NCBI RefSeq assembly: GCF_004364935.1
Contig: NZ_SOBT01000008.1
Coordinates: forward strand, 995,534 to 1,059,533
Direction of reading: 5' to 3'
DNA: 64,000 bases
From: Panacagrimonas perspica
GTDB lineage: Bacteria > Pseudomonadota > Gammaproteobacteria > Nevskiales > Nevskiaceae
The position numbers were made by a program, and so were the translations under genes. Shown one piece after another: positions 1-64,000 of the stretch. Positions within the stretch are counted from its first letter, which is position 1; each line of letters opens with the position of its first letter. The notes beneath the pieces were generated by a model. It worked only from the letters and a program-made list of their open reading frames with translations. It did no database searches and was not told the DNA's origin.

Positions 1-16
1 TCGTAGCAGCCTCTTC

Positions 17-1456
17 ATGACCGACGCACTCGCCACTGCCCGCCGCCAGTTTCTCGACCCCGCCGGTCTCGACGAAGGTCACCTCGATCGCGTGCTGGGC
101 GAAACCCTGTCGACCGGCGCCGAGGATGCGGACCTGTACTTCCAGTACTCGCGCACCGAGCACTGGTCGCTGGAAGAAGGCATCGTCAAATCGGGCAGCC
201 ATTCGGTGGAGCAGGGCGTCGGCGTGCGCGCCATTTCCGGCGAGAAGCAGGGTCTGGCGTATTCGGAAGACATCCAGCTCGACGCGCTGATCGAAGCGGC
301 CAGCGCATCGCGCGCGATCGTCGCGGATGTCCGCGGCACGCAGATCGCGCCGCAGCGCATCGTGCAGGGCCGCTCGCTGTACCCGGCGGTGGATCCTCCG
401 GCGTCTGCCGACGCACCCGCCAAGCTTGCGCTGCTGCGTCGCGCCGATGCCGCCGCGCGCGCGGCCGATCCGCGGGTCAAGCAGGTGATGTGCGCGCTCG
501 CCGCCCAATACGAGGTGGTGATGGTGGTACGTGCCGACGGCCGCCGCGCCGCGGACGTGCGGCCGCTGGTGCGCATGGACGTCACCGTCATCGTCGAGCA
601 GAACGGTCGGCGCGAGCAGGCCCATGTCGGCGGCGGTGCGCGCGCGGAACTCGACTATTTCACGAAGGATCTTCCGGAAACCTACGCCAAGGAAGCCGTG
701 CGCCAGGCGCTGGTGCTGCTGGATTCGGTGCCCGCTCCGGCGGGTTCGATGACGGTGGTGCTCGGGCCGGGCTGGCCCGGCATCCTGCTGCACGAGGCCG
801 TCGGCCACGGGCTGGAAGGCGACTTCAATCGCAAGGGCACGTCGGCGTTCTCCGGCCGCGTCGGCCAGAAAGTGGCGTCGCCGCTGTGCACCGTCGTCGA
901 CGACGGCACCTTGCCCGGTCGTCGCGGCTCGCTGAACCTCGACGACGAGGGCAACCAGAGCAACTGCACGCGCCTGATCGAGGACGGCATCCTCGCGGGT
1001 TACATCCAGGATTCGCTCAATGCGCGGCTGATGAAAGCCAAGACCACCGGCAATGGCCGTCGCGAATCGTTCGCCAGCCTGGTGATGCCGCGCATGACCA
1101 ACACCTACATGCTCGCCGGTCCGCACGATCCGGAAGAGATCATCGCCTCCGTGCCGCGCGGCATCTACGCCGTGAGCTTCGGTGGCGGACAGGTCGACAT
1201 CACGTCCGGCAACTTCGTGTTCTCCGCGTCCGAGGCCTACCTGATCGAGGACGGCAAGATCACGCGTCCGGTGAAGGGTGCGACCTTGGTCGGCAACGGC
1301 CCCGAGGTGCTCAACCGCGTGTCGATGGTCGGCACCGACCTGAAGCTCGACGCCGGCATCGGCATCTGCGGCAAGGACGGTCAGAGCGTGCCGGTGGGCG
1401 TGGGTCAGCCGAGCCTGCGCATCGACGGCCTCACGGTGGGAGGCACGCAGGGTTGA
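17..1456 (+). CDS. tldD: Metalloprotease TldD
   Basis: 479 aa, the usual length of TldD. In this family TldD is the catalytic half of the TldD/TldE (PmbA) zinc protease, which degrades unfolded peptides and matures microcins and CcdA. The HExxxH zinc motif is visible as HEAVGH at residues 259-264, and the conserved C-terminal CGKDGQ segment is present, so the protein looks intact and active. No pmbA/tldE partner lies in the window. The stop overlaps the next start (TGATG), so the SRPBCC gene is probably co-translated. The window begins only 16 bases before the ATG, so the promoter cannot be judged. Confidence 0.96.
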   Translation: MTDALATARRQFLDPAGLDEGHLDRVLGETLSTGAEDADLYFQYSRTEHWSLEEGIVKSGSHSVEQGVGVRAISGEKQGLAYSEDIQLDALIEAASASRAIVADVRGTQIAPQRIVQGRSLYPAVDPPASADAPAKLALLRRADAAARAADPRVKQVMCALAAQYEVVMVVRADGRRAADVRPLVRMDVTVIVEQNGRREQAHVGGGARAELDYFTKDLPETYAKEAVRQALVLLDSVPAPAGSMTVVLGPGWPGILLHEAVGHGLEGDFNRKGTSAFSGRVGQKVASPLCTVVDDGTLPGRRGSLNLDDEGNQSNCTRLIEDGILAGYIQDSLNARLMKAKTTGNGRRESFASLVMPRMTNTYMLAGPHDPEEIIASVPRGIYAVSFGGGQVDITSGNFVFSASEAYLIEDGKITRPVKGATLVGNGPEVLNRVSMVGTDLKLDAGIGICGKDGQSVPVGVGQPSLRIDGLTVGGTQG

Positions 1457-1923
1457 TGTCGCCGCTGCGTTTTGAAAGCCGCCTGACGGCTGCCGCGCCC
1501 ACCGTCTGGGCCGAGGTCTCGACGATGGGCGGAGTCAACGCCGAATTGTTGCCGCTGATGCGCATGACGCATCCCGCTCACGCACACCGCCTCGAATCCG
1601 CCGACGCGAAGCCCGGCGCCGTGCTGTTCCGCAGTTGGCTGCTGGCGTTTGGCGTGCTGCCGATCGATCGGCATGCGCTATCACTTGAACGCCTGTATCC
1701 CGGTGAGGGCTTCGACGAGCGCTCGTCTTCGTGGATGCAGCGCGTCTGGATCCATCGCCGTCGCATCACCGCGCTCGATGGCAGCACCTGCCTTGTCACC
1801 GACGAGGTTGCCTTCGAACCGCGCGTGCCGCTGGCAGCGGCTCTGCTGCGGCGCATCGTCGGCGGCCTGTTCCATCACCGGCACCGGCGTCTGCGGCGCC
1901 GCTTCGGCGAGGTGATGTCATGA
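1456..1923 (+). CDS. SRPBCC-fold (START-like) protein
   Basis: 155 aa soluble protein. The start MSPLRFESRLTAAAPTVWAEV has the typical SRPBCC opening strand followed by a helix carrying the vWAEVST-like phrase. Arg-rich C-terminus (HHRHRRLRRRFGEV), no signal peptide, no membrane segment. Proteins of this fold bind small hydrophobic ligands; the ligand here is unknown. The ATG overlaps the tldD stop and the 3' end overlaps the rsmD start (ATGA), placing it inside a tightly coupled tldD-SRPBCC-rsmD-coaD transcript. Family assignment rests on fold-level similarity only. Confidence 0.75.
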   Translation: MSPLRFESRLTAAAPTVWAEVSTMGGVNAELLPLMRMTHPAHAHRLESADAKPGAVLFRSWLLAFGVLPIDRHALSLERLYPGEGFDERSSSWMQRVWIHRRRITALDGSTCLVTDEVAFEPRVPLAAALLRRIVGGLFHHRHRRLRRRFGEVMS

Positions 1924-2492
1924 CGGTCCGCAAGCTCGGGGAGCTGCGCATCATCGGTGGCCAGTGGCGTAGCCGGCTGGTCGGCTTCTCCGCCAAGGAC
2001 GGCGTGCGACCGACGCCGGATCGCGTTCGCCAGACCGTGTTCGACTGGCTCGCGCCGCGCATCGAGGGCGCGCAGTGCCTGGACCTGTTCGCCGGCAGCG
2101 GTGCACTGGGTCTCGAAGCACTGTCGCGTGGCGCCGGCCGGGTTCGTTTCATCGAGACCGGGCGCGAGCAGGTCGCGAAGATTTCCGCAGCGGTTGCGCA
2201 GCTCGGCGGCAGTGATCGTGCCGATGTCCGGCTGGCCGATGCGATGGTCGAGCTGGCGCATCCGAAGGATGCGTTCGACATCGTCTTCGTCGATCCGCCG
2301 TATTCGAGTGGATTGCTGCAAAAGGCGTTGCCGCTGTTGCCGGGTCTGCTCAAGCCCGAAGCGCGCATCTATGTCGAGTGGCCCGGAGAAGAGCGTCCGC
2401 CGATACCGGAGGGCTATAGCTGGCTCCGGGAAAAGAGCGCCGGTCGGGTAAGCTTCGGGCTCCTCACGTATACGCAGGAAGGCAGCGCATGA
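1920..2492 (+). CDS. rsmD: 16S rRNA (guanine966-N2)-methyltransferase
   Basis: 190 aa. Methylates G966 of 16S rRNA using S-adenosylmethionine. The SAM-binding motif DLFAGSGALGLEAL begins at residue 55 and the N6/N2-amino methyltransferase motif DPPY is at 125-128 (FVDPPYSS). The N-terminal RIIGGQWRSR and VRPTPDRVRQTVFDWL segments are classic RsmD signatures. The start overlaps the upstream stop by ATGA. The 3' ATGA overlap now leads into a broken duplicate of coaD instead of the intact gene. rsmD-coaD adjacency is common in gammaproteobacteria. Confidence 0.97.
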   Translation: MTVRKLGELRIIGGQWRSRLVGFSAKDGVRPTPDRVRQTVFDWLAPRIEGAQCLDLFAGSGALGLEALSRGAGRVRFIETGREQVAKISAAVAQLGGSDRADVRLADAMVELAHPKDAFDIVFVDPPYSSGLLQKALPLLPGLLKPEARIYVEWPGEERPPIPEGYSWLREKSAGRVSFGLLTYTQEGSA

Positions 2493-2662
2493 GCAGCATC
2501 GTCGCCGCGTACTCCGGAAGCTTCGACCCGATCACGCTCGGGCACAACGACATCATGCATCGGGCGGCCCCAAGGTGTGCCCCGAAGCTGATCATGTGCG
2601 AGGGCGAGGAGCGGTTTTTTTCAGTGACGATTCACCCGGTGCGTGCAGGGGGGCGTTCGTGA
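2489..2662 (+). pseudogene. Duplicated 5' fragment of coaD (57-codon ORF)
   Basis: An ATG overlapping the rsmD stop opens a 57-codon frame. Its first 27 codons are nearly identical to the N-terminus of the intact coaD just downstream (same SGSFDPITLGH nucleotidyl-transferase motif). About 80 bp are almost perfect, and a further patch at 2581-2594 matches coaD again. After that the frame is unrelated (Cys-rich, then FFSVTIHPV) and stops at 2660-2662, overlapping the GTG of the intact gene (GTGA). It lacks the rest of the Rossmann domain and the C-terminal SSSLVR motif, so it cannot be an enzyme. It may act only as a translational coupler between rsmD and coaD. An assembly error is a possible alternative. 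Confidence 0.8.
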
Positions 2663-3153
2663 GCATCGTCGCCGCGTATTCCGGAAGCTTCGACCCGATC
2701 ACGCTCGGGCACAACGACATCATGCATCGGGCGGCCCGGATGTTCCCGAAGCTGATCATCGCGGTCGGTCACAACGTTGCAAAGAATCCGAAATTCACGC
2801 TCGAAGAGCGCGTGATGCTGATCGAGGAAGCCACGCGCGATCTCAAGAACGTCGAGGTCAAGGGCTTCAGCGGGCTGGTCGTCGACTTCGCGCGCGACAA
2901 CGGCGTGACGGTGCTGGTGCGCGGCGTGCGCACCGTCGGCGACGTCGATTACGAAAAGCAGATGGCCGTCATGAACCGCGATCTCTACGCGGTCCTCGAC
3001 ACGGTGATGCTGACGCCGGCGCCCGAATACGCGCATCTCTCGTCGAGCCTGGTCCGCGAGCTCGCGAGCCTGGGGGCGCCGGTCGAGAAGCTGGTGCCTC
3101 CGGCCGTGATCCCGTTGCTGCTCGAACGATTCGGGCGCAAGAAGTCCGGCTGA
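2659..3153 (+). CDS. coaD: Phosphopantetheine adenylyltransferase
   Basis: 164 aa, the normal CoaD length, with GTG as start because homology begins there (VSIVAAYSGSFDP). Transfers AMP from ATP to 4'-phosphopantetheine, the penultimate step of CoA synthesis. The HxGH-type motif TLGH is at residues 15-18 and the ATP-binding SSSLVR at 128-133. The GTG overlaps the stop of the coaD-like fragment upstream, so translation is probably coupled through that fragment. In relatives coaD follows rsmD directly; here about 170 bp of duplicated DNA intervene. Confidence 0.96.
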   Translation: MSIVAAYSGSFDPITLGHNDIMHRAARMFPKLIIAVGHNVAKNPKFTLEERVMLIEEATRDLKNVEVKGFSGLVVDFARDNGVTVLVRGVRTVGDVDYEKQMAVMNRDLYAVLDTVMLTPAPEYAHLSSSLVRELASLGAPVEKLVPPAVIPLLLERFGRKKSG

Positions 3154-3160
3154 GGCGGCG

Positions 3161-5929
<2,769 letters not shown>

Positions 5930-5936
5930 GATCTCC

Positions 5937-6563
5937 GTGAGCGGATTGATCGAATGGCTGCGCCTCGGCGGACCGGCGATGCTGCTGCTGGTGCTGCTGT
6001 CGATCACTGCGCTCACCCTGGTGATCATCAAGCTCTGGGAATTCTCCGAACGGCGCATCGGCGAGCGCGGGTTCGTCGCCACGGCATTCGCCGCGTGGGA
6101 TCGTGGCCAGGCGGATCAGGCGATCGCCGCGATGTCCGGCACGCCGTCGCCATTGGCCGCCGTGCTGTCGCAGGCGATGCAGACCTTGCGTGACGCGGCG
6201 CTGACCGATGCGCAGGCGCGCGAACGGATCGAGCGTTCCGCGATCGAACAACTCGACTCGGCACGCGGCCATCTGCGCACGCTCGACCTGATCGGGAATC
6301 TGGCGCCGCTGCTGGGCCTGCTCGGAACCGTGCTGGGCATGATCGACGCGTTCCAGGCGCTGCAGGCGGCAGGCGATCGCGTCGAGCCGTCGATTCTTTC
6401 CGGCGGCATCTGGAAGGCGCTGCTGACGACGGCGGTGGGTCTGGGCATCGCCATCTCGGCGGTTGCAGCGGTCGGTTATTTCGATCGCCGCATCGAGTTG
6501 CTGCAGCAAGCGATGGAAAGCGCGCTGACGCGTTTGCTGACGACACCACGGCGACCGGGCTGA
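5937..6563 (+). CDS. exbB: MotA/TolQ/ExbB proton channel family protein
   Basis: 208 aa from GTG (VSGLIEWLRLGGPAMLLLVLLS); upstream in-frame codons belong to the ggt shadow. Three membrane segments: about 10-32, 119-141 (LLGLLGTVLGMIDAF, the family signature) and 160-182 (GIWKALLTTAVGLGIAI, carrying the conserved Thr pair). ExbB pentamers surround two ExbD chains and use the proton gradient to power TonB in the inner membrane. It heads an exbB-exbD-exbD-tonB set in which neighbours overlap or lie within 4 bp. Confidence 0.93.
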   Translation: MSGLIEWLRLGGPAMLLLVLLSITALTLVIIKLWEFSERRIGERGFVATAFAAWDRGQADQAIAAMSGTPSPLAAVLSQAMQTLRDAALTDAQARERIERSAIEQLDSARGHLRTLDLIGNLAPLLGLLGTVLGMIDAFQALQAAGDRVEPSILSGGIWKALLTTAVGLGIAISAVAAVGYFDRRIELLQQAMESALTRLLTTPRRPG

Positions 6564-6566
6564 GGC

Positions 6567-6977
6567 ATGCGCATCGCGCTCGCGCCAGTTCGTCGCTCGC
6601 GCATACCGTTGACCTCGCTGGTCGACGTCATCTTCATTCTGCTGTTCTTCTTCATGCTCGCGGCGCACGACGTCGATTGGCGCGCGCTGCGGGTCGATCT
6701 CGCCAAGCCTGCCGCGGCGCCTGCGCAACAGACCGCGACGAAGCCAGTCGACGCGCTGAGAATTGTCATGCTCGCGAACGGCGAGTTGCACATGCGGGGC
6801 CGCAGTGCGAGCAAGGCCGAGGTGCTGGACGAGATCACGAAAGGTCCCATCGATCGCACGGTCGTGTTGGTCCCCGGACGCGGCGTCGATGTCCAGGCCC
6901 TGGTGGACCTGCTCGACGCGATCACGCCGACCCGTGTGAACGTGCTGCTCGGCAGTGCCGGAAATACGCCGTCGTGA
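6567..6977 (+). CDS. exbD: ExbD/TolR-type protein (Asp present)
   Basis: 136 aa. Short cytoplasmic N-terminus with basic residues, then one transmembrane helix, LTSLVDVIFILLFFFML, with the essential proton-carrying Asp at residue 20, then a periplasmic domain. This is the canonical ExbD topology. It partners the ExbB encoded 4 bp upstream and a second ExbD-like chain encoded by the overlapping next gene (GTGA). Confidence 0.92.
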   Translation: MRIALAPVRRSRIPLTSLVDVIFILLFFFMLAAHDVDWRALRVDLAKPAAAPAQQTATKPVDALRIVMLANGELHMRGRSASKAEVLDEITKGPIDRTVVLVPGRGVDVQALVDLLDAITPTRVNVLLGSAGNTPS

Positions 6978-7384
6978 AACTGCCTGCCGCCGCCCCGCGT
7001 ACCGTTGCAGGCGCCGGCAACTCGATGCTGCCGCTGATCAACGTCGTCTTCCTGTTGATGGTGTTCTTCATGCTGGTCGGCTCGCTGTCCGTGCGCGACG
7101 TGCTGGAGATCGAACCGGCACGGGCGCGGCAGCTTGCGCCGGCGGACGCCGGTAGCGGGACGCTCGTGATCGCAGCAGACGGTCGTCTCGGTTGGGGCCG
7201 GCGGATCTTCGCGCTCGATCAGCTCAAGGCGCAGGCCGCTGCGTGGCAGGCGCGCCACGCGGGTCAGACGCTGGAAGTGAAGGCGGATGCTGCTCTCGAG
7301 GCGCGGGCAGTCGTCGATATTCTCGGAGTGCTGCGCGACGCGGGGATCGTGCAGGTCAAGCTGCTCGCCGCCAACGTTCGATGA
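6974..7384 (+). CDS. Second ExbD/TolR-type protein, Asp replaced by Asn
   Basis: 136 aa from GTG overlapping the stop of the first exbD. Same architecture: short N-terminus, one transmembrane helix, periplasmic ExbD fold (TLVIAADGRLGWGRRIF, then ALEARAVVDILGVLRDAGI). The transmembrane segment reads LPLINVVFLLMVFFML, so position 23 carries Asn where active ExbD/TolR/MotB proteins have a protonatable Asp. If the two chains pair inside one ExbB ring, only one of them could carry protons. Paired exbD genes are known in Xanthomonas. The 3' end overlaps the tonB-like start. Confidence 0.88.
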   Translation: MKLPAAAPRTVAGAGNSMLPLINVVFLLMVFFMLVGSLSVRDVLEIEPARARQLAPADAGSGTLVIAADGRLGWGRRIFALDQLKAQAAAWQARHAGQTLEVKADAALEARAVVDILGVLRDAGIVQVKLLAANVR

Positions 7385-8061
7385 AGCTTGCGCCGCGCAC
7401 TGCGGTGTCGCTGTACGTCGCGCTGGCGATGCATGCCTTGCTGTTGCTGAGCCTGGCCCTGCGGCCGCCGTCGCAGAACCCGGTGGGGTCCGGTCTGGGA
7501 TTGAGCCTTCCGGGGGCAGGACTGGATGAGGCCGAGCGCCTGCTCGCGACAGCGCCTCCGATGGCGGGAACGGAAACGTCGACGCCGCGTGATGTCGTCC
7601 CGACGGCGAGGATCGTTGATTCCCTGGAATCCGAAGTCGCTGATGCGCCGGTTCGACGCAAGGCCCCGGTTCACCCGCCTGCAGCGACGAAGCGTCCCGA
7701 TTACGCCGAAGACGTCAAAGCGACTGCGCTCGACGAGAAGCGGACCCGTGCGTCTGCGCCGCTGATCGCGCAGGCCGGAGGCGGTGGCAGTGGAAATTCG
7801 TACTACGTGCGCCTGAGGACGCACCTCGCGGGCTTCCGGCGCGAACTGCCTGCCGGCTTGCCGCCGGGCAGTGCGCGTGTGCGTTTCCGAGTTTCGCCGG
7901 AGGGATGGATCAGCGAGCTGGAACTGGTGCAGAGCTCGGGTGTGCCGAGCCTGGATGCCGAAGCGCTGGACCTGTTCCGCCGTGCCGCGCCATTGCCGCC
8001 GCCGCCCGATGCACGTGAACTCAGATTGATCGTGCCCGTCTCGATCGACGGGCCGGGCTGA
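7381..8061 (+). CDS. TonB-like energy transducer
   Basis: 226 aa. The N-terminal signal anchor AVSLYVALAMHALLLLSLAL is followed by a periplasmic linker rich in Pro, Ala and Lys. The C-terminal TonB domain (about 140-226) contains YYVRLRTHLAGFRRELP, RVRFRVSPEGWISELELVQSSG and LDAEALDLFRRAAPLPPPP, the usual TonB-C pattern. The His in the anchor helix matches the residue TonB uses in contact with ExbB. Last gene of the exbB-exbD-exbD set; a REP-like palindrome follows at once. Confidence 0.88.
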   Translation: MKLAPRTAVSLYVALAMHALLLLSLALRPPSQNPVGSGLGLSLPGAGLDEAERLLATAPPMAGTETSTPRDVVPTARIVDSLESEVADAPVRRKAPVHPPAATKRPDYAEDVKATALDEKRTRASAPLIAQAGGGGSGNSYYVRLRTHLAGFRRELPAGLPPGSARVRFRVSPEGWISELELVQSSGVPSLDAEALDLFRRAAPLPPPPDARELRLIVPVSIDGPG

Positions 8062-8071
8062 GAGTCCGCCA

Positions 8072-8140
8072 CGTAGCCCGGACGAAGTCCGGGATCACCG
8101 TACGATTTGCGAGGGGAACCCGGACTTCGTCCGGGCTACG
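8072..8140. repeat. REP-like inverted repeat, copy 1
   Basis: Perfect 22-bp inverted repeat with arms 8072-8093 and 8119-8140 and a 25-nt spacer; the arm begins CGTAGCCCGGACGAAGTCC. It lies between the convergent tonB-like and HD genes and could also terminate transcription or stabilise the mRNA. Related palindromes recur in this window near 14.8, 16.1 and 17.7 kb. Confidence 0.85.
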
Positions 8141-8152
8141 GTTATCGCGGAG

Positions 8153-9169
8153 TCAAGCCAGCGCGACCTGGGAAATCTCCAGTTCGTTCGTCACGTTCTT
8201 TTTCTTCTTCGCCGGCTTGATGCCCAGCAGCCGGCGCAGCACGGTGGCATCCACCGCCTGCGGGCGCTTCGAAAGTTTGTGGAACTGGCTCTTCTTGCCC
8301 AGGCGCGCAATCAACGCGAGATGACGCTGGATCTGCTCGACGTAGGGATTGCGGCCACCGAAATGCTTTTCCATGTAGCGATGGACCGAGCCGAAGTAAC
8401 CATCGAGACGGTCTTCCCACAAATGCCGGTTGAAGTCCGGCGTCGTCGACAGCAGCGATTCGACGGTCGGATAACGCGGATCCTCGGCGCCGGGTCGCGG
8501 GCTGCCGGCCATGCCACAGATCTCGAACTCGCGGAACAGGTAGTCGCGGCACTTCTCGAGGTAACAGCGATCCGCGGTCTGCGCCAGGATGTCCGCCGTG
8601 CCGAGCATGAAACCCAGCATGCGGTCCTTCGGATGCTCCACGCGGATCTGGTCCAGCGCGATCTCGTAGCCGGTGAAGTGGACGACCTGGCGTGTGAGCG
8701 AGGCGTCCGCCGCGTAGCCGACCTGCGGCAGGAAGTCCGTCAGGAATTCGCCGCTGCGGTGAACGTGGCTGAGGGTGTATTCCGCGCCGTTGCGGGCGCC
8801 ATCTTCGACGCGGCGGATGTAACCGGCATCATGGAACAGCGCAATGATCACGCCGAGCAGGCCGCGATGCGGACCCAGGCGGTTGGCTTCGTCCATGCTG
8901 CGCTCGTAGCCGTCCAGCAGGCGCGTCATCGCCAGCGAGCAGTCGAGGCTGTGCTGCGCGTCGTGATACCAGGTGTCGCAACCCAGGTAGCCGGGCAGCG
9001 TGCCGGCGTAGAGCTGGGCGAACGTGTCGTACGCGCGGCGAATCGGCTCGAGATCGTGACCGGGGTAGAGCGCGGCGAGAATCGTGGTGACGGCCGACGC
9101 GACATCGCCAGGATGCGAGATGCGCACCCTGTCCGTCACGTCGTAATGATTGCGCCGCTTGCGAGCCAT
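8153..9169 (-). CDS. HD-domain protein
   Basis: 338 aa cytoplasmic protein. The HD-type metal site is suggested by TWYHDAQHSLDCSLAM (about residues 86-101) and IIALFHDAGYIRR (about 132-144), followed by the helical VVHFTGYEIAL and LGTADILAQTADR segments. HD proteins are usually metal-dependent phosphohydrolases acting on nucleotides or (p)ppGpp-like substrates; the substrate here is unknown. The C-terminus is Lys-rich (IKPAKKKKNVTNE). The start ATG is at 9169, with a possible promoter about 50 bp upstream. Monocistronic, convergent with the tonB-like gene. Confidence 0.8.
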   Translation of the reverse strand: MARKRRNHYDVTDRVRISHPGDVASAVTTILAALYPGHDLEPIRRAYDTFAQLYAGTLPGYLGCDTWYHDAQHSLDCSLAMTRLLDGYERSMDEANRLGPHRGLLGVIIALFHDAGYIRRVEDGARNGAEYTLSHVHRSGEFLTDFLPQVGYAADASLTRQVVHFTGYEIALDQIRVEHPKDRMLGFMLGTADILAQTADRCYLEKCRDYLFREFEICGMAGSPRPGAEDPRYPTVESLLSTTPDFNRHLWEDRLDGYFGSVHRYMEKHFGGRNPYVEQIQRHLALIARLGKKSQFHKLSKRPQAVDATVLRRLLGIKPAKKKKNVTNELEISQVALA

Positions 9170-9220
9170 TGAAGATCCTACGCAGGCTCCCCGTGAATGA
9201 GCGAATGTTCTTGTGGACCC

Positions 9221-9247
9221 AATATAGGCCGTCGAAGGGGACTTCGA
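9221..9247 (-). promoter_or_regulatory. Possible promoter/operator of the HD gene
   Basis: On the minus strand a TATATT hexamer (complement of 9221-9226) sits about 50 bp before the HD-gene ATG. Just upstream is a 6-bp inverted repeat TCGAAG-GGGA-CTTCGA (9232-9247), in the position of a core-promoter operator. No convincing -35 box is seen, so this is tentative. Confidence 0.3.
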
Positions 9248-9313
9248 TAGCCATAAATTGGGCCCTCGGCCCCCCTGCTCCTGTGCGCTACGTCACAGCC
9301 GCCCGGCGGTCGG

Positions 9314-10084
9314 TCAGGCCAGGGCGAACGAGGCGACCACCGGGGCATGGTCGGAGGGCTTCTCGAGGCGGCGGGGTTCGAGATGGATACGGGTTTCGCG
9401 CAGGCCGGAGGTCAGGGCCGGCGACGCCAGGACGTGGTCGATCCGCAGGCCCATGTCCCGCCGGAACGCCGCCTGGCGGTAGTCCCACCACGTGAAGCGG
9501 GTCCCGGTCGGGGGCTGGAGGGCCAGGCAGTCGCCGAGGCCCAGGCCCAGCAGGTCGCGAAAATGCGCCCTTTCGGGCTCGCTGCAGAGGATTCCGCCCT
9601 CCCAGACCGCCGGATCGTGGGTGTCCTCGATCGCCGGGGCGATGTTGTAGTCGCCGACGACGGCCAGGCGCGGATGGGCCTGGACCTGGTTGAAGACGTA
9701 GTCGCGCAGCGCGGCCAGCCAGCGCATCTTGTATTCGTACTTCTCGGACCCGACGGCCTGGCCGTTGACCACGTAGACGCAGACCACGCGCACGCCGCCG
9801 ATGGTGGCCGCGATGACCCGCTTCTGCTCGTCGGCGAAGCCCGGCATGTCCCGGCTCACGTCCTCGATCGGCAGCCGCGACAGGATCGCCACGCCGTTGT
9901 AGGTCTTCTGCCCGTTGGTGACGAGCTTCCAGCCCGCCGCCTCCAGCGCTTCCCGCGGGACCTGCTCGTCGAGGCACTTGATCTCCTGCAGCCCCAGCAC
10001 GTCGACCGGGTCGGTCGCCAGCCAATCCAGCAGGTGAGGCAGGCGCACCCGCAGGGAGTTCACGTTCCAGGTTCCGATTCTCAA
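9314..10084 (-). CDS. xth: Exodeoxyribonuclease III
   Basis: 256 aa, normal length for the ExoIII/AP-endonuclease family. Motifs in order: RIGTWNVNSLR (Asn of the active site), LGLQEIKC (catalytic Glu near residue 34), VVGDYNIAP (DxN), FTWWDYR and the C-terminal KPSDHAPV with the catalytic Asp-His pair. It cleaves 5' to abasic sites and removes 3' blocking groups in base-excision repair. Apparently monocistronic, just downstream of the photolyase gene on the same strand. Confidence 0.95.
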   Translation of the reverse strand: MRIGTWNVNSLRVRLPHLLDWLATDPVDVLGLQEIKCLDEQVPREALEAAGWKLVTNGQKTYNGVAILSRLPIEDVSRDMPGFADEQKRVIAATIGGVRVVCVYVVNGQAVGSEKYEYKMRWLAALRDYVFNQVQAHPRLAVVGDYNIAPAIEDTHDPAVWEGGILCSEPERAHFRDLLGLGLGDCLALQPPTGTRFTWWDYRQAAFRRDMGLRIDHVLASPALTSGLRETRIHLEPRRLEKPSDHAPVVASFALA

Positions 10085-10166
10085 GGTGATCCCAGGTTGC
10101 TGCGTTCGTTGAAATTATCAACCACCTGCTTGCCCCGTGGTGCGCTGGTGATCGCGTCGCTCGCGT

Positions 10167-11708
10167 TCAGGCCACCCCGCCGGACCGAATCGCTGCCGCA
10201 CGTTCCTGAATGGCTTGCTTCTCCTCATCGTTGAGGCGCGCCACGTTCTTCACCTGGAGCGCCATGCGCGGATTGGCGGACAGCCTGGCTTCGTGGCGCA
10301 TCAGGAAGTCCCAGTACAGGGTCGTATACGGGCAGGCGCGGTCCCCCGTGCGCTTCGCCGGGTCGTAGCGACAGCCGCGGCAGTAAGGGCTCATGCGGTG
10401 GATATATTTGCCGGTGGCGATGTAGGGCTTGCTGGCCATCAGGCCTCCATCGGCGTATTGGCTCATGCCCAGTGTGTTGGGCAGTTCGACCCATTCCACG
10501 GCATCGACATAGACCGCCAAGTACCAGACATGGACCTGCTGTGGCTTCACGCCGTACAGCAGCGCGAACAGGCCGGTGACCATCAGGCGCTGGATGTGGT
10601 GGGCGTAGCCGTACTGCAGCGTCTGCGTGATGGCGTCGCGCAGGCAGGCCATATCGGTGCGGCCGGTCCAGTACCACGCGGGAAGATCCTCGTTCGCGTC
10701 GAGCGCGTTGTGCTCGGCGTAGCCGGGCATGCGCGTCCAGTAGATGCCGCGCACATACTCGCGCCAGCCAAGAATCTGCCGCACGAAGCCCTCCACGCTG
10801 GCCAACGGCGCTGCGCCCGCGTGGTACGCGGCCACCGCCGCGTCGACCGCCTCGCGGGGATGAAGCAACTTCAGGTTCAACGCTGCTGCCAGGTGTGCGT
10901 GGTGCAGCCAAGGCTCGCCAGGCCACATCGCGTCCTGGTAGCGGCCGAAGAGGGGCAGACGCTCTGCGATGAAACGCTGCAGGGCGACCAGCCCCTGCTC
11001 GCGCGTCACCGGCCAGGCGAAATCCTCCGTCCGGCCGGGATGAGTCGCGAAGTGCGACTCGACCAACGCGATCACGTCACGTGTTATCGCATCAGGCTCG
11101 AACACCGCACGCTCAGACACGGGGCCCGGGCCAGCAGTCCCGAAGGCCTCGCGATTGTCTTCATCGAAATTCCACTGGCCGCCTTCGGGCAGATCGGCGT
11201 TCATCAGGACGCCGTGACGCTTGCGCATCTCGCGGTAGAAGTACTCCATGCGGAGCGAGTTGTGGCCACGGGCGTGGGCTGCGAACTCGCGCACCGTGCA
11301 GTAGAAATGACGATCTTCACGGATCACCAACGGCAGACCCTGTGCCTGCGCCACGCCTTTGATCACCTGCAGCACGCGCCAGTCTCCCGGTGCGGTCATC
11401 ACGAGGACGGCAGGACGGAGGCGGTCGACGTCAGCATCCAACTGCGCTTGAAGGCTGCCCTGGTTGGCTGCATCGCTCAATAGGGTGTAGTGCAACGTCC
11501 TGCCAGCCGCGCACAAGGCGTCCGCGAAGTGACGCATTGCCGCGAGAAACATCACCGTGCGCGGCTTGCTGGACCATACGTGCGTGGCTTCCCCGGCCAC
11601 CTCCGCCATCCACACCGCGTCGCGTGCCGCGTCGAAGCCATCGAAGGCAGCGGCGTCCAGGTCGAGCTGGTCGCCGAGCACCAAGACGAGATTGCGCGGC
11701 TCAGCCAC
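10167..11708 (-). CDS. Fe-S bacterial cryptochrome/photolyase (PhrB, (6-4) photolyase-type)
   Basis: 513 aa from GTG. Opens with the photolyase-like Rossmann domain (LVLVLGDQLDLDAAAFDGFD) and ends with the helical FAD domain. Four cysteines at 355 (in DMACLRDA), 443 and 446 (YCRGC) and 459 (RACPYTTLYW) have the same spacing (88, 3, 13) as the [4Fe-4S] ligands I recall for Agrobacterium PhrB. This identifies the FeS-BCP family, which repairs (6-4) photoproducts with blue light. Its start overlaps the stop of the DUF2256 gene, so the two are coupled. Confidence 0.93.
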   Translation of the reverse strand: MAEPRNLVLVLGDQLDLDAAAFDGFDAARDAVWMAEVAGEATHVWSSKPRTVMFLAAMRHFADALCAAGRTLHYTLLSDAANQGSLQAQLDADVDRLRPAVLVMTAPGDWRVLQVIKGVAQAQGLPLVIREDRHFYCTVREFAAHARGHNSLRMEYFYREMRKRHGVLMNADLPEGGQWNFDEDNREAFGTAGPGPVSERAVFEPDAITRDVIALVESHFATHPGRTEDFAWPVTREQGLVALQRFIAERLPLFGRYQDAMWPGEPWLHHAHLAAALNLKLLHPREAVDAAVAAYHAGAAPLASVEGFVRQILGWREYVRGIYWTRMPGYAEHNALDANEDLPAWYWTGRTDMACLRDAITQTLQYGYAHHIQRLMVTGLFALLYGVKPQQVHVWYLAVYVDAVEWVELPNTLGMSQYADGGLMASKPYIATGKYIHRMSPYCRGCRYDPAKRTGDRACPYTTLYWDFLMRHEARLSANPRMALQVKNVARLNDEEKQAIQERAAAIRSGGVA

Positions 11709-11871
11709 CGGTGACGACCTTGGCCCGTCGACAGGCCTCGGAGCAGAATTTCACCTCGTCCCAGCAACGGGCCCACCGGCGGCGCCAGGTCATGGGTCGG
11801 CCACAGGTCGCGCAGGGCTTGCTGGGCAGGGCTGCCTTGTTGCCGCGGAACGAGGAAGAAGAGGGCGACAT
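11701..11871 (-). CDS. DUF2256 small zinc-ribbon-like protein
   Basis: 56 aa. Contains CATCGRPMTWRRRWARCWDEV and FCSEACRR, giving the conserved C-x2-C ... C ... C-x3-C arrangement of DUF2256, presumably a zinc site. Its stop codon overlaps the GTG of the photolyase gene, the usual genomic partner of DUF2256 in many proteobacteria. The function is unknown; a role in photolyase Fe-S or cofactor maturation is only inferred from this linkage. Confidence 0.85.
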   Translation of the reverse strand: MSPSSSSFRGNKAALPSKPCATCGRPMTWRRRWARCWDEVKFCSEACRRAKVVTGG

Positions 11872-12112
11872 GGGCGGCCTGTCTGCGTGGGGTCGCGGAT
11901 CGACCGGGCTGGCAACGACGAATGCAATCCTGAGACCGGCCGAGGCCGCGTAGAGGAGCAGGCCGAGGCGGTTGAGGAGGAAGTATCGGTCACCCGAGAG
12001 GGTACTGCGGAGTGATCGGATCCAGTGGCCGTCATGATCCGCCGTATAGGCGTCCTGCGCCGATTCCCGCCGGCGCAGGACCGGACGCGGGGTCATGCCG
12101 CACAATCCCGGC

Positions 12113-13030
12113 ATGGATCGCCTACTGCAAGACCTCGTCGAACTGATGAGCCTGGAACGGCTCGAACTCAACCTCTTCCGCGGGCCTTCGCGAAACCTGG
12201 GTGGCCGCAGCACCTACGGCGGCCAGATCGTCGGGCAGGCGATGGTGGCGGCCAGCCACACGGTGGAAGGGCGCGAGCCGCACTCGCTGCACGCCTACTT
12301 CCTGCTGCCGGGCGACATGAACCTGCCGGTGGTCTACGAGGTCGATCGCCTGCGCGACGGCGGTTCGTTCTCTTCGCGCCAGGTGCAGGCGATTCAGCAC
12401 GGCCGTCCGATCCTCTCGATGATGGCCTCGTTCCACAAGACCGAGGATGGTTTCGAGCACCAGGCGTCGATGCCGGACGTTCCGCCGCCGGAAGCGCTGC
12501 GGCCCTGGCACGAACTGGTCGACGAGTGGATCGACAAGGCGCCGGACATCTCGGCCGAGGCGCGCGCCGCGCTCAGGGCCGACTTCTTCATCGAGTTCCG
12601 GCCGGTCGACCCGATGAATCCGCTGGAGCCCTACAAGCGCGGCACGCGCGGCGAGATGTGGTTTCGCGCGAAGGGCCGTCTGCCGGACGACCCCTGGCTG
12701 CATCGCTGCGTGCTGGCCTATGCCAGCGACTGGGGACTGCTGGGTGCCGCGCTGCGGCCGTACGGCCGGCGCTGGTTCGAAAGCAACATGATGGTGGCGA
12801 GCATCGACCACGCGCTGTGGTTCCATCGACAGGCGCGTGCCGACGAGTGGCTGCTCTACGTCACGGATTCACACGCCGCGCAGTCGGCGCGCGGCCTGTC
12901 ACGCGGAATGATCTTCGATGCCTCCGGCCGCCTGATCGCGAGTGCGGCGCAGGAAGGCCTGATGCGGCCGATGGAATCGCGCGACACCTGGGCGCGTTCG
13001 ATCGCGCCCGATTCGGTACCCAAGGCCTAG
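12113..13030 (+). CDS. tesB: Acyl-CoA thioesterase II
   Basis: 305 aa from MDRLLQDLVELMSLERLELN; an ATG 18 bp upstream is an alternative. Two fused hotdog domains. Typical TesB phrases are FRGPSRNLGGRSTYGGQIVGQAM, LHAYFLLPGD, RDGGSFSSRQVQAIQ, and in the second domain SNMMVASIDHALWFH and RGMIFDASGRLIASAAQEGLMR, containing the Asp and Gln of the catalytic triad. It hydrolyses acyl-CoA to free fatty acid and CoA. The 240 bp upstream hold no convincing gene. The cNMP-patatin gene follows after 7 bp. Confidence 0.95.
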   Translation: MDRLLQDLVELMSLERLELNLFRGPSRNLGGRSTYGGQIVGQAMVAASHTVEGREPHSLHAYFLLPGDMNLPVVYEVDRLRDGGSFSSRQVQAIQHGRPILSMMASFHKTEDGFEHQASMPDVPPPEALRPWHELVDEWIDKAPDISAEARAALRADFFIEFRPVDPMNPLEPYKRGTRGEMWFRAKGRLPDDPWLHRCVLAYASDWGLLGAALRPYGRRWFESNMMVASIDHALWFHRQARADEWLLYVTDSHAAQSARGLSRGMIFDASGRLIASAAQEGLMRPMESRDTWARSIAPDSVPKA

Positions 13031-13037
13031 TCGGAAA

Positions 13038-14822
13038 GTGGACGCCGCGAACATCCTGGGCCAGTCCCCGTTGTTCGCGGCGCTGTCGGAAGCCGAGCTG
13101 CGCCGGCTCGCGGAACTGGCCGAGCGCCAGGATCTGCACAGCGGCCAGCGTCTGTACGGCGAGAACGAATCGCCGGCTTATTTCTACATCGTCGTCAGCG
13201 GCCGCCTGCGCGTCAGCGTCGGCGGCGATCTGCTGGGCTACGTCGGTCGCGGCGAGCCGGTCGGCGAGATGGGCGTGATCACCGGCGAAGCGCGCACATC
13301 GAGCGTGCACGCACTGCGCGATTCGGTGCTGTTGCGCATCGCCAGCATCCCGTTCCTGGATCTGCTCAACCGCGAAGCCCCGACCCTGATGGCGGTGACG
13401 CGGCTGATGCTCGGCCGCCTGCGCCAGTACCAGCGCAGCCGCCGTCGCGCCTCGACGCGCGCGCAGGGTGCACTGGCGGTGATCCCGGCCTCGTCCAGCG
13501 TGCCGGTGCAGGTATTGGCCGAGGCCCTGGTGCGGCGCCTGGGCGGATGGCCCGGTGCACGGCTCATCACGGCCGCGCATGTGGATGCGGCGCTGGGCGC
13601 CGGCGCGGCGCAGACCTCGTTCGACGACATCGAAGGCTGCTCGCGCCTGCGCGCCTGGCTCAACCAGCTCGAGAGCCGACATCCCTATCTCGTGCTCGCC
13701 GCGCACAGCGATCGCGATACCTGGGCCGCGCGCTGCCTGCGCCAGGCCGACCGCGTGCTCGTCATGGCCGAGGCGGGCGCCCGGCCGGTGCCGATCCCGG
13801 CGCTCGACACGCTTCCCGAGGGCAAGCTGCTGGCGCCGCTCGAACTGCTGCTGTTGCGCCCCGAGGGCGATCCATCGCCCTACACGCGCGAGTGGTGCGA
13901 CGTCGTCGGCGCGCGGGCGCATTACTTCGTGCATCCCTGGTCGGACGAGGACCTGTCGGCGCTTGCGCGACAGATCACCGGGCGCGGCGTCGGGCTCGTG
14001 CTGGGCGGCGGTGGCGCGCGCGGCTTCGCGCACATCGGACTGGTGCGGGCGCTCCACCAGCTGCAGATCCCGGTCGACATCACCGGTGGCACCAGCATGG
14101 GCGCGTTCGTCGCCGCGATGGTGGCCTGCGGCTTCGATCCGGTGGAGATGAGCCACGTCGCGCGCGAGACTTTCGTCAACAACAACTTCCTCAACGACTA
14201 CGTGCTGCCACGCGTGTCGCTGATCCGCGGCCGGCGTTTCTTCAACCGCCTGGTCGACATCTTCGGCGAGCGCCGCATCGAAGAGCTGCGCCGCAGCTTC
14301 TATTGCATCTCGACCAATCTCACGTCCGGCGCAACGGTGGTGCACGACCACGGCCTGCTCGCAGCGTGGGTGGGCACCAGCATGGCGGTGCCCGGAGTGG
14401 CGCCGCCGGTGGCCTGGGAAGGCGACCTGCTCTGTGACGGCGGTATCGTCGACAACCTGCCCACCGACGTCATGCAGGCGCTGGAGCGCGGCTCGATCAT
14501 CGCCTGCAACGTCAGCCAGGCCGGCGACATCCGCGCGCCGGGTCGCGGCAAGGGCATTCCGGAGCCCGGCGCGCTGCTCGAGAAATGGATAGGCGAGGGC
14601 GTCCGTCCGCGCTTTTCCGAGATCCTGCTGCGCACCGCGACGCTGACGGCCGATACGCTGTTCCGCAAGGACGCCATCGATCGCGCCGACGTGGACATCC
14701 ACATGCCGGTCCAGGACGTCGGCATGTTCGCGTGGAAGCGGCTCGACGAACTGGTCGAGCGCGGTTACGACCACGGCATGGAGCGCCTGGCTCCGTTGCG
14801 CGAGCAGCTACTGGGAATCTGA
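13038..14822 (+). CDS. cNMP-binding/patatin-like phospholipase (NTE family)
   Basis: 594 aa from GTG. Residues about 8-125 form a cyclic-nucleotide-binding domain (AYFYIVVSGRLRVSV, GEPVGEMGVITGEARTSSVHA). A middle region of about 170 residues follows, then the patatin domain from 316 (GLVLGGGGARGFAHIG). The catalytic dyad is visible: Ser353 in GTSMG and Asp467 in CDGGIVDNLP. This is the neuropathy-target-esterase architecture, a lysophospholipase-type hydrolase possibly gated by cyclic nucleotide or allied ligand. No membrane helix. Closely follows tesB, consistent with lipid turnover. Confidence 0.92.
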   Translation: MDAANILGQSPLFAALSEAELRRLAELAERQDLHSGQRLYGENESPAYFYIVVSGRLRVSVGGDLLGYVGRGEPVGEMGVITGEARTSSVHALRDSVLLRIASIPFLDLLNREAPTLMAVTRLMLGRLRQYQRSRRRASTRAQGALAVIPASSSVPVQVLAEALVRRLGGWPGARLITAAHVDAALGAGAAQTSFDDIEGCSRLRAWLNQLESRHPYLVLAAHSDRDTWAARCLRQADRVLVMAEAGARPVPIPALDTLPEGKLLAPLELLLLRPEGDPSPYTREWCDVVGARAHYFVHPWSDEDLSALARQITGRGVGLVLGGGGARGFAHIGLVRALHQLQIPVDITGGTSMGAFVAAMVACGFDPVEMSHVARETFVNNNFLNDYVLPRVSLIRGRRFFNRLVDIFGERRIEELRRSFYCISTNLTSGATVVHDHGLLAAWVGTSMAVPGVAPPVAWEGDLLCDGGIVDNLPTDVMQALERGSIIACNVSQAGDIRAPGRGKGIPEPGALLEKWIGEGVRPRFSEILLRTATLTADTLFRKDAIDRADVDIHMPVQDVGMFAWKRLDELVERGYDHGMERLAPLREQLLGI

Positions 14823-14829
14823 CGCCACC

Positions 14830-14850
14830 GTAGCCCGGGCGAAGCCCCGG
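14830..14850. repeat. REP-like half element
   Basis: A single arm GTAGCCCGGGCGAAGCCCCGG immediately after the patatin gene and before the convergent DUF4870 stop; it lacks an opposite arm. A second degenerate half (GTAGCCCGGGTCGA) lies at 15227-15240. Same sequence family as the full palindromes in this window. Confidence 0.65.
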
Positions 14851-14856
14851 AGCCGC

Positions 14857-15201
14857 CTACTTAACGAGCCGCAACGTCAACGGATAGCGGTAATGCTCGC
14901 CCTTGGACGCCGACACCGCGGCGATGATGCACAGGATCAGGTTCGCCAGAACCAGCACCGGGAACATCAGGAACCCGATCAGGATCAGCGTGAGCATCGA
15001 CGACACGATCCACGCGAGCGCGATCGTGATCTGGAAATTCAGCGCCTCGACCGCTTCCTTGGCGACGAACGCCGAGTCGTCCTTCTTGACCAGCCAGATC
15101 ACCAGCGCACCGACGAAGCTGGTGAAGATGCCGAGCAGGTGCGCGAGCATCGCCAGGTTGCAGTCGTCCTTGCTCGGCGTGGTCGTAACGATGTCGTTCA
15201 T
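14857..15201 (-). CDS. DUF4870 membrane protein
   Basis: 114 aa. Three hydrophobic helices: LAMLAHLLGIFTSFVGALVIWLV, ITIALAWIVSSMLTLILIGFL and FPVLVLANLILCIIAAVSA. Between the first two is the conserved KKDDSAFVAKEAVEALNFQ phrase of DUF4870/Tic20-like proteins. A GGAG Shine-Dalgarno lies just before ATG 15201, and longer in-frame extensions are not conserved. Function unknown; expected in the inner membrane. Monocistronic. Confidence 0.88.
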   Translation of the reverse strand: MNDIVTTTPSKDDCNLAMLAHLLGIFTSFVGALVIWLVKKDDSAFVAKEAVEALNFQITIALAWIVSSMLTLILIGFLMFPVLVLANLILCIIAAVSASKGEHYRYPLTLRLVK

Positions 15202-15281
15202 TGGAGCTCCCCGTGGCGGAATCGCCGTAGCCCGGGTCGAGCGTAACGAAGAAACCTGCCGAATCGAAGTCCTGCCCCGTC

Positions 15282-16082
15282 TCAGCCTCTGGGCGGAAAG
15301 CGCGGCTCGCGTTTCTCGAGAAAGGACAGCACGCCCTCTTCGAATTCCTCGGTCGCGAGCAGCTCGGCCTGCCGGTCCGCCTCGTAGTCGAGCTGCGCCG
15401 CGAGGTCCTGTTCTTCCGCGTGCTTGAAGGCGCGCCGAAGCTCGACGGCCGCATGTGCCGGTGCCTTCGCGACCCGCGCGACGAGCGCCTGCGCCTCGTC
15501 CATCAGCGCCGCGTCGTCGACGCAGCGCCAGATCAGTCCCCATTCCGCGGCCTGCGCGGCTGGCAGGCGATCACCGATCAACGACAGCGCCATCGCGCGA
15601 GCGGAGCCGACCAGCCGCGGCAGGAACCAGGTCGCGCCCATGTCGGGAACGATGCCCAGTCTCGGCATGAACGGAAACAGGAAGAAGCTCGAGCGCGCCG
15701 CGATGACCACGTCGCAAGCCAGCGCGAGGCTCGCGCCGGCGCCGGCAGCGCTGCCGTTGACCGCCGCGATCGTCGGGAACGGCAGCGCCTGCAGGTCGGT
15801 CACGATCGGATTGATCCATTCGCGCTGTTGGCGCGAGCCTTCCTTGGCGCGCGAGGTTCGATCGCCGCCCGCCTGCAGCGACAGATCGGCGCCGGCGCAG
15901 AAGCTCGCGCCCTTGCCCGTCAGCAGCAAGGCACGAACGTCGCGCCGTGAGGCGAGCTCCGCCAAGGCCGCACGAATCTCCTGCATCAGGTCGGGGCTGA
16001 ACGCGTTGCGCGATGCGGGACGGTTGAGGGTCAGCGTCGCGACGCCGGATTCGATCTCGAGCAGGAGGGTCTTGTAGGTCAT
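15282..16082 (-). CDS. Enoyl-CoA hydratase/isomerase family protein
   Basis: 266 aa from MTYKTLLLEIESGVATLTLNRP; an ATG 36 bp upstream adds a non-conserved leader. Crotonase-fold markers: NRPASRNAF, GKGASFCAGADL (oxyanion hole) and IAAVNGSAAGAGASLALACD. In the helix where hydratases carry a catalytic Glu this protein reads LGIVPDMGATWFLPR, with Asp in the PaaG-like position, so isomerase activity (as in PaaG 2-(1,2-epoxyphenyl)acetyl-CoA isomerase) is possible. The substrate cannot be fixed. Confidence 0.9.
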   Translation of the reverse strand: MTYKTLLLEIESGVATLTLNRPASRNAFSPDLMQEIRAALAELASRRDVRALLLTGKGASFCAGADLSLQAGGDRTSRAKEGSRQQREWINPIVTDLQALPFPTIAAVNGSAAGAGASLALACDVVIAARSSFFLFPFMPRLGIVPDMGATWFLPRLVGSARAMALSLIGDRLPAAQAAEWGLIWRCVDDAALMDEAQALVARVAKAPAHAAVELRRAFKHAEEQDLAAQLDYEADRQAELLATEEFEEGVLSFLEKREPRFPPRG

Positions 16083-16135
16083 GTCGTAGAAATGGGTTGC
16101 GCCGATTTGAGGAGACAAGAGGGTGTTCGCTGAAT

Positions 16136-16207
16136 CGTAGCCCGGGGGGTGAAACCCGGGATGCCCCTCGCATACGGGGCGCTACCCCGGGGTTCACCCA
16201 GGCTACG
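16136..16207. repeat. REP-like inverted repeat, copy 2
   Basis: Imperfect palindrome starting CGTAGCCCGGGGGGTGAAAC and ending with the inverse, CAGGCTACG, around an inner hairpin of GCCCC/GGGGC. Located between the enoyl-CoA hydratase start and the 3' end of the next gene on the same strand. Confidence 0.8.
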
Positions 16208-16221
16208 AACGGGGAAATCGA

Positions 16222-17424
16222 TCAGGCGAGGGCGGCTGCGGTCGCGGATTCCGCCTCGAACGCATGACCAAACCCGAGTTCGCCAGCGCGTCGCGCGATG
16301 CGCTCAAGCAGGTCGGGGTCGACCTCACCGTAGCCCTTCACGATGGCGGCCCATGCCCGCTGACGAGGTTCCGGGATGCGCCGCGCGATGTCCAGCAGCG
16401 CCTCCCAATGCTCGCCGAGCAGGGCTGCGTCGGCGGCCCCGTCGAGCGCATCGGTGGGAAGGTTCTCGGCGAATCGCGCGACCGCGATGCGCATCGGTTC
16501 GTCCATGTAGCGGACCAGCGGAAGCACGTCGCCCCATAGCGCGTCACGATGGGCCGCATCCAGGATGCTGACGAGAACCGCCGGCTCCTCGCGCAGGATC
16601 GGAAGATTCACGACCTTGTGCTGCGCGTTCTCCGACAGCACCGAGATCGCCGGCAGCAGGTCGGTCCACAGCTGCTGCGCGTGTGCGGCTTCCACGACGC
16701 GATCGAGCACTGCCTCGTCCTGCGCGGCCGCCAGGTCGCCGAGTTCGCGCTTGAGGGCGTAGCTGACGTGGATGATCAGCGACATGACCTCGGTCAGCAG
16801 GTCGCGCGATTCGTCGACGGCCAGCAGGATCGCCTGACGCAGGCGTTCGGCCGGCATCAGGTGCACGACGTGATCGAGCCGGTTCGGTGATTCCACGAAG
16901 AACGAGATGCGCAGCAGCATCTCGTCGTTCTCGATGTGTTCGAGTACCGCGCGAATCGCCTCGTCGGGCAGGAAGTCGACGAAGCGGCCGGTTGTGATCC
17001 AGTCGCGGCGTCGCAGCAGTTCCAGCGCGATCGGCAGGATCGCGGCGGTAGGCAACGCATGGATCAGGTCGTGCGCGCAACGCGGGTCGAGGTACAGGCA
17101 CACGTCGGCGACGAAGGCGGGCGGCAGTCGCTGCGCCATGCGGGCGGCCTGCTTCGCCGGCAGATCGCCGGCGACACGGGCCGTCAGCAGCGGCCCCGCC
17201 ATTCGGGCCATCCACGCTCCGACCCAGAAAGGCAGTCGCCGGAACGCGCGAGTGACGCGATCGAACAGCTTGCGATCGAACAGGAAGAAGCGGTCGTACA
17301 CCGCGCGGCGCAGCTCGCGGACCTGCTCGGCAGGAAGGCGTTCGAGAAAGCAGAGCTGTTCGGGATCCGCGCCCAGCGTACGGCACAGCTTCAGGACCTC
17401 GGCCCTCGCGGCCAATCGCGTCAT
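16222..17424 (-). CDS. Large alpha-helical repeat protein of unknown function
   Basis: 400 aa, no signal peptide, no clear membrane segment. Built from repeating helical pairs with phrases such as MAQRLPPAFVADVCLYLDP, AAILPIALELLRRRDW, GRFVDFLPDEAIRAVLEHI and LVRYMDEPMRIAVARFAENLP. Their spacing recalls the MgtE N-terminal (CBS-associated) helical domain. I do not recognise a characterised homologue. The start overlaps the stop of the small gene 17421-17648 (ATGA), so the two form an operon flanked on both sides by REP-like palindromes. Confidence 0.72.
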   Translation of the reverse strand: MTRLAARAEVLKLCRTLGADPEQLCFLERLPAEQVRELRRAVYDRFFLFDRKLFDRVTRAFRRLPFWVGAWMARMAGPLLTARVAGDLPAKQAARMAQRLPPAFVADVCLYLDPRCAHDLIHALPTAAILPIALELLRRRDWITTGRFVDFLPDEAIRAVLEHIENDEMLLRISFFVESPNRLDHVVHLMPAERLRQAILLAVDESRDLLTEVMSLIIHVSYALKRELGDLAAAQDEAVLDRVVEAAHAQQLWTDLLPAISVLSENAQHKVVNLPILREEPAVLVSILDAAHRDALWGDVLPLVRYMDEPMRIAVARFAENLPTDALDGAADAALLGEHWEALLDIARRIPEPRQRAWAAIVKGYGEVDPDLLERIARRAGELGFGHAFEAESATAAALA

Positions 17425-17648
17425 CGTCGCAGCCAGCGCAGGACGGGACCGCGCAGCAGCCAGGGGATCAGGCGAAGCAGGGCGTGATCGATCGCGGTGC
17501 GTCGCTGTGCGAGTGCCGCATCAAGACAGGACAGCAGCGCCGCCTGCTCGGCCGGACTCAGCTCGGCATAGGCACGCAGGCTCGCCGCGGGCCGGTTGAG
17601 CCGCTGTGACAAGGCCTGCAGATCCGGCCCCGACTCCGTTGTGACCAC
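17421..17648 (-). CDS. Small helical protein upstream of the repeat protein
   Basis: 75 aa, predicted all-helical, ending with the amphipathic basic tail IPWLLRGPVLRWLRR that could associate with membrane. The ATGA overlap with the following 400-aa gene argues that it is real and co-translated. No family recognised. Confidence 0.6.
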   Translation of the reverse strand: MVTTESGPDLQALSQRLNRPAASLRAYAELSPAEQAALLSCLDAALAQRRTAIDHALLRLIPWLLRGPVLRWLRR

Positions 17649-17693
17649 GGCTCACTCCCCGGCGCGAATGCAGAGAGTGTAGCGCTCGCCGTC

Positions 17694-17766
17694 CCCGTAG
17701 CCCGGGCGAAGCCCGGGGTTGCGCTCCGTGTACGAAGAGAACCCCGGGCTTCGACCGGGCTACGGG
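17694..17766. repeat. REP-like inverted repeat, copy 3
   Basis: 27-bp arms (17694-17720 and 17740-17766) with a single mismatch around a 19-nt loop; core GTAGCCCGGGCGAAGCCCGG. The best preserved member of the family in the window. Its last bases abut the stop of the next minus-strand gene. Confidence 0.88.
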
Positions 17767-18480
17767 CTAAACGCGTATCGGTGCCGGCTGTCGCGTCGGA
17801 AACACGTCCTCGGCCAGCCGTCTCAGCCCGATGCGAAAGTGCTCGAAGCGTTCGGCAAGACGCCGGAACACATCGCCCAGTCCGAACTCCTGTGCCTGCA
17901 CGCTACCGGCCGCACTGGCGTAATGGCTGCAGCCCATGCGCTTGTAGAACTCCAGCGAGACCGGCCTGCGCTTGAAGTCGCGGCGGTGCTCGACCCAGGG
18001 CGCGCAGATGCCGGACAGATAGAGCGCGTAGTTGCCGATGTGTGCGTTGACCAGGAAGCGGCGCTCCGGACCGGACTCGAGTCCTTCCCGGACCAGGTCC
18101 GCCAGGTATTCGTAACGCGCCGTGTCGTCGTGCTGCAGCCGATAGACGCGCTCGGTGCGCGAGAACAGTCCGAGCATGTTGGCCAGGTAATGGATGGCCT
18201 GGCGATCGAGGCGATCGCGTGGGCCGGGAATGGCCCGCCGCAGCATCACGTCGAAGAACAACTGCGGAGAGACGTCGAGGCATTGCGCGCGCTGGTCCAT
18301 CAGCGCCGCGTGCACGTAGTTGGATTCGAGGATGGACTCGAGCATCAACGGGTTCTCGTGCACCCGCTGCACCGCTTCGACCGGATCCACGCCAGCGACC
18401 GGAAAGTGCTCGAACAGGAAGAGCAGATCCTTCTGCTGGAAATGCTGCAAGCCCACTGCTGCGAAATCTGGCGACTGCAT
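17767..18480 (-). CDS. Hypothetical protein
   Basis: 237 aa from MQSPDFAAVGLQHF; a GAGG box 8 nt upstream supports this start, although the frame extends to 18519. Soluble and mixed helical, with many aromatic and His residues (NPLMLESILESNYVHAALMD, VNAHIGNYALYLSGI). No motif that I recognise. It is preceded on the same strand by DUF3429 after about 110 bp and followed directly by a REP-like palindrome that may end the transcript. Confidence 0.68.
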   Translation of the reverse strand: MQSPDFAAVGLQHFQQKDLLFLFEHFPVAGVDPVEAVQRVHENPLMLESILESNYVHAALMDQRAQCLDVSPQLFFDVMLRRAIPGPRDRLDRQAIHYLANMLGLFSRTERVYRLQHDDTARYEYLADLVREGLESGPERRFLVNAHIGNYALYLSGICAPWVEHRRDFKRRPVSLEFYKRMGCSHYASAAGSVQAQEFGLGDVFRRLAERFEHFRIGLRRLAEDVFPTRQPAPIRV

Positions 18481-18588
18481 GATCGACACCTCGCGAGAGA
18501 CCTGACTTGCTTCAAGCAAAGTCTGGGCCTGTTTCAGGTGAGATAGCCAGTCAGCACTCCCGCTACATCGCTGCCAATTCCCGATGCG

Positions 18589-19023
18589 CTACGCGGAAAT
18601 CGAGTAGCGCCAGCTCATCGCGATCAGCACGCCGACCGTCAGCGTCGCGCGCAACGAGAAATAACCGCCGACGGATCCGAGCGCGCGCTCACGCCAGAAG
18701 TCGGCGGCCAGTTGCAGCAGGAAGGTCACGGCGAGCACCGCCAGCGCCGGCCGCAGCGGCAGCGCGGTGGCAAACCACGTGAGCAGCATCAGCGCCATCG
18801 CGATCAGCAGTCCTGCCTTGCCGGCCGCGCCTTCGCAGGCGGGCAGCATGAAGCCCCACAGGGAACCGGCCATGAAGGCGGCGACCAGCGCGCAGTAGCT
18901 GAGCCACACCGTGTCCAGCCAGTCCGGCGTCGTGGCGGGTGACATCGAGAGCCACGCCGGACCCAGCAGGAAGGGCACCAGGCCGGCGTAGCCGAACAGC
19001 GAAACGATCGTAGGAAGGCGCAT
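18589..19023 (-). CDS. DUF3429 membrane protein
   Basis: 144 aa with four to five hydrophobic helices: LFGYAGLVPFLLGPAWLSM, WLSYCALVAAFMAGSLWGFML, AGLLIAMALMLLTWFATAL and LAVLAVTFLLQLAADFW. The SYCALVAAFMAGSLWG segment is typical of DUF3429. Expected in the inner membrane; function unknown. It starts 45 bp after the last gene of the vWA/ExbB cluster on the same strand, so it may be read through from that operon, but its link to it is unproven. Confidence 0.82.
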   Translation of the reverse strand: MRLPTIVSLFGYAGLVPFLLGPAWLSMSPATTPDWLDTVWLSYCALVAAFMAGSLWGFMLPACEGAAGKAGLLIAMALMLLTWFATALPLRPALAVLAVTFLLQLAADFWRERALGSVGGYFSLRATLTVGVLIAMSWRYSISA

Positions 19024-19068
19024 GGAAAGGTCCGGGAAACGTGGAGCGGGGGTCGCGTGAACGGTGTG

Positions 19069-19746
19069 TCAGATCTTCGGCTTGGCCAGAGGCGCCGGCG
19101 GTGTCAGCAGCTCGCCGATCTGCCCGGCCACACCATCGCAGGCAGCAGCCTCGGTCCTGGCGATCAACGGAATCGGGATGATCAGCGCCGGCAGGTAGGA
19201 GGTGCCGCTCGCGTTGACGCTGACCTTGCCCACTGAGCTTCGCGTCTGCACGTCCCACACCGACACTTCGTACTTCGATTCCTTCTCCCACCAGCCGAAT
19301 CCGAGACACGCGGCTGCCGGCGGCAGGATGCCGCAACTCACGCTGCCACCGCCGTCGATCTTGTCGGTCTCGCCGTCGATCCAGACCATGAAGCGCACGC
19401 CGGTGTCGCGCACCCGTTGCGCGATGACCGGATCGTCGAGCAGCGCGGCGAGGGCGTCGGATGACATCGGCGCGGTACGCGGCTCCAGCCACGGGAACAT
19501 CGCGTCGACAAAAGATTGCTCCGCATATACCGGCAGCTTGCGGCCGGTCAGCGATTTGGAGACGCACTTGTTGAAGCTCTGCTCGGTTTCGCGATCGCCG
19601 CGATGCCGCCGTCCGAGGATCACGACGGACTCGCCTGCGCTCATCGTCACGCTGCGGCCGCTCTGGCGGATCTGCTCGACCTTGGACGTCACGCAGGCGC
19701 TCGCCAGCACGGCGGCGACGAAGAGCAAGACGCGCGACGCGCTCAT
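19069..19746 (-). CDS. Cluster gene 12: lipoprotein
   Basis: 225 aa. The signal peptide with lipobox ASRVLLFVAAVLASAC puts the lipidated Cys near residue 17. The mature protein has ESVVILGRRHRGDRETEQSFNKCVSKSL near its start and a Cys/Trp-rich middle (SCGILPPAAACLGFGWW). A beta-rich segment, KYEVSVWDVQTRSSVGKVSVNASGTSY, resembles CsgG/FlgO-like periplasmic domains, but this is weak. The start overlaps the preceding lipoprotein gene (ATGA). Last of the twelve co-directional genes of the vWA/ExbB cluster. Confidence 0.78.
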   Translation of the reverse strand: MSASRVLLFVAAVLASACVTSKVEQIRQSGRSVTMSAGESVVILGRRHRGDRETEQSFNKCVSKSLTGRKLPVYAEQSFVDAMFPWLEPRTAPMSSDALAALLDDPVIAQRVRDTGVRFMVWIDGETDKIDGGGSVSCGILPPAAACLGFGWWEKESKYEVSVWDVQTRSSVGKVSVNASGTSYLPALIIPIPLIARTEAAACDGVAGQIGELLTPPAPLAKPKI

Positions 19747-20438
19747 GGTGCCGCCGCCGAGGCCTGCGGTGGCGGTGGCGGCACCGGCGCGGCGAGTCGC
19801 GCACGAAACGCATTGCCGTCGCGAAAGATCAGCGCCATGCCGGCGGCGGCATCGCGCATGGCCTCGCGCACCGCGGCCGTCAGGCCCGAGTTCGTACCGC
19901 CGACCTTGGCGCCGCGCTGCTTGCCGTAGGCGGCCAGGTCCCAGGCCGTGATCTCCTGCCCCTGGGGTGTCAGCAGACGCAGGCGGTACTTGATCCAGGC
20001 CTCGTGGAATTGATCCTTCTCGGCCTTGGGGCTGGCGATCTGCACGTCCTGCACGATGGGCTGCAGCACCGCCTGCACGCCGGGCGCCACGCTCTGCGCA
20101 CCTGGCGCCTGCGTAACCGTGAGCAGCGTCGCGAACTGCGCGCTCAGGAACTCGCTGAAGATCGCGCGCGAAGCAGGTCCGACCGAGACATCCTGCTGGA
20201 CGCCGGGCGCGGGCTGGTCGTGATGGACGTAGCTGACGAACGCGTCGTCCATGTACAGGCCCATCGCGACGGGAATCTTGCGCAGGACCGGCTTCGGGAA
20301 TTCGTTCGAGGGCACGACCGGCTTGGCGGTGCATCCGCCCAGCAGGGCCAACGCCACGAGGCACGCGAGGGCGCGAACGCGACGGCGCCATGACGCCCGC
20401 GGGCCGCCTGTTCGCGCATGGATAGAAGCTCCCGCCAA
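19743..20438 (-). CDS. Cluster gene 11: lipoprotein
   Basis: 231 aa. After a basic leader comes ALACLVALALLGGC, a lipobox with the lipidated Cys near residue 36; a shorter start close to the hydrophobic stretch is possible. The mature domain (KPVLRKIPVAMGLYMDDAF ... DLAAYGKQRGAKVGG) ends with Pro-rich PPPPPQASAAAP. No named family. Translationally coupled to the next lipoprotein gene, which suggests that the two act together at the outer membrane. Confidence 0.78.
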   Translation of the reverse strand: MAGASIHARTGGPRASWRRRVRALACLVALALLGGCTAKPVVPSNEFPKPVLRKIPVAMGLYMDDAFVSYVHHDQPAPGVQQDVSVGPASRAIFSEFLSAQFATLLTVTQAPGAQSVAPGVQAVLQPIVQDVQIASPKAEKDQFHEAWIKYRLRLLTPQGQEITAWDLAAYGKQRGAKVGGTNSGLTAAVREAMRDAAAGMALIFRDGNAFRARLAAPVPPPPPQASAAAP

Positions 20439-20477
20439 GACCGCCTCCGCCCTGTGGGCGGCGTCGCGTGCTTCGAA

Positions 20478-21479
20478 TCAGCTGTTGCTGATGAGGCCCA
20501 CGAATGCGCCGCCATTCTCCCGGCACATGATACGCATCAGGTTCGCGAAGCGGATGCCGCTGGGCGTCACGCCACCGTTCAGATGCTGCGTGGGAAAGCC
20601 GATGGCGTGGATGCGGGCCAGAGGAACGCCGCTCGCATCCTTGGGATTGACGCGGCGGATGCGTTTGAGTGCCGCGGCCACCGATGCGCCGGTGAAGTCG
20701 TCGCCCATCACGTAGACGCTGATCTTCTTGTCGGGCGCGGCGAAGGTCTTGATCGCGGCCTCGATGCCCTCGACCGGACTGGAATCGGAGAACGCCTGCC
20801 AGTGGCGCATCGCCTCGAGCGTGGCCTTGCGGCGCGCAGGTGAATCCGGGATCCACTGGCCGCGATAGGAGCTGAACAAGTAACCGCCTTCGTCGCTCAG
20901 CACCTGGATGCCCTTCACGCGCGGATAGATGTCGAGGATCTCCGACATCGTCTTGATCATCGCGCTCCAGGCGAAGCGCTGCATCGAGCCCGAGGTGTCG
21001 ACGACGAACACGATGTACTCGCTGTCCACCGGGATGCCACCAACCGGCGCATCGTTGCGCTGCTTCACGCCCTGCGACATCAGGCGGCGCATCTCCTCGG
21101 TGAGCGTCTGCTTGGCGACGGTCAGCTGCGTCTCGATGGTGGCGAGCGTCTTGGTGTCGAGCTGGGCGTCGGTGGTCTTGTTCTCGAGCGAGTTGGAGGT
21201 GGTGCGCAAGCGGATCAGTTCGCGTTCGGCCTCGCGCTGGCTGTCGCGGCTCGAGGCGAGCGCTTCTTCGAGTCCCTTGAGCTCACCCGCGGTCTTCTCG
21301 CCCAGCAGTCGAAGTTCCTCGGACTGGCCCTTGCCCGGTTGAGTGACCGGCTCCGAGATCGGAGGCGGCTTGGACTGGCTCAGCACCAGCAGCAGGATCA
21401 TCGCGCCGAAGCCGCAGCAGATGCAGTCGATGAACGACATCGAGAACACCTGCACCTCGTGTCGGCGCTTGATGGCCAT
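20478..21479 (-). CDS. Cluster gene 10: membrane-anchored von Willebrand A protein
   Basis: 333 aa. Residues 1-13 are basic and cytoplasmic, followed by SFIDCICCGFGAMILLLVL: an Asp (18) at the membrane entry, then one transmembrane helix. A Glu/Gln/Lys-rich coiled coil spans about 50-140. The vWA domain runs from about 155 with the MIDAS motif DTSGS at 161-165 and later VYVMGDDFTGAS. vWA domains bind metal and protein ligands. Paralogous to the next gene upstream, 3 bp away. Topology puts the vWA domain in the periplasm. Confidence 0.85.
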   Translation of the reverse strand: MAIKRRHEVQVFSMSFIDCICCGFGAMILLLVLSQSKPPPISEPVTQPGKGQSEELRLLGEKTAGELKGLEEALASSRDSQREAERELIRLRTTSNSLENKTTDAQLDTKTLATIETQLTVAKQTLTEEMRRLMSQGVKQRNDAPVGGIPVDSEYIVFVVDTSGSMQRFAWSAMIKTMSEILDIYPRVKGIQVLSDEGGYLFSSYRGQWIPDSPARRKATLEAMRHWQAFSDSSPVEGIEAAIKTFAAPDKKISVYVMGDDFTGASVAAALKRIRRVNPKDASGVPLARIHAIGFPTQHLNGGVTPSGIRFANLMRIMCRENGGAFVGLISNS

Positions 21480-21482
21480 CGA

Positions 21483-22562
21483 TCAGGGCCAGTCGGCCGA
21501 AGGATTGAAGTACGACCCGCCGGTGTTGCGCGCGAGTTCCCAGTACGCGGCTGCCGCCTTGGGATCGCCTTCCATCGGCATCAGCACGACGCTGATGGGC
21601 AGATTGTTGGGCAGCCGCGCCGTCGCCGAGTTGAAGTAGCGCACGCGATCCTTGCCGCTGGCCAGCCCACTCGCCCCACCACGATCGGTCGTCGGCAGAC
21701 CGTCGGTGACGAGATACACATGATCAGGCGCGGGGTTGAGCGACGAGATCACGGCGAAGGCATTGGCCAGACTGGTACCGCCACCCGGAGGCGTCATGCG
21801 GATCGCCTTCACGGCCGCGGCCAGCTTGTCGCCGCGATTGGGCAGCCACTTGCCCGCCGAATCCGCCAGCGCGGGCTTGGCTGTGTCGTTGAACCCGTAG
21901 ATCTGGAACTGCCCGCTCGCCGGCATCTGCGCGGCGATCCACTCCACGGCTGCGACGCTGCGGCGCCACTTGGTCGATGCGGTCTTGGTCGCGTCGTCCA
22001 TGTTGCGGCGCCGGATCGCTTCGACGATCGTCTCGGCCAGCATGCTCGCCGAGGTGTCGACGAGGATCAGGATGCGATTGCCCTCGACGGACAGCCCCGA
22101 CAGGTACTCGCGTCGCGCCTCGCCGGAGGTCTGCAGCACCGCATCCTTGCCGGCGTCCGCCGCAGCCGCGCGCATTTCCTTGACCTTGGATTCGAGCACC
22201 TTGAGGTCGTTCTCGAGAATCAGCACGCGCGCGCGGCCGTCTTCCTTGCCCGGATTCTGTTGGAGCATCGCGGAGCGCGCGTCTTCGATCTTCTTGCTCA
22301 GGCGCTCGGCTTCCTTCGACGCGAGCTGCTGCGCCTTCTCCGAATCCTCGAGCGCGGCGCGCAGCACCAGCAGCCGATGGCGATCGTCGAGCAGCTTGTC
22401 CTCTTCGCCGCTGACCTGCGCCTGCGTCACGCTGGCCGCGGCGTCCGGCACCGGGGCCGAGTGCTTCATCAGCATGAAGACCAGCACGGTGGCGCCGAAG
22501 CCACAGGAAATGCAGTCCAGGAACGACATGTTGAAGATCTGCAGTTCCTGGCGACGCTTCAC
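21483..22562 (-). CDS. Cluster gene 9: membrane-anchored von Willebrand A protein
   Basis: 359 aa, same plan as cluster gene 10. The basic start MKRRQELQIF is followed by NMSFLDCISCGFGATVLVFML with Asp16 before one membrane helix, then a coiled coil (about 52-140), then a vWA domain with MIDAS DTSAS at 169-173 and a later YLVTDGLPT segment carrying the conserved Thr-Asp. The shared SF[IL]DCI-x-CGFGA motif is nearly identical in both proteins and resembles the ExbD/TolR Asp-membrane segment. Start overlaps the actin-fold gene (ATGA). Confidence 0.85.
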   Translation of the reverse strand: MKRRQELQIFNMSFLDCISCGFGATVLVFMLMKHSAPVPDAAASVTQAQVSGEEDKLLDDRHRLLVLRAALEDSEKAQQLASKEAERLSKKIEDARSAMLQQNPGKEDGRARVLILENDLKVLESKVKEMRAAAADAGKDAVLQTSGEARREYLSGLSVEGNRILILVDTSASMLAETIVEAIRRRNMDDATKTASTKWRRSVAAVEWIAAQMPASGQFQIYGFNDTAKPALADSAGKWLPNRGDKLAAAVKAIRMTPPGGGTSLANAFAVISSLNPAPDHVYLVTDGLPTTDRGGASGLASGKDRVRYFNSATARLPNNLPISVVLMPMEGDPKAAAAYWELARNTGGSYFNPSADWP

Positions 22563-23839
22563 GGCATGACCTCGATCAGGCGCAGCACCACGCCGGAAAA
22601 GTCGATGCGATCACCCAGGCCCACACGCACCGGCAGCCGCACGGGCTTGCCGTTGAGCAGCGGGCCCGCCTCCTGCGAGCCATCGAGCCAGAGACGACCT
22701 TCGATCCTGCGCAGGCTGCCCGGCAGGCCCGGGCGCAGGCGTTCCAGCGCCAGCGCAGGATCGGCGTCGTTGCGGGGCAGGGCGACCGCGTAGTCGCCGA
22801 TCAGCACATGTGTCGGACCCACCGCTTCGTGTGCCGAATCGGCGCCACGCGGAATTCCCGGCAGGCGCGTGACGTAGGCCAGACCCGCGCCGGGGACCGC
22901 GATGCGTACCGAATGCGCGCGGGCGCCACGTGCCGGCGCGAGCGCGTCCAGGCGAAGCGCCGCGATACCGGTGACATGCTCGATGTGCTCGACCAGTCCG
23001 GGCACTGCGGCGGCGCGCGCGCTGAGCATCAGGGTCGCTGGCCGCGGACGACCGTGCTGGTCGATCGCGGCCGCGATGTCCTCGAAGGGTTCCTGCAGGC
23101 TCTTCACGAGATCGTCGCGCGACACGCTGGCGCGGTGCGTGCGGGCGCCCGAGGCCAGCTCCAGCACCGCGCTCGGCGCACCGCCGAGCAGGTTCAGCCA
23201 GGCCGGCAGCGCGTCGAACATCGTCTGCTCGGTGCCGGCGGTGTGCAGCGGATCGAAGCGCGTCTGCTGGACGAAGGCGAGGGCCGCCACGCGCGAGAGT
23301 GCATCCCAGACTTTCGTCAGGCCGGGTTTCGAGATCTCTTCGACACGCACGCGCGACAGCGACGCGCCGCCTTCGATCACGGTCAGCACGAAGCGGTGCA
23401 GCTCGACGTCGAGGTGCAGGCAGGTCGCGTCGGTCTCGACCTGGGACGCGGCGGCGACTGCGGTGTCGACCAGTCCTTCGGCCTTCAGGCCGCTGGCGTC
23501 GACCAGGCCCAGCAGGATGCTCAGCTGCTCGCGCGTCAGGCTGCCCGGCACGGCGAGCATCAGCGGCAGGCCGCCGGCAGCGTCGCGCAGCGATTGCAGT
23601 TGTGCGTACGCAAGGTCGGCGTGCGAGCGGGCACCGGCGACCGGCGCCGGCAGCATCGTTTCGAGCTGGTACCAGTAGCGGTTGAACGTGCGGCGCGGAT
23701 CCAGGCGGCTGCGCGCGCGCGCGATGGCGCCGACCTGCAGCGTCTTGCCATCGAGTGCGGCGAAGCCGGGACTTTCGGCGAGGACCTGCGTGCCGTTGCT
23801 CAGCAGCAGGCCGGTGTCGTTGATCTCGAGAACGTTCAT
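22559..23839 (-). CDS. Cluster gene 8: actin/Hsp70-fold (ASKHA-like) protein
   Basis: 426 aa, cytoplasmic. N-terminal LEINDTGLLLSNG would be the first phosphate loop. LMLAVPGSLTREQLSILL followed by ASGLKAEGLVDTAVAAA copies the Hsp70/PilM pattern (ITVPA ... AGL ... ..EP.AAA). CLHLDVELHRFVLTVIEGG resembles the second phosphate loop, and PATLMLSARAAAVPGLVEHI the adenosine motif. The last 80 residues (HVLIGDYAVALP ... LNGKPVRLPVRVGLGDRIDFSG) look like an FHA-type beta sandwich. An ATP-dependent scaffold at the membrane machine is inferred. Overlaps the downstream vWA gene. Confidence 0.68.
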   Translation of the reverse strand: MNVLEINDTGLLLSNGTQVLAESPGFAALDGKTLQVGAIARARSRLDPRRTFNRYWYQLETMLPAPVAGARSHADLAYAQLQSLRDAAGGLPLMLAVPGSLTREQLSILLGLVDASGLKAEGLVDTAVAAASQVETDATCLHLDVELHRFVLTVIEGGASLSRVRVEEISKPGLTKVWDALSRVAALAFVQQTRFDPLHTAGTEQTMFDALPAWLNLLGGAPSAVLELASGARTHRASVSRDDLVKSLQEPFEDIAAAIDQHGRPRPATLMLSARAAAVPGLVEHIEHVTGIAALRLDALAPARGARAHSVRIAVPGAGLAYVTRLPGIPRGADSAHEAVGPTHVLIGDYAVALPRNDADPALALERLRPGLPGSLRRIEGRLWLDGSQEAGPLLNGKPVRLPVRVGLGDRIDFSGVVLRLIEVMP

Positions 23840-23864
23840 GAGCGCGGCACGTGAGCAGCGGGGA

Positions 23865-24692
23865 TCAGGCCGGCGCCTGCAGGTTCTGGATCAGCTTGCG
23901 CTCGCAATCCTGGTGCGCGTCCAGCACCAGGCGCTCCTGCACGAGTTGCAACTGGTAGAGCAGGAAGACCGTGATCAGGCTCAGCAGCAGCGCGACCAGC
24001 GTGGAGTTGAACGCGACGCCCAGCGCCTCGGTGACGCCGGTCATGTCGCCTTGCAGCACCGCCTGCGCGTGGCCCAGCGAGTCGCCGATACCGCGCACGG
24101 TGCCGACGAAGCCGATCGAGGGAATCGCCCAGCAGATGTAGCGGACGATCGCGAGTTCGGCGTCGAGCCGATCGTTGGCCGACTCCGCGACCCGTCGCGC
24201 TTCATCCGAAGCGTCCTGCACGCTGCGCGTGATGCGGAAACGGTTGAGCGCGTTCTGGTAGAGCCGCGGCAGCAGACGATCACGACTATCCAGCGGCATC
24301 GATTCGATGGCGCGCGAATGGGCGCGCGCGTCCTCCGGCAGGATGCTCTCGCCCTCGGCCACGCTGACCATGTCAATGTCGAACAGCCGTCGTTCGGCGC
24401 CGACATTGCGGAACTTGTAGCCCATGATCGCGAAGGCCCACAGCGCGAAGATGATCGCGAGTTCCTGCTCGGGTCCCTTGACGATGACGAAGATGTTGGG
24501 CTGCATCGCCACGTACTTGCCGGTGCCCGCCGCGGCCTCGACCTTCTGCGCCAGGTCGTCCAGCACCGCACGCGCCTGCGGCCGGATCACCGCGGTGTAG
24601 ATCGCGTGGACGACGACGGCGGAAATCACCAGCGCGAAGACCTGGTAGACGAACTCGACGGGAAATTGCTTGCGCATGGTCTGGGTGTTCAA
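23865..24692 (-). CDS. Cluster gene 7: MotA/TolQ/ExbB proton channel family protein
   Basis: 275 aa with four membrane helices: about 12-36 (FVYQVFALVISAVVVHAI), 74-92 (LAIIFALWAFAIMGYKF), 180-203 (RYICWAIPSIGFVGTVRGIG, the ExbB signature) and 230-255 (ALGVAFNSTLVALLLSLITVFLLY, with the conserved polar Ser-Thr). A cytoplasmic domain sits between helices 2 and 3. No separate ExbD/TolR gene is in the cluster; the two vWA proteins are the only candidates for the Asp-bearing partner. Overlaps the small exported-protein gene by ATGA. Confidence 0.88.
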   Translation of the reverse strand: MNTQTMRKQFPVEFVYQVFALVISAVVVHAIYTAVIRPQARAVLDDLAQKVEAAAGTGKYVAMQPNIFVIVKGPEQELAIIFALWAFAIMGYKFRNVGAERRLFDIDMVSVAEGESILPEDARAHSRAIESMPLDSRDRLLPRLYQNALNRFRITRSVQDASDEARRVAESANDRLDAELAIVRYICWAIPSIGFVGTVRGIGDSLGHAQAVLQGDMTGVTEALGVAFNSTLVALLLSLITVFLLYQLQLVQERLVLDAHQDCERKLIQNLQAPA

Positions 24693-24931
24693 AGATCAGC
24701 AGGGAAATCCACTTCCTGGTCCGGCGAGACTTCTTCCGAAGGCCTGAACTCGCGGGTCGATGCGTTGGCCTTCGGAGCGGGTCGGGCGGCCGGCTCCGCC
24801 GGGGCAGCAGCTTCCTCCTTCTTCGGCGCCGCGTCCTGCTTCGCGGGGGCCTCGGCCGGAGGCTGCGCGAACAGCGGCAACGCCATCGTCGCTGCGGAGA
24901 AGACCACCAGCCATCGCGATCGGGATGTCAT
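24689..24931 (-). CDS. Cluster gene 6: small exported Ala/Pro/Glu-rich protein
   Basis: 80 aa. The signal peptide WLVVFSAATMALPLFAQ is followed by a disordered Ala/Pro/Lys/Glu tail ending SPDQEVDFPADL. No domain. It is overlapped by the ExbB-type gene (ATGA) and lies 9 bp after the PEGA-FGE gene, so it belongs to the operon. Could be a periplasmic linker. Confidence 0.65.
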   Translation of the reverse strand: MTSRSRWLVVFSAATMALPLFAQPPAEAPAKQDAAPKKEEAAAPAEPAARPAPKANASTREFRPSEEVSPDQEVDFPADL

Positions 24932-24940
24932 CGGCTTGGG

Positions 24941-27007
24941 CTACTCGGCGTAGCGCGCGACGCGAAAGCCCAGATCGGGCCGCTCGTCGTGGCCCATGTC
25001 GCGGAAGGCCAGCCGCAGTTCGACCAGCCGCCCGTGCAGCCAGCTCGATCCGCGGATCACGTGGTCCGTTCCAGTCGCGGCACCGAACGGATCGACGGCC
25101 TCCGGCGGATTGATCGGCAACGTGGCGTCGTAGAGATCGTGCATCCACTCGGCGACGTTGCCGCCGAGGTCGAACAGGCCGAGCGCATTGGCGGGGTAGG
25201 TGGCGACCGGACTGGCGGCGGCGTAGCCGTCCTCGTAGCCGTCGAGCACCTGCGGCGCGACCGACTCCGCGGTCGGGTCGGCGAAGTTGCCGGACTTCGG
25301 GGGCGGCGGGAATCCGCTGCCCCAGGAATAGCGCTGCGCGCTGTTGCCACCGGCGTGGCGTGCGGCCCATTCCCACTCGGCTTCGCTGGGCAAGCGGTAT
25401 CCGGTGGTCAGCGGTTGCACGAGCTGCATCGTGGCGCCGTCCTCGCGGTACGCTGCCGGCAGCCCATCCTGTTGCGAGAGCCAGTTGCAGTAGCGTGCCG
25501 CCTCCATCCAGGTCACGCGCGCCACCGGCTGGCGCTCGTTGTCGAGCGTCTCGCGGCGGATGATTCCCGAGGAGTGCGCGGCAGCGAAACGGCGGAACTG
25601 CTGGTTGGTGATCTCGGTGGTCGACAGGTAGTACGCGCGCGACAATTTCACAGGTCGCTGCGCTTCATTGGACTGGCGACCCTGCTCGCCGCGCGGCGTG
25701 CCCATCACGTACGAGCCGGGCTGCACGAGCACCAGGTTGGGGCCACCCTTGCTGGTGAGCTTCGCGGGATTGCGCGCCGCACGCGCCTCGGCCTCGCTGT
25801 TGAGCCGGATCTCCACGCGCTGCTCCAGACCCGGCCGCGGCGTCACGCTGCCGGACCACGGCGCGTATCCGGATTTGGTGGCTTCGATCGTGTGCGCGAC
25901 CGTCACCAGATCGAGTCGCGTCGTGCCGGCTGCAACCGGACGACCATCGATCTTCACGGCGGCATCCGCAGGCTGCACGTCCAGCGCGATCGAACCCAGG
26001 ATCGGTTCGAGCGCGAGATTCAGGCTCTGGCTGTCGTCGGCGCTGACTTCGACGCTGCGTTCGGCCGCCTTGTGTCCCGGCGCCGAGAGCTGGATCAGGT
26101 GCGTCTTGCCGGGCGCGAGCCGCAGCTCGATCGGCGTCTGCCCGCGGAAGTCCTTGCCGACGCGCACCGATGCGCCGCTCGGCGTGCTGCTGAGCCGCAC
26201 GACCCCCTCGGCGGGCAGCAGCCTGGCCTCGGCCAGGTTCAGCGGCTGGTTCGCGGTGACGGTGATCGAGTCCCGCCACGTCGCGTAACCGGCCAGCTGA
26301 AGGCTGATGGCGTGGACGCCCGCGCCGAGCTCCAGCGTCTGCGGCGTGAGTCCCTGCGGCTGGCCATCGACCAGGATGGCCGCGCCGGACGGTTTCGATC
26401 GCAGCGAGACCGGCGCCCAGCCGGGCACGAGATCGATCTTCAGCGTCTGCGCCACGCCGCCGCCTTCGATCTTCAGTTCGGCCTGATGCGCCTGGTAGCG
26501 CGGCGCTCGCAGCAGGAGCTGGTGCGTGCCGGCTGCCAGTTCCAGCGCAGGCATCGGCGTGGATCCGCGCGGATTGCCGTCGATGAAGACTTCTGCCGCG
26601 GGCTCGGTGATCAGGGTCAGCGAACCGGGAAGACGCGTCATCTCGAAGCGCAGCTTCTGCTGCGGCTCGTCGCCGATCACGACATCGGCGGCCAGATCCT
26701 CGTATCCGTCGGCCTTCGCGCGCAGCCTGGCTTCGCCCGGCAGCACCAGATAACCGGAACCCATGGAGATGCCGACGCCGCCATCGAGGCTCAGGCGGGC
26801 GCCGGCCGGCACGATCTCGAACTGCACCGAGCGCGCGAAGAAGAAGAACGCACCGACGAGCGCGGCGAACAACAACAGCCCGCCGAGCAGGACCGGCAAC
26901 AGGGGAAAGCCATTGCGGCTCCGCGCCGGAGCCGCGCTCCCGGGCGGGCGATACGGGACTGCCGCGATGCGGCCGTCTGCGGCATCACGACGCTGCGGAT
27001 CGCTCAC
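24941..27007 (-). CDS. Cluster gene 5: PEGA-repeat and formylglycine-generating-enzyme-domain membrane protein
   Basis: 688 aa from GTG, which overlaps the stop of the gene upstream (GTGA); the frame also offers an ATG 15 bp earlier. A short cytoplasmic tail is followed by a membrane helix at 35-58. Four clear PEGA repeats lie near 128-192, 199-262, 268-333 and 338-402 (for example PSGAAILVDGQPQGLTP), with a degenerate one at 61-124. The C-terminal FGE/SUMF1 domain (about 424-687) shows MGTPRGEQ, TEITNQQFRRFA, VTWMEAARYCNWLS, YRLPSEAEWEWAAR, GNVAEWMHD and VIRGSSW. The FGE domain is probably a periplasmic binding domain; the catalytic Cys pair of true FGE is not evident. Confidence 0.88.
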   Translation of the reverse strand: MSDPQRRDAADGRIAAVPYRPPGSAAPARSRNGFPLLPVLLGGLLLFAALVGAFFFFARSVQFEIVPAGARLSLDGGVGISMGSGYLVLPGEARLRAKADGYEDLAADVVIGDEPQQKLRFEMTRLPGSLTLITEPAAEVFIDGNPRGSTPMPALELAAGTHQLLLRAPRYQAHQAELKIEGGGVAQTLKIDLVPGWAPVSLRSKPSGAAILVDGQPQGLTPQTLELGAGVHAISLQLAGYATWRDSITVTANQPLNLAEARLLPAEGVVRLSSTPSGASVRVGKDFRGQTPIELRLAPGKTHLIQLSAPGHKAAERSVEVSADDSQSLNLALEPILGSIALDVQPADAAVKIDGRPVAAGTTRLDLVTVAHTIEATKSGYAPWSGSVTPRPGLEQRVEIRLNSEAEARAARNPAKLTSKGGPNLVLVQPGSYVMGTPRGEQGRQSNEAQRPVKLSRAYYLSTTEITNQQFRRFAAAHSSGIIRRETLDNERQPVARVTWMEAARYCNWLSQQDGLPAAYREDGATMQLVQPLTTGYRLPSEAEWEWAARHAGGNSAQRYSWGSGFPPPPKSGNFADPTAESVAPQVLDGYEDGYAAASPVATYPANALGLFDLGGNVAEWMHDLYDATLPINPPEAVDPFGAATGTDHVIRGSSWLHGRLVELRLAFRDMGHDERPDLGFRVARYAE

Positions 27008-28566
27008 AGCGCCTCCTCGCAACGAACCTCGACGCTCACGTTCGCCGCGCCGGAGGCGACGTCGAACTCGTGCCGCACGTCGCGATATCCGGCGCGACTG
27101 CCGATCGCGACGTAATGGCCGGGCTTGAGCTGCAGCTTGTGCGTCGTGAAGCGCCCCAACGATCCGACCTTGTAGAGCGTGACCTCGGTCTTGCCGTCGG
27201 ACTGGATCTGCACGTCCACCGGGGTTGCGGCGCCGGCGATGGCCCGCTCGGCTGCAGCGATCTGTGCCCCCAGCCGCGGGCCTGGCGAGGCGATGGCGCG
27301 CGCCTGCGCAAGGCTGCGCTCGGCGTCGGCCGCGATGCTCGCGGTCGACAGGCGTTCGGGACGATCGACGATGTCCTGCAGACGCTGCGACAACCCGGCG
27401 CGCGGTTCGGCCTGGACCAGGCCATCGCGAGCAAACGCCACCGTGCTGTCGATCTGCAGCGCGGCGCGATAACTCGCGATCGCCGCCGTCCAGTCCTCGG
27501 CGTTCGCCTGCGCGGACGCTTCCTTCTCCAGCGCGGCGAGTTTCTGGCTGCGACGCGCATCGGCCAGTCGCGCGCTGGCCTGCTGCACGCCGGCGTCGTT
27601 GGCGCGCAGCGCCCGCGCCCGGGCCAGTCGTTTCTCGGCGAGCTCGTAGTTGCCGCGATCGAGCGCGTCCAACGTCTCACCGAGCGCGCGCCGGAACTCC
27701 GCGTCGCCGGCCTGTGCATCGAGACGGGCGAGGGCGTCGCGCGCGCTCTGGGTGTCGGCGTCGAGCGCGAGCGCCTGTTTCCAGGCCGCCCTGGCGCCGA
27801 CGACATCACCGGCCTGTTCGAGCCGACGTGCCGTATCGACCTGCGCACGAACGGCGTCGAGGCTGGCGACGCGCTCGAGCCCGCGCGCGGCGGCCTTGTT
27901 GTCCGGCTCGAACATCCGGGCACGTTCGTAGGCCTGCTGTGCCGCGACCTTTTCCGAGGCTTCGAGCGCGGACGCGCCGGCCGTGAGCGCGGCAGAAAGC
28001 TGCGGTGGAATCTGCGCAAGCAAGGCCGCGGTGCTCGAAGCCGCGGCTTGGTACGAGGTCCGCGAGGCCGGGAAATCGCGACCGGCAAAAGCGCTGGCGC
28101 CGGCCGCCGCCTGCGATTGCGCCTGCGCCAGCGGCGAGGCCGCCCAGGTCTGCGCGCCGCGGGATTGCAGGACGGCGACCTGTTCTTCGTACTGGTTTCG
28201 GGCCGTCTGTGCCGCGGCGCGGGCGTCGAGCAGCGCCGCATCGTCGAAGACCTGCGAGGTCGACGCGGCCGTTGGCGGCGTCGGCGGAGCGGCTGCGGCT
28301 TCCTCCGTTGGGGGCGCGGTGGCAGCAGGCTCTGCTGGCGCGGGCGTCTGCGTCGTGCCCGACACGAGTTTCGGCAGCACGAGGAACACGAGCGCCGCGA
28401 TCACGGCCAGTGCGATCGCGGCGATCCAGAACGAGGTGGCGGAAATGCGCGCCGCGGCATCGGCTGAAACGGCGGTGCGCGTGCCCGGCGTCTCCAGTCC
28501 GGCCGGCCGGCGCGCAACGATGCGCTCGAAATCCGCCTGCGGCGGTGCCTCCGATTCGGGCCTCAT
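27004..28566 (-). CDS. Cluster gene 4: TPR-like/PEGA membrane protein
   Basis: 520 aa from MRPESEAPPQADFERI; the longer frame to 28707 adds unconserved sequence. Cytoplasmic N-terminus, membrane helix at about 46-66, Pro/Ala linker, then repeated helical units (AAWKQALALDADTQSARDALARL, EKRLARARALRANDAGVQQA, AIASYRAALQIDSTVAFAR) typical of TPR arrays, and a C-terminal PEGA-like beta domain from about 435 (VDVQIQSDGKTEVTLYKVG ... LKPGHYVAIGSRAGYRDV). Shares the PEGA theme with the next gene, which it overlaps. Confidence 0.78.
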   Translation of the reverse strand: MRPESEAPPQADFERIVARRPAGLETPGTRTAVSADAAARISATSFWIAAIALAVIAALVFLVLPKLVSGTTQTPAPAEPAATAPPTEEAAAAPPTPPTAASTSQVFDDAALLDARAAAQTARNQYEEQVAVLQSRGAQTWAASPLAQAQSQAAAGASAFAGRDFPASRTSYQAAASSTAALLAQIPPQLSAALTAGASALEASEKVAAQQAYERARMFEPDNKAAARGLERVASLDAVRAQVDTARRLEQAGDVVGARAAWKQALALDADTQSARDALARLDAQAGDAEFRRALGETLDALDRGNYELAEKRLARARALRANDAGVQQASARLADARRSQKLAALEKEASAQANAEDWTAAIASYRAALQIDSTVAFARDGLVQAEPRAGLSQRLQDIVDRPERLSTASIAADAERSLAQARAIASPGPRLGAQIAAAERAIAGAATPVDVQIQSDGKTEVTLYKVGSLGRFTTHKLQLKPGHYVAIGSRAGYRDVRHEFDVASGAANVSVEVRCEEAL

Positions 28567-28655
28567 GTCGCGGACGCGGATGCTGCGTCGCAAGACCGCG
28601 AAAGAGAAGGAGGGGGCATCGCGCGAAACGGGCGAACGGATTCCGGGCGCATGGC

Positions 28656-29846
28656 TCAGGGCGTTCCGACCTCGGCCGAGTAGCGCTCGTGCAGCAGCTT
28701 GCGCCACTGGTCGTACTGTTCCTTCGCGGAGCCGGTCAACGTCACCGTCTTGCCTTCGAGCTCGACGACGCGCGGCGCGACATCGGCGTTGATCGAGGCG
28801 TTGAGTTCCTTCAGCGAGTCGGCGTGCACCTTGGCTTCCTGCCCCTTCTGCATGCCGCTGGCGAAGATGCCGACACCCGCGACGACGCCGACCTGGCCGA
28901 GGACGCTGCCGGCGGCGCTATCGGACGTAATCACCGCGGCGACGCCGGCGATGGCTGCGGCCGCGCCCGCGACCTTGCGCCACAGGGCCTGGCGTTCGAG
29001 TTCGTTCAGGGCGACCGTTTCGGTGTAGCTCGCACGCCGCCATTCCTGGTAGGCCGGCTGCATGTTCTGCCGGAACACCGCGTAGTGACCGTCGAGCGTG
29101 TCGACGAGAACGTCGTCGCGGGCACGCACGCTGGCGATGCGCTTGACGATCGGATCGTTCTCCGGCGGCAGGCGCTGGATCGTCGTGCGGCCGGACTTGT
29201 CGGTCTTCAGATAGCCCTCGAAGCGCGCGGGCGCCAGATCGGCGGCGAATTTCAGATCCGCGACGCGGCGCACTTCCAGCATCTTGGCGGCGTCGAGCTT
29301 CTTGCGTTCCTTGAGCAGGTCGTTGGCGACGCGGCTGTAGAGATCCTGGAACGGGTCGGTGGTGTTGGCCGACTTCTCCGTGTACGAGATCTCGGCCGCC
29401 ACTTCCTCGTAATCACGATCGAGCCATTCGCGACCCGTCGTGTCCTTCGCATTGATGTGCAGCTTCAGCTTCTCGCCATCCGAGTGCAGGATCTTGCCGC
29501 CGATGATCAGCATCGAACCGGGCGGCGCCTCCGGCAACACGCGAACCGTGCCCCAGTAGCCGGTGCCGTCGAGCGCCTGTCGCAGCACCTGCGGAAGGTA
29601 GTTCGCCTCGGCCTGGCGCACCGCGGGCAGGACGCCCTGGTCCTGCTGTTCCTTGATCTTCTCCGGGATGCCCGGATCGAAGGCGACGATCGTGACGTCG
29701 AGCAACTGTTCGAGCGGCAGCTCCTGATTGGCCTGCGTCGCCTTGACCTCGTTGACGCGCTTGACCTGCGTCGACACGCAGCCGGCTGCGGTCAGCGCGA
29801 ACAGGCCAGTGACGAAGAAGCGGGCGAGGAGGTTCGGGGTCGTCAT
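28656..29846 (-). CDS. Cluster gene 3: lipoprotein with glycine-rich hydrophobic segment
   Basis: 396 aa. The lipobox FALTAAGC gives a lipidated Cys near residue 23. Middle domain: LLDVTIVAFDPGIPEKIKEQ ... TVRVLPEAPPGSMLIIGGKI. Toward the C-terminus a Gly/Ala-rich hydrophobic stretch (VAGAAAAIAGVAAVITSD, then GQVGVVAGVGIFASGMQ) resembles a glycine zipper that might insert in a membrane. No known family recognised. It lies 89 bp before the TPR/PEGA gene and 9 bp after the Ser-rich lipoprotein gene. Confidence 0.78.
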   Translation of the reverse strand: MTTPNLLARFFVTGLFALTAAGCVSTQVKRVNEVKATQANQELPLEQLLDVTIVAFDPGIPEKIKEQQDQGVLPAVRQAEANYLPQVLRQALDGTGYWGTVRVLPEAPPGSMLIIGGKILHSDGEKLKLHINAKDTTGREWLDRDYEEVAAEISYTEKSANTTDPFQDLYSRVANDLLKERKKLDAAKMLEVRRVADLKFAADLAPARFEGYLKTDKSGRTTIQRLPPENDPIVKRIASVRARDDVLVDTLDGHYAVFRQNMQPAYQEWRRASYTETVALNELERQALWRKVAGAAAAIAGVAAVITSDSAAGSVLGQVGVVAGVGIFASGMQKGQEAKVHADSLKELNASINADVAPRVVELEGKTVTLTGSAKEQYDQWRKLLHERYSAEVGTP

Positions 29847-29855
29847 CGTTGCGGG

Positions 29856-30734
29856 TTACTTGCGCGCCTTGTACTTGCGGTATTCCTGCCAGAGCCGCTC
29901 GCGCAGTTCCGGATCCTTTTCGCTCTCCGCCGCCTCGCGCAACTGGCGCGCGACGACATCGTCGTCGACACCGGTCGGCGTGCCTTCGGGTGGGGGGAAT
30001 TTCGGGCCGCTGCTGCTGGGCTGGCCGGCGCCACCGCCGGGGCCTCCGGTCGTTTCGCCTGCCGCGCCGGACTGGCCACCGGCGACTTCCTGCGGCGTAC
30101 CGCTGCCGCCGTCGGCGCCGGTACCGGCGCCTTCGCTGGACGAACTGCCCGTGCCGCGGCCGTTGCCGGCCGCCGCCGTGCGCTGCTTCTCGATCTCGGA
30201 CTGTTCCTTCGATAGGCGTTTGTCGAACTCGCCCAGCGAACCGTAGAACTGCTCGTCCCAGGCGGCGTTCTTCTCGGCGTCGGTCATGCCGCCGCCGGCT
30301 CCTGCATCGCCCGTCTTGCCGGCAGCCGCGCCGCTACCGGCAGGCGCAGATCCGCCGGCAGCGCCTGCCTTGGTGCCGGCGGGCGAACCGGCCGCGCCAC
30401 TGCTGCCCGCCGTTTTTTGTCCACTCGCCGTGCTGCCCGCGCTCGAGGGCTTCTGCGTTCCGGAACTGGACGGAGAGCTGCTGCCGGAGCTGGAGCTTTG
30501 CGGCCCTTGCGAGGACGACGATCCCTGGGACGGAGAGCCCTTCTGCGAAGACGAGGGCTTCGACGGTGCTGACGACGGCGACGAGGGGGAAGAAGGCGAG
30601 CCCGATGTCGAGGGCGGCGGGGGCGGCGCCGGCGTGGAGGGCGACGCCGATTTCGTCGCGCAGCCCGCGGACAGCAGAAGCGCAGCCCCGAGGACGAGGG
30701 CGGTGCCCGCCTGGCGGACATCGTCGATATTCAT
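29856..30734 (-). CDS. Cluster gene 2: low-complexity Ser/Gly/Pro-rich lipoprotein
   Basis: 292 aa from MNIDDVRQAGTALVL; the ATG at 30734 is preferred because the signal peptide and lipobox LLLSAGC follow directly. The mature N-terminal half is almost only Ser, Pro, Gly, Ala, Thr (about 120 residues), then AEKNAAWDEQFYGSLGEFDKRLSKEQSEIEKQR, another Gly/Ser stretch, and a structured tail DDDVVARQLREAAESEKDPELRERLWQEYRKYK. The layout suggests a flexible tether on the outer membrane ending in a helical interaction domain. Confidence 0.75.
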   Translation of the reverse strand: MNIDDVRQAGTALVLGAALLLSAGCATKSASPSTPAPPPPPSTSGSPSSPSSPSSAPSKPSSSQKGSPSQGSSSSQGPQSSSSGSSSPSSSGTQKPSSAGSTASGQKTAGSSGAAGSPAGTKAGAAGGSAPAGSGAAAGKTGDAGAGGGMTDAEKNAAWDEQFYGSLGEFDKRLSKEQSEIEKQRTAAAGNGRGTGSSSSEGAGTGADGGSGTPQEVAGGQSGAAGETTGGPGGGAGQPSSSGPKFPPPEGTPTGVDDDVVARQLREAAESEKDPELRERLWQEYRKYKARK

Positions 30735-30796
30735 GAAAGGCATGCCTCGATTGTGGCGACGTGACTTGGACGTGCGCGCGTGATGCGGAGTTTCCT

Positions 30797-32113
30797 TCAT
30801 GGACCTGAACCGCCACGGACTGCCAGTCGATAGCGTACCGCGGTGCTCGCGACCGGCTTGCCGTTCGAGATCTGTGGCCGCAGGCGGGCCTGCCGCAGCG
30901 CGGCGACCAGGCTGCTGCCGACCGTGGCAGGGAGCGTCGCCGGTTGCGATTCGACGATGCGCACGTCGCGCGTGTCGCCGTCCGTTTCCACGCCGAATTC
31001 CGCCAGCACGAACCCTGCGCCTTCCGGCAGCGGCGCCGGCCGCGGTACGCGAAAGCTGATGAAGGAGGGCTGCGCGAACGGCGGCTCCCGACCCTCCGGC
31101 GCCAGCACGGCGGCCGCCTTCGACCAGGCGCGCAGGGCCTGGTCGCGCCGGCCGATCAGGAAGTGGACGTCGCCGATGCGGACCAGCGTCGCGGCGCGCT
31201 CGATCGCGGTACCGTCGGTGCGCGCCGCGGCGAGCCGTTCGGCCTGGGCCAGCGCGGCACCGGGCTGGGGGATGCCCGGAGTCGGCAGTTCGTCGGGGTC
31301 ACGGCGGCGCTCGCTGCCGCTGAGCGCGATCTCGATCAGCGGCTCGATCAGGCGAGGGTCGTTCTTGTCCTTCTGCTGAAGAATGGCCATGGCCAGGCCG
31401 TGCAGGTGGACGGATTGCGCGTACTGCCCCGAGCCGCGGAACCACCGGCCGCCGGAGACGAACAGCTTGGCCAGATCCGGCGATTCGGGACCGAACACAT
31501 GCTGGCCGACGTCCATGCGCCGCATCTGGACCTGGTCCGCGTCCTCGGTCTTGCCATTGGCGCGCAGGGCCAGCGCAAGCGCGTGCAGCACGTCGAGCTG
31601 CTCCGCGCTGTACAGGCCCTGGTTCATGCGATGGAGCTGCAACGCATTGGCCAGGGCATCGGAGGCCGCGCGGTAATTGCCGGCGTAGAGGCTTGCGTAC
31701 CCCATGCCGTACCAGGCGTCGAACAGCCGGCCATCGCGCGGGCCGCCGGTGGCCTCGATCAGGTCGATGGCGGACTGGTAGTCGCGCAAGGCGCCCTGCA
31801 CGTCGCCGGCGCGCTGTTTCGCGGTTGCCAGATTCACCAACGGCGCACTCAGCCGCGAATCACGCGGACCGTAGGCCGTGCTGCTCGCCGCTGCGGCCTT
31901 GGCGGCCAGCGTGCTGCCCGCCGCGCTGCCGTCCTCGGCGGAGATGGCGTCGATCGCGGCGGCAGTGGGGGCGTCGGCCGGCCGGAACGGATCCTCCTGC
32001 AAGCGCGGGGCGAACGCCGCCTCGCCCTGGCTCGTGGGTTCGGGCAGTTCGAAGGCGGCCAGGGTCGCGGCCGTTGCCAGCAACAGCGGGAGCGCGAGCA
32101 GGAATCTCGTCAT
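30797..32113 (-). CDS. Cluster gene 1: exported TPR protein with TonB-like C-terminal domain
   Basis: 438 aa from MTRFLLALPLLLATAATLAA, a signal peptide; the frame extends 33 bp further without support. Tetratricopeptide-like helices run through about 90-330 (LVNLATAKQRAGDVQGALRDYQSA, YAGNYRAASDALANALQLH, RIGDVHFLIGRRDQALRAW). The last 90 residues match TonB-C domains (GAGFVLAEFGVETDGDTRDVRIVE ... SSLVAALRQARLRP). First gene of the minus-strand cluster. TonB-C domains contact outer-membrane partners, so this may link the motor to the outer membrane. Confidence 0.78.
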   Translation of the reverse strand: MTRFLLALPLLLATAATLAAFELPEPTSQGEAAFAPRLQEDPFRPADAPTAAAIDAISAEDGSAAGSTLAAKAAAASSTAYGPRDSRLSAPLVNLATAKQRAGDVQGALRDYQSAIDLIEATGGPRDGRLFDAWYGMGYASLYAGNYRAASDALANALQLHRMNQGLYSAEQLDVLHALALALRANGKTEDADQVQMRRMDVGQHVFGPESPDLAKLFVSGGRWFRGSGQYAQSVHLHGLAMAILQQKDKNDPRLIEPLIEIALSGSERRRDPDELPTPGIPQPGAALAQAERLAAARTDGTAIERAATLVRIGDVHFLIGRRDQALRAWSKAAAVLAPEGREPPFAQPSFISFRVPRPAPLPEGAGFVLAEFGVETDGDTRDVRIVESQPATLPATVGSSLVAALRQARLRPQISNGKPVASTAVRYRLAVRGGSGP

Positions 32114-32248
32114 CTTCGGCACGAAAGCAGGGGGCGTCGTTGGCATCGGCGGGCCAGGAGCGCAGTGAACGTCATCTTAGTGGCGGATACAGACACCGGC
32201 CGCTTGCGGATGCGTAAACCCGTGGCGGACATCACGCTCGTCCGCGAT

Positions 32249-32506
32249 TCAGCCCGGCGTGGTCAGGGATTCGAGTTGCGCCAGGAAGTGGAGGGCGTGC
32301 TCGCGTGTCTGTCCGCACATCTCGGGTCCCGGTCGCAGGCTCGAGCAGACCGTGGGGCGCTCCGGTTGCCCGAAAATGCGGCAGCGGCCGGCCTCGTCGA
32401 GCTGCACGCAAGGGACGCCGGCCGGCTTGCCGTGGGGCATTCCGGGAATCGGTGACGAGATCGAAGGAGCGATGCAGCAGGCTGCACATTGCGGACGGCA
32501 TTGCAT
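32249..32506 (-). CDS. YkgJ-family cysteine cluster protein
   Basis: 85 aa. The N-terminal CRPQCAACC matches the C-x3-C-x2-CC zinc/iron-chelating signature of the YkgJ family, with further Cys in [29 protein letters not shown]. Binds a metal or Fe-S centre; biochemical role unknown. Divergent from the acyl-CoA dehydrogenase gene, with 125 bp between them holding both promoters. Confidence 0.88.
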
Positions 32507-32631
32507 CGGACCAGATTAGCGCCTCGCGCTGTTCGCGATGCCCGCAGAGGCGGCGCTGCGGCCAAGGGCGAACGAATGGCATACGCTAGAGTACGGCTGA
32601 ACTTTTTCCTCGCACTGAACCGGAGTCATCG

Positions 32632-34431
32632 ATGCCGACCTATACCCCCCCGTTGCGTGACATGCAGTTCGTCCTGCACGAACTGCTGAACGTCTCAGAG
32701 GGCCTGCGCAAGCTGCCGCAGCACGCCGACATCGATCGCGACACGATCGACTCGATCCTCGAGGAAGGCGGCAAGTTCTGCGCCGAGGTGCTCTTCCCGC
32801 TCAACCAGGTCGGCGATCGCGAAGGCTGCACGTACAAGGGTGACGGTGTCGTCACGACGCCGACCGGATTCAAGGAGGCCTACCAGCAGTTCGTCGAAGC
32901 CGGCTGGGGTGCACTGGGCATGGATCCCGACTTCGGCGGCCAGGGCCTGCCGCACGTGATCCACAGCGCGTTCATGGAAATGATGAACAGCGCGAATCAG
33001 GCCTGGACCATGTATCCCGGCCTGAGCCACGGCGCCTACAACGCGCTGCATGCGTTCGGAACGCCCGAGCAGAAGAAGGTCTATCTGACCAAGCTGGTGT
33101 CGGGCGAGTGGACCGGCACGATGTGTCTCACCGAATCGCACGCCGGAACCGACCTCGGCATTCTCAAGACCAAGGCCGAGCCGAACGCAGACGGCTCCTA
33201 CTCGATCACCGGCACCAAGATCTTCATCTCGGCCGGCGAGCACGACATGTCGAAGAACATCGTGCACCTGGTTCTCGCACGACTGCCCGATGCACCGGCT
33301 GGCACCAAGGGCATCTCGCTGTTCATCGTGCCCAAGTTCATCCCGGATGCCGAAGGCGTTCTGGGTGCGCGCAACACGTTCAAGTGCGGCTCCATCGAAC
33401 ACAAGATGGGCATCCACGGCAATGCGACCTGCGTGATGAACTTCGACGGTGCCCAGGGCTGGCTCGTGGGTGCGCCGAACAAGGGCCTCAATGCCATGTT
33501 CGTGATGATGAACAGCGCGCGCCTTGGCGTCGGCATGCAGTCGGTGGGACTGGCCGAAGTCGCGTACCAGAACTCGCTGGCCTACGCGAAGGACCGCATC
33601 CAGGGCCGCTCGCTGACCGGGCCCAAGGCCAAGGAGAAGGCGGCCGACCCGATCATCGTGCACCCCGACGTGCGCCGCATGCTGCTCACGCAGAAGGCCT
33701 ACGTCGAAGCGGCGCGCGCCTTCAGCTACTGGGCGGGTCTGGCGATCGACCGCGAGCACAAGCATCCGGACGAGAAGGTGCGCAAGGAGAACGCCGACCT
33801 CGTGGCGCTGCTCACGCCGGTGATCAAGGGCTTCATCACCGACAACGGGTATGAATGCACGACGCTGGCGATGCAGGTGCTCGGCGGTCACGGCTACATC
33901 GCGGAGTGGGGCCTCGAGCAGCACGTGCGCGATGCGCGCATCAACATGATCTACGAGGGCACCAACAGCATTCAGGCGCTCGACCTGCTGGGCCGCAAGG
34001 TGCTGGGCGACATGGGCGCCAAGCTGATGAAGTTCGGTCGTGCGGTGCAGGAGACGATCAAGCCGTTCACCGAGAATCCTGCGATGCAGGAATTCATCGC
34101 GCCGCTGAACTCGCTGCAGAGCGAAGTGCAGAAGATGACGATGGAGATCGGCCAGAAGGCGATGAAGAATCCGGACGAAGTCGGTGCGGCCGCGGTGCCG
34201 TATCTGCGACTGCTCGGCCATCTCGTGTTCTCGTTCGCCTGGTGCATCTCGGCGGGCGTGGCGATGCGCCGGCTGGCCGAAGGCGCGAGCGGCGACGAGG
34301 CGTTCTACAAGTCCAAGCTCAGCACCGCGCGGTTCTACTTCGCGAAGCTCTATCCGGAAACCGCAGCGCTGATGCAGCAGGCGCGAGCGGGATCGTCGTC
34401 GCTGATGGAGCTGGAAGAAGTGAACTTCTGA
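32632..34431 (+). CDS. Acyl-CoA dehydrogenase with C-terminal extension (DmdC-like)
   Basis: 599 aa, longer than the 380-aa short-chain enzymes and the size of the DmdC/AcdA-like group. FAD and substrate motifs: MCLTESHAGTDLG, KIFISAGEHDMSKNIVHLVLAR, QVLGGHGYIAEWGLEQHVRDARI and the catalytic-Glu motif IYEGTNSIQALDLLGRKV. The extra C-terminal helical domain (about 470-599) marks the 3-methylmercaptopropionyl-CoA dehydrogenase-like family, but many of these act on ordinary acyl-CoAs. A Shine-Dalgarno CCGGAG precedes the ATG; a strong hairpin ends the gene. Confidence 0.93.
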   Translation: MPTYTPPLRDMQFVLHELLNVSEGLRKLPQHADIDRDTIDSILEEGGKFCAEVLFPLNQVGDREGCTYKGDGVVTTPTGFKEAYQQFVEAGWGALGMDPDFGGQGLPHVIHSAFMEMMNSANQAWTMYPGLSHGAYNALHAFGTPEQKKVYLTKLVSGEWTGTMCLTESHAGTDLGILKTKAEPNADGSYSITGTKIFISAGEHDMSKNIVHLVLARLPDAPAGTKGISLFIVPKFIPDAEGVLGARNTFKCGSIEHKMGIHGNATCVMNFDGAQGWLVGAPNKGLNAMFVMMNSARLGVGMQSVGLAEVAYQNSLAYAKDRIQGRSLTGPKAKEKAADPIIVHPDVRRMLLTQKAYVEAARAFSYWAGLAIDREHKHPDEKVRKENADLVALLTPVIKGFITDNGYECTTLAMQVLGGHGYIAEWGLEQHVRDARINMIYEGTNSIQALDLLGRKVLGDMGAKLMKFGRAVQETIKPFTENPAMQEFIAPLNSLQSEVQKMTMEIGQKAMKNPDEVGAAAVPYLRLLGHLVFSFAWCISAGVAMRRLAEGASGDEAFYKSKLSTARFYFAKLYPETAALMQQARAGSSSLMELEEVNF

Positions 34432-34450
34432 AGCAGCGACACGCAGCAAG

Positions 34451-34479
34451 AAACGGGGCCGCAATGCGCGGCCCCGTTT
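34451..34479. terminator. Bidirectional intrinsic terminator
   Basis: Perfect 12-bp stem (34451-34462 with 34468-34479, AAACGGGGCCGC) and a 5-nt loop, placed between the convergent acyl-CoA dehydrogenase and EF-hand genes. The A-run on the left arm and T-run on the right allow it to serve both strands, although the following T-tract is short. Confidence 0.85.
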
Positions 34480-34497
34480 CGTTGGGGGAGTCCGGAA

Positions 34498-34839
34498 TCA
34501 GTTGTTGTAGCGCCGAAGCTGCGCGAACTCGGCGAGGTCGAGCGTGCCGTCGTGGCTCGCGTCGAGACGTTTGAACGCCATCGCGACATTCTGGTTGCGA
34601 TCCGCTTCGCTCGGCGTCAGCGCGCCGTCCTTGTCGCGATCCAGATCGGCGAAGCTCTCGCTCATCGTCGGAAGCGGCGCGGCGCCACTCGCGCCGGTGG
34701 ACGCCTGCGGTGGCGGCAGCATGTCCTGCGCGCTCGATTCCGGCGGCACCGCCTGCGCGATTGCAGAACCGCCGGACGCGAGCAGGAGCGTCGCACCCAG
34801 GATGGCGGACGCGACGTTCGAAACCTTCATTCTCATCAT
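34498..34839 (-). CDS. Exported EF-hand calcium-binding protein
   Basis: 113 aa. The start is supported by an AGGAGGT box 5 nt before the ATG; MRMK and MKVS are nearby alternatives. Signal peptide ASAILGATLLLASGGSAIAQA. Two EF-hand loops are visible: DLDRDKDGALTPSE (Asp-x-Asp-x-Asp-Gly pattern complete) and LDASHDGTLDLAEF. Expected in the periplasm; Ca2+ buffering or signalling is inferred. Similar small EF-hand proteins are common in xanthomonads. Confidence 0.9.
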   Translation of the reverse strand: MMRMKVSNVASAILGATLLLASGGSAIAQAVPPESSAQDMLPPPQASTGASGAAPLPTMSESFADLDRDKDGALTPSEADRNQNVAMAFKRLDASHDGTLDLAEFAQLRRYNN

Positions 34840-34920
34840 GGTGACCTCCTTGCCCTGAAGCGGGCTGTTCCAAGTTCCACGTTTTCAGCTCAACTGAAAC
34901 CTGCGCTGAACACGTCCCGA

Positions 34921-35694
34921 TCAGTGCGCCGACAATCTCGCGGTGACGGCTCGATTGAGGCGATCAGGGAAGAAACAGATGGCGCGGTACATCGCATGCG
35001 TCTGCGCCCCGACCAGCCAATGCACGCGGTGCCCGCGATGGTGGGCTGCTTTCCAGATCGTGTTCGCGACATCGTCGGCCGTGAGACGAACGCCCATCGA
35101 CCGGATCGATGGCAGGCTCAGGCCTTCGACCATCTTCGTCTTCACGAACAGCGGCCAGATGTCGCAGACCCGGATGCCTTGCTGGCGCCACTCCAGATCC
35201 AGCGCTTCGGTCAGGCCCCGTACGGCGAACTTCGTCGACGAATAGCTCGCCAGATCCGCCGCGCCGTAGATGGCGGATGCCGAGGCCAGATTGATCAGCC
35301 GCGATTCCGGGGTGCGTCGCAGGAACGGATGACCTGCGTGTGCGCCATTGATGACGCCCTTGAGATTCACATCGACGATCGCGTGATGCGTAGCCAGCGG
35401 AATTTCGGTGAACGCGCCGGACGTCGCGATGCCGGCGTTGTTGAGCAGGACGTCGAGACGTCCACCGGCAGCGTCCCAGAACGCTTCGAGCGCAGGTGTC
35501 CATGCCGATGCATCACGCACGTCGAGAACACCGGTCGTGCAACGGTCGCTTCCGAGCTGTTCACGCAACGCGGCGAGCCCGCTTTCTTCGATGTCGTGAA
35601 GTCCGACGAACCAGCCGTCGCGCGCGAAGCGCTCCGCGGTCGCCCGGCCGATGCCCTGCGCGGCGCCCGTGATGAAGATCGATCGACGTGTCAT
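34921..35694 (-). CDS. Short-chain dehydrogenase/reductase
   Basis: 257 aa classical SDR: nucleotide-binding TGAAQGIGRATAERFA at the N-terminus, LLNNAGIATSG, Ser in NLASASAIYGA and the catalytic YSSTK. The acidic residue after the second strand (LHDIEE) favours NAD(H). Substrate unknown. Its ATG overlaps the esterase stop (ATGA), so an alcohol dehydrogenase-esterase pair working on the same ester or alcohol is likely. Confidence 0.93.
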   Translation of the reverse strand: MTRRSIFITGAAQGIGRATAERFARDGWFVGLHDIEESGLAALREQLGSDRCTTGVLDVRDASAWTPALEAFWDAAGGRLDVLLNNAGIATSGAFTEIPLATHHAIVDVNLKGVINGAHAGHPFLRRTPESRLINLASASAIYGAADLASYSSTKFAVRGLTEALDLEWRQQGIRVCDIWPLFVKTKMVEGLSLPSIRSMGVRLTADDVANTIWKAAHHRGHRVHWLVGAQTHAMYRAICFFPDRLNRAVTARLSAH

Positions 35695-36611
35695 GCGAGA
35701 ACCCGCGTGTAGGTGGGAACGGCCCAGGTTTCCTGCAGGAAGCCGGCGATGCGACCGATCGCCGCGTCGGACGCATCGAGCATCCCGGCGTGAACCTGGA
35801 AGTCGTGCCAGTAGCCGTCTTCGACTTCGAGTTGCGCGCGCAGGCCTATGGCGTGGGCCTTCGCGACGAGTCGGCGTGAATCGTCGAGCAGGATTTCGTC
35901 GCTTCCCACCTGGATCAGCATCGGCGGCAATCCGTCGAGCGCTGCGTTGAGCGGCGAGACGCGCGAATCAGTGGCGGCCAGATCACCGCGATAGGCGTCG
36001 CCGGCTCGTTGCAGCCAGGCCCGGCCCAGCATCGGATCGACGACGTCGAGTGAGTCGATCGTGCTGCCGGACAGGCTCATGTCCGTCCACGGCGAGAGCA
36101 GGATCAGCGAAGCCGGCATCGGCAGGCCGGCTTCGCGCAAGGCAATGGCCGTGCAGAGCGCCAGGCCGCCACCGGCCGAATCGCCGGCGAGCGCGATGCT
36201 GCCGGGCAGATAGCGATCCAGCAGCGAACGATAGGCGGACAGCGCGTCTTCGAGTGCCGCTGGGTACGGATGCTCCGGGGCGAGACGATAGTCCGGCACC
36301 AGCACCTGGCAGCGCGCAGCGGCGGCCAGATGCGATGTCAGTGACTTGTGCGTCTTCGGCGAACCCAGCGTGTAACCGCCGCCGTGCAGGTAGAGGACGA
36401 TGCGCCGGTCGTCACTGTCGCGGTGACGAACCCAGACTCCGGGCACGCCCCAGTGGCCTTGCTCGCTGGTCGTTCCCGAGGCGCGCAGCGTGATCGACGT
36501 GACGAAGAGCATCCATGCGCGCTGGAATTTCTCCGGAATCGGCCGGCCGATGACGCTCTTGAACAGCAATCGCAGCGAGGCGCGCAGCAGACCGCGCAAC
36601 AGATCCTGCAT
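35691..36611 (-). CDS. Alpha/beta-hydrolase (hormone-sensitive-lipase family esterase)
   Basis: 306 aa from MQDLLRGLLRASLRLL; a GGGAG box supports this rather than the ATG at 36644. The oxyanion motif LYLHGGGYTLGS, the nucleophile motif GDSAGGGLAL, DEILLDDS and the His region YWHDFQVHAG define a bacterial HSL-type esterase. No clear signal peptide. Upstream partner of the SDR gene. Confidence 0.92.
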   Translation of the reverse strand: MQDLLRGLLRASLRLLFKSVIGRPIPEKFQRAWMLFVTSITLRASGTTSEQGHWGVPGVWVRHRDSDDRRIVLYLHGGGYTLGSPKTHKSLTSHLAAAARCQVLVPDYRLAPEHPYPAALEDALSAYRSLLDRYLPGSIALAGDSAGGGLALCTAIALREAGLPMPASLILLSPWTDMSLSGSTIDSLDVVDPMLGRAWLQRAGDAYRGDLAATDSRVSPLNAALDGLPPMLIQVGSDEILLDDSRRLVAKAHAIGLRAQLEVEDGYWHDFQVHAGMLDASDAAIGRIAGFLQETWAVPTYTRVLA

Positions 36612-36739
36612 CCGGAACTCCCTTGGCCACGCGGGCCGCAACATTCGAAGGTCCGCGTGGGCGCATGTGAATGCGCTTTCGCAGCCCCTGGCTTCGTATT
36701 GTCACGCAGTCGGCGCAGCGATCGTGCGCCGCGTCGGTA

Positions 36740-37831
36740 TCAGCTTGCTGCCGGGAACGAGAGGTCGATCTCGCCACCGCCCAGGCAGCGCTCGCCCTCG
36801 TAGAGCACGCAGTACTGTCCAGGCGAGAGCGCCCGTTGGGCATCGGTGAAGCGAACATGCACGCGGCCGTCGGCGAGCGATTCGATTCGGCAGTCCTGCA
36901 AGGCCTGGCGATGGCGTACCCGCGCCTGCAGCGGTGCATCCGGACGTGAGGGCGCGCCCAGCCACGAGAACGATGCCGTCTCGAGCTGACCGCTCATCAG
37001 CAGCGGATGCTGCGAATCCTGCGAGACGACCAGCGTGTTGGTGGCCGTCTGCTTGGCGGCGACGTACCACGGCGCTTCGAGCGCGCCGCGACGGCCGCCG
37101 ATGTTCAGGCCGCGCCGCTGGCCGAGCGTGTAGAACATCAGGCCCTGATGCTCGCCAATCGGCGCGCCGCGATCGTCGACGATCGGTCCAGGATCCGGCT
37201 TGAGGTATTGCTGCAGGAATTCCCGGAAAGGCCGCTCGCCGATGAAGCAGATCCCGGTGGAATCCTTGCGGCGGTGATTCGGCAGGCCGGCGGTCCGCGC
37301 GAGTTCGCGCACCTGCGGCTTGGTCAGGTCGCCGATCGGAAACAGCACGCGTTCGAAATGTGCGCGCGCCACCAGCGCCAGAAAATAGGTCTGATCCTTG
37401 TCCTCGGTCACCGATCGCGCCAGCACGGGGCCGTCGGAAGCCGCTTCGAGGCGAGCGTAGTGGCCGGTGGCGACGAAGTCCGCGCCCAGGCGCAGGGCGT
37501 GTTCGCGGAACGGCTGGAATTTCACTTCCCGGTTGCACAGCAGATCCGGATTCGGCGTGCGTCCGGCGCGATAGTCGTCGAGGAAATGCCGGAACACACG
37601 CTCTCGATACTCGGCCGAGAAATCGACGCGATGCAGCGGAATGCCGAGCTCGTCGGCGACCATGCGCGCGGACTGGAAATCCTCCGCCGCGCTGCAGTAA
37701 GCCGACTCGTCTTCGGTCCAGTTCTGCATGAACAGGCCGGAGACGCGATACCCCTGATCCTTGAGGCGCCATGCGGCGACGGCGGAATCGACGCCGCCGG
37801 AGAGGCCGACGATGACGTGGGGCGTGCTCAT
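36740..37831 (-). CDS. mnmA: tRNA-specific 2-thiouridylase
   Basis: 363 aa. Thiolates U34 of Lys, Glu and Gln tRNAs using sulfur from the IscS/Tus relay. ATP-PPase loop GLSGGVDSAVAAW at the N-terminus, FMQNW, the first catalytic Cys in PDLLCNREVKF, GHYARL, the EDKDQTYFL motif, the second Cys in STGICFIGERPF, and the C-terminal PGQYCVLYEGE. Divergent from the DUF2868 gene; the nudJ gene (often next to mnmA) is 3 kb away. Confidence 0.97.
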   Translation of the reverse strand: MSTPHVIVGLSGGVDSAVAAWRLKDQGYRVSGLFMQNWTEDESAYCSAAEDFQSARMVADELGIPLHRVDFSAEYRERVFRHFLDDYRAGRTPNPDLLCNREVKFQPFREHALRLGADFVATGHYARLEAASDGPVLARSVTEDKDQTYFLALVARAHFERVLFPIGDLTKPQVRELARTAGLPNHRRKDSTGICFIGERPFREFLQQYLKPDPGPIVDDRGAPIGEHQGLMFYTLGQRRGLNIGGRRGALEAPWYVAAKQTATNTLVVSQDSQHPLLMSGQLETASFSWLGAPSRPDAPLQARVRHRQALQDCRIESLADGRVHVRFTDAQRALSPGQYCVLYEGERCLGGGEIDLSFPAAS

Positions 37832-37901
37832 GGGGCGCGCATGATCGGCGATCCGCGACAAGAAAGCAGCGCGGAGGCGCGACGGTATAGTTCGGACCGA
37901 T

Positions 37902-39323
37902 ATGAATTCTCCGGTCACCGCGTCCCCTCGCGCCGAGCGCCTGCTCGTCGAGATCCTGTGCCGGCGCGACGAGGCGGCCGGCCATCCGCTCGACAGCGCG
38001 GCCGCCGATCTCGGCGCCATCCGTGCCGGCGGCGACCTGGCGCAACGGATCCGCACGCGCGCGCTGCGACTGCCAGGATCGGATCAGTCGCTGGCGCAGA
38101 TCGATCGCGTGCTGCTGGTGGGACGCGCGCTGGTCGTCGCGCTGCTGGTGATCGCGGCGATCGCCGGCGTGGCGGCGGCCAGCGTCGCACTCGGTGACGG
38201 GCGCGACCTGAGCATCCCGATGGTCCTGCTGGCGCTGGTCGGACTGAACCTGTTCATGCTGCTGGTGTGGACGGCGATGCAGGTCACGCCGCTGCGAGCC
38301 CCGGAGTGGCTGGTGATGCTGTGGAGCGGGCTGGTTCGGGCCATCAGCGGGGTGACGTCGGCTTCCCCGTCGAGTGCCGGCGTGGAGGCGATCCGCGTCC
38401 TTTCGCAAGGCCCGGGTGCGCGCTGGCGATTCGGCGCCGTGCTGCATGGCGCCTGGCTCGCGTACACGGTGGCCGGCCTGCTGACGCTGGTGGTATTGCT
38501 GGTCGTGCGGCGCTACGAACTGACGTGGCAGACGACGCTGCTCAGCGCAGAGGGGCTACGCGAACTCGCCGAGCTGTTGTCGGTGGTGCCGCGCCTGCTC
38601 GGTGCGTCGGGGCCCGAGCAACTTTCCTTGAGCGGTATCACGAGCATCGAGGATCACCGCGGCTGGGCGCGATGGCTCCTGCTCGCGGTGCTGGTCTACG
38701 GCGTCGTGCCCCGGCTGATCGCGCTGATTGCGTGCATGGCGCTCGCGCTGCGCACCGAACCGCGCTGGCAACGAGAACTGGCGCGTCCGGGCTATGCGCG
38801 GCTGCGCGACCGCCTGATGCCGGATCATCGCGAGCAGGTCGTGGTCGACGCGGCTGCTCCGGCAAGCATCTCGACAGCAAGGCCTGAGGCCACGACCGAG
38901 TTGCCCTCAGAAGCGGGGCTCCACGGCGTGATGCTGGAATGGCCTGATGCGCTGCCCGGATGGCCGTCGTCGACATGGCGCTGGTTCGGTACGGCCGATG
39001 ATCTGGAGAGCCGTGCGGCAGTCCTTGCGCGGCTGCGCGCGGGCCCGGTCGCCGGTCTCGTCGTCGTCGTGCGTGCGATCGCGACACCGGATCGCGGCCT
39101 GCAGCGATTCGTCGCGGACCTCGCGCAGGCCGCCGGCGCGACGACCTGGATCGCGCTCGGACACCTGGAAGGACTGGAGGCGCGGGGCGATGGTGCCAAG
39201 CATCGCCGCATCGACGACTGGCGCAACCTCGCTGCGAACGCCGGCGCATCGGGCGGCGTGCTCGCGTGGGACGCGCAACGCGGCACGGCGCGCGCGCTGG
39301 ATCTCCGGAACGACGCCCGATGA
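37902..39323 (+). CDS. DUF2868 membrane protein
   Basis: 473 aa. Membrane helices near 68-90 (LLVGRALVVALLVIAAIAGV), 103-125 (IPMVLLALVGLNLFMLLVW), 190-210 and 265-285, with soluble N- and C-terminal parts. The region LTWQTTLLSAEGLRELAELLSVVP is typical of DUF2868. Such proteins are regularly encoded before a DUF3482 GTPase, as here (ATGA overlap). Function unknown; a membrane receptor or effector for the GTPase is inferred. Confidence 0.87.
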   Translation: MNSPVTASPRAERLLVEILCRRDEAAGHPLDSAAADLGAIRAGGDLAQRIRTRALRLPGSDQSLAQIDRVLLVGRALVVALLVIAAIAGVAAASVALGDGRDLSIPMVLLALVGLNLFMLLVWTAMQVTPLRAPEWLVMLWSGLVRAISGVTSASPSSAGVEAIRVLSQGPGARWRFGAVLHGAWLAYTVAGLLTLVVLLVVRRYELTWQTTLLSAEGLRELAELLSVVPRLLGASGPEQLSLSGITSIEDHRGWARWLLLAVLVYGVVPRLIALIACMALALRTEPRWQRELARPGYARLRDRLMPDHREQVVVDAAAPASISTARPEATTELPSEAGLHGVMLEWPDALPGWPSSTWRWFGTADDLESRAAVLARLRAGPVAGLVVVVRAIATPDRGLQRFVADLAQAAGATTWIALGHLEGLEARGDGAKHRRIDDWRNLAANAGASGGVLAWDAQRGTARALDLRNDAR

Positions 39324-40702
39324 GCGAATCACCGATCGAGATCGTCGTCGTCGGGCACACCAACACCGGGAAGACCTCGCTGCTGCGAACGCTCACGCGT
39401 GACGCGGGATTCGGAGAAGTGTCGGATCGTCCTTCGACGACGCGCGACGTTTCGCGGGTGGAGTTGCTCGTCGACGGCCAGGCCTTGATCCGGCTTTACG
39501 ACACCCCCGGCCTCGAGGATCCGTTCGGGTTGGCGCAGTGGTTTGCCGACGACGGCGTGCCGCGCGCCGATCCGGTCGCCGCTGTCGACGCCTTCCTGGC
39601 CGGCGATCACGGAAGCGGACGCTTCGAACAGGAGGCCAAGGTGCTGCGTCAGCTTCGCCGCAGCGATGCGGCGCTGGTGGTGATCGACGCGCGCGAGCCG
39701 ATGCTGCCCAGGCACCGCGAAGAATTGCGCTTGCTGGCGCAGTGCGGTCGGCCGCTGATGCCAGTGCTCAATTTCGTCGCCGATCCTGCAGCGCGAACGC
39801 CGGAGTGGCGTGAAGGACTGGCGCGGGTCGGTCTGCACGTGCTCGCCGATTTCGACACCGTGGTGTTCGACCATCACGCCGAGCGCCTGTTGTTCGAAAA
39901 GCTGATGCTTCCGCTCGAGGCGCGCACGGTGGAATTGCGCAGCTTCATCGCCAGCCGCGAAGCGCACCGCGCGCAGTTGATCGACGCGTCGTGCCGCGCG
40001 ATCGCGGAGCTGCTGATCGATGCGGCGGGTCTGCAGCTCAGGACTTCGGCGGAAGGCGACGCGGCGGAGCAGGCGGATCAGATGCAGCAACTCGTGCGCA
40101 TGGCCGAACAGCAGTGCGTGAACAGCCTGCTCGCACTGTTCCGCTTCGAGTTGAGCGCCTTCGCGCCGCCGAAGCTTCCGCTGGACAGCGGGCGCTGGGA
40201 GCTCGATCCGTTCGATCCTGAAGCCCTGCGCGTGCTGGGCATCCGTACCGGGTCCGCGGTGGCCGCAGGCGCGGTGGCGGGGCTGTCGATCGACGCGATG
40301 CTGGGAGGCGCGAGCCTCGGTGCGGGTGCGCTGATCGGTGCCGGCGCCGGCACCGCCTGGAGCCTGTATCAGTCCTGGGGACGACGCTGGGCCGACAACC
40401 TGCGTGGCTTTCGCACGCTCGCTTCTGAGGAACCGACGCTGGCCGTTCTGGCGGCAAGGCAGACGGCGCTGTTGCGCGCGCTGCTTCGACGCGGACATGC
40501 CGCGACGCAATCCGTGACCATCGGCGCCATCAGCGGGTGGCCGAGCGCGTCGGTGCGCGAAGCCGTGCTGCGGGCGCGATCGCATCCCGAGTGGTCGAGC
40601 CTCAATGGAATCGGCTTGGGGCGAGCGGAGGTCGCCGTCACGCCGCTCGTGGCCGCCCTACGCGATGCGGTGGAATCGCCGATGACGAAGGAATCGGAAT
40701 GA
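39320..40702 (+). CDS. GTPase with DUF3482 C-terminal domain
   Basis: 460 aa. TrmE-Era-like GTPase domain at the N-terminus: P-loop VGHTNTGKTSLLR, switch RPSTTRDVSR, DTPGLEDP (G3) and NFVADPAA in the G4 position, an unusual variant of NKxD. The DUF3482 part (about 250-460) has a Gly/Ala-rich hydrophobic stretch, AVAAGAVAGLSIDAMLGGASLGAGALIGAGAG, probably membrane-associated. Translation is coupled to DUF2868. Confidence 0.9.
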   Translation: MSESPIEIVVVGHTNTGKTSLLRTLTRDAGFGEVSDRPSTTRDVSRVELLVDGQALIRLYDTPGLEDPFGLAQWFADDGVPRADPVAAVDAFLAGDHGSGRFEQEAKVLRQLRRSDAALVVIDAREPMLPRHREELRLLAQCGRPLMPVLNFVADPAARTPEWREGLARVGLHVLADFDTVVFDHHAERLLFEKLMLPLEARTVELRSFIASREAHRAQLIDASCRAIAELLIDAAGLQLRTSAEGDAAEQADQMQQLVRMAEQQCVNSLLALFRFELSAFAPPKLPLDSGRWELDPFDPEALRVLGIRTGSAVAAGAVAGLSIDAMLGGASLGAGALIGAGAGTAWSLYQSWGRRWADNLRGFRTLASEEPTLAVLAARQTALLRALLRRGHAATQSVTIGAISGWPSASVREAVLRARSHPEWSSLNGIGLGRAEVAVTPLVAALRDAVESPMTKESE

Positions 40703-40754
40703 TGGGCTCCGCGTGCTGCGACGCCGGCAACGGCGCGCACTGCAGGCCGGCCCG

Positions 40755-41216
40755 TCAGCGTGCTTCGACCTGCTCGCGGACCAGATCGAGCGGATATCGG
40801 CGTCCCGCCTGATAGTCCTCGATGCACTGGATCACCGAGGGACTGCGCCACTCGCCGCGCCTTGCGCGAAGCTCTTCGGGCGTCAGCCAGAGCGCGCGTA
40901 CGATGCCCTGATCGAGCTTGCGATCCGGGTGATGGCGAATCGCATCCGCGATGAAGGCGAAGCGGACGAACGGGTAGGGCAGCGAGTTCGGATGCCAGAT
41001 GTAGGTGCCCAGAAACGCGCGCGGCTCGATCTCCCAGGCCGCTTCTTCCAGCGTCTCGCGTTTAACGGCGTCGAGCAGGGTCTCGCCCTGTTCCCAATGT
41101 CCGGCCGGCTGGTTGAGGCGCAGCTCGCCGTTGATGAATTCCTCGACGATCAGGTAGCGGCCGTCACGCTCGACGAGCGCAGCGACCACGACATGTGGCT
41201 GCCACGCGTCGCTCAT
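40755..41216 (-). CDS. nudJ: Nudix hydrolase (NudJ-like phosphatase)
   Basis: 153 aa. The Nudix box G-x5-E-x7-REUxEE is visible as GHWEQGETLL...RETLEEAAWE (about residues 40-62). HVVVAALVERDGRYLIVEE and LGTYIWHPNSLPYPFVRFAF match NudJ, which hydrolyses thiamin-pyrophosphate precursors and nucleoside tri/diphosphates. In many gammaproteobacteria nudJ sits beside mnmA. Here its ATG overlaps the gspN stop, so it rides at the end of the type II secretion transcript. Confidence 0.88.
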   Translation of the reverse strand: MSDAWQPHVVVAALVERDGRYLIVEEFINGELRLNQPAGHWEQGETLLDAVKRETLEEAAWEIEPRAFLGTYIWHPNSLPYPFVRFAFIADAIRHHPDRKLDQGIVRALWLTPEELRARRGEWRSPSVIQCIEDYQAGRRYPLDLVREQVEAR

Positions 41217-42007
41217 GAAGCCGGTGGCGCGGGTGCTGCAGCGGCGGGAGCAAGACTGCCTTGCCGGCGCAGGTGGTACCAGCCCTGGCTGTCGGGCTGT
41301 CCGAGATTGCGCACGAGATTGCCCACCATCGGCGGCGCATTGGGCTTCGGCCGCATCTGCAGGTTCATCTCGTAGCTGCGATCGCTGCCGAAATGCGCTT
41401 CTCCGGTGACTTCGAGTGTACCGGTGAGACTGCGGATGTCGGCCTTCACGCCCGCCGTCTCGTTGTCGAGCACCGCTTCGAAGTCGCCGAGCAACACCGG
41501 CTCGCGTCCGAGCTTCCAGCCCAGCGCCTTGAGCGTGAGAGTGCCCTGGGCTTTCTCGGGCCATCCCTTGCGCAGCTTGAGCGTGCCCAGGTCCAGCCCG
41601 AGCTGACCTTCCACCGGCATGTACGGATAGCCCGCCGCCGACAGCGCTTCCGTCAGCGGTGTGACCAGCTTGAAATCCGACAACGTGAGCGTGCCCGAGG
41701 GCACGACCGAGGCGACTCCGTCGATGAGCTGACCATCCCGACCGCCTGACAGCGTGAAGCTGGCGCGACCGAGCAGCAAGGGCAGCTTGCGCAAGGTCCA
41801 GGCGAGGTCGCGCACGAGCGGGCGGTTCTGCAGGCTGATCTCGGTGGCCTGTCCTGCCGACAACGTGCCTTCCACCCCCTGAAGCTGGATGCCGGACGCG
41901 GTCAGCGAGTTCGCCGCCCACCCGTACAGCCGCGGTGCGGGCGTGTGGAAAATCAGCGTGCCTACGAAGATCAGCAGGCCCAGGATGATCAGCGAACTGC
42001 GTTTCAT
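41213..42007 (-). CDS. gspN: Type II secretion protein N
   Basis: 264 aa. Single N-terminal anchor LIILGLLIFVGTLIFHTP, then a periplasmic beta-rich domain (GIQLQGVEGTLSAGQA, GTLTLSDFKLVTPL, GVKADIRSLTGTLEVTGEA) as in GspN/XpsN, and a Pro/Ala-rich tail. In Xanthomonas XpsN contacts the L-M subcomplex and the secretin. Overlaps gspM (ATGA) and nudJ. Confidence 0.88.
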   Translation of the reverse strand: MKRSSLIILGLLIFVGTLIFHTPAPRLYGWAANSLTASGIQLQGVEGTLSAGQATEISLQNRPLVRDLAWTLRKLPLLLGRASFTLSGGRDGQLIDGVASVVPSGTLTLSDFKLVTPLTEALSAAGYPYMPVEGQLGLDLGTLKLRKGWPEKAQGTLTLKALGWKLGREPVLLGDFEAVLDNETAGVKADIRSLTGTLEVTGEAHFGSDRSYEMNLQMRPKPNAPPMVGNLVRNLGQPDSQGWYHLRRQGSLAPAAAAPAPPAS

Positions 42008-42531
42008 GAGGCCCGCACCAGCGACAGACGCACATTGACCTTGCCGGGCGTGGCCTGCGGCTCCACCTCGAGTGTCTGTACCGCGACGCCGTAGCGGGTC
42101 TGAAGATCGGACAACCAGCGCACCAGCGAGTCGAAGGAGACGTCCTCGAACCAGACGCGTACTTCGCGATCGCCTTCCGGCTGGATGCGCGTGGGCTCCT
42201 TGCCCAGTGAACCCTGCTTGCTGGCCTGATCGACGGCCGCCATCAGCGACAGGCCACGTCCGGCAGTGGCCGCAGGATTGCGACCGGCCGATGTCTGCAG
42301 CTTGGCCGCGGCTTCTTCCAGCCGGATCGCCGTCGAGCGCGCGGATGCCAGCGCGGCCTCACGTTGCACGTGCGCCTTGGTCAGCGGCTCCCACACCGCG
42401 AGATAGAGCACGACGAACAGCATGACGACGGCGCCCACGCCGACGATCCAGCGCTCGCGGACCTGCAGCGCCAGAAATCGCGCCCGCGCCCGTGCCGACT
42501 GCGCCTGGAAACTCTGAAGGGCGCGCTTCAT
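42004..42531 (-). CDS. gspM: Type II secretion protein M
   Basis: 175 aa. Cytoplasmic start, membrane helix WIVGVGAVVMLFVVLYLAVWEPL, then a coiled region and a small ferredoxin-like periplasmic domain (RIQPEGDREVRVWFEDVSFDSLVRWLSDLQTRYGV). Bitopic partner of GspL in the inner-membrane platform. Overlaps gspL and gspN by ATGA. Confidence 0.9.
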   Translation of the reverse strand: MKRALQSFQAQSARARARFLALQVRERWIVGVGAVVMLFVVLYLAVWEPLTKAHVQREAALASARSTAIRLEEAAAKLQTSAGRNPAATAGRGLSLMAAVDQASKQGSLGKEPTRIQPEGDREVRVWFEDVSFDSLVRWLSDLQTRYGVAVQTLEVEPQATPGKVNVRLSLVRAS

Positions 42532-43733
42532 GCGCGGCTCAGGCGGGCGCGGATCTGCACCGCACCCGACTCCGCGTTGGCCGATTGAACCTCGAGCGCG
42601 ATGCCAGGACGGCTCGAGAACCAGTTGCGCAGACTTTCGAGCACCTGCAGATCCGTTGCCGTGAACGAAAGGAACAGTGAGCCCTCGCGGTACTGCAGGC
42701 CGGTGAGCTTGAGGCCGGGACTTGCGACCAAGGCCTGTGCCAGCGGTTCGAACAAGGGCAGCGGACCGCTGGTGCCGGCGCCAGCAGTCAGCGCGCGCAT
42801 CTGCTGGTCGAGCTGCGCCGAAAGATCGACGACACGCGTCTGATCGGGAAAGAGCTGCTGGAAGCGGGCAATGTTGGCTTCATCCTGTCGCCGCAGTTCC
42901 GATGCGAGGCTCCAGCCGTCGACGATGTAGGCAACGGCGCCCACGACGATCCACGACACCAGCAGCGCGGCGGCCAGGCGCCAGGGTTTCCACAGGCGTT
43001 CGATGTCGCGGCTCTGCGCGTACGTGCCCTGCAGCAGGTTGATCGCGTGCTCGGGCTTGAGATTCGACGCCAGCGCCGTCAGCGCACTCGGCTGCGGAAG
43101 CAGCGTGACGGGCCATTCCAGGCGAGACCAATCCACCTGCGCATCGCCCGCGACTTGAAGCCGAAGCGGGTGCGCCTTGTCCGCGTCCGCCATGCCCAGG
43201 TAGCTGGCGAGGTCTTCCGCGGTGCAGGAGAAGCCCGACCAGTCGCCACTGCGTACGACGACCTGCTCGCCGTCGGCCAATCCCGACCACGCGTGTTCGG
43301 CAGACGGAGGCGGTAGCGCCAGCGTCTCGGGCACCACCATATCGGGCTGCAGTCCGCGTGCGCGCAACAAGGCGAGGACACGAGTCAATCGGGCGCGCGA
43401 AATGATGGCAACCGGATGACTGCCGTCGTCGCGCCGGGTGCCGATCGCGAAGTGCAGGCTTTCGACATCCTCGGCGACCTGTTCTTCGAGCGCGTAGCGC
43501 ACGGCCTGCAGAACCTTCGAGGGTTGCTTGACCGGTACCTTGACCGCCGCCAGACGTACATCCGAGGCGGGCAGGAACACGATGACGCGCCGGCCCGTGA
43601 AATGGCTGCGCTCGGTGGCCTGTTCGAAGCTGCCGCGTTGCGCGCGCAATGAGCGCGGGTCCGCCGCGGCACTGCCGTATTCGCAAGCGGATTCCGGCGT
43701 TTCGCCGAGTCGCAGGTAGAAGGTTTCGCGCAC
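42528..43733 (-). CDS. gspL: Type II secretion protein L
   Basis: 401 aa from GTG. Cytoplasmic actin-like domain (FLPASDVRLAAVKVP, VLQAVRYALEEQVAEDVESLHFAIG) that binds the GspE ATPase, a membrane helix near 255-275 (WRLAAALLVSWIVVGAVAYIV) and a periplasmic domain pairing with GspM. Lies 39 bp after gspK. Confidence 0.92.
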   Translation of the reverse strand: MRETFYLRLGETPESACEYGSAAADPRSLRAQRGSFEQATERSHFTGRRVIVFLPASDVRLAAVKVPVKQPSKVLQAVRYALEEQVAEDVESLHFAIGTRRDDGSHPVAIISRARLTRVLALLRARGLQPDMVVPETLALPPPSAEHAWSGLADGEQVVVRSGDWSGFSCTAEDLASYLGMADADKAHPLRLQVAGDAQVDWSRLEWPVTLLPQPSALTALASNLKPEHAINLLQGTYAQSRDIERLWKPWRLAAALLVSWIVVGAVAYIVDGWSLASELRRQDEANIARFQQLFPDQTRVVDLSAQLDQQMRALTAGAGTSGPLPLFEPLAQALVASPGLKLTGLQYREGSLFLSFTATDLQVLESLRNWFSSRPGIALEVQSANAESGAVQIRARLSRA

Positions 43734-43772
43734 GCCCGGCGACCGTTGTCGAGTATCGAAAAAAGACTAAAT

Positions 43773-44789
43773 TTATTCGGAATCCGTGCTGCGCTGAAGC
43801 ACCACGGGCACGCCCTGGGAGGGCCTGAAAATCAGGCTATATAGTGCCACACGTCCTTGGCCGACCACTGCCTGCAGTCGCAACTGGAAAAGACGGCTCG
43901 AGATGCCGACCAGCTTCGGGTCGGACATCTCCGCGGACAGATCGAGCTGTGTAGCGACATCATTGTCGTTGGTCAGCGGCTTCTGCTTGCGGCTTTGCAC
44001 GAACTCCGCGAGTTTGGAATTGCCCTGACCTTGCGAGTCCAGCGCGAGCAGCAGCGCGGGATCCGCGGTGTTCACGTTGATCGGCGTGACGCCGTCCACC
44101 GGAAGCGCGGTCACGTACGGCAACAGCAGCTTGTAGATCTTGCGCGCGTCGTCGCTGCGCGCGTCGTACATCGAGTCCAGGATCAGGCGCAGCTCGGTGA
44201 CGCTGGACATCGGCCGGTTCGCGGTGCGGCGGGGCGGCACGAGCGTCGCGTAGTCGCTGTCTTCGCGGCCGCCACCGGTGGGGATCTGATCTTCGTCGAT
44301 CCAGTCGCGGATCGATTCCGCCAGCTGTTCGGGGCTCGTGACGAGTTCCCGCGCACCTTCGATGTTCTCGATCAGGCGAGTGAAGATGCCGAGCTGCTGG
44401 CGGTAGGCCGTCGTCTTCTGTTCACCGCTGCCGATCGGAGTCTGGTTGTCCGACACGCCGAGATTGTTGAGGTTGAAGCGCGCCGTCGCGTCGACAATGA
44501 CGCCGCTGATGGCGCCGTTCTCGACCGGCAAGGTCTGCGGCTCCGACCAGGGTTCGTCGAGCCCGTCGTAGCGATTGTCCTTCTGGTCGCGGTCCAGCAC
44601 AGTGCGGACCCAGTCCTCGGCGCCCGCGGCGTATCCCCAGGCCCGCTCGGAATCCAGCAGCGTGGCGGTGCGCTGGATCGCGAAGTGGCCGCTGTCGAGC
44701 ACCGACGTGGCAGCGATCACGGCCAGGGACACCACCAGGACGGCGGTGATCAGCGCGATGCCACGCTGGCGGCTGGGGGAAGTCGTCAC
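43773..44789 (-). CDS. gspK: Type II secretion minor pseudopilin K
   Basis: 338 aa from GTG. The prepilin motif QRG before IALITAVLVVSLAVIAATSVL lacks Glu at +5, as is normal for GspK tip pseudopilins. Large domain with the DARFNLNNLG signature and helix-hairpin-like TALPVDGVTPINVNTADPALLLAL. Caps the pseudopilus with GspI and GspJ. Confidence 0.93.
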   Translation of the reverse strand: MTTSPSRQRGIALITAVLVVSLAVIAATSVLDSGHFAIQRTATLLDSERAWGYAAGAEDWVRTVLDRDQKDNRYDGLDEPWSEPQTLPVENGAISGVIVDATARFNLNNLGVSDNQTPIGSGEQKTTAYRQQLGIFTRLIENIEGARELVTSPEQLAESIRDWIDEDQIPTGGGREDSDYATLVPPRRTANRPMSSVTELRLILDSMYDARSDDARKIYKLLLPYVTALPVDGVTPINVNTADPALLLALDSQGQGNSKLAEFVQSRKQKPLTNDNDVATQLDLSAEMSDPKLVGISSRLFQLRLQAVVGQGRVALYSLIFRPSQGVPVVLQRSTDSE

Positions 44790-44794
44790 GCGCG

Positions 44795-45634
44795 CTAGTC
44801 CGAGTTCGACGGAATGCCGGGATCGGAGGGTCCGTCCGGGGGCGGCTCCACGATGGGATCGGAAGACGGATCGCGCGTTGGGGGCTGATCCGGTTGATTC
44901 ACCGCGCGGCCTGATGTGCCGACATCCGCCGCCGAGGCGGGCAGCAGCCCTTCCCGCATGGACCGACCCGAGCTCGTGGAAAATCCTCCTGAGGCAGCCA
45001 GGGCTGCCTGAGGCGTGCGGAACAGAAAGCGTAGTTCGCCCCAGTCCTTGGTCACCAAAGTGATTTCAACCGCGATCGGCGGAGGAAAGGCAGCGGGGTT
45101 ACTTGATTGACCTGCTTCCGAGCGAGGCCACTCGGCCTGCCATTCATGGCCGTTGTCCATGAAGCGCCAGCGAAGCTCCTGAACCTCCTTGAGCAGTGCG
45201 AGTTCGGTCGGCTCCGCCTTGTCCGGCAGATCCAGCGCAGGCCAGGTCGAGCGCAGCAGCACGTGATCCTTCACCCGATAGCTGACGCGTTCCAGGCTCG
45301 AGCGGCTCGAACCCATCGGATTGCGCATTCCGCCGCGCACGAGGGTCAGGATCTCGTCGCGATTGAACGACAGCGGTGCACGCGCATCGCCGAATTGGTC
45401 GCGTGCCGGGCGATCACGCACGTTCTGGAAGTCCTGGCGCAGTCGCATGAAGGCGCGTTGCAGATCGGCGGTGCGCTGCATCGAATCTTCCACGCCACGG
45501 CGAAGCTTCAGGACGCTGTTGAGGCCGCCATAGGCCATGGCCGCCATGACGGAAAACACCAGCAGGACCACGATGATCTCGATCAGCGTGAAGCCGCGCG
45601 GGTGAAGGCGAGACAAAGGGGAGGGCGTGCTCAT
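44795..45634 (-). CDS. gspJ: Type II secretion minor pseudopilin J
   Basis: 279 aa from MSTPSPLSRLHPRG; the longer frame is not conserved. Prepilin cleavage before FTLIEIIVVLLVFSVMAAMAY (Glu+5 present), then the beta domain (FMRLRQDFQNVRDRPARD). The extended Pro/Ser/Asp-rich C-terminal tail of about 60 residues (GRAVNQPDQPPTRDPSSDP) is longer than usual. The ATG overlaps the gspI stop by one base. Confidence 0.92.
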   Translation of the reverse strand: MSTPSPLSRLHPRGFTLIEIIVVLLVFSVMAAMAYGGLNSVLKLRRGVEDSMQRTADLQRAFMRLRQDFQNVRDRPARDQFGDARAPLSFNRDEILTLVRGGMRNPMGSSRSSLERVSYRVKDHVLLRSTWPALDLPDKAEPTELALLKEVQELRWRFMDNGHEWQAEWPRSEAGQSSNPAAFPPPIAVEITLVTKDWGELRFLFRTPQAALAASGGFSTSSGRSMREGLLPASAADVGTSGRAVNQPDQPPTRDPSSDPIVEPPPDGPSDPGIPSNSD

Positions 45635-46053
45635 TACTGCGCCAGAAACCCGGTGACCTGCGCGAGCGCGCCTTCCTTCTCGGTCTGCGTCGGACTGCGC
45701 ACCTCGATGTCGACACGAAGCAGGCGCGAATCCTGGGTCTTGACGATGGCCATGTCCCAGCGCCATTCAATCCCGCTCATCTCGGCCTTCCCATCGGAAC
45801 GGCCGGTGTCCGGCGGCTCGGTCTGCAGCTGCAGTTCGGCCAGCCGGTTATGTGCAACCCACATCGCCACGGTCTTCTGCTTGAGATAGCCGGCATTGCT
45901 CGCCTGCCGCGCCATCGCGCCGATGACCGCAGCCATCGCGATGGCCAGCACCGCCACGGCGACGAGCACTTCGATCAGCGTGAAGCCGGCGTCACGACGC
46001 CGTACGACGAGCCAGAGCGAGGAGCGAGCGGCGCGGCGCTTGCGCAGACTCAT
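45634..46053 (-). CDS. gspI: Type II secretion minor pseudopilin I
   Basis: 139 aa. Basic leader then DAG before FTLIEVLVAVAVLAIAMAAVI (Glu+5), followed by KQKTVAMWVAHNRLAELQL, the conserved AxxxAxNxLxE region of GspI. Overlaps gspH by ATGA. Confidence 0.93.
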   Translation of the reverse strand: MSLRKRRAARSSLWLVVRRRDAGFTLIEVLVAVAVLAIAMAAVIGAMARQASNAGYLKQKTVAMWVAHNRLAELQLQTEPPDTGRSDGKAEMSGIEWRWDMAIVKTQDSRLLRVDIEVRSPTQTEKEGALAQVTGFLAQ

Positions 46054-46730
46054 TTGCTCTTGTCGTCCGCGATGTTGAGCCGCTTCGAAGTGATTTCGCC
46101 CATCGCGTTGGCTTCGAGCCGGTAGTAGGTCGGCAGATCCTTGAGCTTCAGGTCCAGCGTGAACGCCGTCATCTCGCCGGACGACAGGATCAGCACCTGT
46201 GGCTCGATCACCTTGTCGTCATCGTCGTTGAGCTTGAGCGCCGCCGAGGACTTCTTCTTGCCCTCTCCGTCCTCGCCCTTGGTTTCGACCGGTGCCGGCT
46301 GCGCAGGTTTCACCAGACGCCCGTCGATGCGCAGTTCCAGATAGAACGGAGGGGGGATGGCGCGCCGGCGAAACGTGGGTTCCTCGACCAGCTTCCATTC
46401 GCCTGTCACGGTATCCGGCGTCAGGAACTCGAAGCCCGGGATCGTATGGCGAAAGCCGATCTCGAGACCCAGCGCCTGCGCCTCGTCCGACGCCATGCGC
46501 AGGAGTTGTTCGAGACGCCGGGATTCGGCCTGCATGCGATCGTCGACGGCACGCCCCTTGATGCTCAGACTCACCATCGTGGCCAGCACGCCGATGATGA
46601 CCATCACGATCAGGATCTCGATGAGCGTGAAGCCCACGGCCCGCGGACGGGCACGATGAGCCTGCGCCCGCCGTTCGACGTCGCGGTACGACAGAAAAGC
46701 GGAGGGGCCTGCGAAGCCGCGGTCTAGCAT
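46050..46730 (-). CDS. gspH: Type II secretion minor pseudopilin H
   Basis: 226 aa, longer than typical. The long leader before AVG/FTLIEILIVMVIIGVLATMV suggests the true start may be downstream of 46730. Beta domain includes EAQALGLEIGFRHTIPGFEFL. An acidic/Lys insert (ETKGEDGEGKKKSS, KLNDDDDK) is unusual. Lies 25 bp after gspG. Confidence 0.9.
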   Translation of the reverse strand: MLDRGFAGPSAFLSYRDVERRAQAHRARPRAVGFTLIEILIVMVIIGVLATMVSLSIKGRAVDDRMQAESRRLEQLLRMASDEAQALGLEIGFRHTIPGFEFLTPDTVTGEWKLVEEPTFRRRAIPPPFYLELRIDGRLVKPAQPAPVETKGEDGEGKKKSSAALKLNDDDDKVIEPQVLILSSGEMTAFTLDLKLKDLPTYYRLEANAMGEITSKRLNIADDKSK

Positions 46731-46755
46731 TCAGGCGGCATGCCGAGCGCGGGTC

Positions 46756-47202
46756 TCAGCCGCCCAGATCCCAGTTGCCGATGTCGGCAGCCGAACCTTC
46801 ACCGCCCGGGCGGTTGTCAGAGCCGAGCGAGAAGATGTCCATCGCCCCCTTCACGCCGGGGGAGAGGTACTGGTACGGATTGCCCCAGGGATCCTTCGGC
46901 ATCTGTCCGAGGTAACCGCCAGCCTTCCAGTTCTTGGCGGGCGGTTCGCCCGACGGCTGGGTGACCAGCGCTTCGAGACCCTGCTGGGTGCTTGGGTAGA
47001 CGAAGTTGTCGAGGTTGTAGAGGTTGAGCGCGCCCTCGATAGAGCGGATGTCCTGCTTGGCGCGCACGATGCGGGCGTCGTCCGGGCGGTTCATGATGCG
47101 GGGCACGACAACGGCGGCGAGGATTCCGAGAATCACGACGACGACCATGATTTCGATCAGCGTGAAGCCGAGGTTCGCGCGAGGGCGCAGCTGCTTTTTC
47201 AT
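46756..47202 (-). CDS. gspG: Type II secretion major pseudopilin G
   Basis: 148 aa from MKKQLRPRANLG. Prepilin cleavage before FTLIEIMVVVVILGILAAVVVPRIM. The conserved Asp-rich and Ca-site region GLEALVTQPSGEPPAKNWKAGGYLGQMPKDPWGNPYQYLSPG is intact. Main subunit of the pseudopilus. First gene of this minus-strand block; gspC, D, E and F are not in the window. Divergent from the rhombosortase gene with only a few dozen bases between starts. Confidence 0.96.
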   Translation of the reverse strand: MKKQLRPRANLGFTLIEIMVVVVILGILAAVVVPRIMNRPDDARIVRAKQDIRSIEGALNLYNLDNFVYPSTQQGLEALVTQPSGEPPAKNWKAGGYLGQMPKDPWGNPYQYLSPGVKGAMDIFSLGSDNRPGGEGSAADIGNWDLGG

Positions 47203-47217
47203 GTTGCGTAAGGCGAT

Positions 47218-47844
47218 GTGGCCGCGGAAATGCGTACGAGAATGATAACAGCGCCCTTGTTGCAGAGTTCCGTACGAGCTTGGCTGCCGGTGCTGGTGAT
47301 CGCGCTGGTAGCGACGATTCTGGAGGGATTTGGCGACTCGGCTCGCCGCCTTCTCTCCTTCGATCGTGCGGGGCTCGCATCCTGGGAGTGGTGGCGCCTG
47401 CTGACCGGCCACTTCGTTCATCTGGGCGGGTACCACCTGGGCTTGAACCTGCTCGGCCTGCTCGCGCTGCAAGTCTTGTGTCCGAAGCCCGTGCGTGCGC
47501 GCGAATGGGTCCTGAGGGTGATCTGGCTGGCGCTGTTCGTCAGCATTGCGCTGTATGCGGCGGCGCCCACGGTGGGCAATTACGTCGGTTTTTCGGGCGT
47601 GCTGCATGGCTTGTTCGTCCTCGGCCTGGTTCCGATGGCGCGGGAGGGCGACCGCATTGCGCTCGTCTGCCTGCTCTATCTGATCGGCAAGATCGTGTGG
47701 GAACAGGTCATGGGCGCACCGGTGTCCGACGAGCATGCGATCGGGGGACATGTAGTGACGCTGGCACACTTGTTCGGCACACTCGCCGCCCTCGTATATG
47801 GATTCGCATTCGGAACGTTCCGAACGGGAGTGAAGACGCAGTGA
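47218..47844 (+). CDS. rrtA: Rhombosortase (rhomboid-family intramembrane protease)
   Basis: 208 aa; in-frame ATGs at 47230 and 47242 may be the real start. Six hydrophobic helices. Rhomboid motifs: WWRLLTGHFVHLGGYHLGLNLLGL (the HxGxxHxxxN signature of rhombosortases) and the catalytic Ser in YVGFSGVLHGLFVLG, with a later His in AIGGHVVTLAHLFG. Rhombosortases process the GlyGly-CTERM tails of type II-secreted proteins. Its position divergent to gspG fits that role. Its stop overlaps the fabD GTG. Confidence 0.88.
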   Translation: MAAEMRTRMITAPLLQSSVRAWLPVLVIALVATILEGFGDSARRLLSFDRAGLASWEWWRLLTGHFVHLGGYHLGLNLLGLLALQVLCPKPVRAREWVLRVIWLALFVSIALYAAAPTVGNYVGFSGVLHGLFVLGLVPMAREGDRIALVCLLYLIGKIVWEQVMGAPVSDEHAIGGHVVTLAHLFGTLAALVYGFAFGTFRTGVKTQ

Positions 47845-48767
47845 AGTACGCCTTGTTGTTTCCGGGCCAGGGTTCGCAGTCCGTTGGAATGCTCGCCGCG
47901 CTCGGCGTGCCTGAAATTGCGCAGACGTTCGGCGAGGCATCCGACGTGCTCGGCTGGGATCTCGCCAAACTGGTGAAGGAAGGCCCCGCCGAAGAGCTCA
48001 ATCGCACCGAGAAGACGCAGCCCGCATTGCTTGCGGCGGGTGTTGCGGCGTGGCGCCACTGGAAGAGCCTGGGCCTCGCGGCCCCGGCCGCGATGGCCGG
48101 TCACAGCCTCGGCGAGTACGCCGCACTGGTGGCGGCAGGAAGCCTCGATTTCGCGGATGCCCTGAAGCTCGTCGAGCTGCGGGGTCAGTTGATGCAGGCA
48201 GCGGTACCGGCCGGTACGGGCGGCATGACCGCCATCGTGGGCATGGAAGACGCCGCCGTCGATGCGCTTTGCGCGTCCTGCCCGGATGGCGTGCTCGAGC
48301 CGGCCAATTTCAATGCGCCGGGACAGGTGGTCGTGGCGGGCGAGATCCGCGCGCTGGACTGGCTCGACGCCAATGGCAAGAGCAAGGGCGCGCGCATGGT
48401 CAAGCGCCTTGCGATGTCGGTGCCGTCGCACTGCTCGCTGATGCGCGGCGCCTCCGACAAGCTGGCCGAGGCACTGGCGAAGATCGTCGTGAAGACGCCG
48501 TCGGTTCCGGTGCCGCACAACCTCGATGCGACGAGCCGCTCGGACGCCGACGGTATCCGTGCCGCGCTGGCGGCTCAGCTCTACCAGCCGGTTCGCTGGA
48601 CGCAGACGGTGCAAGGCCTGCAGGCGCAGGGCATCACCCATCTGTTCGAATGCGGACCGGGCAAGGTGCTCGTGGGCCTGAACAAGCGCATCGCCGATGG
48701 ACTGACGTCCATCGCGCTGGAAGATCCCGCCGGACTCGCGCAGGCTGCGCAGCTCGTCCGCGGCTAG
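47841..48767 (+). CDS. fabD: Malonyl-CoA:ACP transacylase
   Basis: 308 aa from GTG overlapping the rhombosortase stop (GTGA). FPGQGSQSVGML at the N-terminus, nucleophile motif GHSLGEYAAL, RGQLMQAAVP, PSHCSLM (catalytic His) and FECGPGKVLVGL. Loads malonyl groups onto ACP for fatty-acid synthesis. First gene of the fab block. Confidence 0.97.
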   Translation: MKYALLFPGQGSQSVGMLAALGVPEIAQTFGEASDVLGWDLAKLVKEGPAEELNRTEKTQPALLAAGVAAWRHWKSLGLAAPAAMAGHSLGEYAALVAAGSLDFADALKLVELRGQLMQAAVPAGTGGMTAIVGMEDAAVDALCASCPDGVLEPANFNAPGQVVVAGEIRALDWLDANGKSKGARMVKRLAMSVPSHCSLMRGASDKLAEALAKIVVKTPSVPVPHNLDATSRSDADGIRAALAAQLYQPVRWTQTVQGLQAQGITHLFECGPGKVLVGLNKRIADGLTSIALEDPAGLAQAAQLVRG

Positions 48768-48776
48768 GAGAACGAC

Positions 48777-49514
48777 ATGAAGCTGCAGGGTGAGATTGCG
48801 CTGGTCACGGGCGCGAGCCGCGGCATCGGCCGCGCGATCGCGGAACGTCTGGCCGCCGAAGGCGCGAAGGTGGTCGGTACGGCAACCAGCGAAGCCGGTC
48901 GCGCGGCGATCTCGGCGTGGCTCGAGCCGATGGGCGGGCAGGCGCGCGTCCTGAACGTCACCGACGCGGCGGCGAGCGAGGCCCTGGTCGAGGAAGTGGG
49001 CAAATCCCTGGGCCCGATCACCGTGCTCGTGAATAACGCCGGCGTCACGCGCGACACCTTGCTGCTGCGGATGAAGGACGAAGATTGGGATGCCGTGCTC
49101 GCCACGGATCTCACGTCGGTGTTCCGGCTGTCGCGCCTCGTGCTGCGCGGCATGATGAAAGCGAAGAAGGGACGCATCGTGTCGATCGGTTCGGTCGTCG
49201 GCTCGATGGGCAACCCGGGGCAGGCCAATTACTGCGCCGCCAAGGCGGGCGTCATCGGCTTTTCGAAGTCGCTGGCGCGCGAGATCGGTTCGCGCGGAAT
49301 CACGGTCAACGTCGTGGCTCCCGGCTTCATCGACACGGACATGACCAAGGATCTCGGCGAGGCCGCGCGCACCGCCTTGCTCGGCCAGGTGCCGATCGGC
49401 CGCCTGGGCTCTCCGGCGGACATCGCTTCGGCCGTGGCGTTTCTTGCATCACCCGAAGCGGGCTACATCACGGGTGAGACACTGCACGTCAATGGTGGTA
49501 TGCACATGGGCTGA
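48777..49514 (+). CDS. fabG: 3-oxoacyl-[ACP] reductase
   Basis: 245 aa classical SDR: TGASRGIGRAIAERLA, NNAGVTRDTLL, catalytic Ser in GSVVGSMGNPGQANYCAAKAG with the YxxxK pair, and the C-terminal TGETLHVNGGMHM, all diagnostic of FabG. NADPH-dependent reduction of 3-oxoacyl-ACP. Good AGGAG box 8 nt before the ATG. Confidence 0.97.
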   Translation: MKLQGEIALVTGASRGIGRAIAERLAAEGAKVVGTATSEAGRAAISAWLEPMGGQARVLNVTDAAASEALVEEVGKSLGPITVLVNNAGVTRDTLLLRMKDEDWDAVLATDLTSVFRLSRLVLRGMMKAKKGRIVSIGSVVGSMGNPGQANYCAAKAGVIGFSKSLAREIGSRGITVNVVAPGFIDTDMTKDLGEAARTALLGQVPIGRLGSPADIASAVAFLASPEAGYITGETLHVNGGMHMG

Positions 49515-49553
49515 CGCCCATACGTGCGCGTCTTCATCTGGAATGTGATTTGC

Positions 49554-49582
49554 TGGCCTTGCCCTAGGTCGGCCCGTACAAT
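49554..49582 (+). promoter_or_regulatory. Possible acpP promoter
   Basis: The 104-bp gap between fabG and acpP has a TACAAT hexamer (49577-49582) in -10 position, 36 bp before the ATG. The -35 region is weak (TGGCCT at 17-bp spacing). A separate promoter for abundant ACP is common in other bacteria; an AGGGGAG box lies just before the ATG. Confidence 0.35.
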
Positions 49583-49618
49583 ACCGCGGCTTAAACCAAC
49601 CCCCAGGGGAGTTTTTAC

Positions 49619-49861
49619 ATGAGCAGTCTCGACGAGAAGGTCAAGAAAATCATTGCGGAGCAGCTGTCGGTCGCGGAAGACCAGATCACCCCGAACGCGT
49701 CGTTCGTGGAAGATCTCGGTGCCGACTCGCTGGATACCGTAGAGCTGGTGATGGCACTCGAGGAAGAGTTCGAAATCGATATTCCTGACGAGGAAGCCGA
49801 GAAGATCGTGACCTTCCAGGACGTGTTGAATTACATCAAGACTCACACCAACCAGGCCTGA
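49619..49861 (+). CDS. acpP: Acyl carrier protein
   Basis: 80 aa, acidic. The phosphopantetheine attachment motif [12 protein letters not shown] has Ser37. Near-identical in plan to E. coli AcpP ([11 protein letters not shown] ... [16 protein letters not shown]). Strong Shine-Dalgarno AGGGGAG. Carries growing acyl chains for FabF, FabG and others. Confidence 0.98.
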
Positions 49862-49889
49862 GCGCCTGCACGAGGATTTCAGCCGACAC

Positions 49890-51137
49890 ATGAGCAGCCG
49901 CCGGCGCGTCGTCATCACCGGTCTGGGCATCGTGTCCCCGGTCGGGTCCAGTCTCGACCTGGCTTGGTCGAACATCCTTGCCGGCAAGTCCGGCATCGTT
50001 CCCATCACCAAGTACGATGTCTCTCTGTACACCACCCGGTTCGCCGGGCTGGTGTCCGAAGACTTCAAGCCGGAATCGGCGATGGGGCCGAAGGAACTTC
50101 GGAAAACCGATCCCTTCATCCACTACGGGGTTGCCGCCTGCAAGCAGGCGCTGGCGGATGCGGGAATCGAGATCACCGAGGCGAACCGCGAGCGCATTGG
50201 TGTGCTCGTGGGTTCGGGTATCGGCGGTATCGGCAAGATCGAAGATGAGGTGGAATCGCTGCACAAGGGTGGACCCAAAAAGGTCTCACCCTTTTTCGTG
50301 CCCGGTTCAATCATCAACATGGTGTCGGGCTACGCCTCGATCGAGATGGGGATCGCGGGGCCGAGTTTCGCCACCGTCAGCGCGTGCACGACGGCTGCGC
50401 ACAGCATTGGCGTGGCCGCTCGCCTGATCCAGGCGGGCGACTGCGACATTTGTCTGGCCGGCGGCGCCGAGGCGGGCTCGAGTCCGGCTGGCATGGCGGG
50501 CTTCTGCCAGGCGCGCGCGTTGTCGACGCGCAATGACGATCCGCAGCGTGCGAGTCGTCCGTGGGACAAGGATCGTGACGGCTTCGTGCTGGGGGATGGC
50601 GCAGGCGTCCTGGTCCTCGAGGATTACGAACAGGCGACTGCACGTGGCGCCCGCATCTACGCGGAGCTGATCGGTTTTGGCATGTCCAGCGACGCGTACC
50701 ACATCACGCTGCCGCCGGACGATGGCAATGGTGCGAGGCGCGCCATGGTCAACACGCTGAAAGATGCCCGGATCAATCCCGAGCAGGTCGACTACGTCAA
50801 TGCCCACGGTACTTCGACGCCGGCGGGCGATATCGCAGAAACGATGGCGATGAAGGGCGCGTTCGGTGATCACGCCCGCAAGCTTGCGGTCAGCTCCACC
50901 AAGTCGATGACGGGGCACCTGCTCGGCGCCGCGGGCGGAATCGAGGCGGTGTTCTGCTGCCTGGCGCTGCGCGACCAGGTCATTCCTCCGACGATCAATC
51001 TCGATAACCCGGGTGAGGGATGCGACCTCGACTACGTGCCGCATACGGCACGCCAAGCCAAGCTCGACATCGTGCTTTCGAACTCCTTCGGGTTCGGCGG
51101 GACCAACGGAAGCCTCGCGTTCGCGAAGTTGAAGTAA
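49890..51137 (+). CDS. fabF: 3-oxoacyl-[ACP] synthase II
   Basis: 415 aa. Catalytic triad motifs: Cys in [12 protein letters not shown], His in [11 protein letters not shown] and His in [14 protein letters not shown]-terminal [15 protein letters not shown] and C-terminal [12 protein letters not shown] are typical. Elongating condensing enzyme important for membrane unsaturated fatty acids. 28 bp after acpP. Confidence 0.97.
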
Positions 51138-51150
51138 CTCCTCAACGCGC

Positions 51151-52455
51151 ATGAACTTGCGCGTTGAAGTATCTGGGCCTGTTGATCTTTTAGAAGTTCA
51201 CCGTCGAGACCCCAAGACCTTTCCCTATCTGCTGGAGAGCGCTGCCGCGCACCCGCAGGCCGGGCGTTACGACATCCTTTTCGGGTTTCCGGGCGAACGG
51301 CTGTCGGGGGAGGCCGGCTTCCGGGAAATGTCCAGTGCGTTCATGGACTTGGAGAAAGAACCTCGAAACGATCTGCCTTTTGTGGGCGGCTGGTTCCTGT
51401 TGCTGGGATACGAGTCGGCCCGCTGGATCGAGCCGTCACTGCGGCTGCCGAAATCGCCGTTCCTTTTGCCCGATTTTCTGGCGGTGCGCTGCTCCGGCGC
51501 GATCATCAACGACCGCGAACGAGGCGTGACGGTGCTCGTTTCGGAAGGCTCGCATGAGTTGATAAACTACATGAAGAATATTATTCATGTAGATGATAGT
51601 TATGCAAAACAGCTTGAAGAAAAACTGGTCGACCGTATCGTCGAAGACGATGACGCGCCTTTCCTGGACGGAGTCGAGCGGATCCATCGCTATCTGCTCG
51701 CGGGCGACATTTTCCAGGTCAATCTGTCGCGGGCGTGGCGTGCGGATTTGCGCCGCGACCGCAGCTACCTCGACGTCTACCAGCGACTGCGACGGCACAA
51801 CCCGTCTCCGTTCGCAGGCTTGGCCGTCGAGGACGGCGTGGCGGTCCTGAGTTCTTCACCAGAGCGGCTCGTGCAGTCCGAGAACGGCTGGGTGCAGACA
51901 CGGCCGATCGCCGGCACCCGGCCGCGTGTCGCCGGCGAAGACGACGCCGCGATGCGGGCGCAATTGATCGGGAGCCTCAAGGAGCGCGCCGAGCACGTGA
52001 TGCTGATCGATCTCGAGCGCAACGATCTGGGGCGGGTCTGCGAACCGGGCAGCATCGAGGTCAGCGAACTGATGGCGCTCGAGTCCTACGCCCATGTTCA
52101 TCACATCGTGTCCAACGTTCGCGGGCGGCTTCGCGCCGACGTCACGTCGGGCGACATCCTGCGCGCCGTGTTCCCGGGAGGCACGATCACCGGATGTCCG
52201 AAGGTGAGGGCGATGGAGATCATCGCCGAGCTTGAAGGCGTCGGCCGCGGCCCTTACACCGGTGCAATGGGATATCTCTCGCGCAGTGGCCGGCTCGATA
52301 CCAACATCCTGATCCGCAGCCTCGTGGTGCAGGATCGGCAGGTGAGCTTTCGGGCGGGCGCCGGCATCGTCGCGGATTCGCAACCGCGGGCCGAGTTGGC
52401 GGAGACGCGCGCAAAGGCACGCGGGATGCTGTTGGCCCTGGGCGAGGGACACTGA
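51151..52455 (+). CDS. pabB: Aminodeoxychorismate synthase component I
   Basis: 434 aa, TrpE/PabB fold. Conserved DIFQVNLSR, SPERLVQ, RPIAGTRPR (the Lys/Ala-to-Ile-Ala-Gly position that separates PabB from TrpE), LIDLERNDLGRV, YAHVHHIVSNVRG, FPGGTITGCPKVRAMEII and FRAGAGIVADS. Makes aminodeoxychorismate for folate with a separate PabA. An AT-rich insert with a perfect 9-bp inverted repeat interrupts the otherwise high-GC gene near 51567-51592. Stop overlaps pabC (TGATG). Confidence 0.94.
   Translation: MNLRVEVSGPVDLLEVHRRDPKTFPYLLESAAAHPQAGRYDILFGFPGERLSGEAGFREMSSAFMDLEKEPRNDLPFVGGWFLLLGYESARWIEPSLRLPKSPFLLPDFLAVRCSGAIINDRERGVTVLVSEGSHELINYMKNIIHVDDSYAKQLEEKLVDRIVEDDDAPFLDGVERIHRYLLAGDIFQVNLSRAWRADLRRDRSYLDVYQRLRRHNPSPFAGLAVEDGVAVLSSSPERLVQSENGWVQTRPIAGTRPRVAGEDDAAMRAQLIGSLKERAEHVMLIDLERNDLGRVCEPGSIEVSELMALESYAHVHHIVSNVRGRLRADVTSGDILRAVFPGGTITGCPKVRAMEIIAELEGVGRGPYTGAMGYLSRSGRLDTNILIRSLVVQDRQVSFRAGAGIVADSQPRAELAETRAKARGMLLALGEGH
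51567..51592. repeat. Inverted repeat in an AT-rich patch within pabB
   Basis: Arms CTACATGAA (51567-51575) and TTCATGTAG (51584-51592), loop GAATATTA. It sits in a stretch of about 80 bp (51555-51640) whose codons (ATA, ATT, AAT, TAT, AAA) differ sharply from the rest of the gene; the encoded NYMKNIIHVDDSYAK lies in a linker between conserved blocks. Confidence 0.85.
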
Positions 52456-53264
52456 TGCTGTTGTTCAACGGCGAGAAGACCGAAGGGCCTTGGACCGGGA
52501 CGCGTGCGCTCCATTACGGGGACGGCGTCTTCCGGACCGGCCTCGTGCTCGACGGCAAGTTGATCGATCGCGAACACCATCTCCGCAAGCTCGCCGTCGA
52601 TGCCGAACGCCTCGACCTGGAAGTCTCGAGCGAGCTGGCCGGCGAGATCGATCGCACATGCGCGGCGACGCCGGACGGTGTTCTGAAGATCGTGCTGAGC
52701 CGGAGCGACTCCGGGCGGGGATATCGGCCCGCGGGCAAGGCTTGCGACCGCATCCTGCAGATCGGGCCGCTGCCGGATCAGTCGCATGGACTCTGGGAGC
52801 AGGGAATCGATCTGGGCTGGAGCAAGGTGTTGCTGGGAATCCAGCCGCGCCTTGCCGGCATCAAGCACCTCAACCGCCTGGAGCAGGTCCTCGCGAGTCG
52901 CGAATGCCCGGCCGATCGGCACGAAGTCATCCTCTGCGACGCCGAAGGGCGTGTGAGCGGAGGAACCCGCACGAACCTGTTCTTCGTCATCGACGGAATC
53001 CTGGTGACGCCCGATGTCTCGACGGCCGGTGTCGCGGGCATGATGCGGGACAAGGTCATCGAACTTGCGCGAAGCACCGGCGTGGGCTGCGACGTCGGCC
53101 TGATCTCGCCCGACGAGATCCGCCACGCCAGCGAAGGCTTCGTCACCAACAGCCTCGTCGGAATCTGGCCGGTCCGTCGAATCGGAAGCATCGAACTGGA
53201 ATCGCCGGCCCCGATCACCCGTGATCTGCGCGAGCGACTGCAACATCCGTGGAGCGGACGATGA
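52455..53264 (+). CDS. pabC: Aminodeoxychorismate lyase
   Basis: 269 aa class IV aminotransferase fold. LHYGDGVFRTGLV at the N-terminus, the PLP Lys in RLAGIKHLNRLEQVLA, and EVILCDAEGRVSGGTRTNLFFV. Converts aminodeoxychorismate to 4-aminobenzoate plus pyruvate. Start overlaps pabB; stop overlaps mltG (ATGA). The pabB-pabC-mltG order is usual in Gammaproteobacteria. Confidence 0.95.
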   Translation: MLLFNGEKTEGPWTGTRALHYGDGVFRTGLVLDGKLIDREHHLRKLAVDAERLDLEVSSELAGEIDRTCAATPDGVLKIVLSRSDSGRGYRPAGKACDRILQIGPLPDQSHGLWEQGIDLGWSKVLLGIQPRLAGIKHLNRLEQVLASRECPADRHEVILCDAEGRVSGGTRTNLFFVIDGILVTPDVSTAGVAGMMRDKVIELARSTGVGCDVGLISPDEIRHASEGFVTNSLVGIWPVRRIGSIELESPAPITRDLRERLQHPWSGR

Positions 53265-54289
53265 AGCGGCACCTGATGAAACTGTTCTTCACCGCGCTGC
53301 TGCTTGCGGTTGCCGCCGGACTCGTCCTGATGGATGCGCGGCGCGAGCTGCTCAGCCCGCTTGCGATCGCGGAGCACCAGACCCTGGAGCTGCGCCCTGG
53401 GAGCAGGCTGCGCGAAGCGGTCGTGATCATGCGCGAGCGCGGCCTGTTCACCACGTCCAGACAGGGTCTTTATCTCGAGTTCTGGGCGCGTGCGAACGGG
53501 CAGGCGGCTCTGATCAAGGCAGGCGAGTACGCACTGGATCCGGGGCTTTCGAGTCTCGACGTGCTGTCGCTGCTCATCGGGGGCAAGACGCTGATGCATG
53601 AACTGCGGATCGTCGAGGGCCTGCGCTTCGATCAGGCGATGAAATTGATCGCCGATCATCCAGTCCTCGTGCACACGCTGACGGACACGCGGCCAGAGAC
53701 CGTGATGATCGCCATGGGGCAGGCCAAGATGCATCCGGAAGGTCGGTTCTTCCCGGATACGTACCGGTTCCCCAAGGGCACGACCGATGTCGTTATCCTC
53801 AAGCAGGCGTTCGACGCGATGAATCGCGTGCTCCAGGAGAGCTGGGCGAAGCGGGCGCCAGATCTTCCTTATGCGCGGGCGGACGATGCGTTGACGATGG
53901 CTTCGATCGTGGAAAAGGAAACAGGTCTTGGCGAAGAACGCGGTCGCATCGCGGGCGTGTTCGTGCGCCGGCTGAAGATGGGGATGCGCCTGCAGACGGA
54001 TCCGACGGTGATCTATGGCATCGGCGAGACCTTTGACGGGAATCTGCGCAAGCGCGATCTGCTCGCCGATGGTCCGTACAACACCTACATGCGCGTCGGC
54101 CTGCCGCCGACTCCGATCTGCCTGCCCGGGCGGGCCGCGATCGAGGCATCAATGAACCCAGCCGCGGGGACGGAGTTGTTCTTCGTCGCGCGCGGCGACG
54201 GCTCGCACCAGTTTTCGGCGACGCTGGCCGAACACGACGCGGCCGTTCGCCAGTTCCAGTTGCGTGGCGTGTCTGGATCGGGCGAATGA
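53261..54289 (+). CDS. mltG: Endolytic murein transglycosylase
   Basis: 342 aa from MKRHLMKLFFTALLLAVAAGLVL, a signal anchor; the ATG at 53249 lies inside pabC. LysM-like region, then the YceG domain with RFFPDTYRF, the catalytic Glu in MASIVEKETGLGEERGRIAGVF, LQTDPTVIYG and GRAAIEASMNPAAGTELFFVARGDGSHQFS. Cleaves nascent peptidoglycan in the periplasm. Overlaps pabC and tmk. Confidence 0.97.
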   Translation: MKRHLMKLFFTALLLAVAAGLVLMDARRELLSPLAIAEHQTLELRPGSRLREAVVIMRERGLFTTSRQGLYLEFWARANGQAALIKAGEYALDPGLSSLDVLSLLIGGKTLMHELRIVEGLRFDQAMKLIADHPVLVHTLTDTRPETVMIAMGQAKMHPEGRFFPDTYRFPKGTTDVVILKQAFDAMNRVLQESWAKRAPDLPYARADDALTMASIVEKETGLGEERGRIAGVFVRRLKMGMRLQTDPTVIYGIGETFDGNLRKRDLLADGPYNTYMRVGLPPTPICLPGRAAIEASMNPAAGTELFFVARGDGSHQFSATLAEHDAAVRQFQLRGVSGSGE

Positions 54290-54912
54290 ACGTTCGCGGC
54301 CGATTCGTCACGCTGGAAGGCGGCGAGGGTGCCGGCAAGTCCACGCACCTCCAGTACATCGCGGCTTGGCTCGAACAGCGCGGTCGCATCGTGGTGCAGA
54401 CGCGCGAGCCCGGCGGCTCGCCGCTCGCGGAGGCCGTTCGCGGCATCGTCCTGGGTGACTGGGCCGAAGGCGTGAATGCGCAGACCGAGCTGCTGCTGAT
54501 GTTCGCGGCACGCGCGGCGCATGTCGCCTATCGCATCGAACCCGCATTGATTCGTGGTGAAGACGTGATCTGCGATCGCTTCGTGGATGCTAGTTGGGCC
54601 TACCAGGGCGCAGGGCGGGGGATCGAGGCCGAACACTTGGTCGCTCTCGAAAAGCTCGCGCTACAGGGCGTCCGACCGGACCTCACCATCGTGTTCGATC
54701 TGTCGCCCGAAATCGGACTGGCGCGCGCGAAGAATCGGGGTGATGCCAATCGGTTTGAAGAAGAGAGCATGGCCTTCATGTCGCGTGTACGCGCGGCGTA
54801 CCTGGAACGCGCGAAGGCGGATCCCGGTCGATACGCCGTCATCGATGCTTCGCGCCCGTTGGTCGACGTGCAGATCGAACTGGCTCGCCTGCTCGAGCTG
54901 CGACTCGCATGA
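54286..54912 (+). CDS. tmk: Thymidylate kinase
   Basis: 208 aa. P-loop EGGEGAGKSTHLQYIA, the REPGGSPLAE (DRX-like) motif, DRFVDASWAYQGAGRG and a lid with RAKNRGDANRFEEES. Phosphorylates dTMP to dTDP. ATGA overlaps on both sides with mltG and holB. Confidence 0.97.
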   Translation: MNVRGRFVTLEGGEGAGKSTHLQYIAAWLEQRGRIVVQTREPGGSPLAEAVRGIVLGDWAEGVNAQTELLLMFAARAAHVAYRIEPALIRGEDVICDRFVDASWAYQGAGRGIEAEHLVALEKLALQGVRPDLTIVFDLSPEIGLARAKNRGDANRFEEESMAFMSRVRAAYLERAKADPGRYAVIDASRPLVDVQIELARLLELRLA

Positions 54913-55913
54913 CTGTGATGAGCGACGAATTGCCGTGGCAGGCGGAGCTGTGGAGCCGCATCAACGAGGCACGCCGCGGAGGACGCCTTGGCCACGCGCT
55001 GCTGCTCGCGGGTCCTGCCGGCGTCGGTAAACGGAGCTTCGCGCGACGTTTGTCGGCCAGCCTGATGTGCGAGGCGCGTGCCGAAGACGGTCGTGCTTGT
55101 GGCGCCTGTCGCGGTTGCGTGCAGGTGGCGGCAGGCTCGCATCCCAACCTGACGTGGATGACGCGCGAGTACAACGAGAAGACCGAAAAGGAAAAGCGCG
55201 ACATCTCGATGGATCAGCTCCGCACGATGATGGAGCGCCTGAGTCTCGCGAGTCACTACGGACAGGCGAGGGTGGTCGTCATCGACCCGGCGGACGCGCT
55301 CAACGTCAACGGCGTGAATGCCGTGCTCAAGACGGTCGAGGAACCGCCGGCCGGGCTGCACATCCTGCTGATATCGGAGCGGCCTATGGCGCTGGCGCCG
55401 ACGCTCCGGAGTCGATGCCAGCGGCTCACGTTCCAGATTCCGCCGGCAGACGAGGCGCAAGCCTGGCTTCGCGCCCAGGTATCCAATATCGATGCGGCGG
55501 CTGCACTGCACGAAGCGAATGGCGCTCCGCTGTCAGCGCTCGAAGCACGCGAGTCGGGGGCTTCGGAGCTGCATCGCACCTGGCGCGACCAGTTGCTGGC
55601 CGTTGCGAACCAGAAGTCCGACCCCTTGGTGACGGCTGGCAGATTGGCGCCGGCCGGCAGCAAGCTGTCCGCCGACATGGTTCAGGACTGGTTGCGGCAG
55701 TTCCAGCGCACGCTGCATCAACTGCTGCGTTCACTCGCTGGCGTCAGTGACGAGCGCACGTTTGCGACGGTGGCGACGCGCCTGGGTCCCGGCCACATCG
55801 AGCAGCTGCTGGTCGAGATCATCGAGAGCCAGCGTCGCGTCCATGGCAATGCCAATCCGCAACTCGCGGTCGAATCTCTTATGATTTCCTGGTGGCGCCG
55901 CAATGCGCCTTGA
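54909..55913 (+). CDS. holB: DNA polymerase III subunit delta prime
   Basis: 334 aa. AAA+ clamp-loader subunit. LLAGPAGVGKRSFAR (P-loop), zinc module CEARAEDGRACGACRGC, RVVVIDPADALNVNGVNAVLKTVEEPP, and SRCQRLTF in the sensor region. Start overlaps the tmk stop. Part of the clamp loader for replication. Confidence 0.94.
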   Translation: MTVMSDELPWQAELWSRINEARRGGRLGHALLLAGPAGVGKRSFARRLSASLMCEARAEDGRACGACRGCVQVAAGSHPNLTWMTREYNEKTEKEKRDISMDQLRTMMERLSLASHYGQARVVVIDPADALNVNGVNAVLKTVEEPPAGLHILLISERPMALAPTLRSRCQRLTFQIPPADEAQAWLRAQVSNIDAAAALHEANGAPLSALEARESGASELHRTWRDQLLAVANQKSDPLVTAGRLAPAGSKLSADMVQDWLRQFQRTLHQLLRSLAGVSDERTFATVATRLGPGHIEQLLVEIIESQRRVHGNANPQLAVESLMISWWRRNAP

Positions 55914-55943
55914 CCCGCCGGTTTTGCGAAGGATCCACAGCGC

Positions 55944-56309
55944 ATGAGTACCCCCCCCCCGCGGCCAGGCGGTGCTCAGCCCGGCATCCTGACCTTGAAC
56001 ATCAAGGACAAGAGCGCGCTGTTCGCCGCGTACATGCCGTTCATTCGCAATGGGGGGCTGTTCATTCCGACCAGCAAGGAATACCGGCTGGGCGACGAGG
56101 TATTCATCCTGCTCACGTTGATGGACAGCGCGGAGCGCCTGCCCGTCGCAGGGAAGGTGGTCTGGGTGACGCCGCGCGCAGCGCAAGGCAAGAGAGTGCA
56201 GGGCATCGGCGTGCAGTTCAGCCTGCAGGATGGCGGCACGACCCAGCAGAAGATCGAATCGCAGCTTGCCGGTACCGCCGGCTTCGACCGCCCGACGCAG
56301 ACGATGTGA
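55944..56309 (+). CDS. pilZ: PilZ-domain type IV pilus assembly protein
   Basis: 121 aa. Matches PilZ sensu stricto: LNIKDKSALFAAYMPFIRNGGLFIPT, RLGDEVFILLTLMD, ERLPVAGKVVWVTP and GIGVQFS. Like other PilZ proteins of this subgroup it lacks the RxxxR c-di-GMP motif, so it probably works through FimX/PilB rather than binding c-di-GMP. A run of ten C at 55951-55960 follows the start codon by 5 bases and encodes the Pro-rich N-terminus. Conserved neighbour of holB. Confidence 0.94.
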   Translation: MSTPPPRPGGAQPGILTLNIKDKSALFAAYMPFIRNGGLFIPTSKEYRLGDEVFILLTLMDSAERLPVAGKVVWVTPRAAQGKRVQGIGVQFSLQDGGTTQQKIESQLAGTAGFDRPTQTM

Positions 56310-56329
56310 TCTGCGTCCTTCGGCGCCCC

Positions 56330-57379
56330 CTAAGAGGCGTCGTTGAGTCCTGGCGACAGCATGTATGCCTCGTAGCCCTTGTGGGTCAGCACGAACGACG
56401 CCACCGAGCTGCGCCGGCCGGTGTCGCAGATGCAGATGACGCTCTTGTCCTGCGGCAACTGCGACAGGCGCATGCGTAGCATGTAGAGCGGAATGTTGAT
56501 GGCGCCGCCGATGCTGCCGTTCTGGAATTCGCTGGGAAGGCGCACGTCGAGGTAGCAGCCGCCCTTGTTCTTGATCAGGGCGTCGGCTTCCGCGCGGGAC
56601 AGGCGGCGTGTCAGCGGCTCGTTCAGCAGTTTCCGAAAATCTTCCTTGGCCAGGCGCATCAGCGAGCCGCGCGTCAGCATCGTGACGGTGGCATTTCTGG
56701 GCGCGTCCGAAATCAACGCTTCTTCGCCGAAGCAGGAGCCCGTCTCCAGCTCGGCCAGGCGCACCGCCTTCTGGCCGGGCTGCTCGCGGGTCACGATGCA
56801 GCGCCCTTCGGTGATCACATAGAAGAAGTCGCCGGTCTGGCCCTGCGAGACGATCGTCTGGCCGGGTACCGTGTTGACCTTCTCCATGCGCATGAAGATC
56901 GCCTGCAGGTTCGCAGGCGGCACCTGCTGGAACGCCGGCGTATGCAACAGGCGGGTCATCCAGTCGTCCGAATCGCTGGTGGAAGTCGAATCGACTTCCC
57001 CGACCTCGAGCGCATCCGTCTGGTCCCACGTCAGCATCACGTCGAGCAGATGGTTGTCGACGGCCACGCAGCGGACATCGGTTACGCAATAAGCGTCGTT
57101 TTTACGGGGGGACTGATGAGGCAGGCGGTGCTGGGCTTGTACGGTCTCACCCACCAGCCGGCTGAGAACCTCACCTGTAGGGCTCCGGATCTCGATCTGG
57201 CCTTCGAGCAGATAGAGCGCATGCTCCGCGGGGTCGCCAGTCCGAAACAAGAAGTCGCCCGCTTTTGCGTCCACCAACATGGCGTTACGGGCGAGGTCGC
57301 GCTTGCTCTCCGGCCTCAGGGCGCCCATGGGGATGAGCTTGGCCAACAGTTCCGAAGTAAGGGTTGGAGCAGGGGTCAT
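56330..57379 (-). CDS. Cyclic-nucleotide-binding and rhodanese-domain protein
   Basis: 349 aa from MTPAPTLTSELLAKLIP; upstream frame not conserved. Two cNMP-binding modules: a first at about 15-115 (AKAGDFLFRTGDPAEHALYLLEGQIEI) and a second at about 140-250 (VPGQTIVSQGQTGDFFYVITEGRCIVTRE, GSCFGEEALISDAPRNATVT). The C-terminal rhodanese domain (about 265-349) has YLDVRLPSEFQNGSIGGAINIPL and the active-site Cys in CDTGRRS. Probably a cytoplasmic sensor; ligand unknown. Convergent to pilZ, divergent from dksA. Confidence 0.9.
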   Translation of the reverse strand: MTPAPTLTSELLAKLIPMGALRPESKRDLARNAMLVDAKAGDFLFRTGDPAEHALYLLEGQIEIRSPTGEVLSRLVGETVQAQHRLPHQSPRKNDAYCVTDVRCVAVDNHLLDVMLTWDQTDALEVGEVDSTSTSDSDDWMTRLLHTPAFQQVPPANLQAIFMRMEKVNTVPGQTIVSQGQTGDFFYVITEGRCIVTREQPGQKAVRLAELETGSCFGEEALISDAPRNATVTMLTRGSLMRLAKEDFRKLLNEPLTRRLSRAEADALIKNKGGCYLDVRLPSEFQNGSIGGAINIPLYMLRMRLSQLPQDKSVICICDTGRRSSVASFVLTHKGYEAYMLSPGLNDAS

Positions 57380-57556
57380 GCAGTTGCTCTCGCGGCAGAC
57401 GACTTGTGCCAGAATCCCGTTTTCGCCTGCCGTGCAGCGCGGTGGCGTTCTTGTTCCGTGACGATACACCACGAACGGCTAGGGCGAAATTGTTGGGAGA
57501 AACTGGCAAGAAGCCAGCAGATCAATATCGATAAGGAGCCGGTCCGGAGACACCCC

Positions 57557-58366
57557 ATGGCCAAGAGCACGCCCAAGAAGAAGGCCGCGCCAGCGGCGAA
57601 ACGTCCGGCTCCCAAACCTGTCGCGAAGAAGGCCGCCGCCAAGCCGAAGCCGGCTGCCAAGAAGGTGGCTCCGGCCAAGAAGGTGGCTTCGAAGCCAGCC
57701 CCAAAGGCGAAACCGGTCGCCAAGGCAAAGCCTGCTCCGAAGCCAGTCCCAAAAGCCAAGCCGGTCGCCAAGGCCAAGCCGGCGAAGCCTGTCGCGAAGC
57801 CGAAGAGCACGCAAATGGTGGCGCCCAAACCCGCTGCCAAACGACCTGTTGCGGTAAGTCATCGGCCTCAGGCCAGTGCCGTTGCGGTTCAGGCGCGGCC
57901 GACGAAACCCGCTGCCACCCCGGTACGCCAACGTTCGGTCGAGTTGCCGAGTGGAGTTTCTCTGTCCGAAGACCAGATCCGCCGGGCGCCGGAGTCCGCG
58001 TACATGAACGACAACCAGTTGTCGTTCTTCCAGGAGCGGCTGCTGCAGATGCGGGGTGAAGTCCTGGCGCGCGAGTTGGACGTCAAGGAGCGGCTCCACC
58101 AGCGTGAGGTGTTTGCCGATCCCGCAGACCGCGCTAGCGCTGAAGAAGAACACTGGCTGGACCTGCGCCTGCGTGAACGCGAGTCCTTGTTGCTGAAGAA
58201 GATTGATGACGCGCTTCGCCGGATCCGGGATCGTGAATACGGGTACTGCGAGAAGACCGGCGAGGCGATCGGCATCGCCAGACTGCTTGCGCGTCCCACG
58301 GCGACCGTTTGCGTGGATATCAAGGGCCAGGACGAACGAGCCGAATCCCAGTATCGGGATCGCTAG
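57557..58366 (+). CDS. dksA: RNA polymerase-binding transcription factor DksA with Ala/Lys/Pro-rich extension
   Basis: 269 aa. The first 115 residues are a basic Lys/Pro/Ala repeat (KAKPVAKAKPAPKPVPKAKP-like), as in Xanthomonas DksA. The core from about 135 has the coiled coil (FFQERLLQMRGEVLARELD ... FADPADRASAEEE with the two tip Asp residues) and the C-terminal zinc-finger region YGYCEKTGEAIGIARLLARP then CVDIKG. Two of the four zinc Cys are replaced (CEKT for CxxC, CVDI for CxxC), as in zinc-independent DksA2-type proteins. Mediates the ppGpp stringent response on RNA polymerase. Confidence 0.93.
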   Translation: MAKSTPKKKAAPAAKRPAPKPVAKKAAAKPKPAAKKVAPAKKVASKPAPKAKPVAKAKPAPKPVPKAKPVAKAKPAKPVAKPKSTQMVAPKPAAKRPVAVSHRPQASAVAVQARPTKPAATPVRQRSVELPSGVSLSEDQIRRAPESAYMNDNQLSFFQERLLQMRGEVLARELDVKERLHQREVFADPADRASAEEEHWLDLRLRERESLLLKKIDDALRRIRDREYGYCEKTGEAIGIARLLARPTATVCVDIKGQDERAESQYRDR

Positions 58367-58622
58367 GCGCTTCAGGCGGCAGCAATGCTCCGCGTCGGCG
58401 TACGCGTAGACGTCCTAGGCGCGCGTCGCTCCAGTCCGCCCGGGCTCCGTGCCATCGAGGTGTAGACGCGTTCACGTGCTTCTGAGCGCACAAATTTCCA
58501 GGCGCTCGACAGTGCCAGTGGTGGAGAGTCTCAGCGCATCTGGCTGTAGCCGCGTCTGCGACGCGCGAAGTCTTGGGGCCGTCCGTATTTCATCTGGCGT
58601 CGTTTGCAGCAGTTAGATTTTA
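58367..58622. other. Intergenic region without a convincing gene
   Basis: About 256 bp between dksA and the dif-like repeat. No tRNA-like fold or conserved frame seen. A 20-codon minus-strand frame near 58545-58610 (MKYGRPQDFARRRRGYSQMR) is noted but too short to call. Confidence 0.5.
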
Positions 58623-58639
58623 ATTGGACGCATTGAATA
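58623..58639. repeat. Left 17-bp direct repeat (dif-like XerC half and centre)
   Basis: ATTGGACGCATTGAATA, identical to 60378-60394. In the right copy it continues into TTATGTTAAAT, the XerD half-site of gammaproteobacterial dif; here it continues GATCAGATAAA instead. The two copies flank a three-gene minus-strand operon. Confidence 0.75.
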
Positions 58640-58669
58640 GATCAGATAAAGATTGACCGTTCATACGAT

Positions 58670-59104
58670 TCAGTATCCTCCAGTTGAGTACTTCCGTTTC
58701 TTCGAAGAGTGCGCCCAGTCGTTGTAACTATCTGGAATAAAAGGCCATTGGCCGAGTCCGACCATCAGCCAGAAGTGCCTGGACTGCCGGTTTTTCGCGT
58801 TATCGGCCATCGCATGGGCGAGGGCGGTGAAAGGCTGCGTGTCCAACAGCCGGGCGAGCCGTACAGCAGATTCTGGCGTTAGCCGTCGACGTCCCTTTCG
58901 CACGTCGCTGAGGCGCTGAGGGGTGATGTGCAGCTCGCGCGCTGTGGCCCAGTCGGACCCCGTTTTCCCCTTTGCTTGGTCCAGCCGGATGTTTGCCAAT
59001 CGCTGCAGGTGCTGCCGGCGTTTTTCGAGCAGCTGCGCTCTCAGCACTAGCTCCATGAGCTGGCTTGGCGTGTACGCCCGCCGCTTGGCGTCTAGAGGGA
59101 TCAT
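58670..59104 (-). CDS. Phage-type HTH protein (DUF3693-like)
   Basis: 144 aa. Helix-turn-helix within GSDWATARELHITPQRLSDVRKGRRRLTPESAVRLARLLD (about 50-90), followed by a helix and HFWLMVGLG, the layout of small phage regulators of the DUF3693 type. The neighbour 59101-60015 shares the same plan (G-D-x ... LS-x-x-R-x-G ... ARL-x-x-LLD ... FW), so they are paralogues. ATGA overlap with it. Function as a repressor/activator pair of a mobile element is inferred. Confidence 0.65.
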   Translation of the reverse strand: MIPLDAKRRAYTPSQLMELVLRAQLLEKRRQHLQRLANIRLDQAKGKTGSDWATARELHITPQRLSDVRKGRRRLTPESAVRLARLLDTQPFTALAHAMADNAKNRQSRHFWLMVGLGQWPFIPDSYNDWAHSSKKRKYSTGGY

Positions 59105-60015
59105 GGCGCCATCTCCGAAGCCTTCCCGGGGGTGTGGGGCGGAAGCCCCACGGATGGCCTGGCTGCTAGCTCATAACCGTCGCTTATCCCGCGGGCGGGG
59201 CCTTTGGGCTGCGCTAGCTCTGCTCGCGCCTCGGTGACGTTCTTGGCTTCTTCAGGGGCCAGCTCGAGATCGGGGGCAAGGAGGGTCCCGACCTTCTCGA
59301 GAGCTGGCCCCTGTTCCGCTGCCTTCCCGGCTTCAAAAGGGGTGGGGTCCGCCGAGGACGCGGAAGCGAGGCACGAGCGCACGCGCCCGCAGGTGGCCCC
59401 GCCTTCTTGGCTGTGCAGGTCCCTAGTATTACCTGCACAAAGTACCAATGAGTGTGACTCTCGGGCCTCGTTGGCAGGGGGTCCTGAGGCGTCCGGGTCC
59501 CTAGTATTACCCGGACAAATGCTCACCGATAAGCAATTCGGAGCTATCGCCCTCGGTTCTATCCCACGGGCTTTGAGCTTCCGCACCTGCTTCGCCCAGG
59601 TCGATTTCGGGGTCATCTCCTTCACCCGTTCGTACCCTAAGACCTCGATCGATTTTTGGAATCCGACGCTGGATCTCCATCCCGTGTATGCGGTGGGTGC
59701 TTTCGGCAGCTCGGAGGCCTTGTCTCCATTCGGGCCGACCGTTCGATATCGCTTTTTTAGTTCGGCGAATCGGTGTTTCCAGAACACCGATTCTTCGGTC
59801 GTCCGGCTGTTCTCGATGAGCACCTGGACGACTCCAACCCACCAGTGTTTGTCGAGCAGCTCGCTTAGGCGCGCTGCGTGGTACACGCGCATCGGACAGC
59901 TTCCGTCGCGGATTTTCGACAGCGTGCTTTGGCAGATTCCTAGATCTTGCGAGATCTGTAGATCAGTCCCGGCAAGGGCCTTTGCAGCGTTCAGGAGACG
60001 CACGCCGATGCTCAT
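59101..60015 (-). CDS. HTH protein with long C-terminal region
   Basis: 304 aa. N-terminal HTH (LAGTDLQISQDLGICQSTLSKIRDG) and ARLSELLDKHWW ... EESVFWKHRF, paralogous to the downstream gene. The C-terminal 150 residues are low-conservation and contain a repeated C[PA]GNTRD motif created by two hairpins with identical loops at 59412-59439 and 59491-59516. The frame could be partly non-coding there. Overlaps both neighbours by ATGA. Confidence 0.6.
   Translation of the reverse strand: MSIGVRLLNAAKALAGTDLQISQDLGICQSTLSKIRDGSCPMRVYHAARLSELLDKHWWVGVVQVLIENSRTTEESVFWKHRFAELKKRYRTVGPNGDKASELPKAPTAYTGWRSSVGFQKSIEVLGYERVKEMTPKSTWAKQVRKLKARGIEPRAIAPNCLSVSICPGNTRDPDASGPPANEARESHSLVLCAGNTRDLHSQEGGATCGRVRSCLASASSADPTPFEAGKAAEQGPALEKVGTLLAPDLELAPEEAKNVTEARAELAQPKGPARGISDGYELAARPSVGLPPHTPGKASEMAP
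59412..59439. repeat. Hairpin A with conserved loop
   Basis: 9-bp stem TGTGCAGGT/ACCTGCACA around the 10-nt loop CCCTAGTATT. The loop is identical to that of hairpin B 69 bp away while the stem bases differ compensatorily. Confidence 0.8.
59491..59516. repeat. Hairpin B with conserved loop
   Basis: 8-bp stem GTCCGGGT/ACCCGGAC around the loop CCCTAGTATT, the same loop as hairpin A. On the minus strand both are preceded by TTTGT and share the core GGTAATACTAGGGACC. Confidence 0.8.
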
Positions 60016-60284
60016 GGCGTGTCCTCCGGGTCAGTCCGAACTAGCGCCTCAAAAACGCCCGTTGCCAGCGTGGTTTCGATCACGCTGCGTGTCTTTGCCG
60101 TCATCGTTTCCCGATCCCCGAGCTGGATCACCTTCAAGAGCCTTGATGCTGCTGCGCTCAGCTCGTTGGACGCGTAACCAATCTGCCGTCGTGCTTCTGA
60201 GCGTGCCGTCGACGGCAGGGCCTCGATGGCTGCATCAAACGATCGTGAATAGGCGGCGTACGCCCGTCGTGTTTGGCGCTCCAA
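60012..60284 (-). CDS. Small hypothetical helical protein
   Basis: 90 aa, helical, Ala/Arg-rich (AAYSRSFDAAIEALPSTARSEARRQIGYASNELSAAASRLL). First gene of the three-gene operon flanked by dif-like repeats; overlaps the next gene by ATGA. No family recognised. Confidence 0.6.
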   Translation of the reverse strand: MERQTRRAYAAYSRSFDAAIEALPSTARSEARRQIGYASNELSAAASRLLKVIQLGDRETMTAKTRSVIETTLATGVFEALVRTDPEDTP

Positions 60285-60377
60285 AAGGTCCGCTGGCCAA
60301 TCCTGCGTCGATGTTTCCCACGTCAGTTCTGGACGGTCTGTTCGGAGTCGCGCGCGCCTCGGTCCTTTCTGCTTCGC

Positions 60378-60405
60378 ATTGGACGCATTGAATATTATGT
60401 TAAAT
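60378..60405. other. dif-like XerC/XerD recombination site
   Basis: 28 bp: 11-bp left half ATTGGACGCAT, 6-bp centre TGAATA, 11-bp right half TTATGTTAAAT. The right half is identical to the XerD-binding arm of E. coli/gammaproteobacterial dif, and the centre differs from TGTATA by one base. The left half diverges from the dif XerC arm but is repeated exactly at 58623. Flanks an accessory operon as in Xer-exploiting integrative elements. Confidence 0.6.
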
Positions 60406-60493
60406 ATAAAATCATCAGCAATTGGACTGCTCCGCGACTTGGTTGTGTACCTCGTGTCGGCGCATCTTCTTTGAAGGCGCCGTTTGCTAGTTA

Positions 60494-60516
60494 ATGACGC
60501 AGCCGCCCTGCGTCAT
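60494..60516. repeat. Hairpin in the intergenic region 60406-60604
   Basis: 9-bp arms ATGACGCAG/CTGCGTCAT, loop CCGCC. It may be a terminator for flanking minus-strand genes; no long T-run follows. The rest of the 200-bp AT-rich gap holds no gene that I can support. A bulged hairpin with the related GCGCAGGGCGAAGCC lies near 60578-60603. Confidence 0.55.
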
Positions 60517-60604
60517 CTTTAAGTAGACGCCGACCCCGACCGTTTCTTGAGTCGATTCAGGCGCTTTATCTCTAAAGGCGACGCAGGCTTCGCCCTGCGC
60601 GGAC

Positions 60605-60850
60605 TTATCTTGGCTTCCGCCCCAGCTTGCTGGCGATCAAATCGTTCAGCGACGCCTTCTTCGCTTGCTCCAGCAGCGTACCGAGGTGCATATCGCTACG
60701 GACCCCGAAGTCGCGGCTGTATTTCTGTTCGATCGTGCCTACGCGCACGTCGTCCCGTTTGTCCCTGAGCTGGCCTGACTTGTTCCTCGCGCGGATCCCG
60801 CGCATTCCAGGAGCGTCCTTGGTGTCGGTCTCGGCTGTTTCCCCGCGCAT
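60605..60850 (-). CDS. Small basic hypothetical protein
   Basis: 81 aa, with a possible later start at 60805. RDKRDDVRVGTIEQKYSRDFGVRSDMHLGTLLEQAKKASLNDLI has the look of small island-borne proteins carrying an R-S-D-x-x-L-G-T-L motif. Codon use is less GC-biased than neighbours. Function unknown. Confidence 0.5.
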   Translation of the reverse strand: MRGETAETDTKDAPGMRGIRARNKSGQLRDKRDDVRVGTIEQKYSRDFGVRSDMHLGTLLEQAKKASLNDLIASKLGRKPR

Positions 60851-61390
60851 TCAAGGACGCAAACTTGCCAAAGCGCTGCGCAGTGAAATGGGCGGTGCCT
60901 TGAAGCCGGAAAGGCGTTGATCGTCAAACAAGTTTGGACATACCCACGCGCAAGCCATTCGATGCCAGCGGCCCGCCAGACCTTCGTCCCTGAGGTCTAA
61001 TCGCGCCTCGGCGTCGCGGCGCAGTGCCTGAATGGGCTCTTTCCGCCACGCGAATTCGCGCCTTTTTTTGTCGCGCAGGCCCGCGCGCCTCGATCTGCGG
61101 CAAGCCACTCCTCGTAGAAAGTTGATCGCGTGCCTCTTTCGGCCTAATCGGCGCACACACAGTTGGTCTGATGCGCAAACGACCGCGCGAACCGACGCAT
61201 GCTTTGGCCTGGACACAGACGCCGAGGGGCTATCGCACAGCTATTCCGCTCCAGCACCGTGCGGATGTTTTCGAAGCGAGCCTCAATGTCACCCTTCGGA
61301 AAGCTAATCGTGTCCAGTTGGCGTAACGCCGACGAACTGGCGGTCGTCCCTGCCACCCGGCGTAGGCAGCCGTCCGTACACAACGCCCGC
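60851..61390. other. 540-bp region without a supportable gene
   Basis: Short overlapping frames occur on both strands, none with a recognisable domain or consistent start. Two near-copies of CCCGCGCATTC[CA]AGGA lie at 60798-60816 and 60842-60860. Possibly decayed mobile DNA. Confidence 0.45.
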
Positions 61391-61864
61391 TCATTGAACT
61401 GTGTCTGAAGCGCGTGCTTCGAACGGCCCGACCGGCCGAATGCGGAAAATGCGCTTCAGCCTCGTCAGTTCACCTGATGTCGAACCGACCGCGGGTTGGA
61501 CGTAGCGTCGGCCGAGGCCGATCAGAAAGATCCAGCCTACCTCTCCGCTGGCCTCGTCTACCCCCTCCAGAACTTCCTCCAACGGTTCCATCATCCAATC
61601 TGCGGTGCCGTTGAGCCATCCGGGACTGACGAGGCGCACATCGATCAGGCGCAGCGTGTCACCGCGGGCCTCTTGCGGCAGATGAACCCAGTTCGAGACG
61701 TGGGAAGCGAAGACGACGCGAGTGTCGCTCCCGACACCCACTCGTACGTGGAACCACGGGATGTCGATGGGTTGAAGCACGTAAGCCCACGACTGAGAAC
61801 CCGCCGCTTCATAGTGCCGAAACGGCGGCGACGTCAGTTCGGCACCCTCGAGCGTTTGGAACAT
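61391..61864 (-). CDS. Hypothetical protein downstream of the DUF2384 gene
   Basis: 157 aa soluble protein: QSWAYVLQPIDIPWFHVRVGVGSDTRVVFASHVSNWVHLP ... WIFLIGLGRRYVQP. Beta-rich by appearance; no RES, GIY-YIG or other known toxin motif seen. Third gene of a minus-strand run with 61904-62155 and 62152-62757, 39 bp after the DUF2384 gene. A partner in a toxin-antitoxin-like module is possible but unproven. Confidence 0.55.
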   Translation of the reverse strand: MFQTLEGAELTSPPFRHYEAAGSQSWAYVLQPIDIPWFHVRVGVGSDTRVVFASHVSNWVHLPQEARGDTLRLIDVRLVSPGWLNGTADWMMEPLEEVLEGVDEASGEVGWIFLIGLGRRYVQPAVGSTSGELTRLKRIFRIRPVGPFEARASDTVQ

Positions 61865-61903
61865 GGATCTCTTGCTGTTTGGCTAGTAGTTCTGCTCTTC
61901 GCT

Positions 61904-62155
61904 TCAAGGCGGTATGCCATGCTCGATCGCTGCGAGCGCCTTCAACACCTGGCGGAAGCCGTATCGATCGTTCAGTAAATCCAGAGGAATCGCGAGACCG
62001 AGCACCAAGCTGGGCGACGAGAGCCACTGCCGTGCCACATCTGGATCCTCGAAGACTTCTTCGGCTCGCCTCAGAGCAAGTTGATGCGCGCCATCAGAAC
62101 CCGATCCGCTTCCCCAGCCAGTCGATGTATCAGACCCATTGGCCCTCTCACTCAC
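61904..62155 (-). CDS. DUF2384 (MbcA/ParS/Xre toxin-binding domain) antitoxin-like protein
   Basis: 83 aa from GTG, which overlaps the upstream stop (GTGA). AEEVFEDPDVARQWLSSPSLVLGLAIPLDLLNDRYGFRQVLKAL followed by IEHGIPP matches the C-terminal toxin-binding domain of MbcA/ParS/Xre antitoxins. The N-terminal HTH of full Xre antitoxins is missing, replaced by a short Ser/Gly linker. The usual RES toxin is not next to it. Confidence 0.7.
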   Translation of the reverse strand: MSERANGSDTSTGWGSGSGSDGAHQLALRRAEEVFEDPDVARQWLSSPSLVLGLAIPLDLLNDRYGFRQVLKALAAIEHGIPP

Positions 62156-62757
62156 GTGGGCGCCTCCGGGTCGGAGCCTTTCACATCGACCCGATTGCTG
62201 CTTCCTCCATATCCTTTCCGTTTCCGGTACTCCTCTGCATGACGGCCCAGGAACGTGGTCATTGCGTCGCGGAACTGCAGAACTTGCGCTGGAATCTGGA
62301 GAGATAGCTCCCTCGCGATCGCTACCGCGTACTTCACCTGTTTCTCGGTCGGTGGAAGCTCGGTCCCTGCGACGACCATGGCGATCCCCTCCGCAATTCG
62401 ATTCGCCAGGTCTGCGCGCGCCTGATCTGGAGGCACGTAGCACTCCGCCCGCCGAATAAGTTCTATCAGGCGTTCCTCGATGTGCTCATCAAAAGGCAGC
62501 GGGAGAAGAATTTCTCGGTCGCCAAAAACCAGTTCGAATGACACGCTCCGTCCTTGAGCTAAAAGGGTGGCCAATAATCGACCGCATCCTCGGACGTCCC
62601 TCGCGATCTCGGACTGACCGCTAATCGCAGCGAAGGACGCACACCCTTCCGCTGGGAGCGCCGGCCTCTCGATTATTAACGAGTGTAAATAGACAGTAAA
62701 GGCGGCCGAACCAAGCCTGTGCGGATGGTTCGACCGCGCAGATTGACTTCCCGACAA
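62152..62757 (-). CDS. Hypothetical protein with DUF3072-like C-terminal motif
   Basis: Up to 201 aa; the true start is uncertain and the first 40 residues overlap the divergent Xre gene. Core: GREILLPLPFDEHIEERLIELI ... PTEKQVKYAVAIARELSLQIPAQVLQFRDAMTTFLGRHAEEYRK. The PTEKQ-x-x-YA phrase and the following helical segment recur in proteins of plasmids, phages and islands. Coupled to the DUF2384 gene. Confidence 0.58.
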   Translation of the reverse strand: MSGSQSARSNHPHRLGSAAFTVYLHSLIIERPALPAEGCASFAAISGQSEIARDVRGCGRLLATLLAQGRSVSFELVFGDREILLPLPFDEHIEERLIELIRRAECYVPPDQARADLANRIAEGIAMVVAGTELPPTEKQVKYAVAIARELSLQIPAQVLQFRDAMTTFLGRHAEEYRKRKGYGGSSNRVDVKGSDPEAPT

Positions 62758-62952
62758 GTGCTGGCAGCCAACGTGCGCCAGGAACGGGCACGCGTTCAGT
62801 GGTCACAAGAAGAGCTCGGTAGCCGCGCTCGAATCAGCCAAACCTACGTCAGCCAGGTGGAGTCAGGTCAGCGAGCGGTATCGATCGACGTGCTCGACCA
62901 GCTCGCAGACGCCTTCAGTCTGGATCCCTCGCAACTACTGAGGCGGCGCTGA
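62719..62952 (+). CDS. Xre-family HTH regulator
   Basis: 77 aa, GTG or the ATG at 62725. HTH in VRQERARVQWSQEELGSRARISQTYVSQVESGQRAVSIDVLDQLADAF, the standard Cro/C1 fold. Divergent from and overlapping the 62152-62757 gene; its last 18 bp overlap the convergent kfrA-like gene. Probably regulates the neighbouring minus-strand operon. Confidence 0.85.
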   Translation: MRMVRPRRLTSRQVLAANVRQERARVQWSQEELGSRARISQTYVSQVESGQRAVSIDVLDQLADAFSLDPSQLLRRR

Positions 62953-63834
62953 AGGCTTTTTGAGGGGCCGAGGGTGGCCGCCCCTGGGCGAGGTAGGACG
63001 AAGCCTTGAGACGACCGCCCTGGTTGCGGCATGGGCCGCTTCTGCACGGAGCCTGGCCTCTCGTTCTTTCTGCAACGAGCGATCGATTCGTGCGAGCTCG
63101 GTCTGCAGGGTGCCTTTTTCTTTCAGACTGGCCGCTAAAGACTGATCGGCAAGTCTCAGCCGCTCCTGGAGAGTTCTGACCTCCTTCTCGTGTTGCGCGC
63201 GCGCCCGTTTAGCCTCATCGCGAAGGTGGTCGATCTCCTTGAGCCAGCGGGTTTCGTTGCCTTCCCATTGGGCGCGGATCCGCTGAACCTCAGCCATGTG
63301 TTGAGACTGAAGGGTGGTGAGAGTGGCTTTATCTGCCTGTGAGCTGGCCTCTGCGCGCCGATTGGCCGCGTTCAGTTCGGCAATCTGGGCCTGCAATTGG
63401 GCCCTCTCCTCCACGAGTTCCTCCGTTCGGGCCCGCAGCGCTGAGATCTCCTGCATAAACTTGTCAGAAGCCGATGAAACCGCGGCTCGCTCGACGACGA
63501 CTGCGGATAACTGAGCCTCGAGTTCGCGCCGATCGGTTTCTAAGCGGCTCTCGATCTCGCTCGCAACGCGTCTGGCCTCGACTGCAGCCTGGTCACGCAT
63601 TCCCTCGTACAGCTGCCGGCAGAGGTTGACGAGGGGCGGTGGCAACGATTCAGCGCTCTTACCGCGGATACGGTCCGACAGGGCCGCCCACCACGCGTCA
63701 AGATGGCGATTCACGGTATTCGGCGAGCCCCGACCTAATTCTTGTCGCACGCGCTCGATAGTCGGCCGTTCGCCCCGTCCCAGCAGAGCGTCCGCCGCCT
63801 CGAACACGTCTTGATCCGATATGCCTCGCGCCAT
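62935..63834 (-). CDS. KfrA-type DNA-binding coiled-coil protein
   Basis: 299 aa. The N-terminal DNA-binding domain (DVFEAADALLGRGERPTIERVRQELGRGSPNTVNRHLDAWW) matches KfrA_N. Residues about 75-260 form one long Glu/Arg/Ala coiled coil. KfrA proteins of plasmids bind their own promoter and help partition and compaction; chromosomal copies occur in islands next to integrases. An 8-bp inverted repeat upstream is a likely operator. Confidence 0.88.
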   Translation of the reverse strand: MARGISDQDVFEAADALLGRGERPTIERVRQELGRGSPNTVNRHLDAWWAALSDRIRGKSAESLPPPLVNLCRQLYEGMRDQAAVEARRVASEIESRLETDRRELEAQLSAVVVERAAVSSASDKFMQEISALRARTEELVEERAQLQAQIAELNAANRRAEASSQADKATLTTLQSQHMAEVQRIRAQWEGNETRWLKEIDHLRDEAKRARAQHEKEVRTLQERLRLADQSLAASLKEKGTLQTELARIDRSLQKEREARLRAEAAHAATRAVVSRLRPTSPRGGHPRPLKKPSAPPQ

Positions 63835-63879
63835 CTTCCTTCTCCGATAGTCGGTCCCCTGCCCTTGCTTACCGTACCG

Positions 63880-63900
63880 ACGATAAGTGATGCTTATCGT
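63880..63900. promoter_or_regulatory. Putative KfrA operator
   Basis: Perfect 8-bp inverted repeat ACGATAAG-TGATG-CTTATCGT between the divergent kfrA-like gene and the partial gene at the right edge, in the only AT-rich 120 bp of that area. KfrA proteins bind inverted repeats at their own promoters, so it is a likely autoregulatory site. Confidence 0.55.
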
Positions 63901-63959
63901 GACTATGACTGTCTTTGTGATATATTTACTACAGTATACATATCGAATAGGTGCGATTC

Positions 63960-64000
63960 GTGACGACCCAGCGACTGGCGAAACGGACGAAATCTCGGGC
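63960..64000 (+). CDS. Start of a divergent gene, cut by the window edge
   Basis: GTG opens a frame reading MTTQRLAKRTKSR to the edge. Basic N-terminus; 13 codons are too few to assign a family. Divergent-to-kfrA integrases are common, so a site-specific recombinase is a guess only. Confidence 0.35.
   Translation, partial: MTTQRLAKRTKSR

Follow-up and report, generated by a model that had tools for sequence, protein, structure and literature searches.

Does a run of twelve genes on the minus strand of Panacagrimonas perspica DNA encode a new envelope machine, or is it a variant of one already described? The genes occupy positions 19069 to 32113 of the window, by which we mean the whole stretch of 64,000 nucleotides that was analysed, and the initial annotation placed them around an ExbB-type channel and two vWA proteins. 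Proton-driven trans-envelope machines matter for motility, the uptake of nutrients, cell division, secretion and defence against phages and, to our knowledge, few that span the inner to the outer membrane are known.

Gene content and conservation of the operon

All twelve genes are present on the minus strand with intergenic gaps of at most 89 bp (with the starts chosen), confirming the continuous run originally described. The ATGA/GTGA overlaps had been described as many, which was an overstatement: three stop/start overlaps are clear (GTGA at g4/g5, preceded by GAGGAGG; GTGA at g8/g9; ATGA at g11/g12), and two more, at g1/g2 and g6/g7, occur only with alternative start codons. The start codon of g2 is uncertain (30734, 30743 or 30800). 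The genes are as follows:

g1, 30797..32113, minus strand: exported TPR protein with a weak TonB_C-like C-terminus, a variable member (Pfam TPR_12, 59.3 bits)
g2, 29856..30743, minus strand: Ser/Gly-rich exported protein with a lipobox in the window copy (sequence, lipobox regular expression)
g3, 28656..29846, minus strand: lipoprotein with a TolB-N/PelC/CsgG/FlgT-like N-terminal domain followed by a long helical hairpin (AF2 model, Foldseek)
g4, 27004..28566, minus strand: inner-membrane protein with one TM helix, a TPR-like periplasmic part and a conserved beta C-terminus (topology by eye)
g5, 24941..27007, minus strand: cytoplasmic tail, TM helix, four PEGA domains and an FGE-like head without the catalytic cysteine pair (Pfam, alignment)
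g6, 24689..24931, minus strand: small exported protein with a low-complexity linker and a conserved acidic C-terminal tail (sequence comparison)
g7, 23865..24677, minus strand: MotA/TolQ/ExbB-family proton channel of a diverged subfamily (Pfam PF01618, 41.5 bits)
g8, 22559..23839, minus strand: cytoplasmic Hsp70/actin-fold protein with an FHA-like C-terminal domain (model, fold comparison, homologues)
g9, 21483..22562, minus strand: vWA protein with an N-terminal transpore-like helix (Asp16) and an intact metal-ion (MIDAS) motif (Pfam, alignment)
g10, 20478..21479, minus strand: second vWA protein with a transpore-like helix (Asp18) and the metal-site motif DxSxS...S...D (Pfam, alignment)
g11, 19743..20438, minus strand: lipoprotein of no recognised family, lipobox ALLGGC (TTG start, uncertain)
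g12, 19069..19746, minus strand: lipoprotein of no recognised family, lipobox LASAC (lipobox regular expression)

Elsewhere in the window, at 5940-8062, there is a separate exbB-exbD-exbD-tonB-like operon.

The possibility that these genes never co-occur elsewhere was examined, and they were found both to co-occur and to keep their order. Among 274 genomes of the host's class, g10 is present in 18, g3 in 19 and both in 17, where chance alone would give approximately 1.3 (18 x 19 / 274); in 12 of these 17 genomes, g10 and g3 share a contig and are no more than 10 kb apart. Of the 60 loci with enough upstream sequence, 52 retain the gene order g2-g3-g4-g5-g7-g9-g10, which was found in Gammaproteobacteria, Desulfobacterota, Kiritimatiellota, Acidobacteriota and Myxococcota; the same-order operon recurs across many aquatic bacteria. 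In three of the eight non-collinear loci (L060, L098 and L131), several genes of the core are missing from where they would be expected. The gene set, its order and its co-occurrence are directly established, as are the conserved residues and predicted folds described below. The distribution is patchy (8 of 61 genomes, its own included, at E < 1e-90). The single-contig genome G634 holds only broken pieces of g3 and g4 and has no match for the channel, g8 or g10, as would be the case were the parts of no use on their own. In G662, the channel is on another contig and g3 was not found, which counts against reading the set as one machine. The g1 profile matched in 32 of 93 loci, and in six of these 32 the gene is downstream on the opposite strand. 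Judged from sequence comparison, the twelve genes are a real, conserved operon and the set is one conserved system, of which about seven genes are the conserved core and g1, g6, g8, g11 and g12 are variable. Relatives of g10 were absent from viral contigs and plasmid records and the channel had no match in phage records; a mobile-element origin was rejected on these grounds.

The predicted motor core and its published counterpart

The channel assignment of g7 was upheld, as the protein scores 41.5 bits with the MotA_ExbB family of Pfam (cut-off 22.9). Thr 198 and Thr 231 (residue numbers count from the TTG start codon) are invariant in 80 of 80 alignment rows, and a search of PDB sequences with the channel profile gave nothing at E 0.1. 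The vWA assignments of g9 and g10 stood, with weak Pfam scores (26.9 bits for g9, marginally under the cut-off of 27, and 17.5 bits for g10), but their description as periplasmic proteins was incomplete. Each opens with an ExbD/MotB-like transmembrane helix bearing an Asp, which the initial annotation overlooked. This transpore Asp is present in 94 of 94 g10 rows and in all 84 g9 rows having the position (a further 8 have gaps), and the MIDAS residues are conserved. None of 91 g9 homologues and none of 93 g10 homologues carries the SHLS motif. When eight genomes were searched with PF02472, no ExbD was found within the cluster in any of them, though all eight carry ExbD elsewhere; in three of the eight, the nearest same-contig ExbD lies approximately 7 to 12 kb from the cluster. 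It is probable that g9 and g10 serve as the motor axle and are not independent periplasmic components.

A motor core of this kind is already in print as a prediction: a 2025 paper predicted a TolQ-like channel together with two different vWA proteins that each bear an Asp helix, without a phenotype (PMC12204202, Mol Biol Evol 2025, Fig. 4c,d), and the model published there places the Asp facing a Thr ring. This TPH-vWA/TolQ family, given for Proteobacteria and Verrucomicrobia, resembles the present operon in that the channel gene adjoins the vWA genes (g7, g9 and g10 are in core order in 52 of 60 loci), the vWA pair is heterologous with an Asp-bearing N-terminal helix and no SHLS motif, and the cluster has no TolR/ExbD gene. 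The likeness is one of described features, as the published proteins are from Idiomarina and our named loci include Bowmanella (Alteromonadaceae; L102) and none from Idiomarina. The section of that paper on this family names the motor and vWA pair alone, with a TPR gene given for the other vWA family, and describes no PEGA-FGE, acidic-tail, Hsp70/FHA or TolB-N-like protein and no further lipoproteins; the word "PEGA" does not occur in its main text. In the literature searched, no named, characterised system matching the cluster was found, nor any description of the FGE-like/PEGA (g5), acidic-tail (g6), Hsp70-fold/FHA (g8) and TolB-N/PelC/CsgG-like (g3) parts beside the motor. The earlier statement that no described system has this set holds, in that literature, for these further parts and does not hold for the motor core.

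Proposed partners in the envelope and cytoplasm

Four lipoproteins had been proposed. A lipobox was recognised by regular expression in 48 of 65 g3, 48 of 49 g11 and 39 of 47 g12 homologues, but in 7 of 59 g2 homologues, so that lipoprotein status is doubtful as a family trait of g2 even though the window copy has a lipobox. g2 homologues have a conserved C-terminal helix (DDDVVARQLREAA...LWxEYRKYK). In g1, Pfam supports the TPR part of the original TPR/TonB-C description, whereas TonB_C (21.9 bits) is below its cut-off of 24.6. No Pfam family exceeded its cut-off in g4, and the PEGA domain ascribed to that protein was not found. No peptidoglycan-binding or outer-membrane barrel domain was found by Pfam in the twelve proteins, which also counts against reading the set as a machine.

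Structures were predicted and searched for g3 and g8 as single chains. The g3 model (AF2, pLDDT 80.8) had a single Foldseek match under E 0.001, to TolB/Pal (4r40, E 8.4e-4). Its N-terminal domain resembles FlgT (Z 8.6), PelC (Z 8.0), CsgG (Z 7.0-7.4) and TolB (Z 7.2), a likeness of a widespread small fold, since Z values of 7-8.6 are near the level of a common arrangement and the Foldseek TM is 0.20. Long-helix proteins head the structure-comparison (VIA) rows (AhlB, Z 10), and the modelled long-helix part is treated as a common arrangement. Pfam gave nothing consistent on 23 g3 homologues.

The annotation of g5 as a PEGA-FGE membrane protein was correct (four PEGA domains, 154 bits; FGE-sulfatase, 147.9 bits). 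The formylglycine-generating enzyme has two active-site cysteines near its C-terminus in known structures; in g5, the stretch from RGSSW to the end has no Cys in 70 of 72 rows and one Cys in the other two (L062 and L078). Judged by this alignment, the FGE-like g5 head lacks the catalytic cysteine pair and is probably non-enzymatic. In an NCBIfam scan of ten of the twelve proteins (g2 and g11 left out), the best model for the window copy of g5 was GldK, at 112.2 bits against a curated cut-off of 350 bits (TIGR03525). GldK matched 25 of 25 aligned g5 homologues and PvdO did likewise, and a PDB search with the g5 profile gave 112 bits for true FGE enzymes versus 97 bits for PorK/GldK. Given the higher scores of true FGE enzymes and the equal number of homologues matched by PvdO, the GldK match reflects a shared fold, and kinship of g5 with this type IX component was dropped. 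The conserved acidic tail of g6 ends FP-x-D-[IL]. When six genomes were searched with this tail, five gave a single strong match, always at g6, and G085 gave none; the interpretation of the tail as a genome-wide sorting signal was rejected.

The actin fold assigned to g8 was supported by a model (pLDDT 91.4) whose residues 1-317, the FHA part lying outside, match the Hsp70 nucleotide-binding fold of DnaK with Z 29.5 and rmsd 3.3 over 315 residues. For the FHA-like tail, Pfam gave no FHA match in the window copy but recognised the domain in 3 of the 23 homologues aligned (best E 1.4e-13), and TagH, the FHA model of type VI secretion, matched 2 of the 23 (best E 5.1e-7). A motif in the g5 cytoplasmic tail accompanies g8, being present at 53 of 57 loci with g8 and at none of 10 loci without it, an association that goes back to about three independent changes, a number too small for statistical testing. 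The pattern was widened after a first look that gave 53 of 61 loci with g8 and 1 of 14 without (the one, L022, was misassigned and has g8). Of the four exceptions, L054, L099 and L124 lack the pattern and L094 was read in the wrong frame. In 7 of the 10 loci without g8, an FHA-like domain is found on g5 instead.

A proposed machine and its alternatives

We lean towards the proposal that the operon encodes a proton-motive-force-driven, envelope-spanning machine with a Tol-like job, and consider it as a whole somewhat probable. From the parts described above we infer the stoichiometry, proton use, contacts and cellular role. A g7 pentamer in the inner membrane would encircle a g9/g10 heterodimer with the N-terminal Asp helices as axle, the 5:2 stoichiometry being that of MotAB, ExbBD and TolQR. 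The flow of protons would turn or shift the axle and so move the two periplasmic vWA heads directly, making ExbD/TolR and TonB/TolA dispensable. Through their metal sites, the heads would engage partners from the same operon, most likely the g5 FGE-like head on its PEGA stalk, a contact argued solely from a precedent, and the g6 acidic C-terminal tail. Force would be relayed via g4 and g5 to the outer-membrane lipoproteins g11, g12 and g3, the last of which carries the TolB-N/PelC-like domain and long helices, while the cytoplasmic Hsp70-fold/FHA protein g8 would bind the g5 tail and probably gate assembly. The most likely job would be to hold, move or release outer-membrane lipoproteins, keeping the envelope coupled. 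Such a machine, pulling on lipoproteins, would work like Tol without being a member of Tol-Pal: the two share a MotA/TolQ/ExbB channel, a TPR protein, lipoproteins and a TolB-N-like domain, but by Pfam the twelve proteins include no TolR/ExbD partner, TolA, TolB propeller or Pal (OmpA-like peptidoglycan-binding) domain. Unlike Ton, the cluster has no ExbD, and TonB_C in g1 is under its cut-off. Of the systems originally named as different, the feature-by-feature comparison covered Tol-Pal, Ton and Zorya, and the difference from these three was borne out in the features tested.

The lipoproteins, FGE head, vWA domains and FHA domain might instead be a signalling relay that senses envelope damage, like TagQ-TagR-PpkA-Fha of a defensive type VI system, with the channel energising the relay or sensing the proton motive force. 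TagR is probably FGE-like. The type VI parts, as described, match by kind and compartment (outer-membrane lipoprotein TagQ, periplasmic TagR, extracellular vWA of PpkA, cytoplasmic Fha), and the C-terminal domain of PpkA interacts with TagR (PMC3224232, PMC6657622, PMC10482370). The TagH matches among g8 homologues also favour the relay. We nevertheless consider it unlikely, as no kinase or phosphatase family was found by Pfam in the twelve proteins, the vWA proteins bear an Asp axle helix in place of a kinase domain, and the operon has a proton channel and PEGA stalk that TagQRST-PpkA-Fha lacks. It is quite unlikely that the motor energises secretion or surface assembly by way of a ring of lipoproteins, in the manner of type IX (GldL/M with FGE-like GldK) or curli/Pel (CsgG, PelC) systems. 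GldLM shares the 5:2 motor idea, both systems have an FGE-like periplasmic protein and lipoproteins, GldK is the best NCBIfam model for g5, and the g3 N-terminal domain resembles CsgG and PelC. Against this stand the GldK score, far under its cut-off, the equal matching of PvdO and the higher scores of FGE enzymes, as well as the MotA/ExbB-family channel and vWA axle; no Gld/Por model besides GldK matched the ten proteins scanned except GldJ at low score, and the Pfam search of the twelve gave no domain for a barrel, for cargo or for sorting.

A motor for surface gliding or for moving adhesins is very improbable: the FGE-like head recalls GldK/GldJ and gliding is proposed for the first vWA transducer family of PMC12204202, but no adhesin or barrel family was found in the twelve proteins and no motility gene was seen by eye among recurrent neighbours, of which one family is annotated. 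For a Zorya-like anti-phage system, which we regard as extremely improbable, there are the ExbB-type channel, the patchy distribution (8 of 61 genomes) and a marginal ZorA match (E 0.0015) in a PADLOC scan of ten of the twelve proteins (g2 and g6 left out). ZorB was absent from the same scan, however, its only other match was a marginal Cmr4 (E 0.0072) in g9, Pfam gave no nuclease family in the twelve proteins, no cytoplasmic effector was found, and the viral, plasmid and phage record searches noted above also speak against it.

Returning to the proton-driven machine that we favour, we suggest tentatively, as a doubtful possibility, that it forms a class of its own among proton-driven trans-envelope machines, alongside Mot, Tol, Ton, Gld/Por, Agl and Zorya. 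Within such a class the vWA heterodimer would be both axle and periplasmic effector, the metal sites a clutch (the g6 acidic tail and g5 FGE head alternating on the vWA heads to engage and release the motor) and the Hsp70-fold/FHA unit on the g5 tail a switch. The two Asp residues, the two metal sites, the conserved C-terminal tail and the g8-associated tail motif are concrete points for testing. The operon supplies a defined set of partners for the published, functionless vWA-TolQ motor, whose role can thus be probed by deleting genes one at a time in marine bacteria that grow in culture.

The cluster and its conservation

The twelve cluster genes, numbered along transcription, encode an exported TPR protein (g1), an exported Ser/Gly-rich protein (g2), a lipoprotein (g3), an inner-membrane TPR-like protein (g4), a PEGA-FGE protein (g5), a small acidic-tailed protein (g6), a MotA/TolQ/ExbB channel (g7), a cytoplasmic protein with an Hsp70 fold and an FHA-like domain (g8), two vWA proteins (g9 and g10) and two further lipoproteins (g11 and g12). 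The cluster and its neighbours in the window are:

32113 down to 19069, minus strand: twelve-gene cluster g1-g12, gaps of at most 89 bp with the starts chosen
18589-19023, minus strand: DUF3429 gene, after the cluster
17767-18519, minus strand: gene for an unknown protein, after the cluster
16222-17424, minus strand: MgtE_N-like gene (slightly below the Pfam cut-off), after the cluster
5940-8062, plus strand: conventional exbB-exbD-exbD-tonB-like operon, 11 kb from the cluster

The three genes after the cluster also follow it in a locus of the same genus (L022). The initial annotation described a continuous minus-strand run with many overlaps; the run stands, and ATGA or GTGA overlaps are clear at three junctions. 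By Pfam, g1 has TPR, g5 combines four PEGA domains with one of FGE type and g7 is MotA_ExbB; the vWA matches of g9 and g10 are sub-threshold, and no family exceeds its cut-off in g2, g3, g4, g6, g8, g11 and g12. NCBIfam and PADLOC, each scanned with ten of the twelve proteins, returned no named system.

The g1-g12 cluster is a conserved operon. Scanning the genome collection with an alignment of g10 gave at least 242 relatives; the 80 highest-ranking of these, together with 13 loci from further genomes, make up the 93 loci analysed, and gene order was counted in the 60 loci with at least 9.3 kb upstream of g10. The synteny proposed as a check was found in 52 of these 60, which have the full set g2, g3, g4, g5, g7, g9 and g10 in collinear order on a single strand; these 52 loci also contain g8 (44), g6 (47) and g11 together with g12 (33). 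Among the other eight, four are without g2 only, with g3 starting at the locus edge (L064, L075, L120 and L124), one has g7 displaced (L121), one has g2 to g5 on the opposite strand (L060), one is without g2 to g5 (L098) and in one g10 alone was recognized (L131). Carriers include Halieaceae, Microbulbifer, Bowmanella, Woeseiaceae, Porticoccaceae, Thermodesulfobacteriota, Kiritimatiellota, Acidobacteriota and Myxococcota. In L053, L088, L091, L120, L124, L132 and also L160, a g1 homologue lies on the other strand downstream of the cluster, not at its head. Possible diverged variants are L059 and L131, from Kiritimatiellae and Verrucomicrobia, where the profiles used recognized g10 (and g9 in L059) and no other family.

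Of 274 genomes from the class, 18 had a match to g10, 19 to g3 and 11 to g8. The co-occurrence that the initial annotation proposed as a check is borne out: g10 and g3 share 17 genomes versus approximately 1.3 expected by chance; in 12 of the 17 they lie less than 10 kb apart on one contig, and all 11 g8 genomes carry g10. Of the mismatches, G553 is an assembly in 560 contigs with the channel on a different contig. In G662 (L159) the cluster lacks the channel gene, a channel of the subfamily lies on a separate contig, and g3 was not found. In G634, a single contig, g3 (in two pieces) and g4 (in three) remain broken at L157:6373-9174 and no match was found for the channel, g8 or g10; the entire system seems to have decayed there. 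Matches to g9 at E 0.001 or better occur in 11 of 61 genomes (the window's own and 60 relatives), 8 of which, the window's own counted, reach E <1e-90. Phylum-wide, a match reaching at least E 1e-20 was seen in 15 of 398 genomes (the window's own counted), of which 12 belong to f45, another family beside the window's own.

A channel with a probable paired vWA axle

At the N-terminus of both g9 and g10 is a membrane helix with the pattern SFLDxxSCGFGAxxLLF. The helix Asp is present in 94/94 g10 rows and in 84/84 g9 rows having the position (8 further g9 rows have a gap there), and two Thr of the g7 channel are invariant in 80/80 rows. Both g9 and g10 conserve the residues of the vWA metal site (DxSxS followed by T or S and finally D), and none of 184 g9 and g10 homologues contains an SHLS motif. 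ExbD-family genes were present in all eight genomes searched and inside the cluster in none of them. The window's genome has 13 ExbD matches in all and 12 MotA_ExbB-family matches, of which g7 is the second weakest.

Among the open-licence papers listed, one describes the motor core (PMC12204202); it predicts a TolQ-like channel with a heterologous vWA pair whose Asp helix is inserted in the pentamer, with no TolR, no SHLS motif and a function not known. As presented there, the family matches g7, g9 and g10 in channel, vWA pair, Asp helix and lack of ExbD/TolR and SHLS. The word vWA is absent from the main text of a 2025 mBio stator survey (PMC12505986) and, by term search, from that of a 2026 Ton/Tol review (PMC12905483). 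The earlier statement that no described system has this set is corrected for the motor core, which is in print as a prediction; for the full cluster, no description was found among the published open-licence papers listed, a scope that does not establish absence from print.

Stalk, lipoprotein and cytoplasmic partners

FGE enzymes carry two catalytic cysteines, and the g5 stretch examined corresponds to their place. This stretch has no Cys in 70 of 72 rows and a single one in the other 2; lacking the catalytic pair, the FGE-like domain is most likely a binding domain. The g6 protein has a signal peptide and, after a variable linker, the tail [FY]xPSExIxxDxxVxFPxD[IL], in which P and the last D are invariant in 38 aligned rows (of 64 available). 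When six genomes were searched for this tail, five gave a single strong match each, located at g6, and the sixth, an f45 genome, gave none.

The g8 model (pLDDT 91.4) adopts the nucleotide-binding fold of Hsp70 (Z 29.5); a glycine-rich phosphate loop was not seen when the sequence was read by eye, and the domain that follows the fold is FHA by Pfam in 3 of 23 homologues. In 67 loci with complete g5, the motif IxPxxFxP was found in the g5 cytoplasmic tail in 53 of 57 loci with g8 and 0 of 10 without. At the N-terminus of g5, the FHA-like domain known from g8 occurs in 7 of the 10 loci that lack g8 and likewise in 8 of the 57 that have it. Because the motif pattern was widened after a first look (first counts 53/61 with g8 and 1/14 without, the one being a misassignment) and g8 changes only three times on the tree, these counts are suggestive of a link from cytoplasm to stalk and do not constitute a test.

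In models and fold searches, the N-terminal domain of the g3 lipoprotein is similar to TolB-N, PelC, CsgG and FlgT; long helices come after it, one of them spanning 76 residues. Genes of one family, M48 metallopeptidase by Pfam of one representative, accompany the cluster in 31 of 93 loci (30 downstream and 1 inside; median distance 7 bp; e.g., L046:4472-6028, minus strand). No M48-type gene follows the window's cluster; the family is probably a thirteenth member that the window lacks.

Proposed working

Based on the conserved residues and the published model, proton flow through the g7 pentamer would move the g9/g10 axle. The vWA heads would then act on g5, g6 and g4, and force may reach the outer-membrane lipoproteins. 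In type VI regulation, TagR is FGE-like. PMC3224232, PMC6657622 and PMC10482370 describe PpkA as having an extracellular vWA domain, TagR as interacting with the PpkA C-terminal domain, TagQ as an outer-membrane lipoprotein and Fha as the target. This arrangement is a precedent for the vWA contact proposed here. With a partner set for which the open-licence papers listed yielded no description, the cluster is rated as a probable trans-envelope machine, proton-driven and with an unusual axle.
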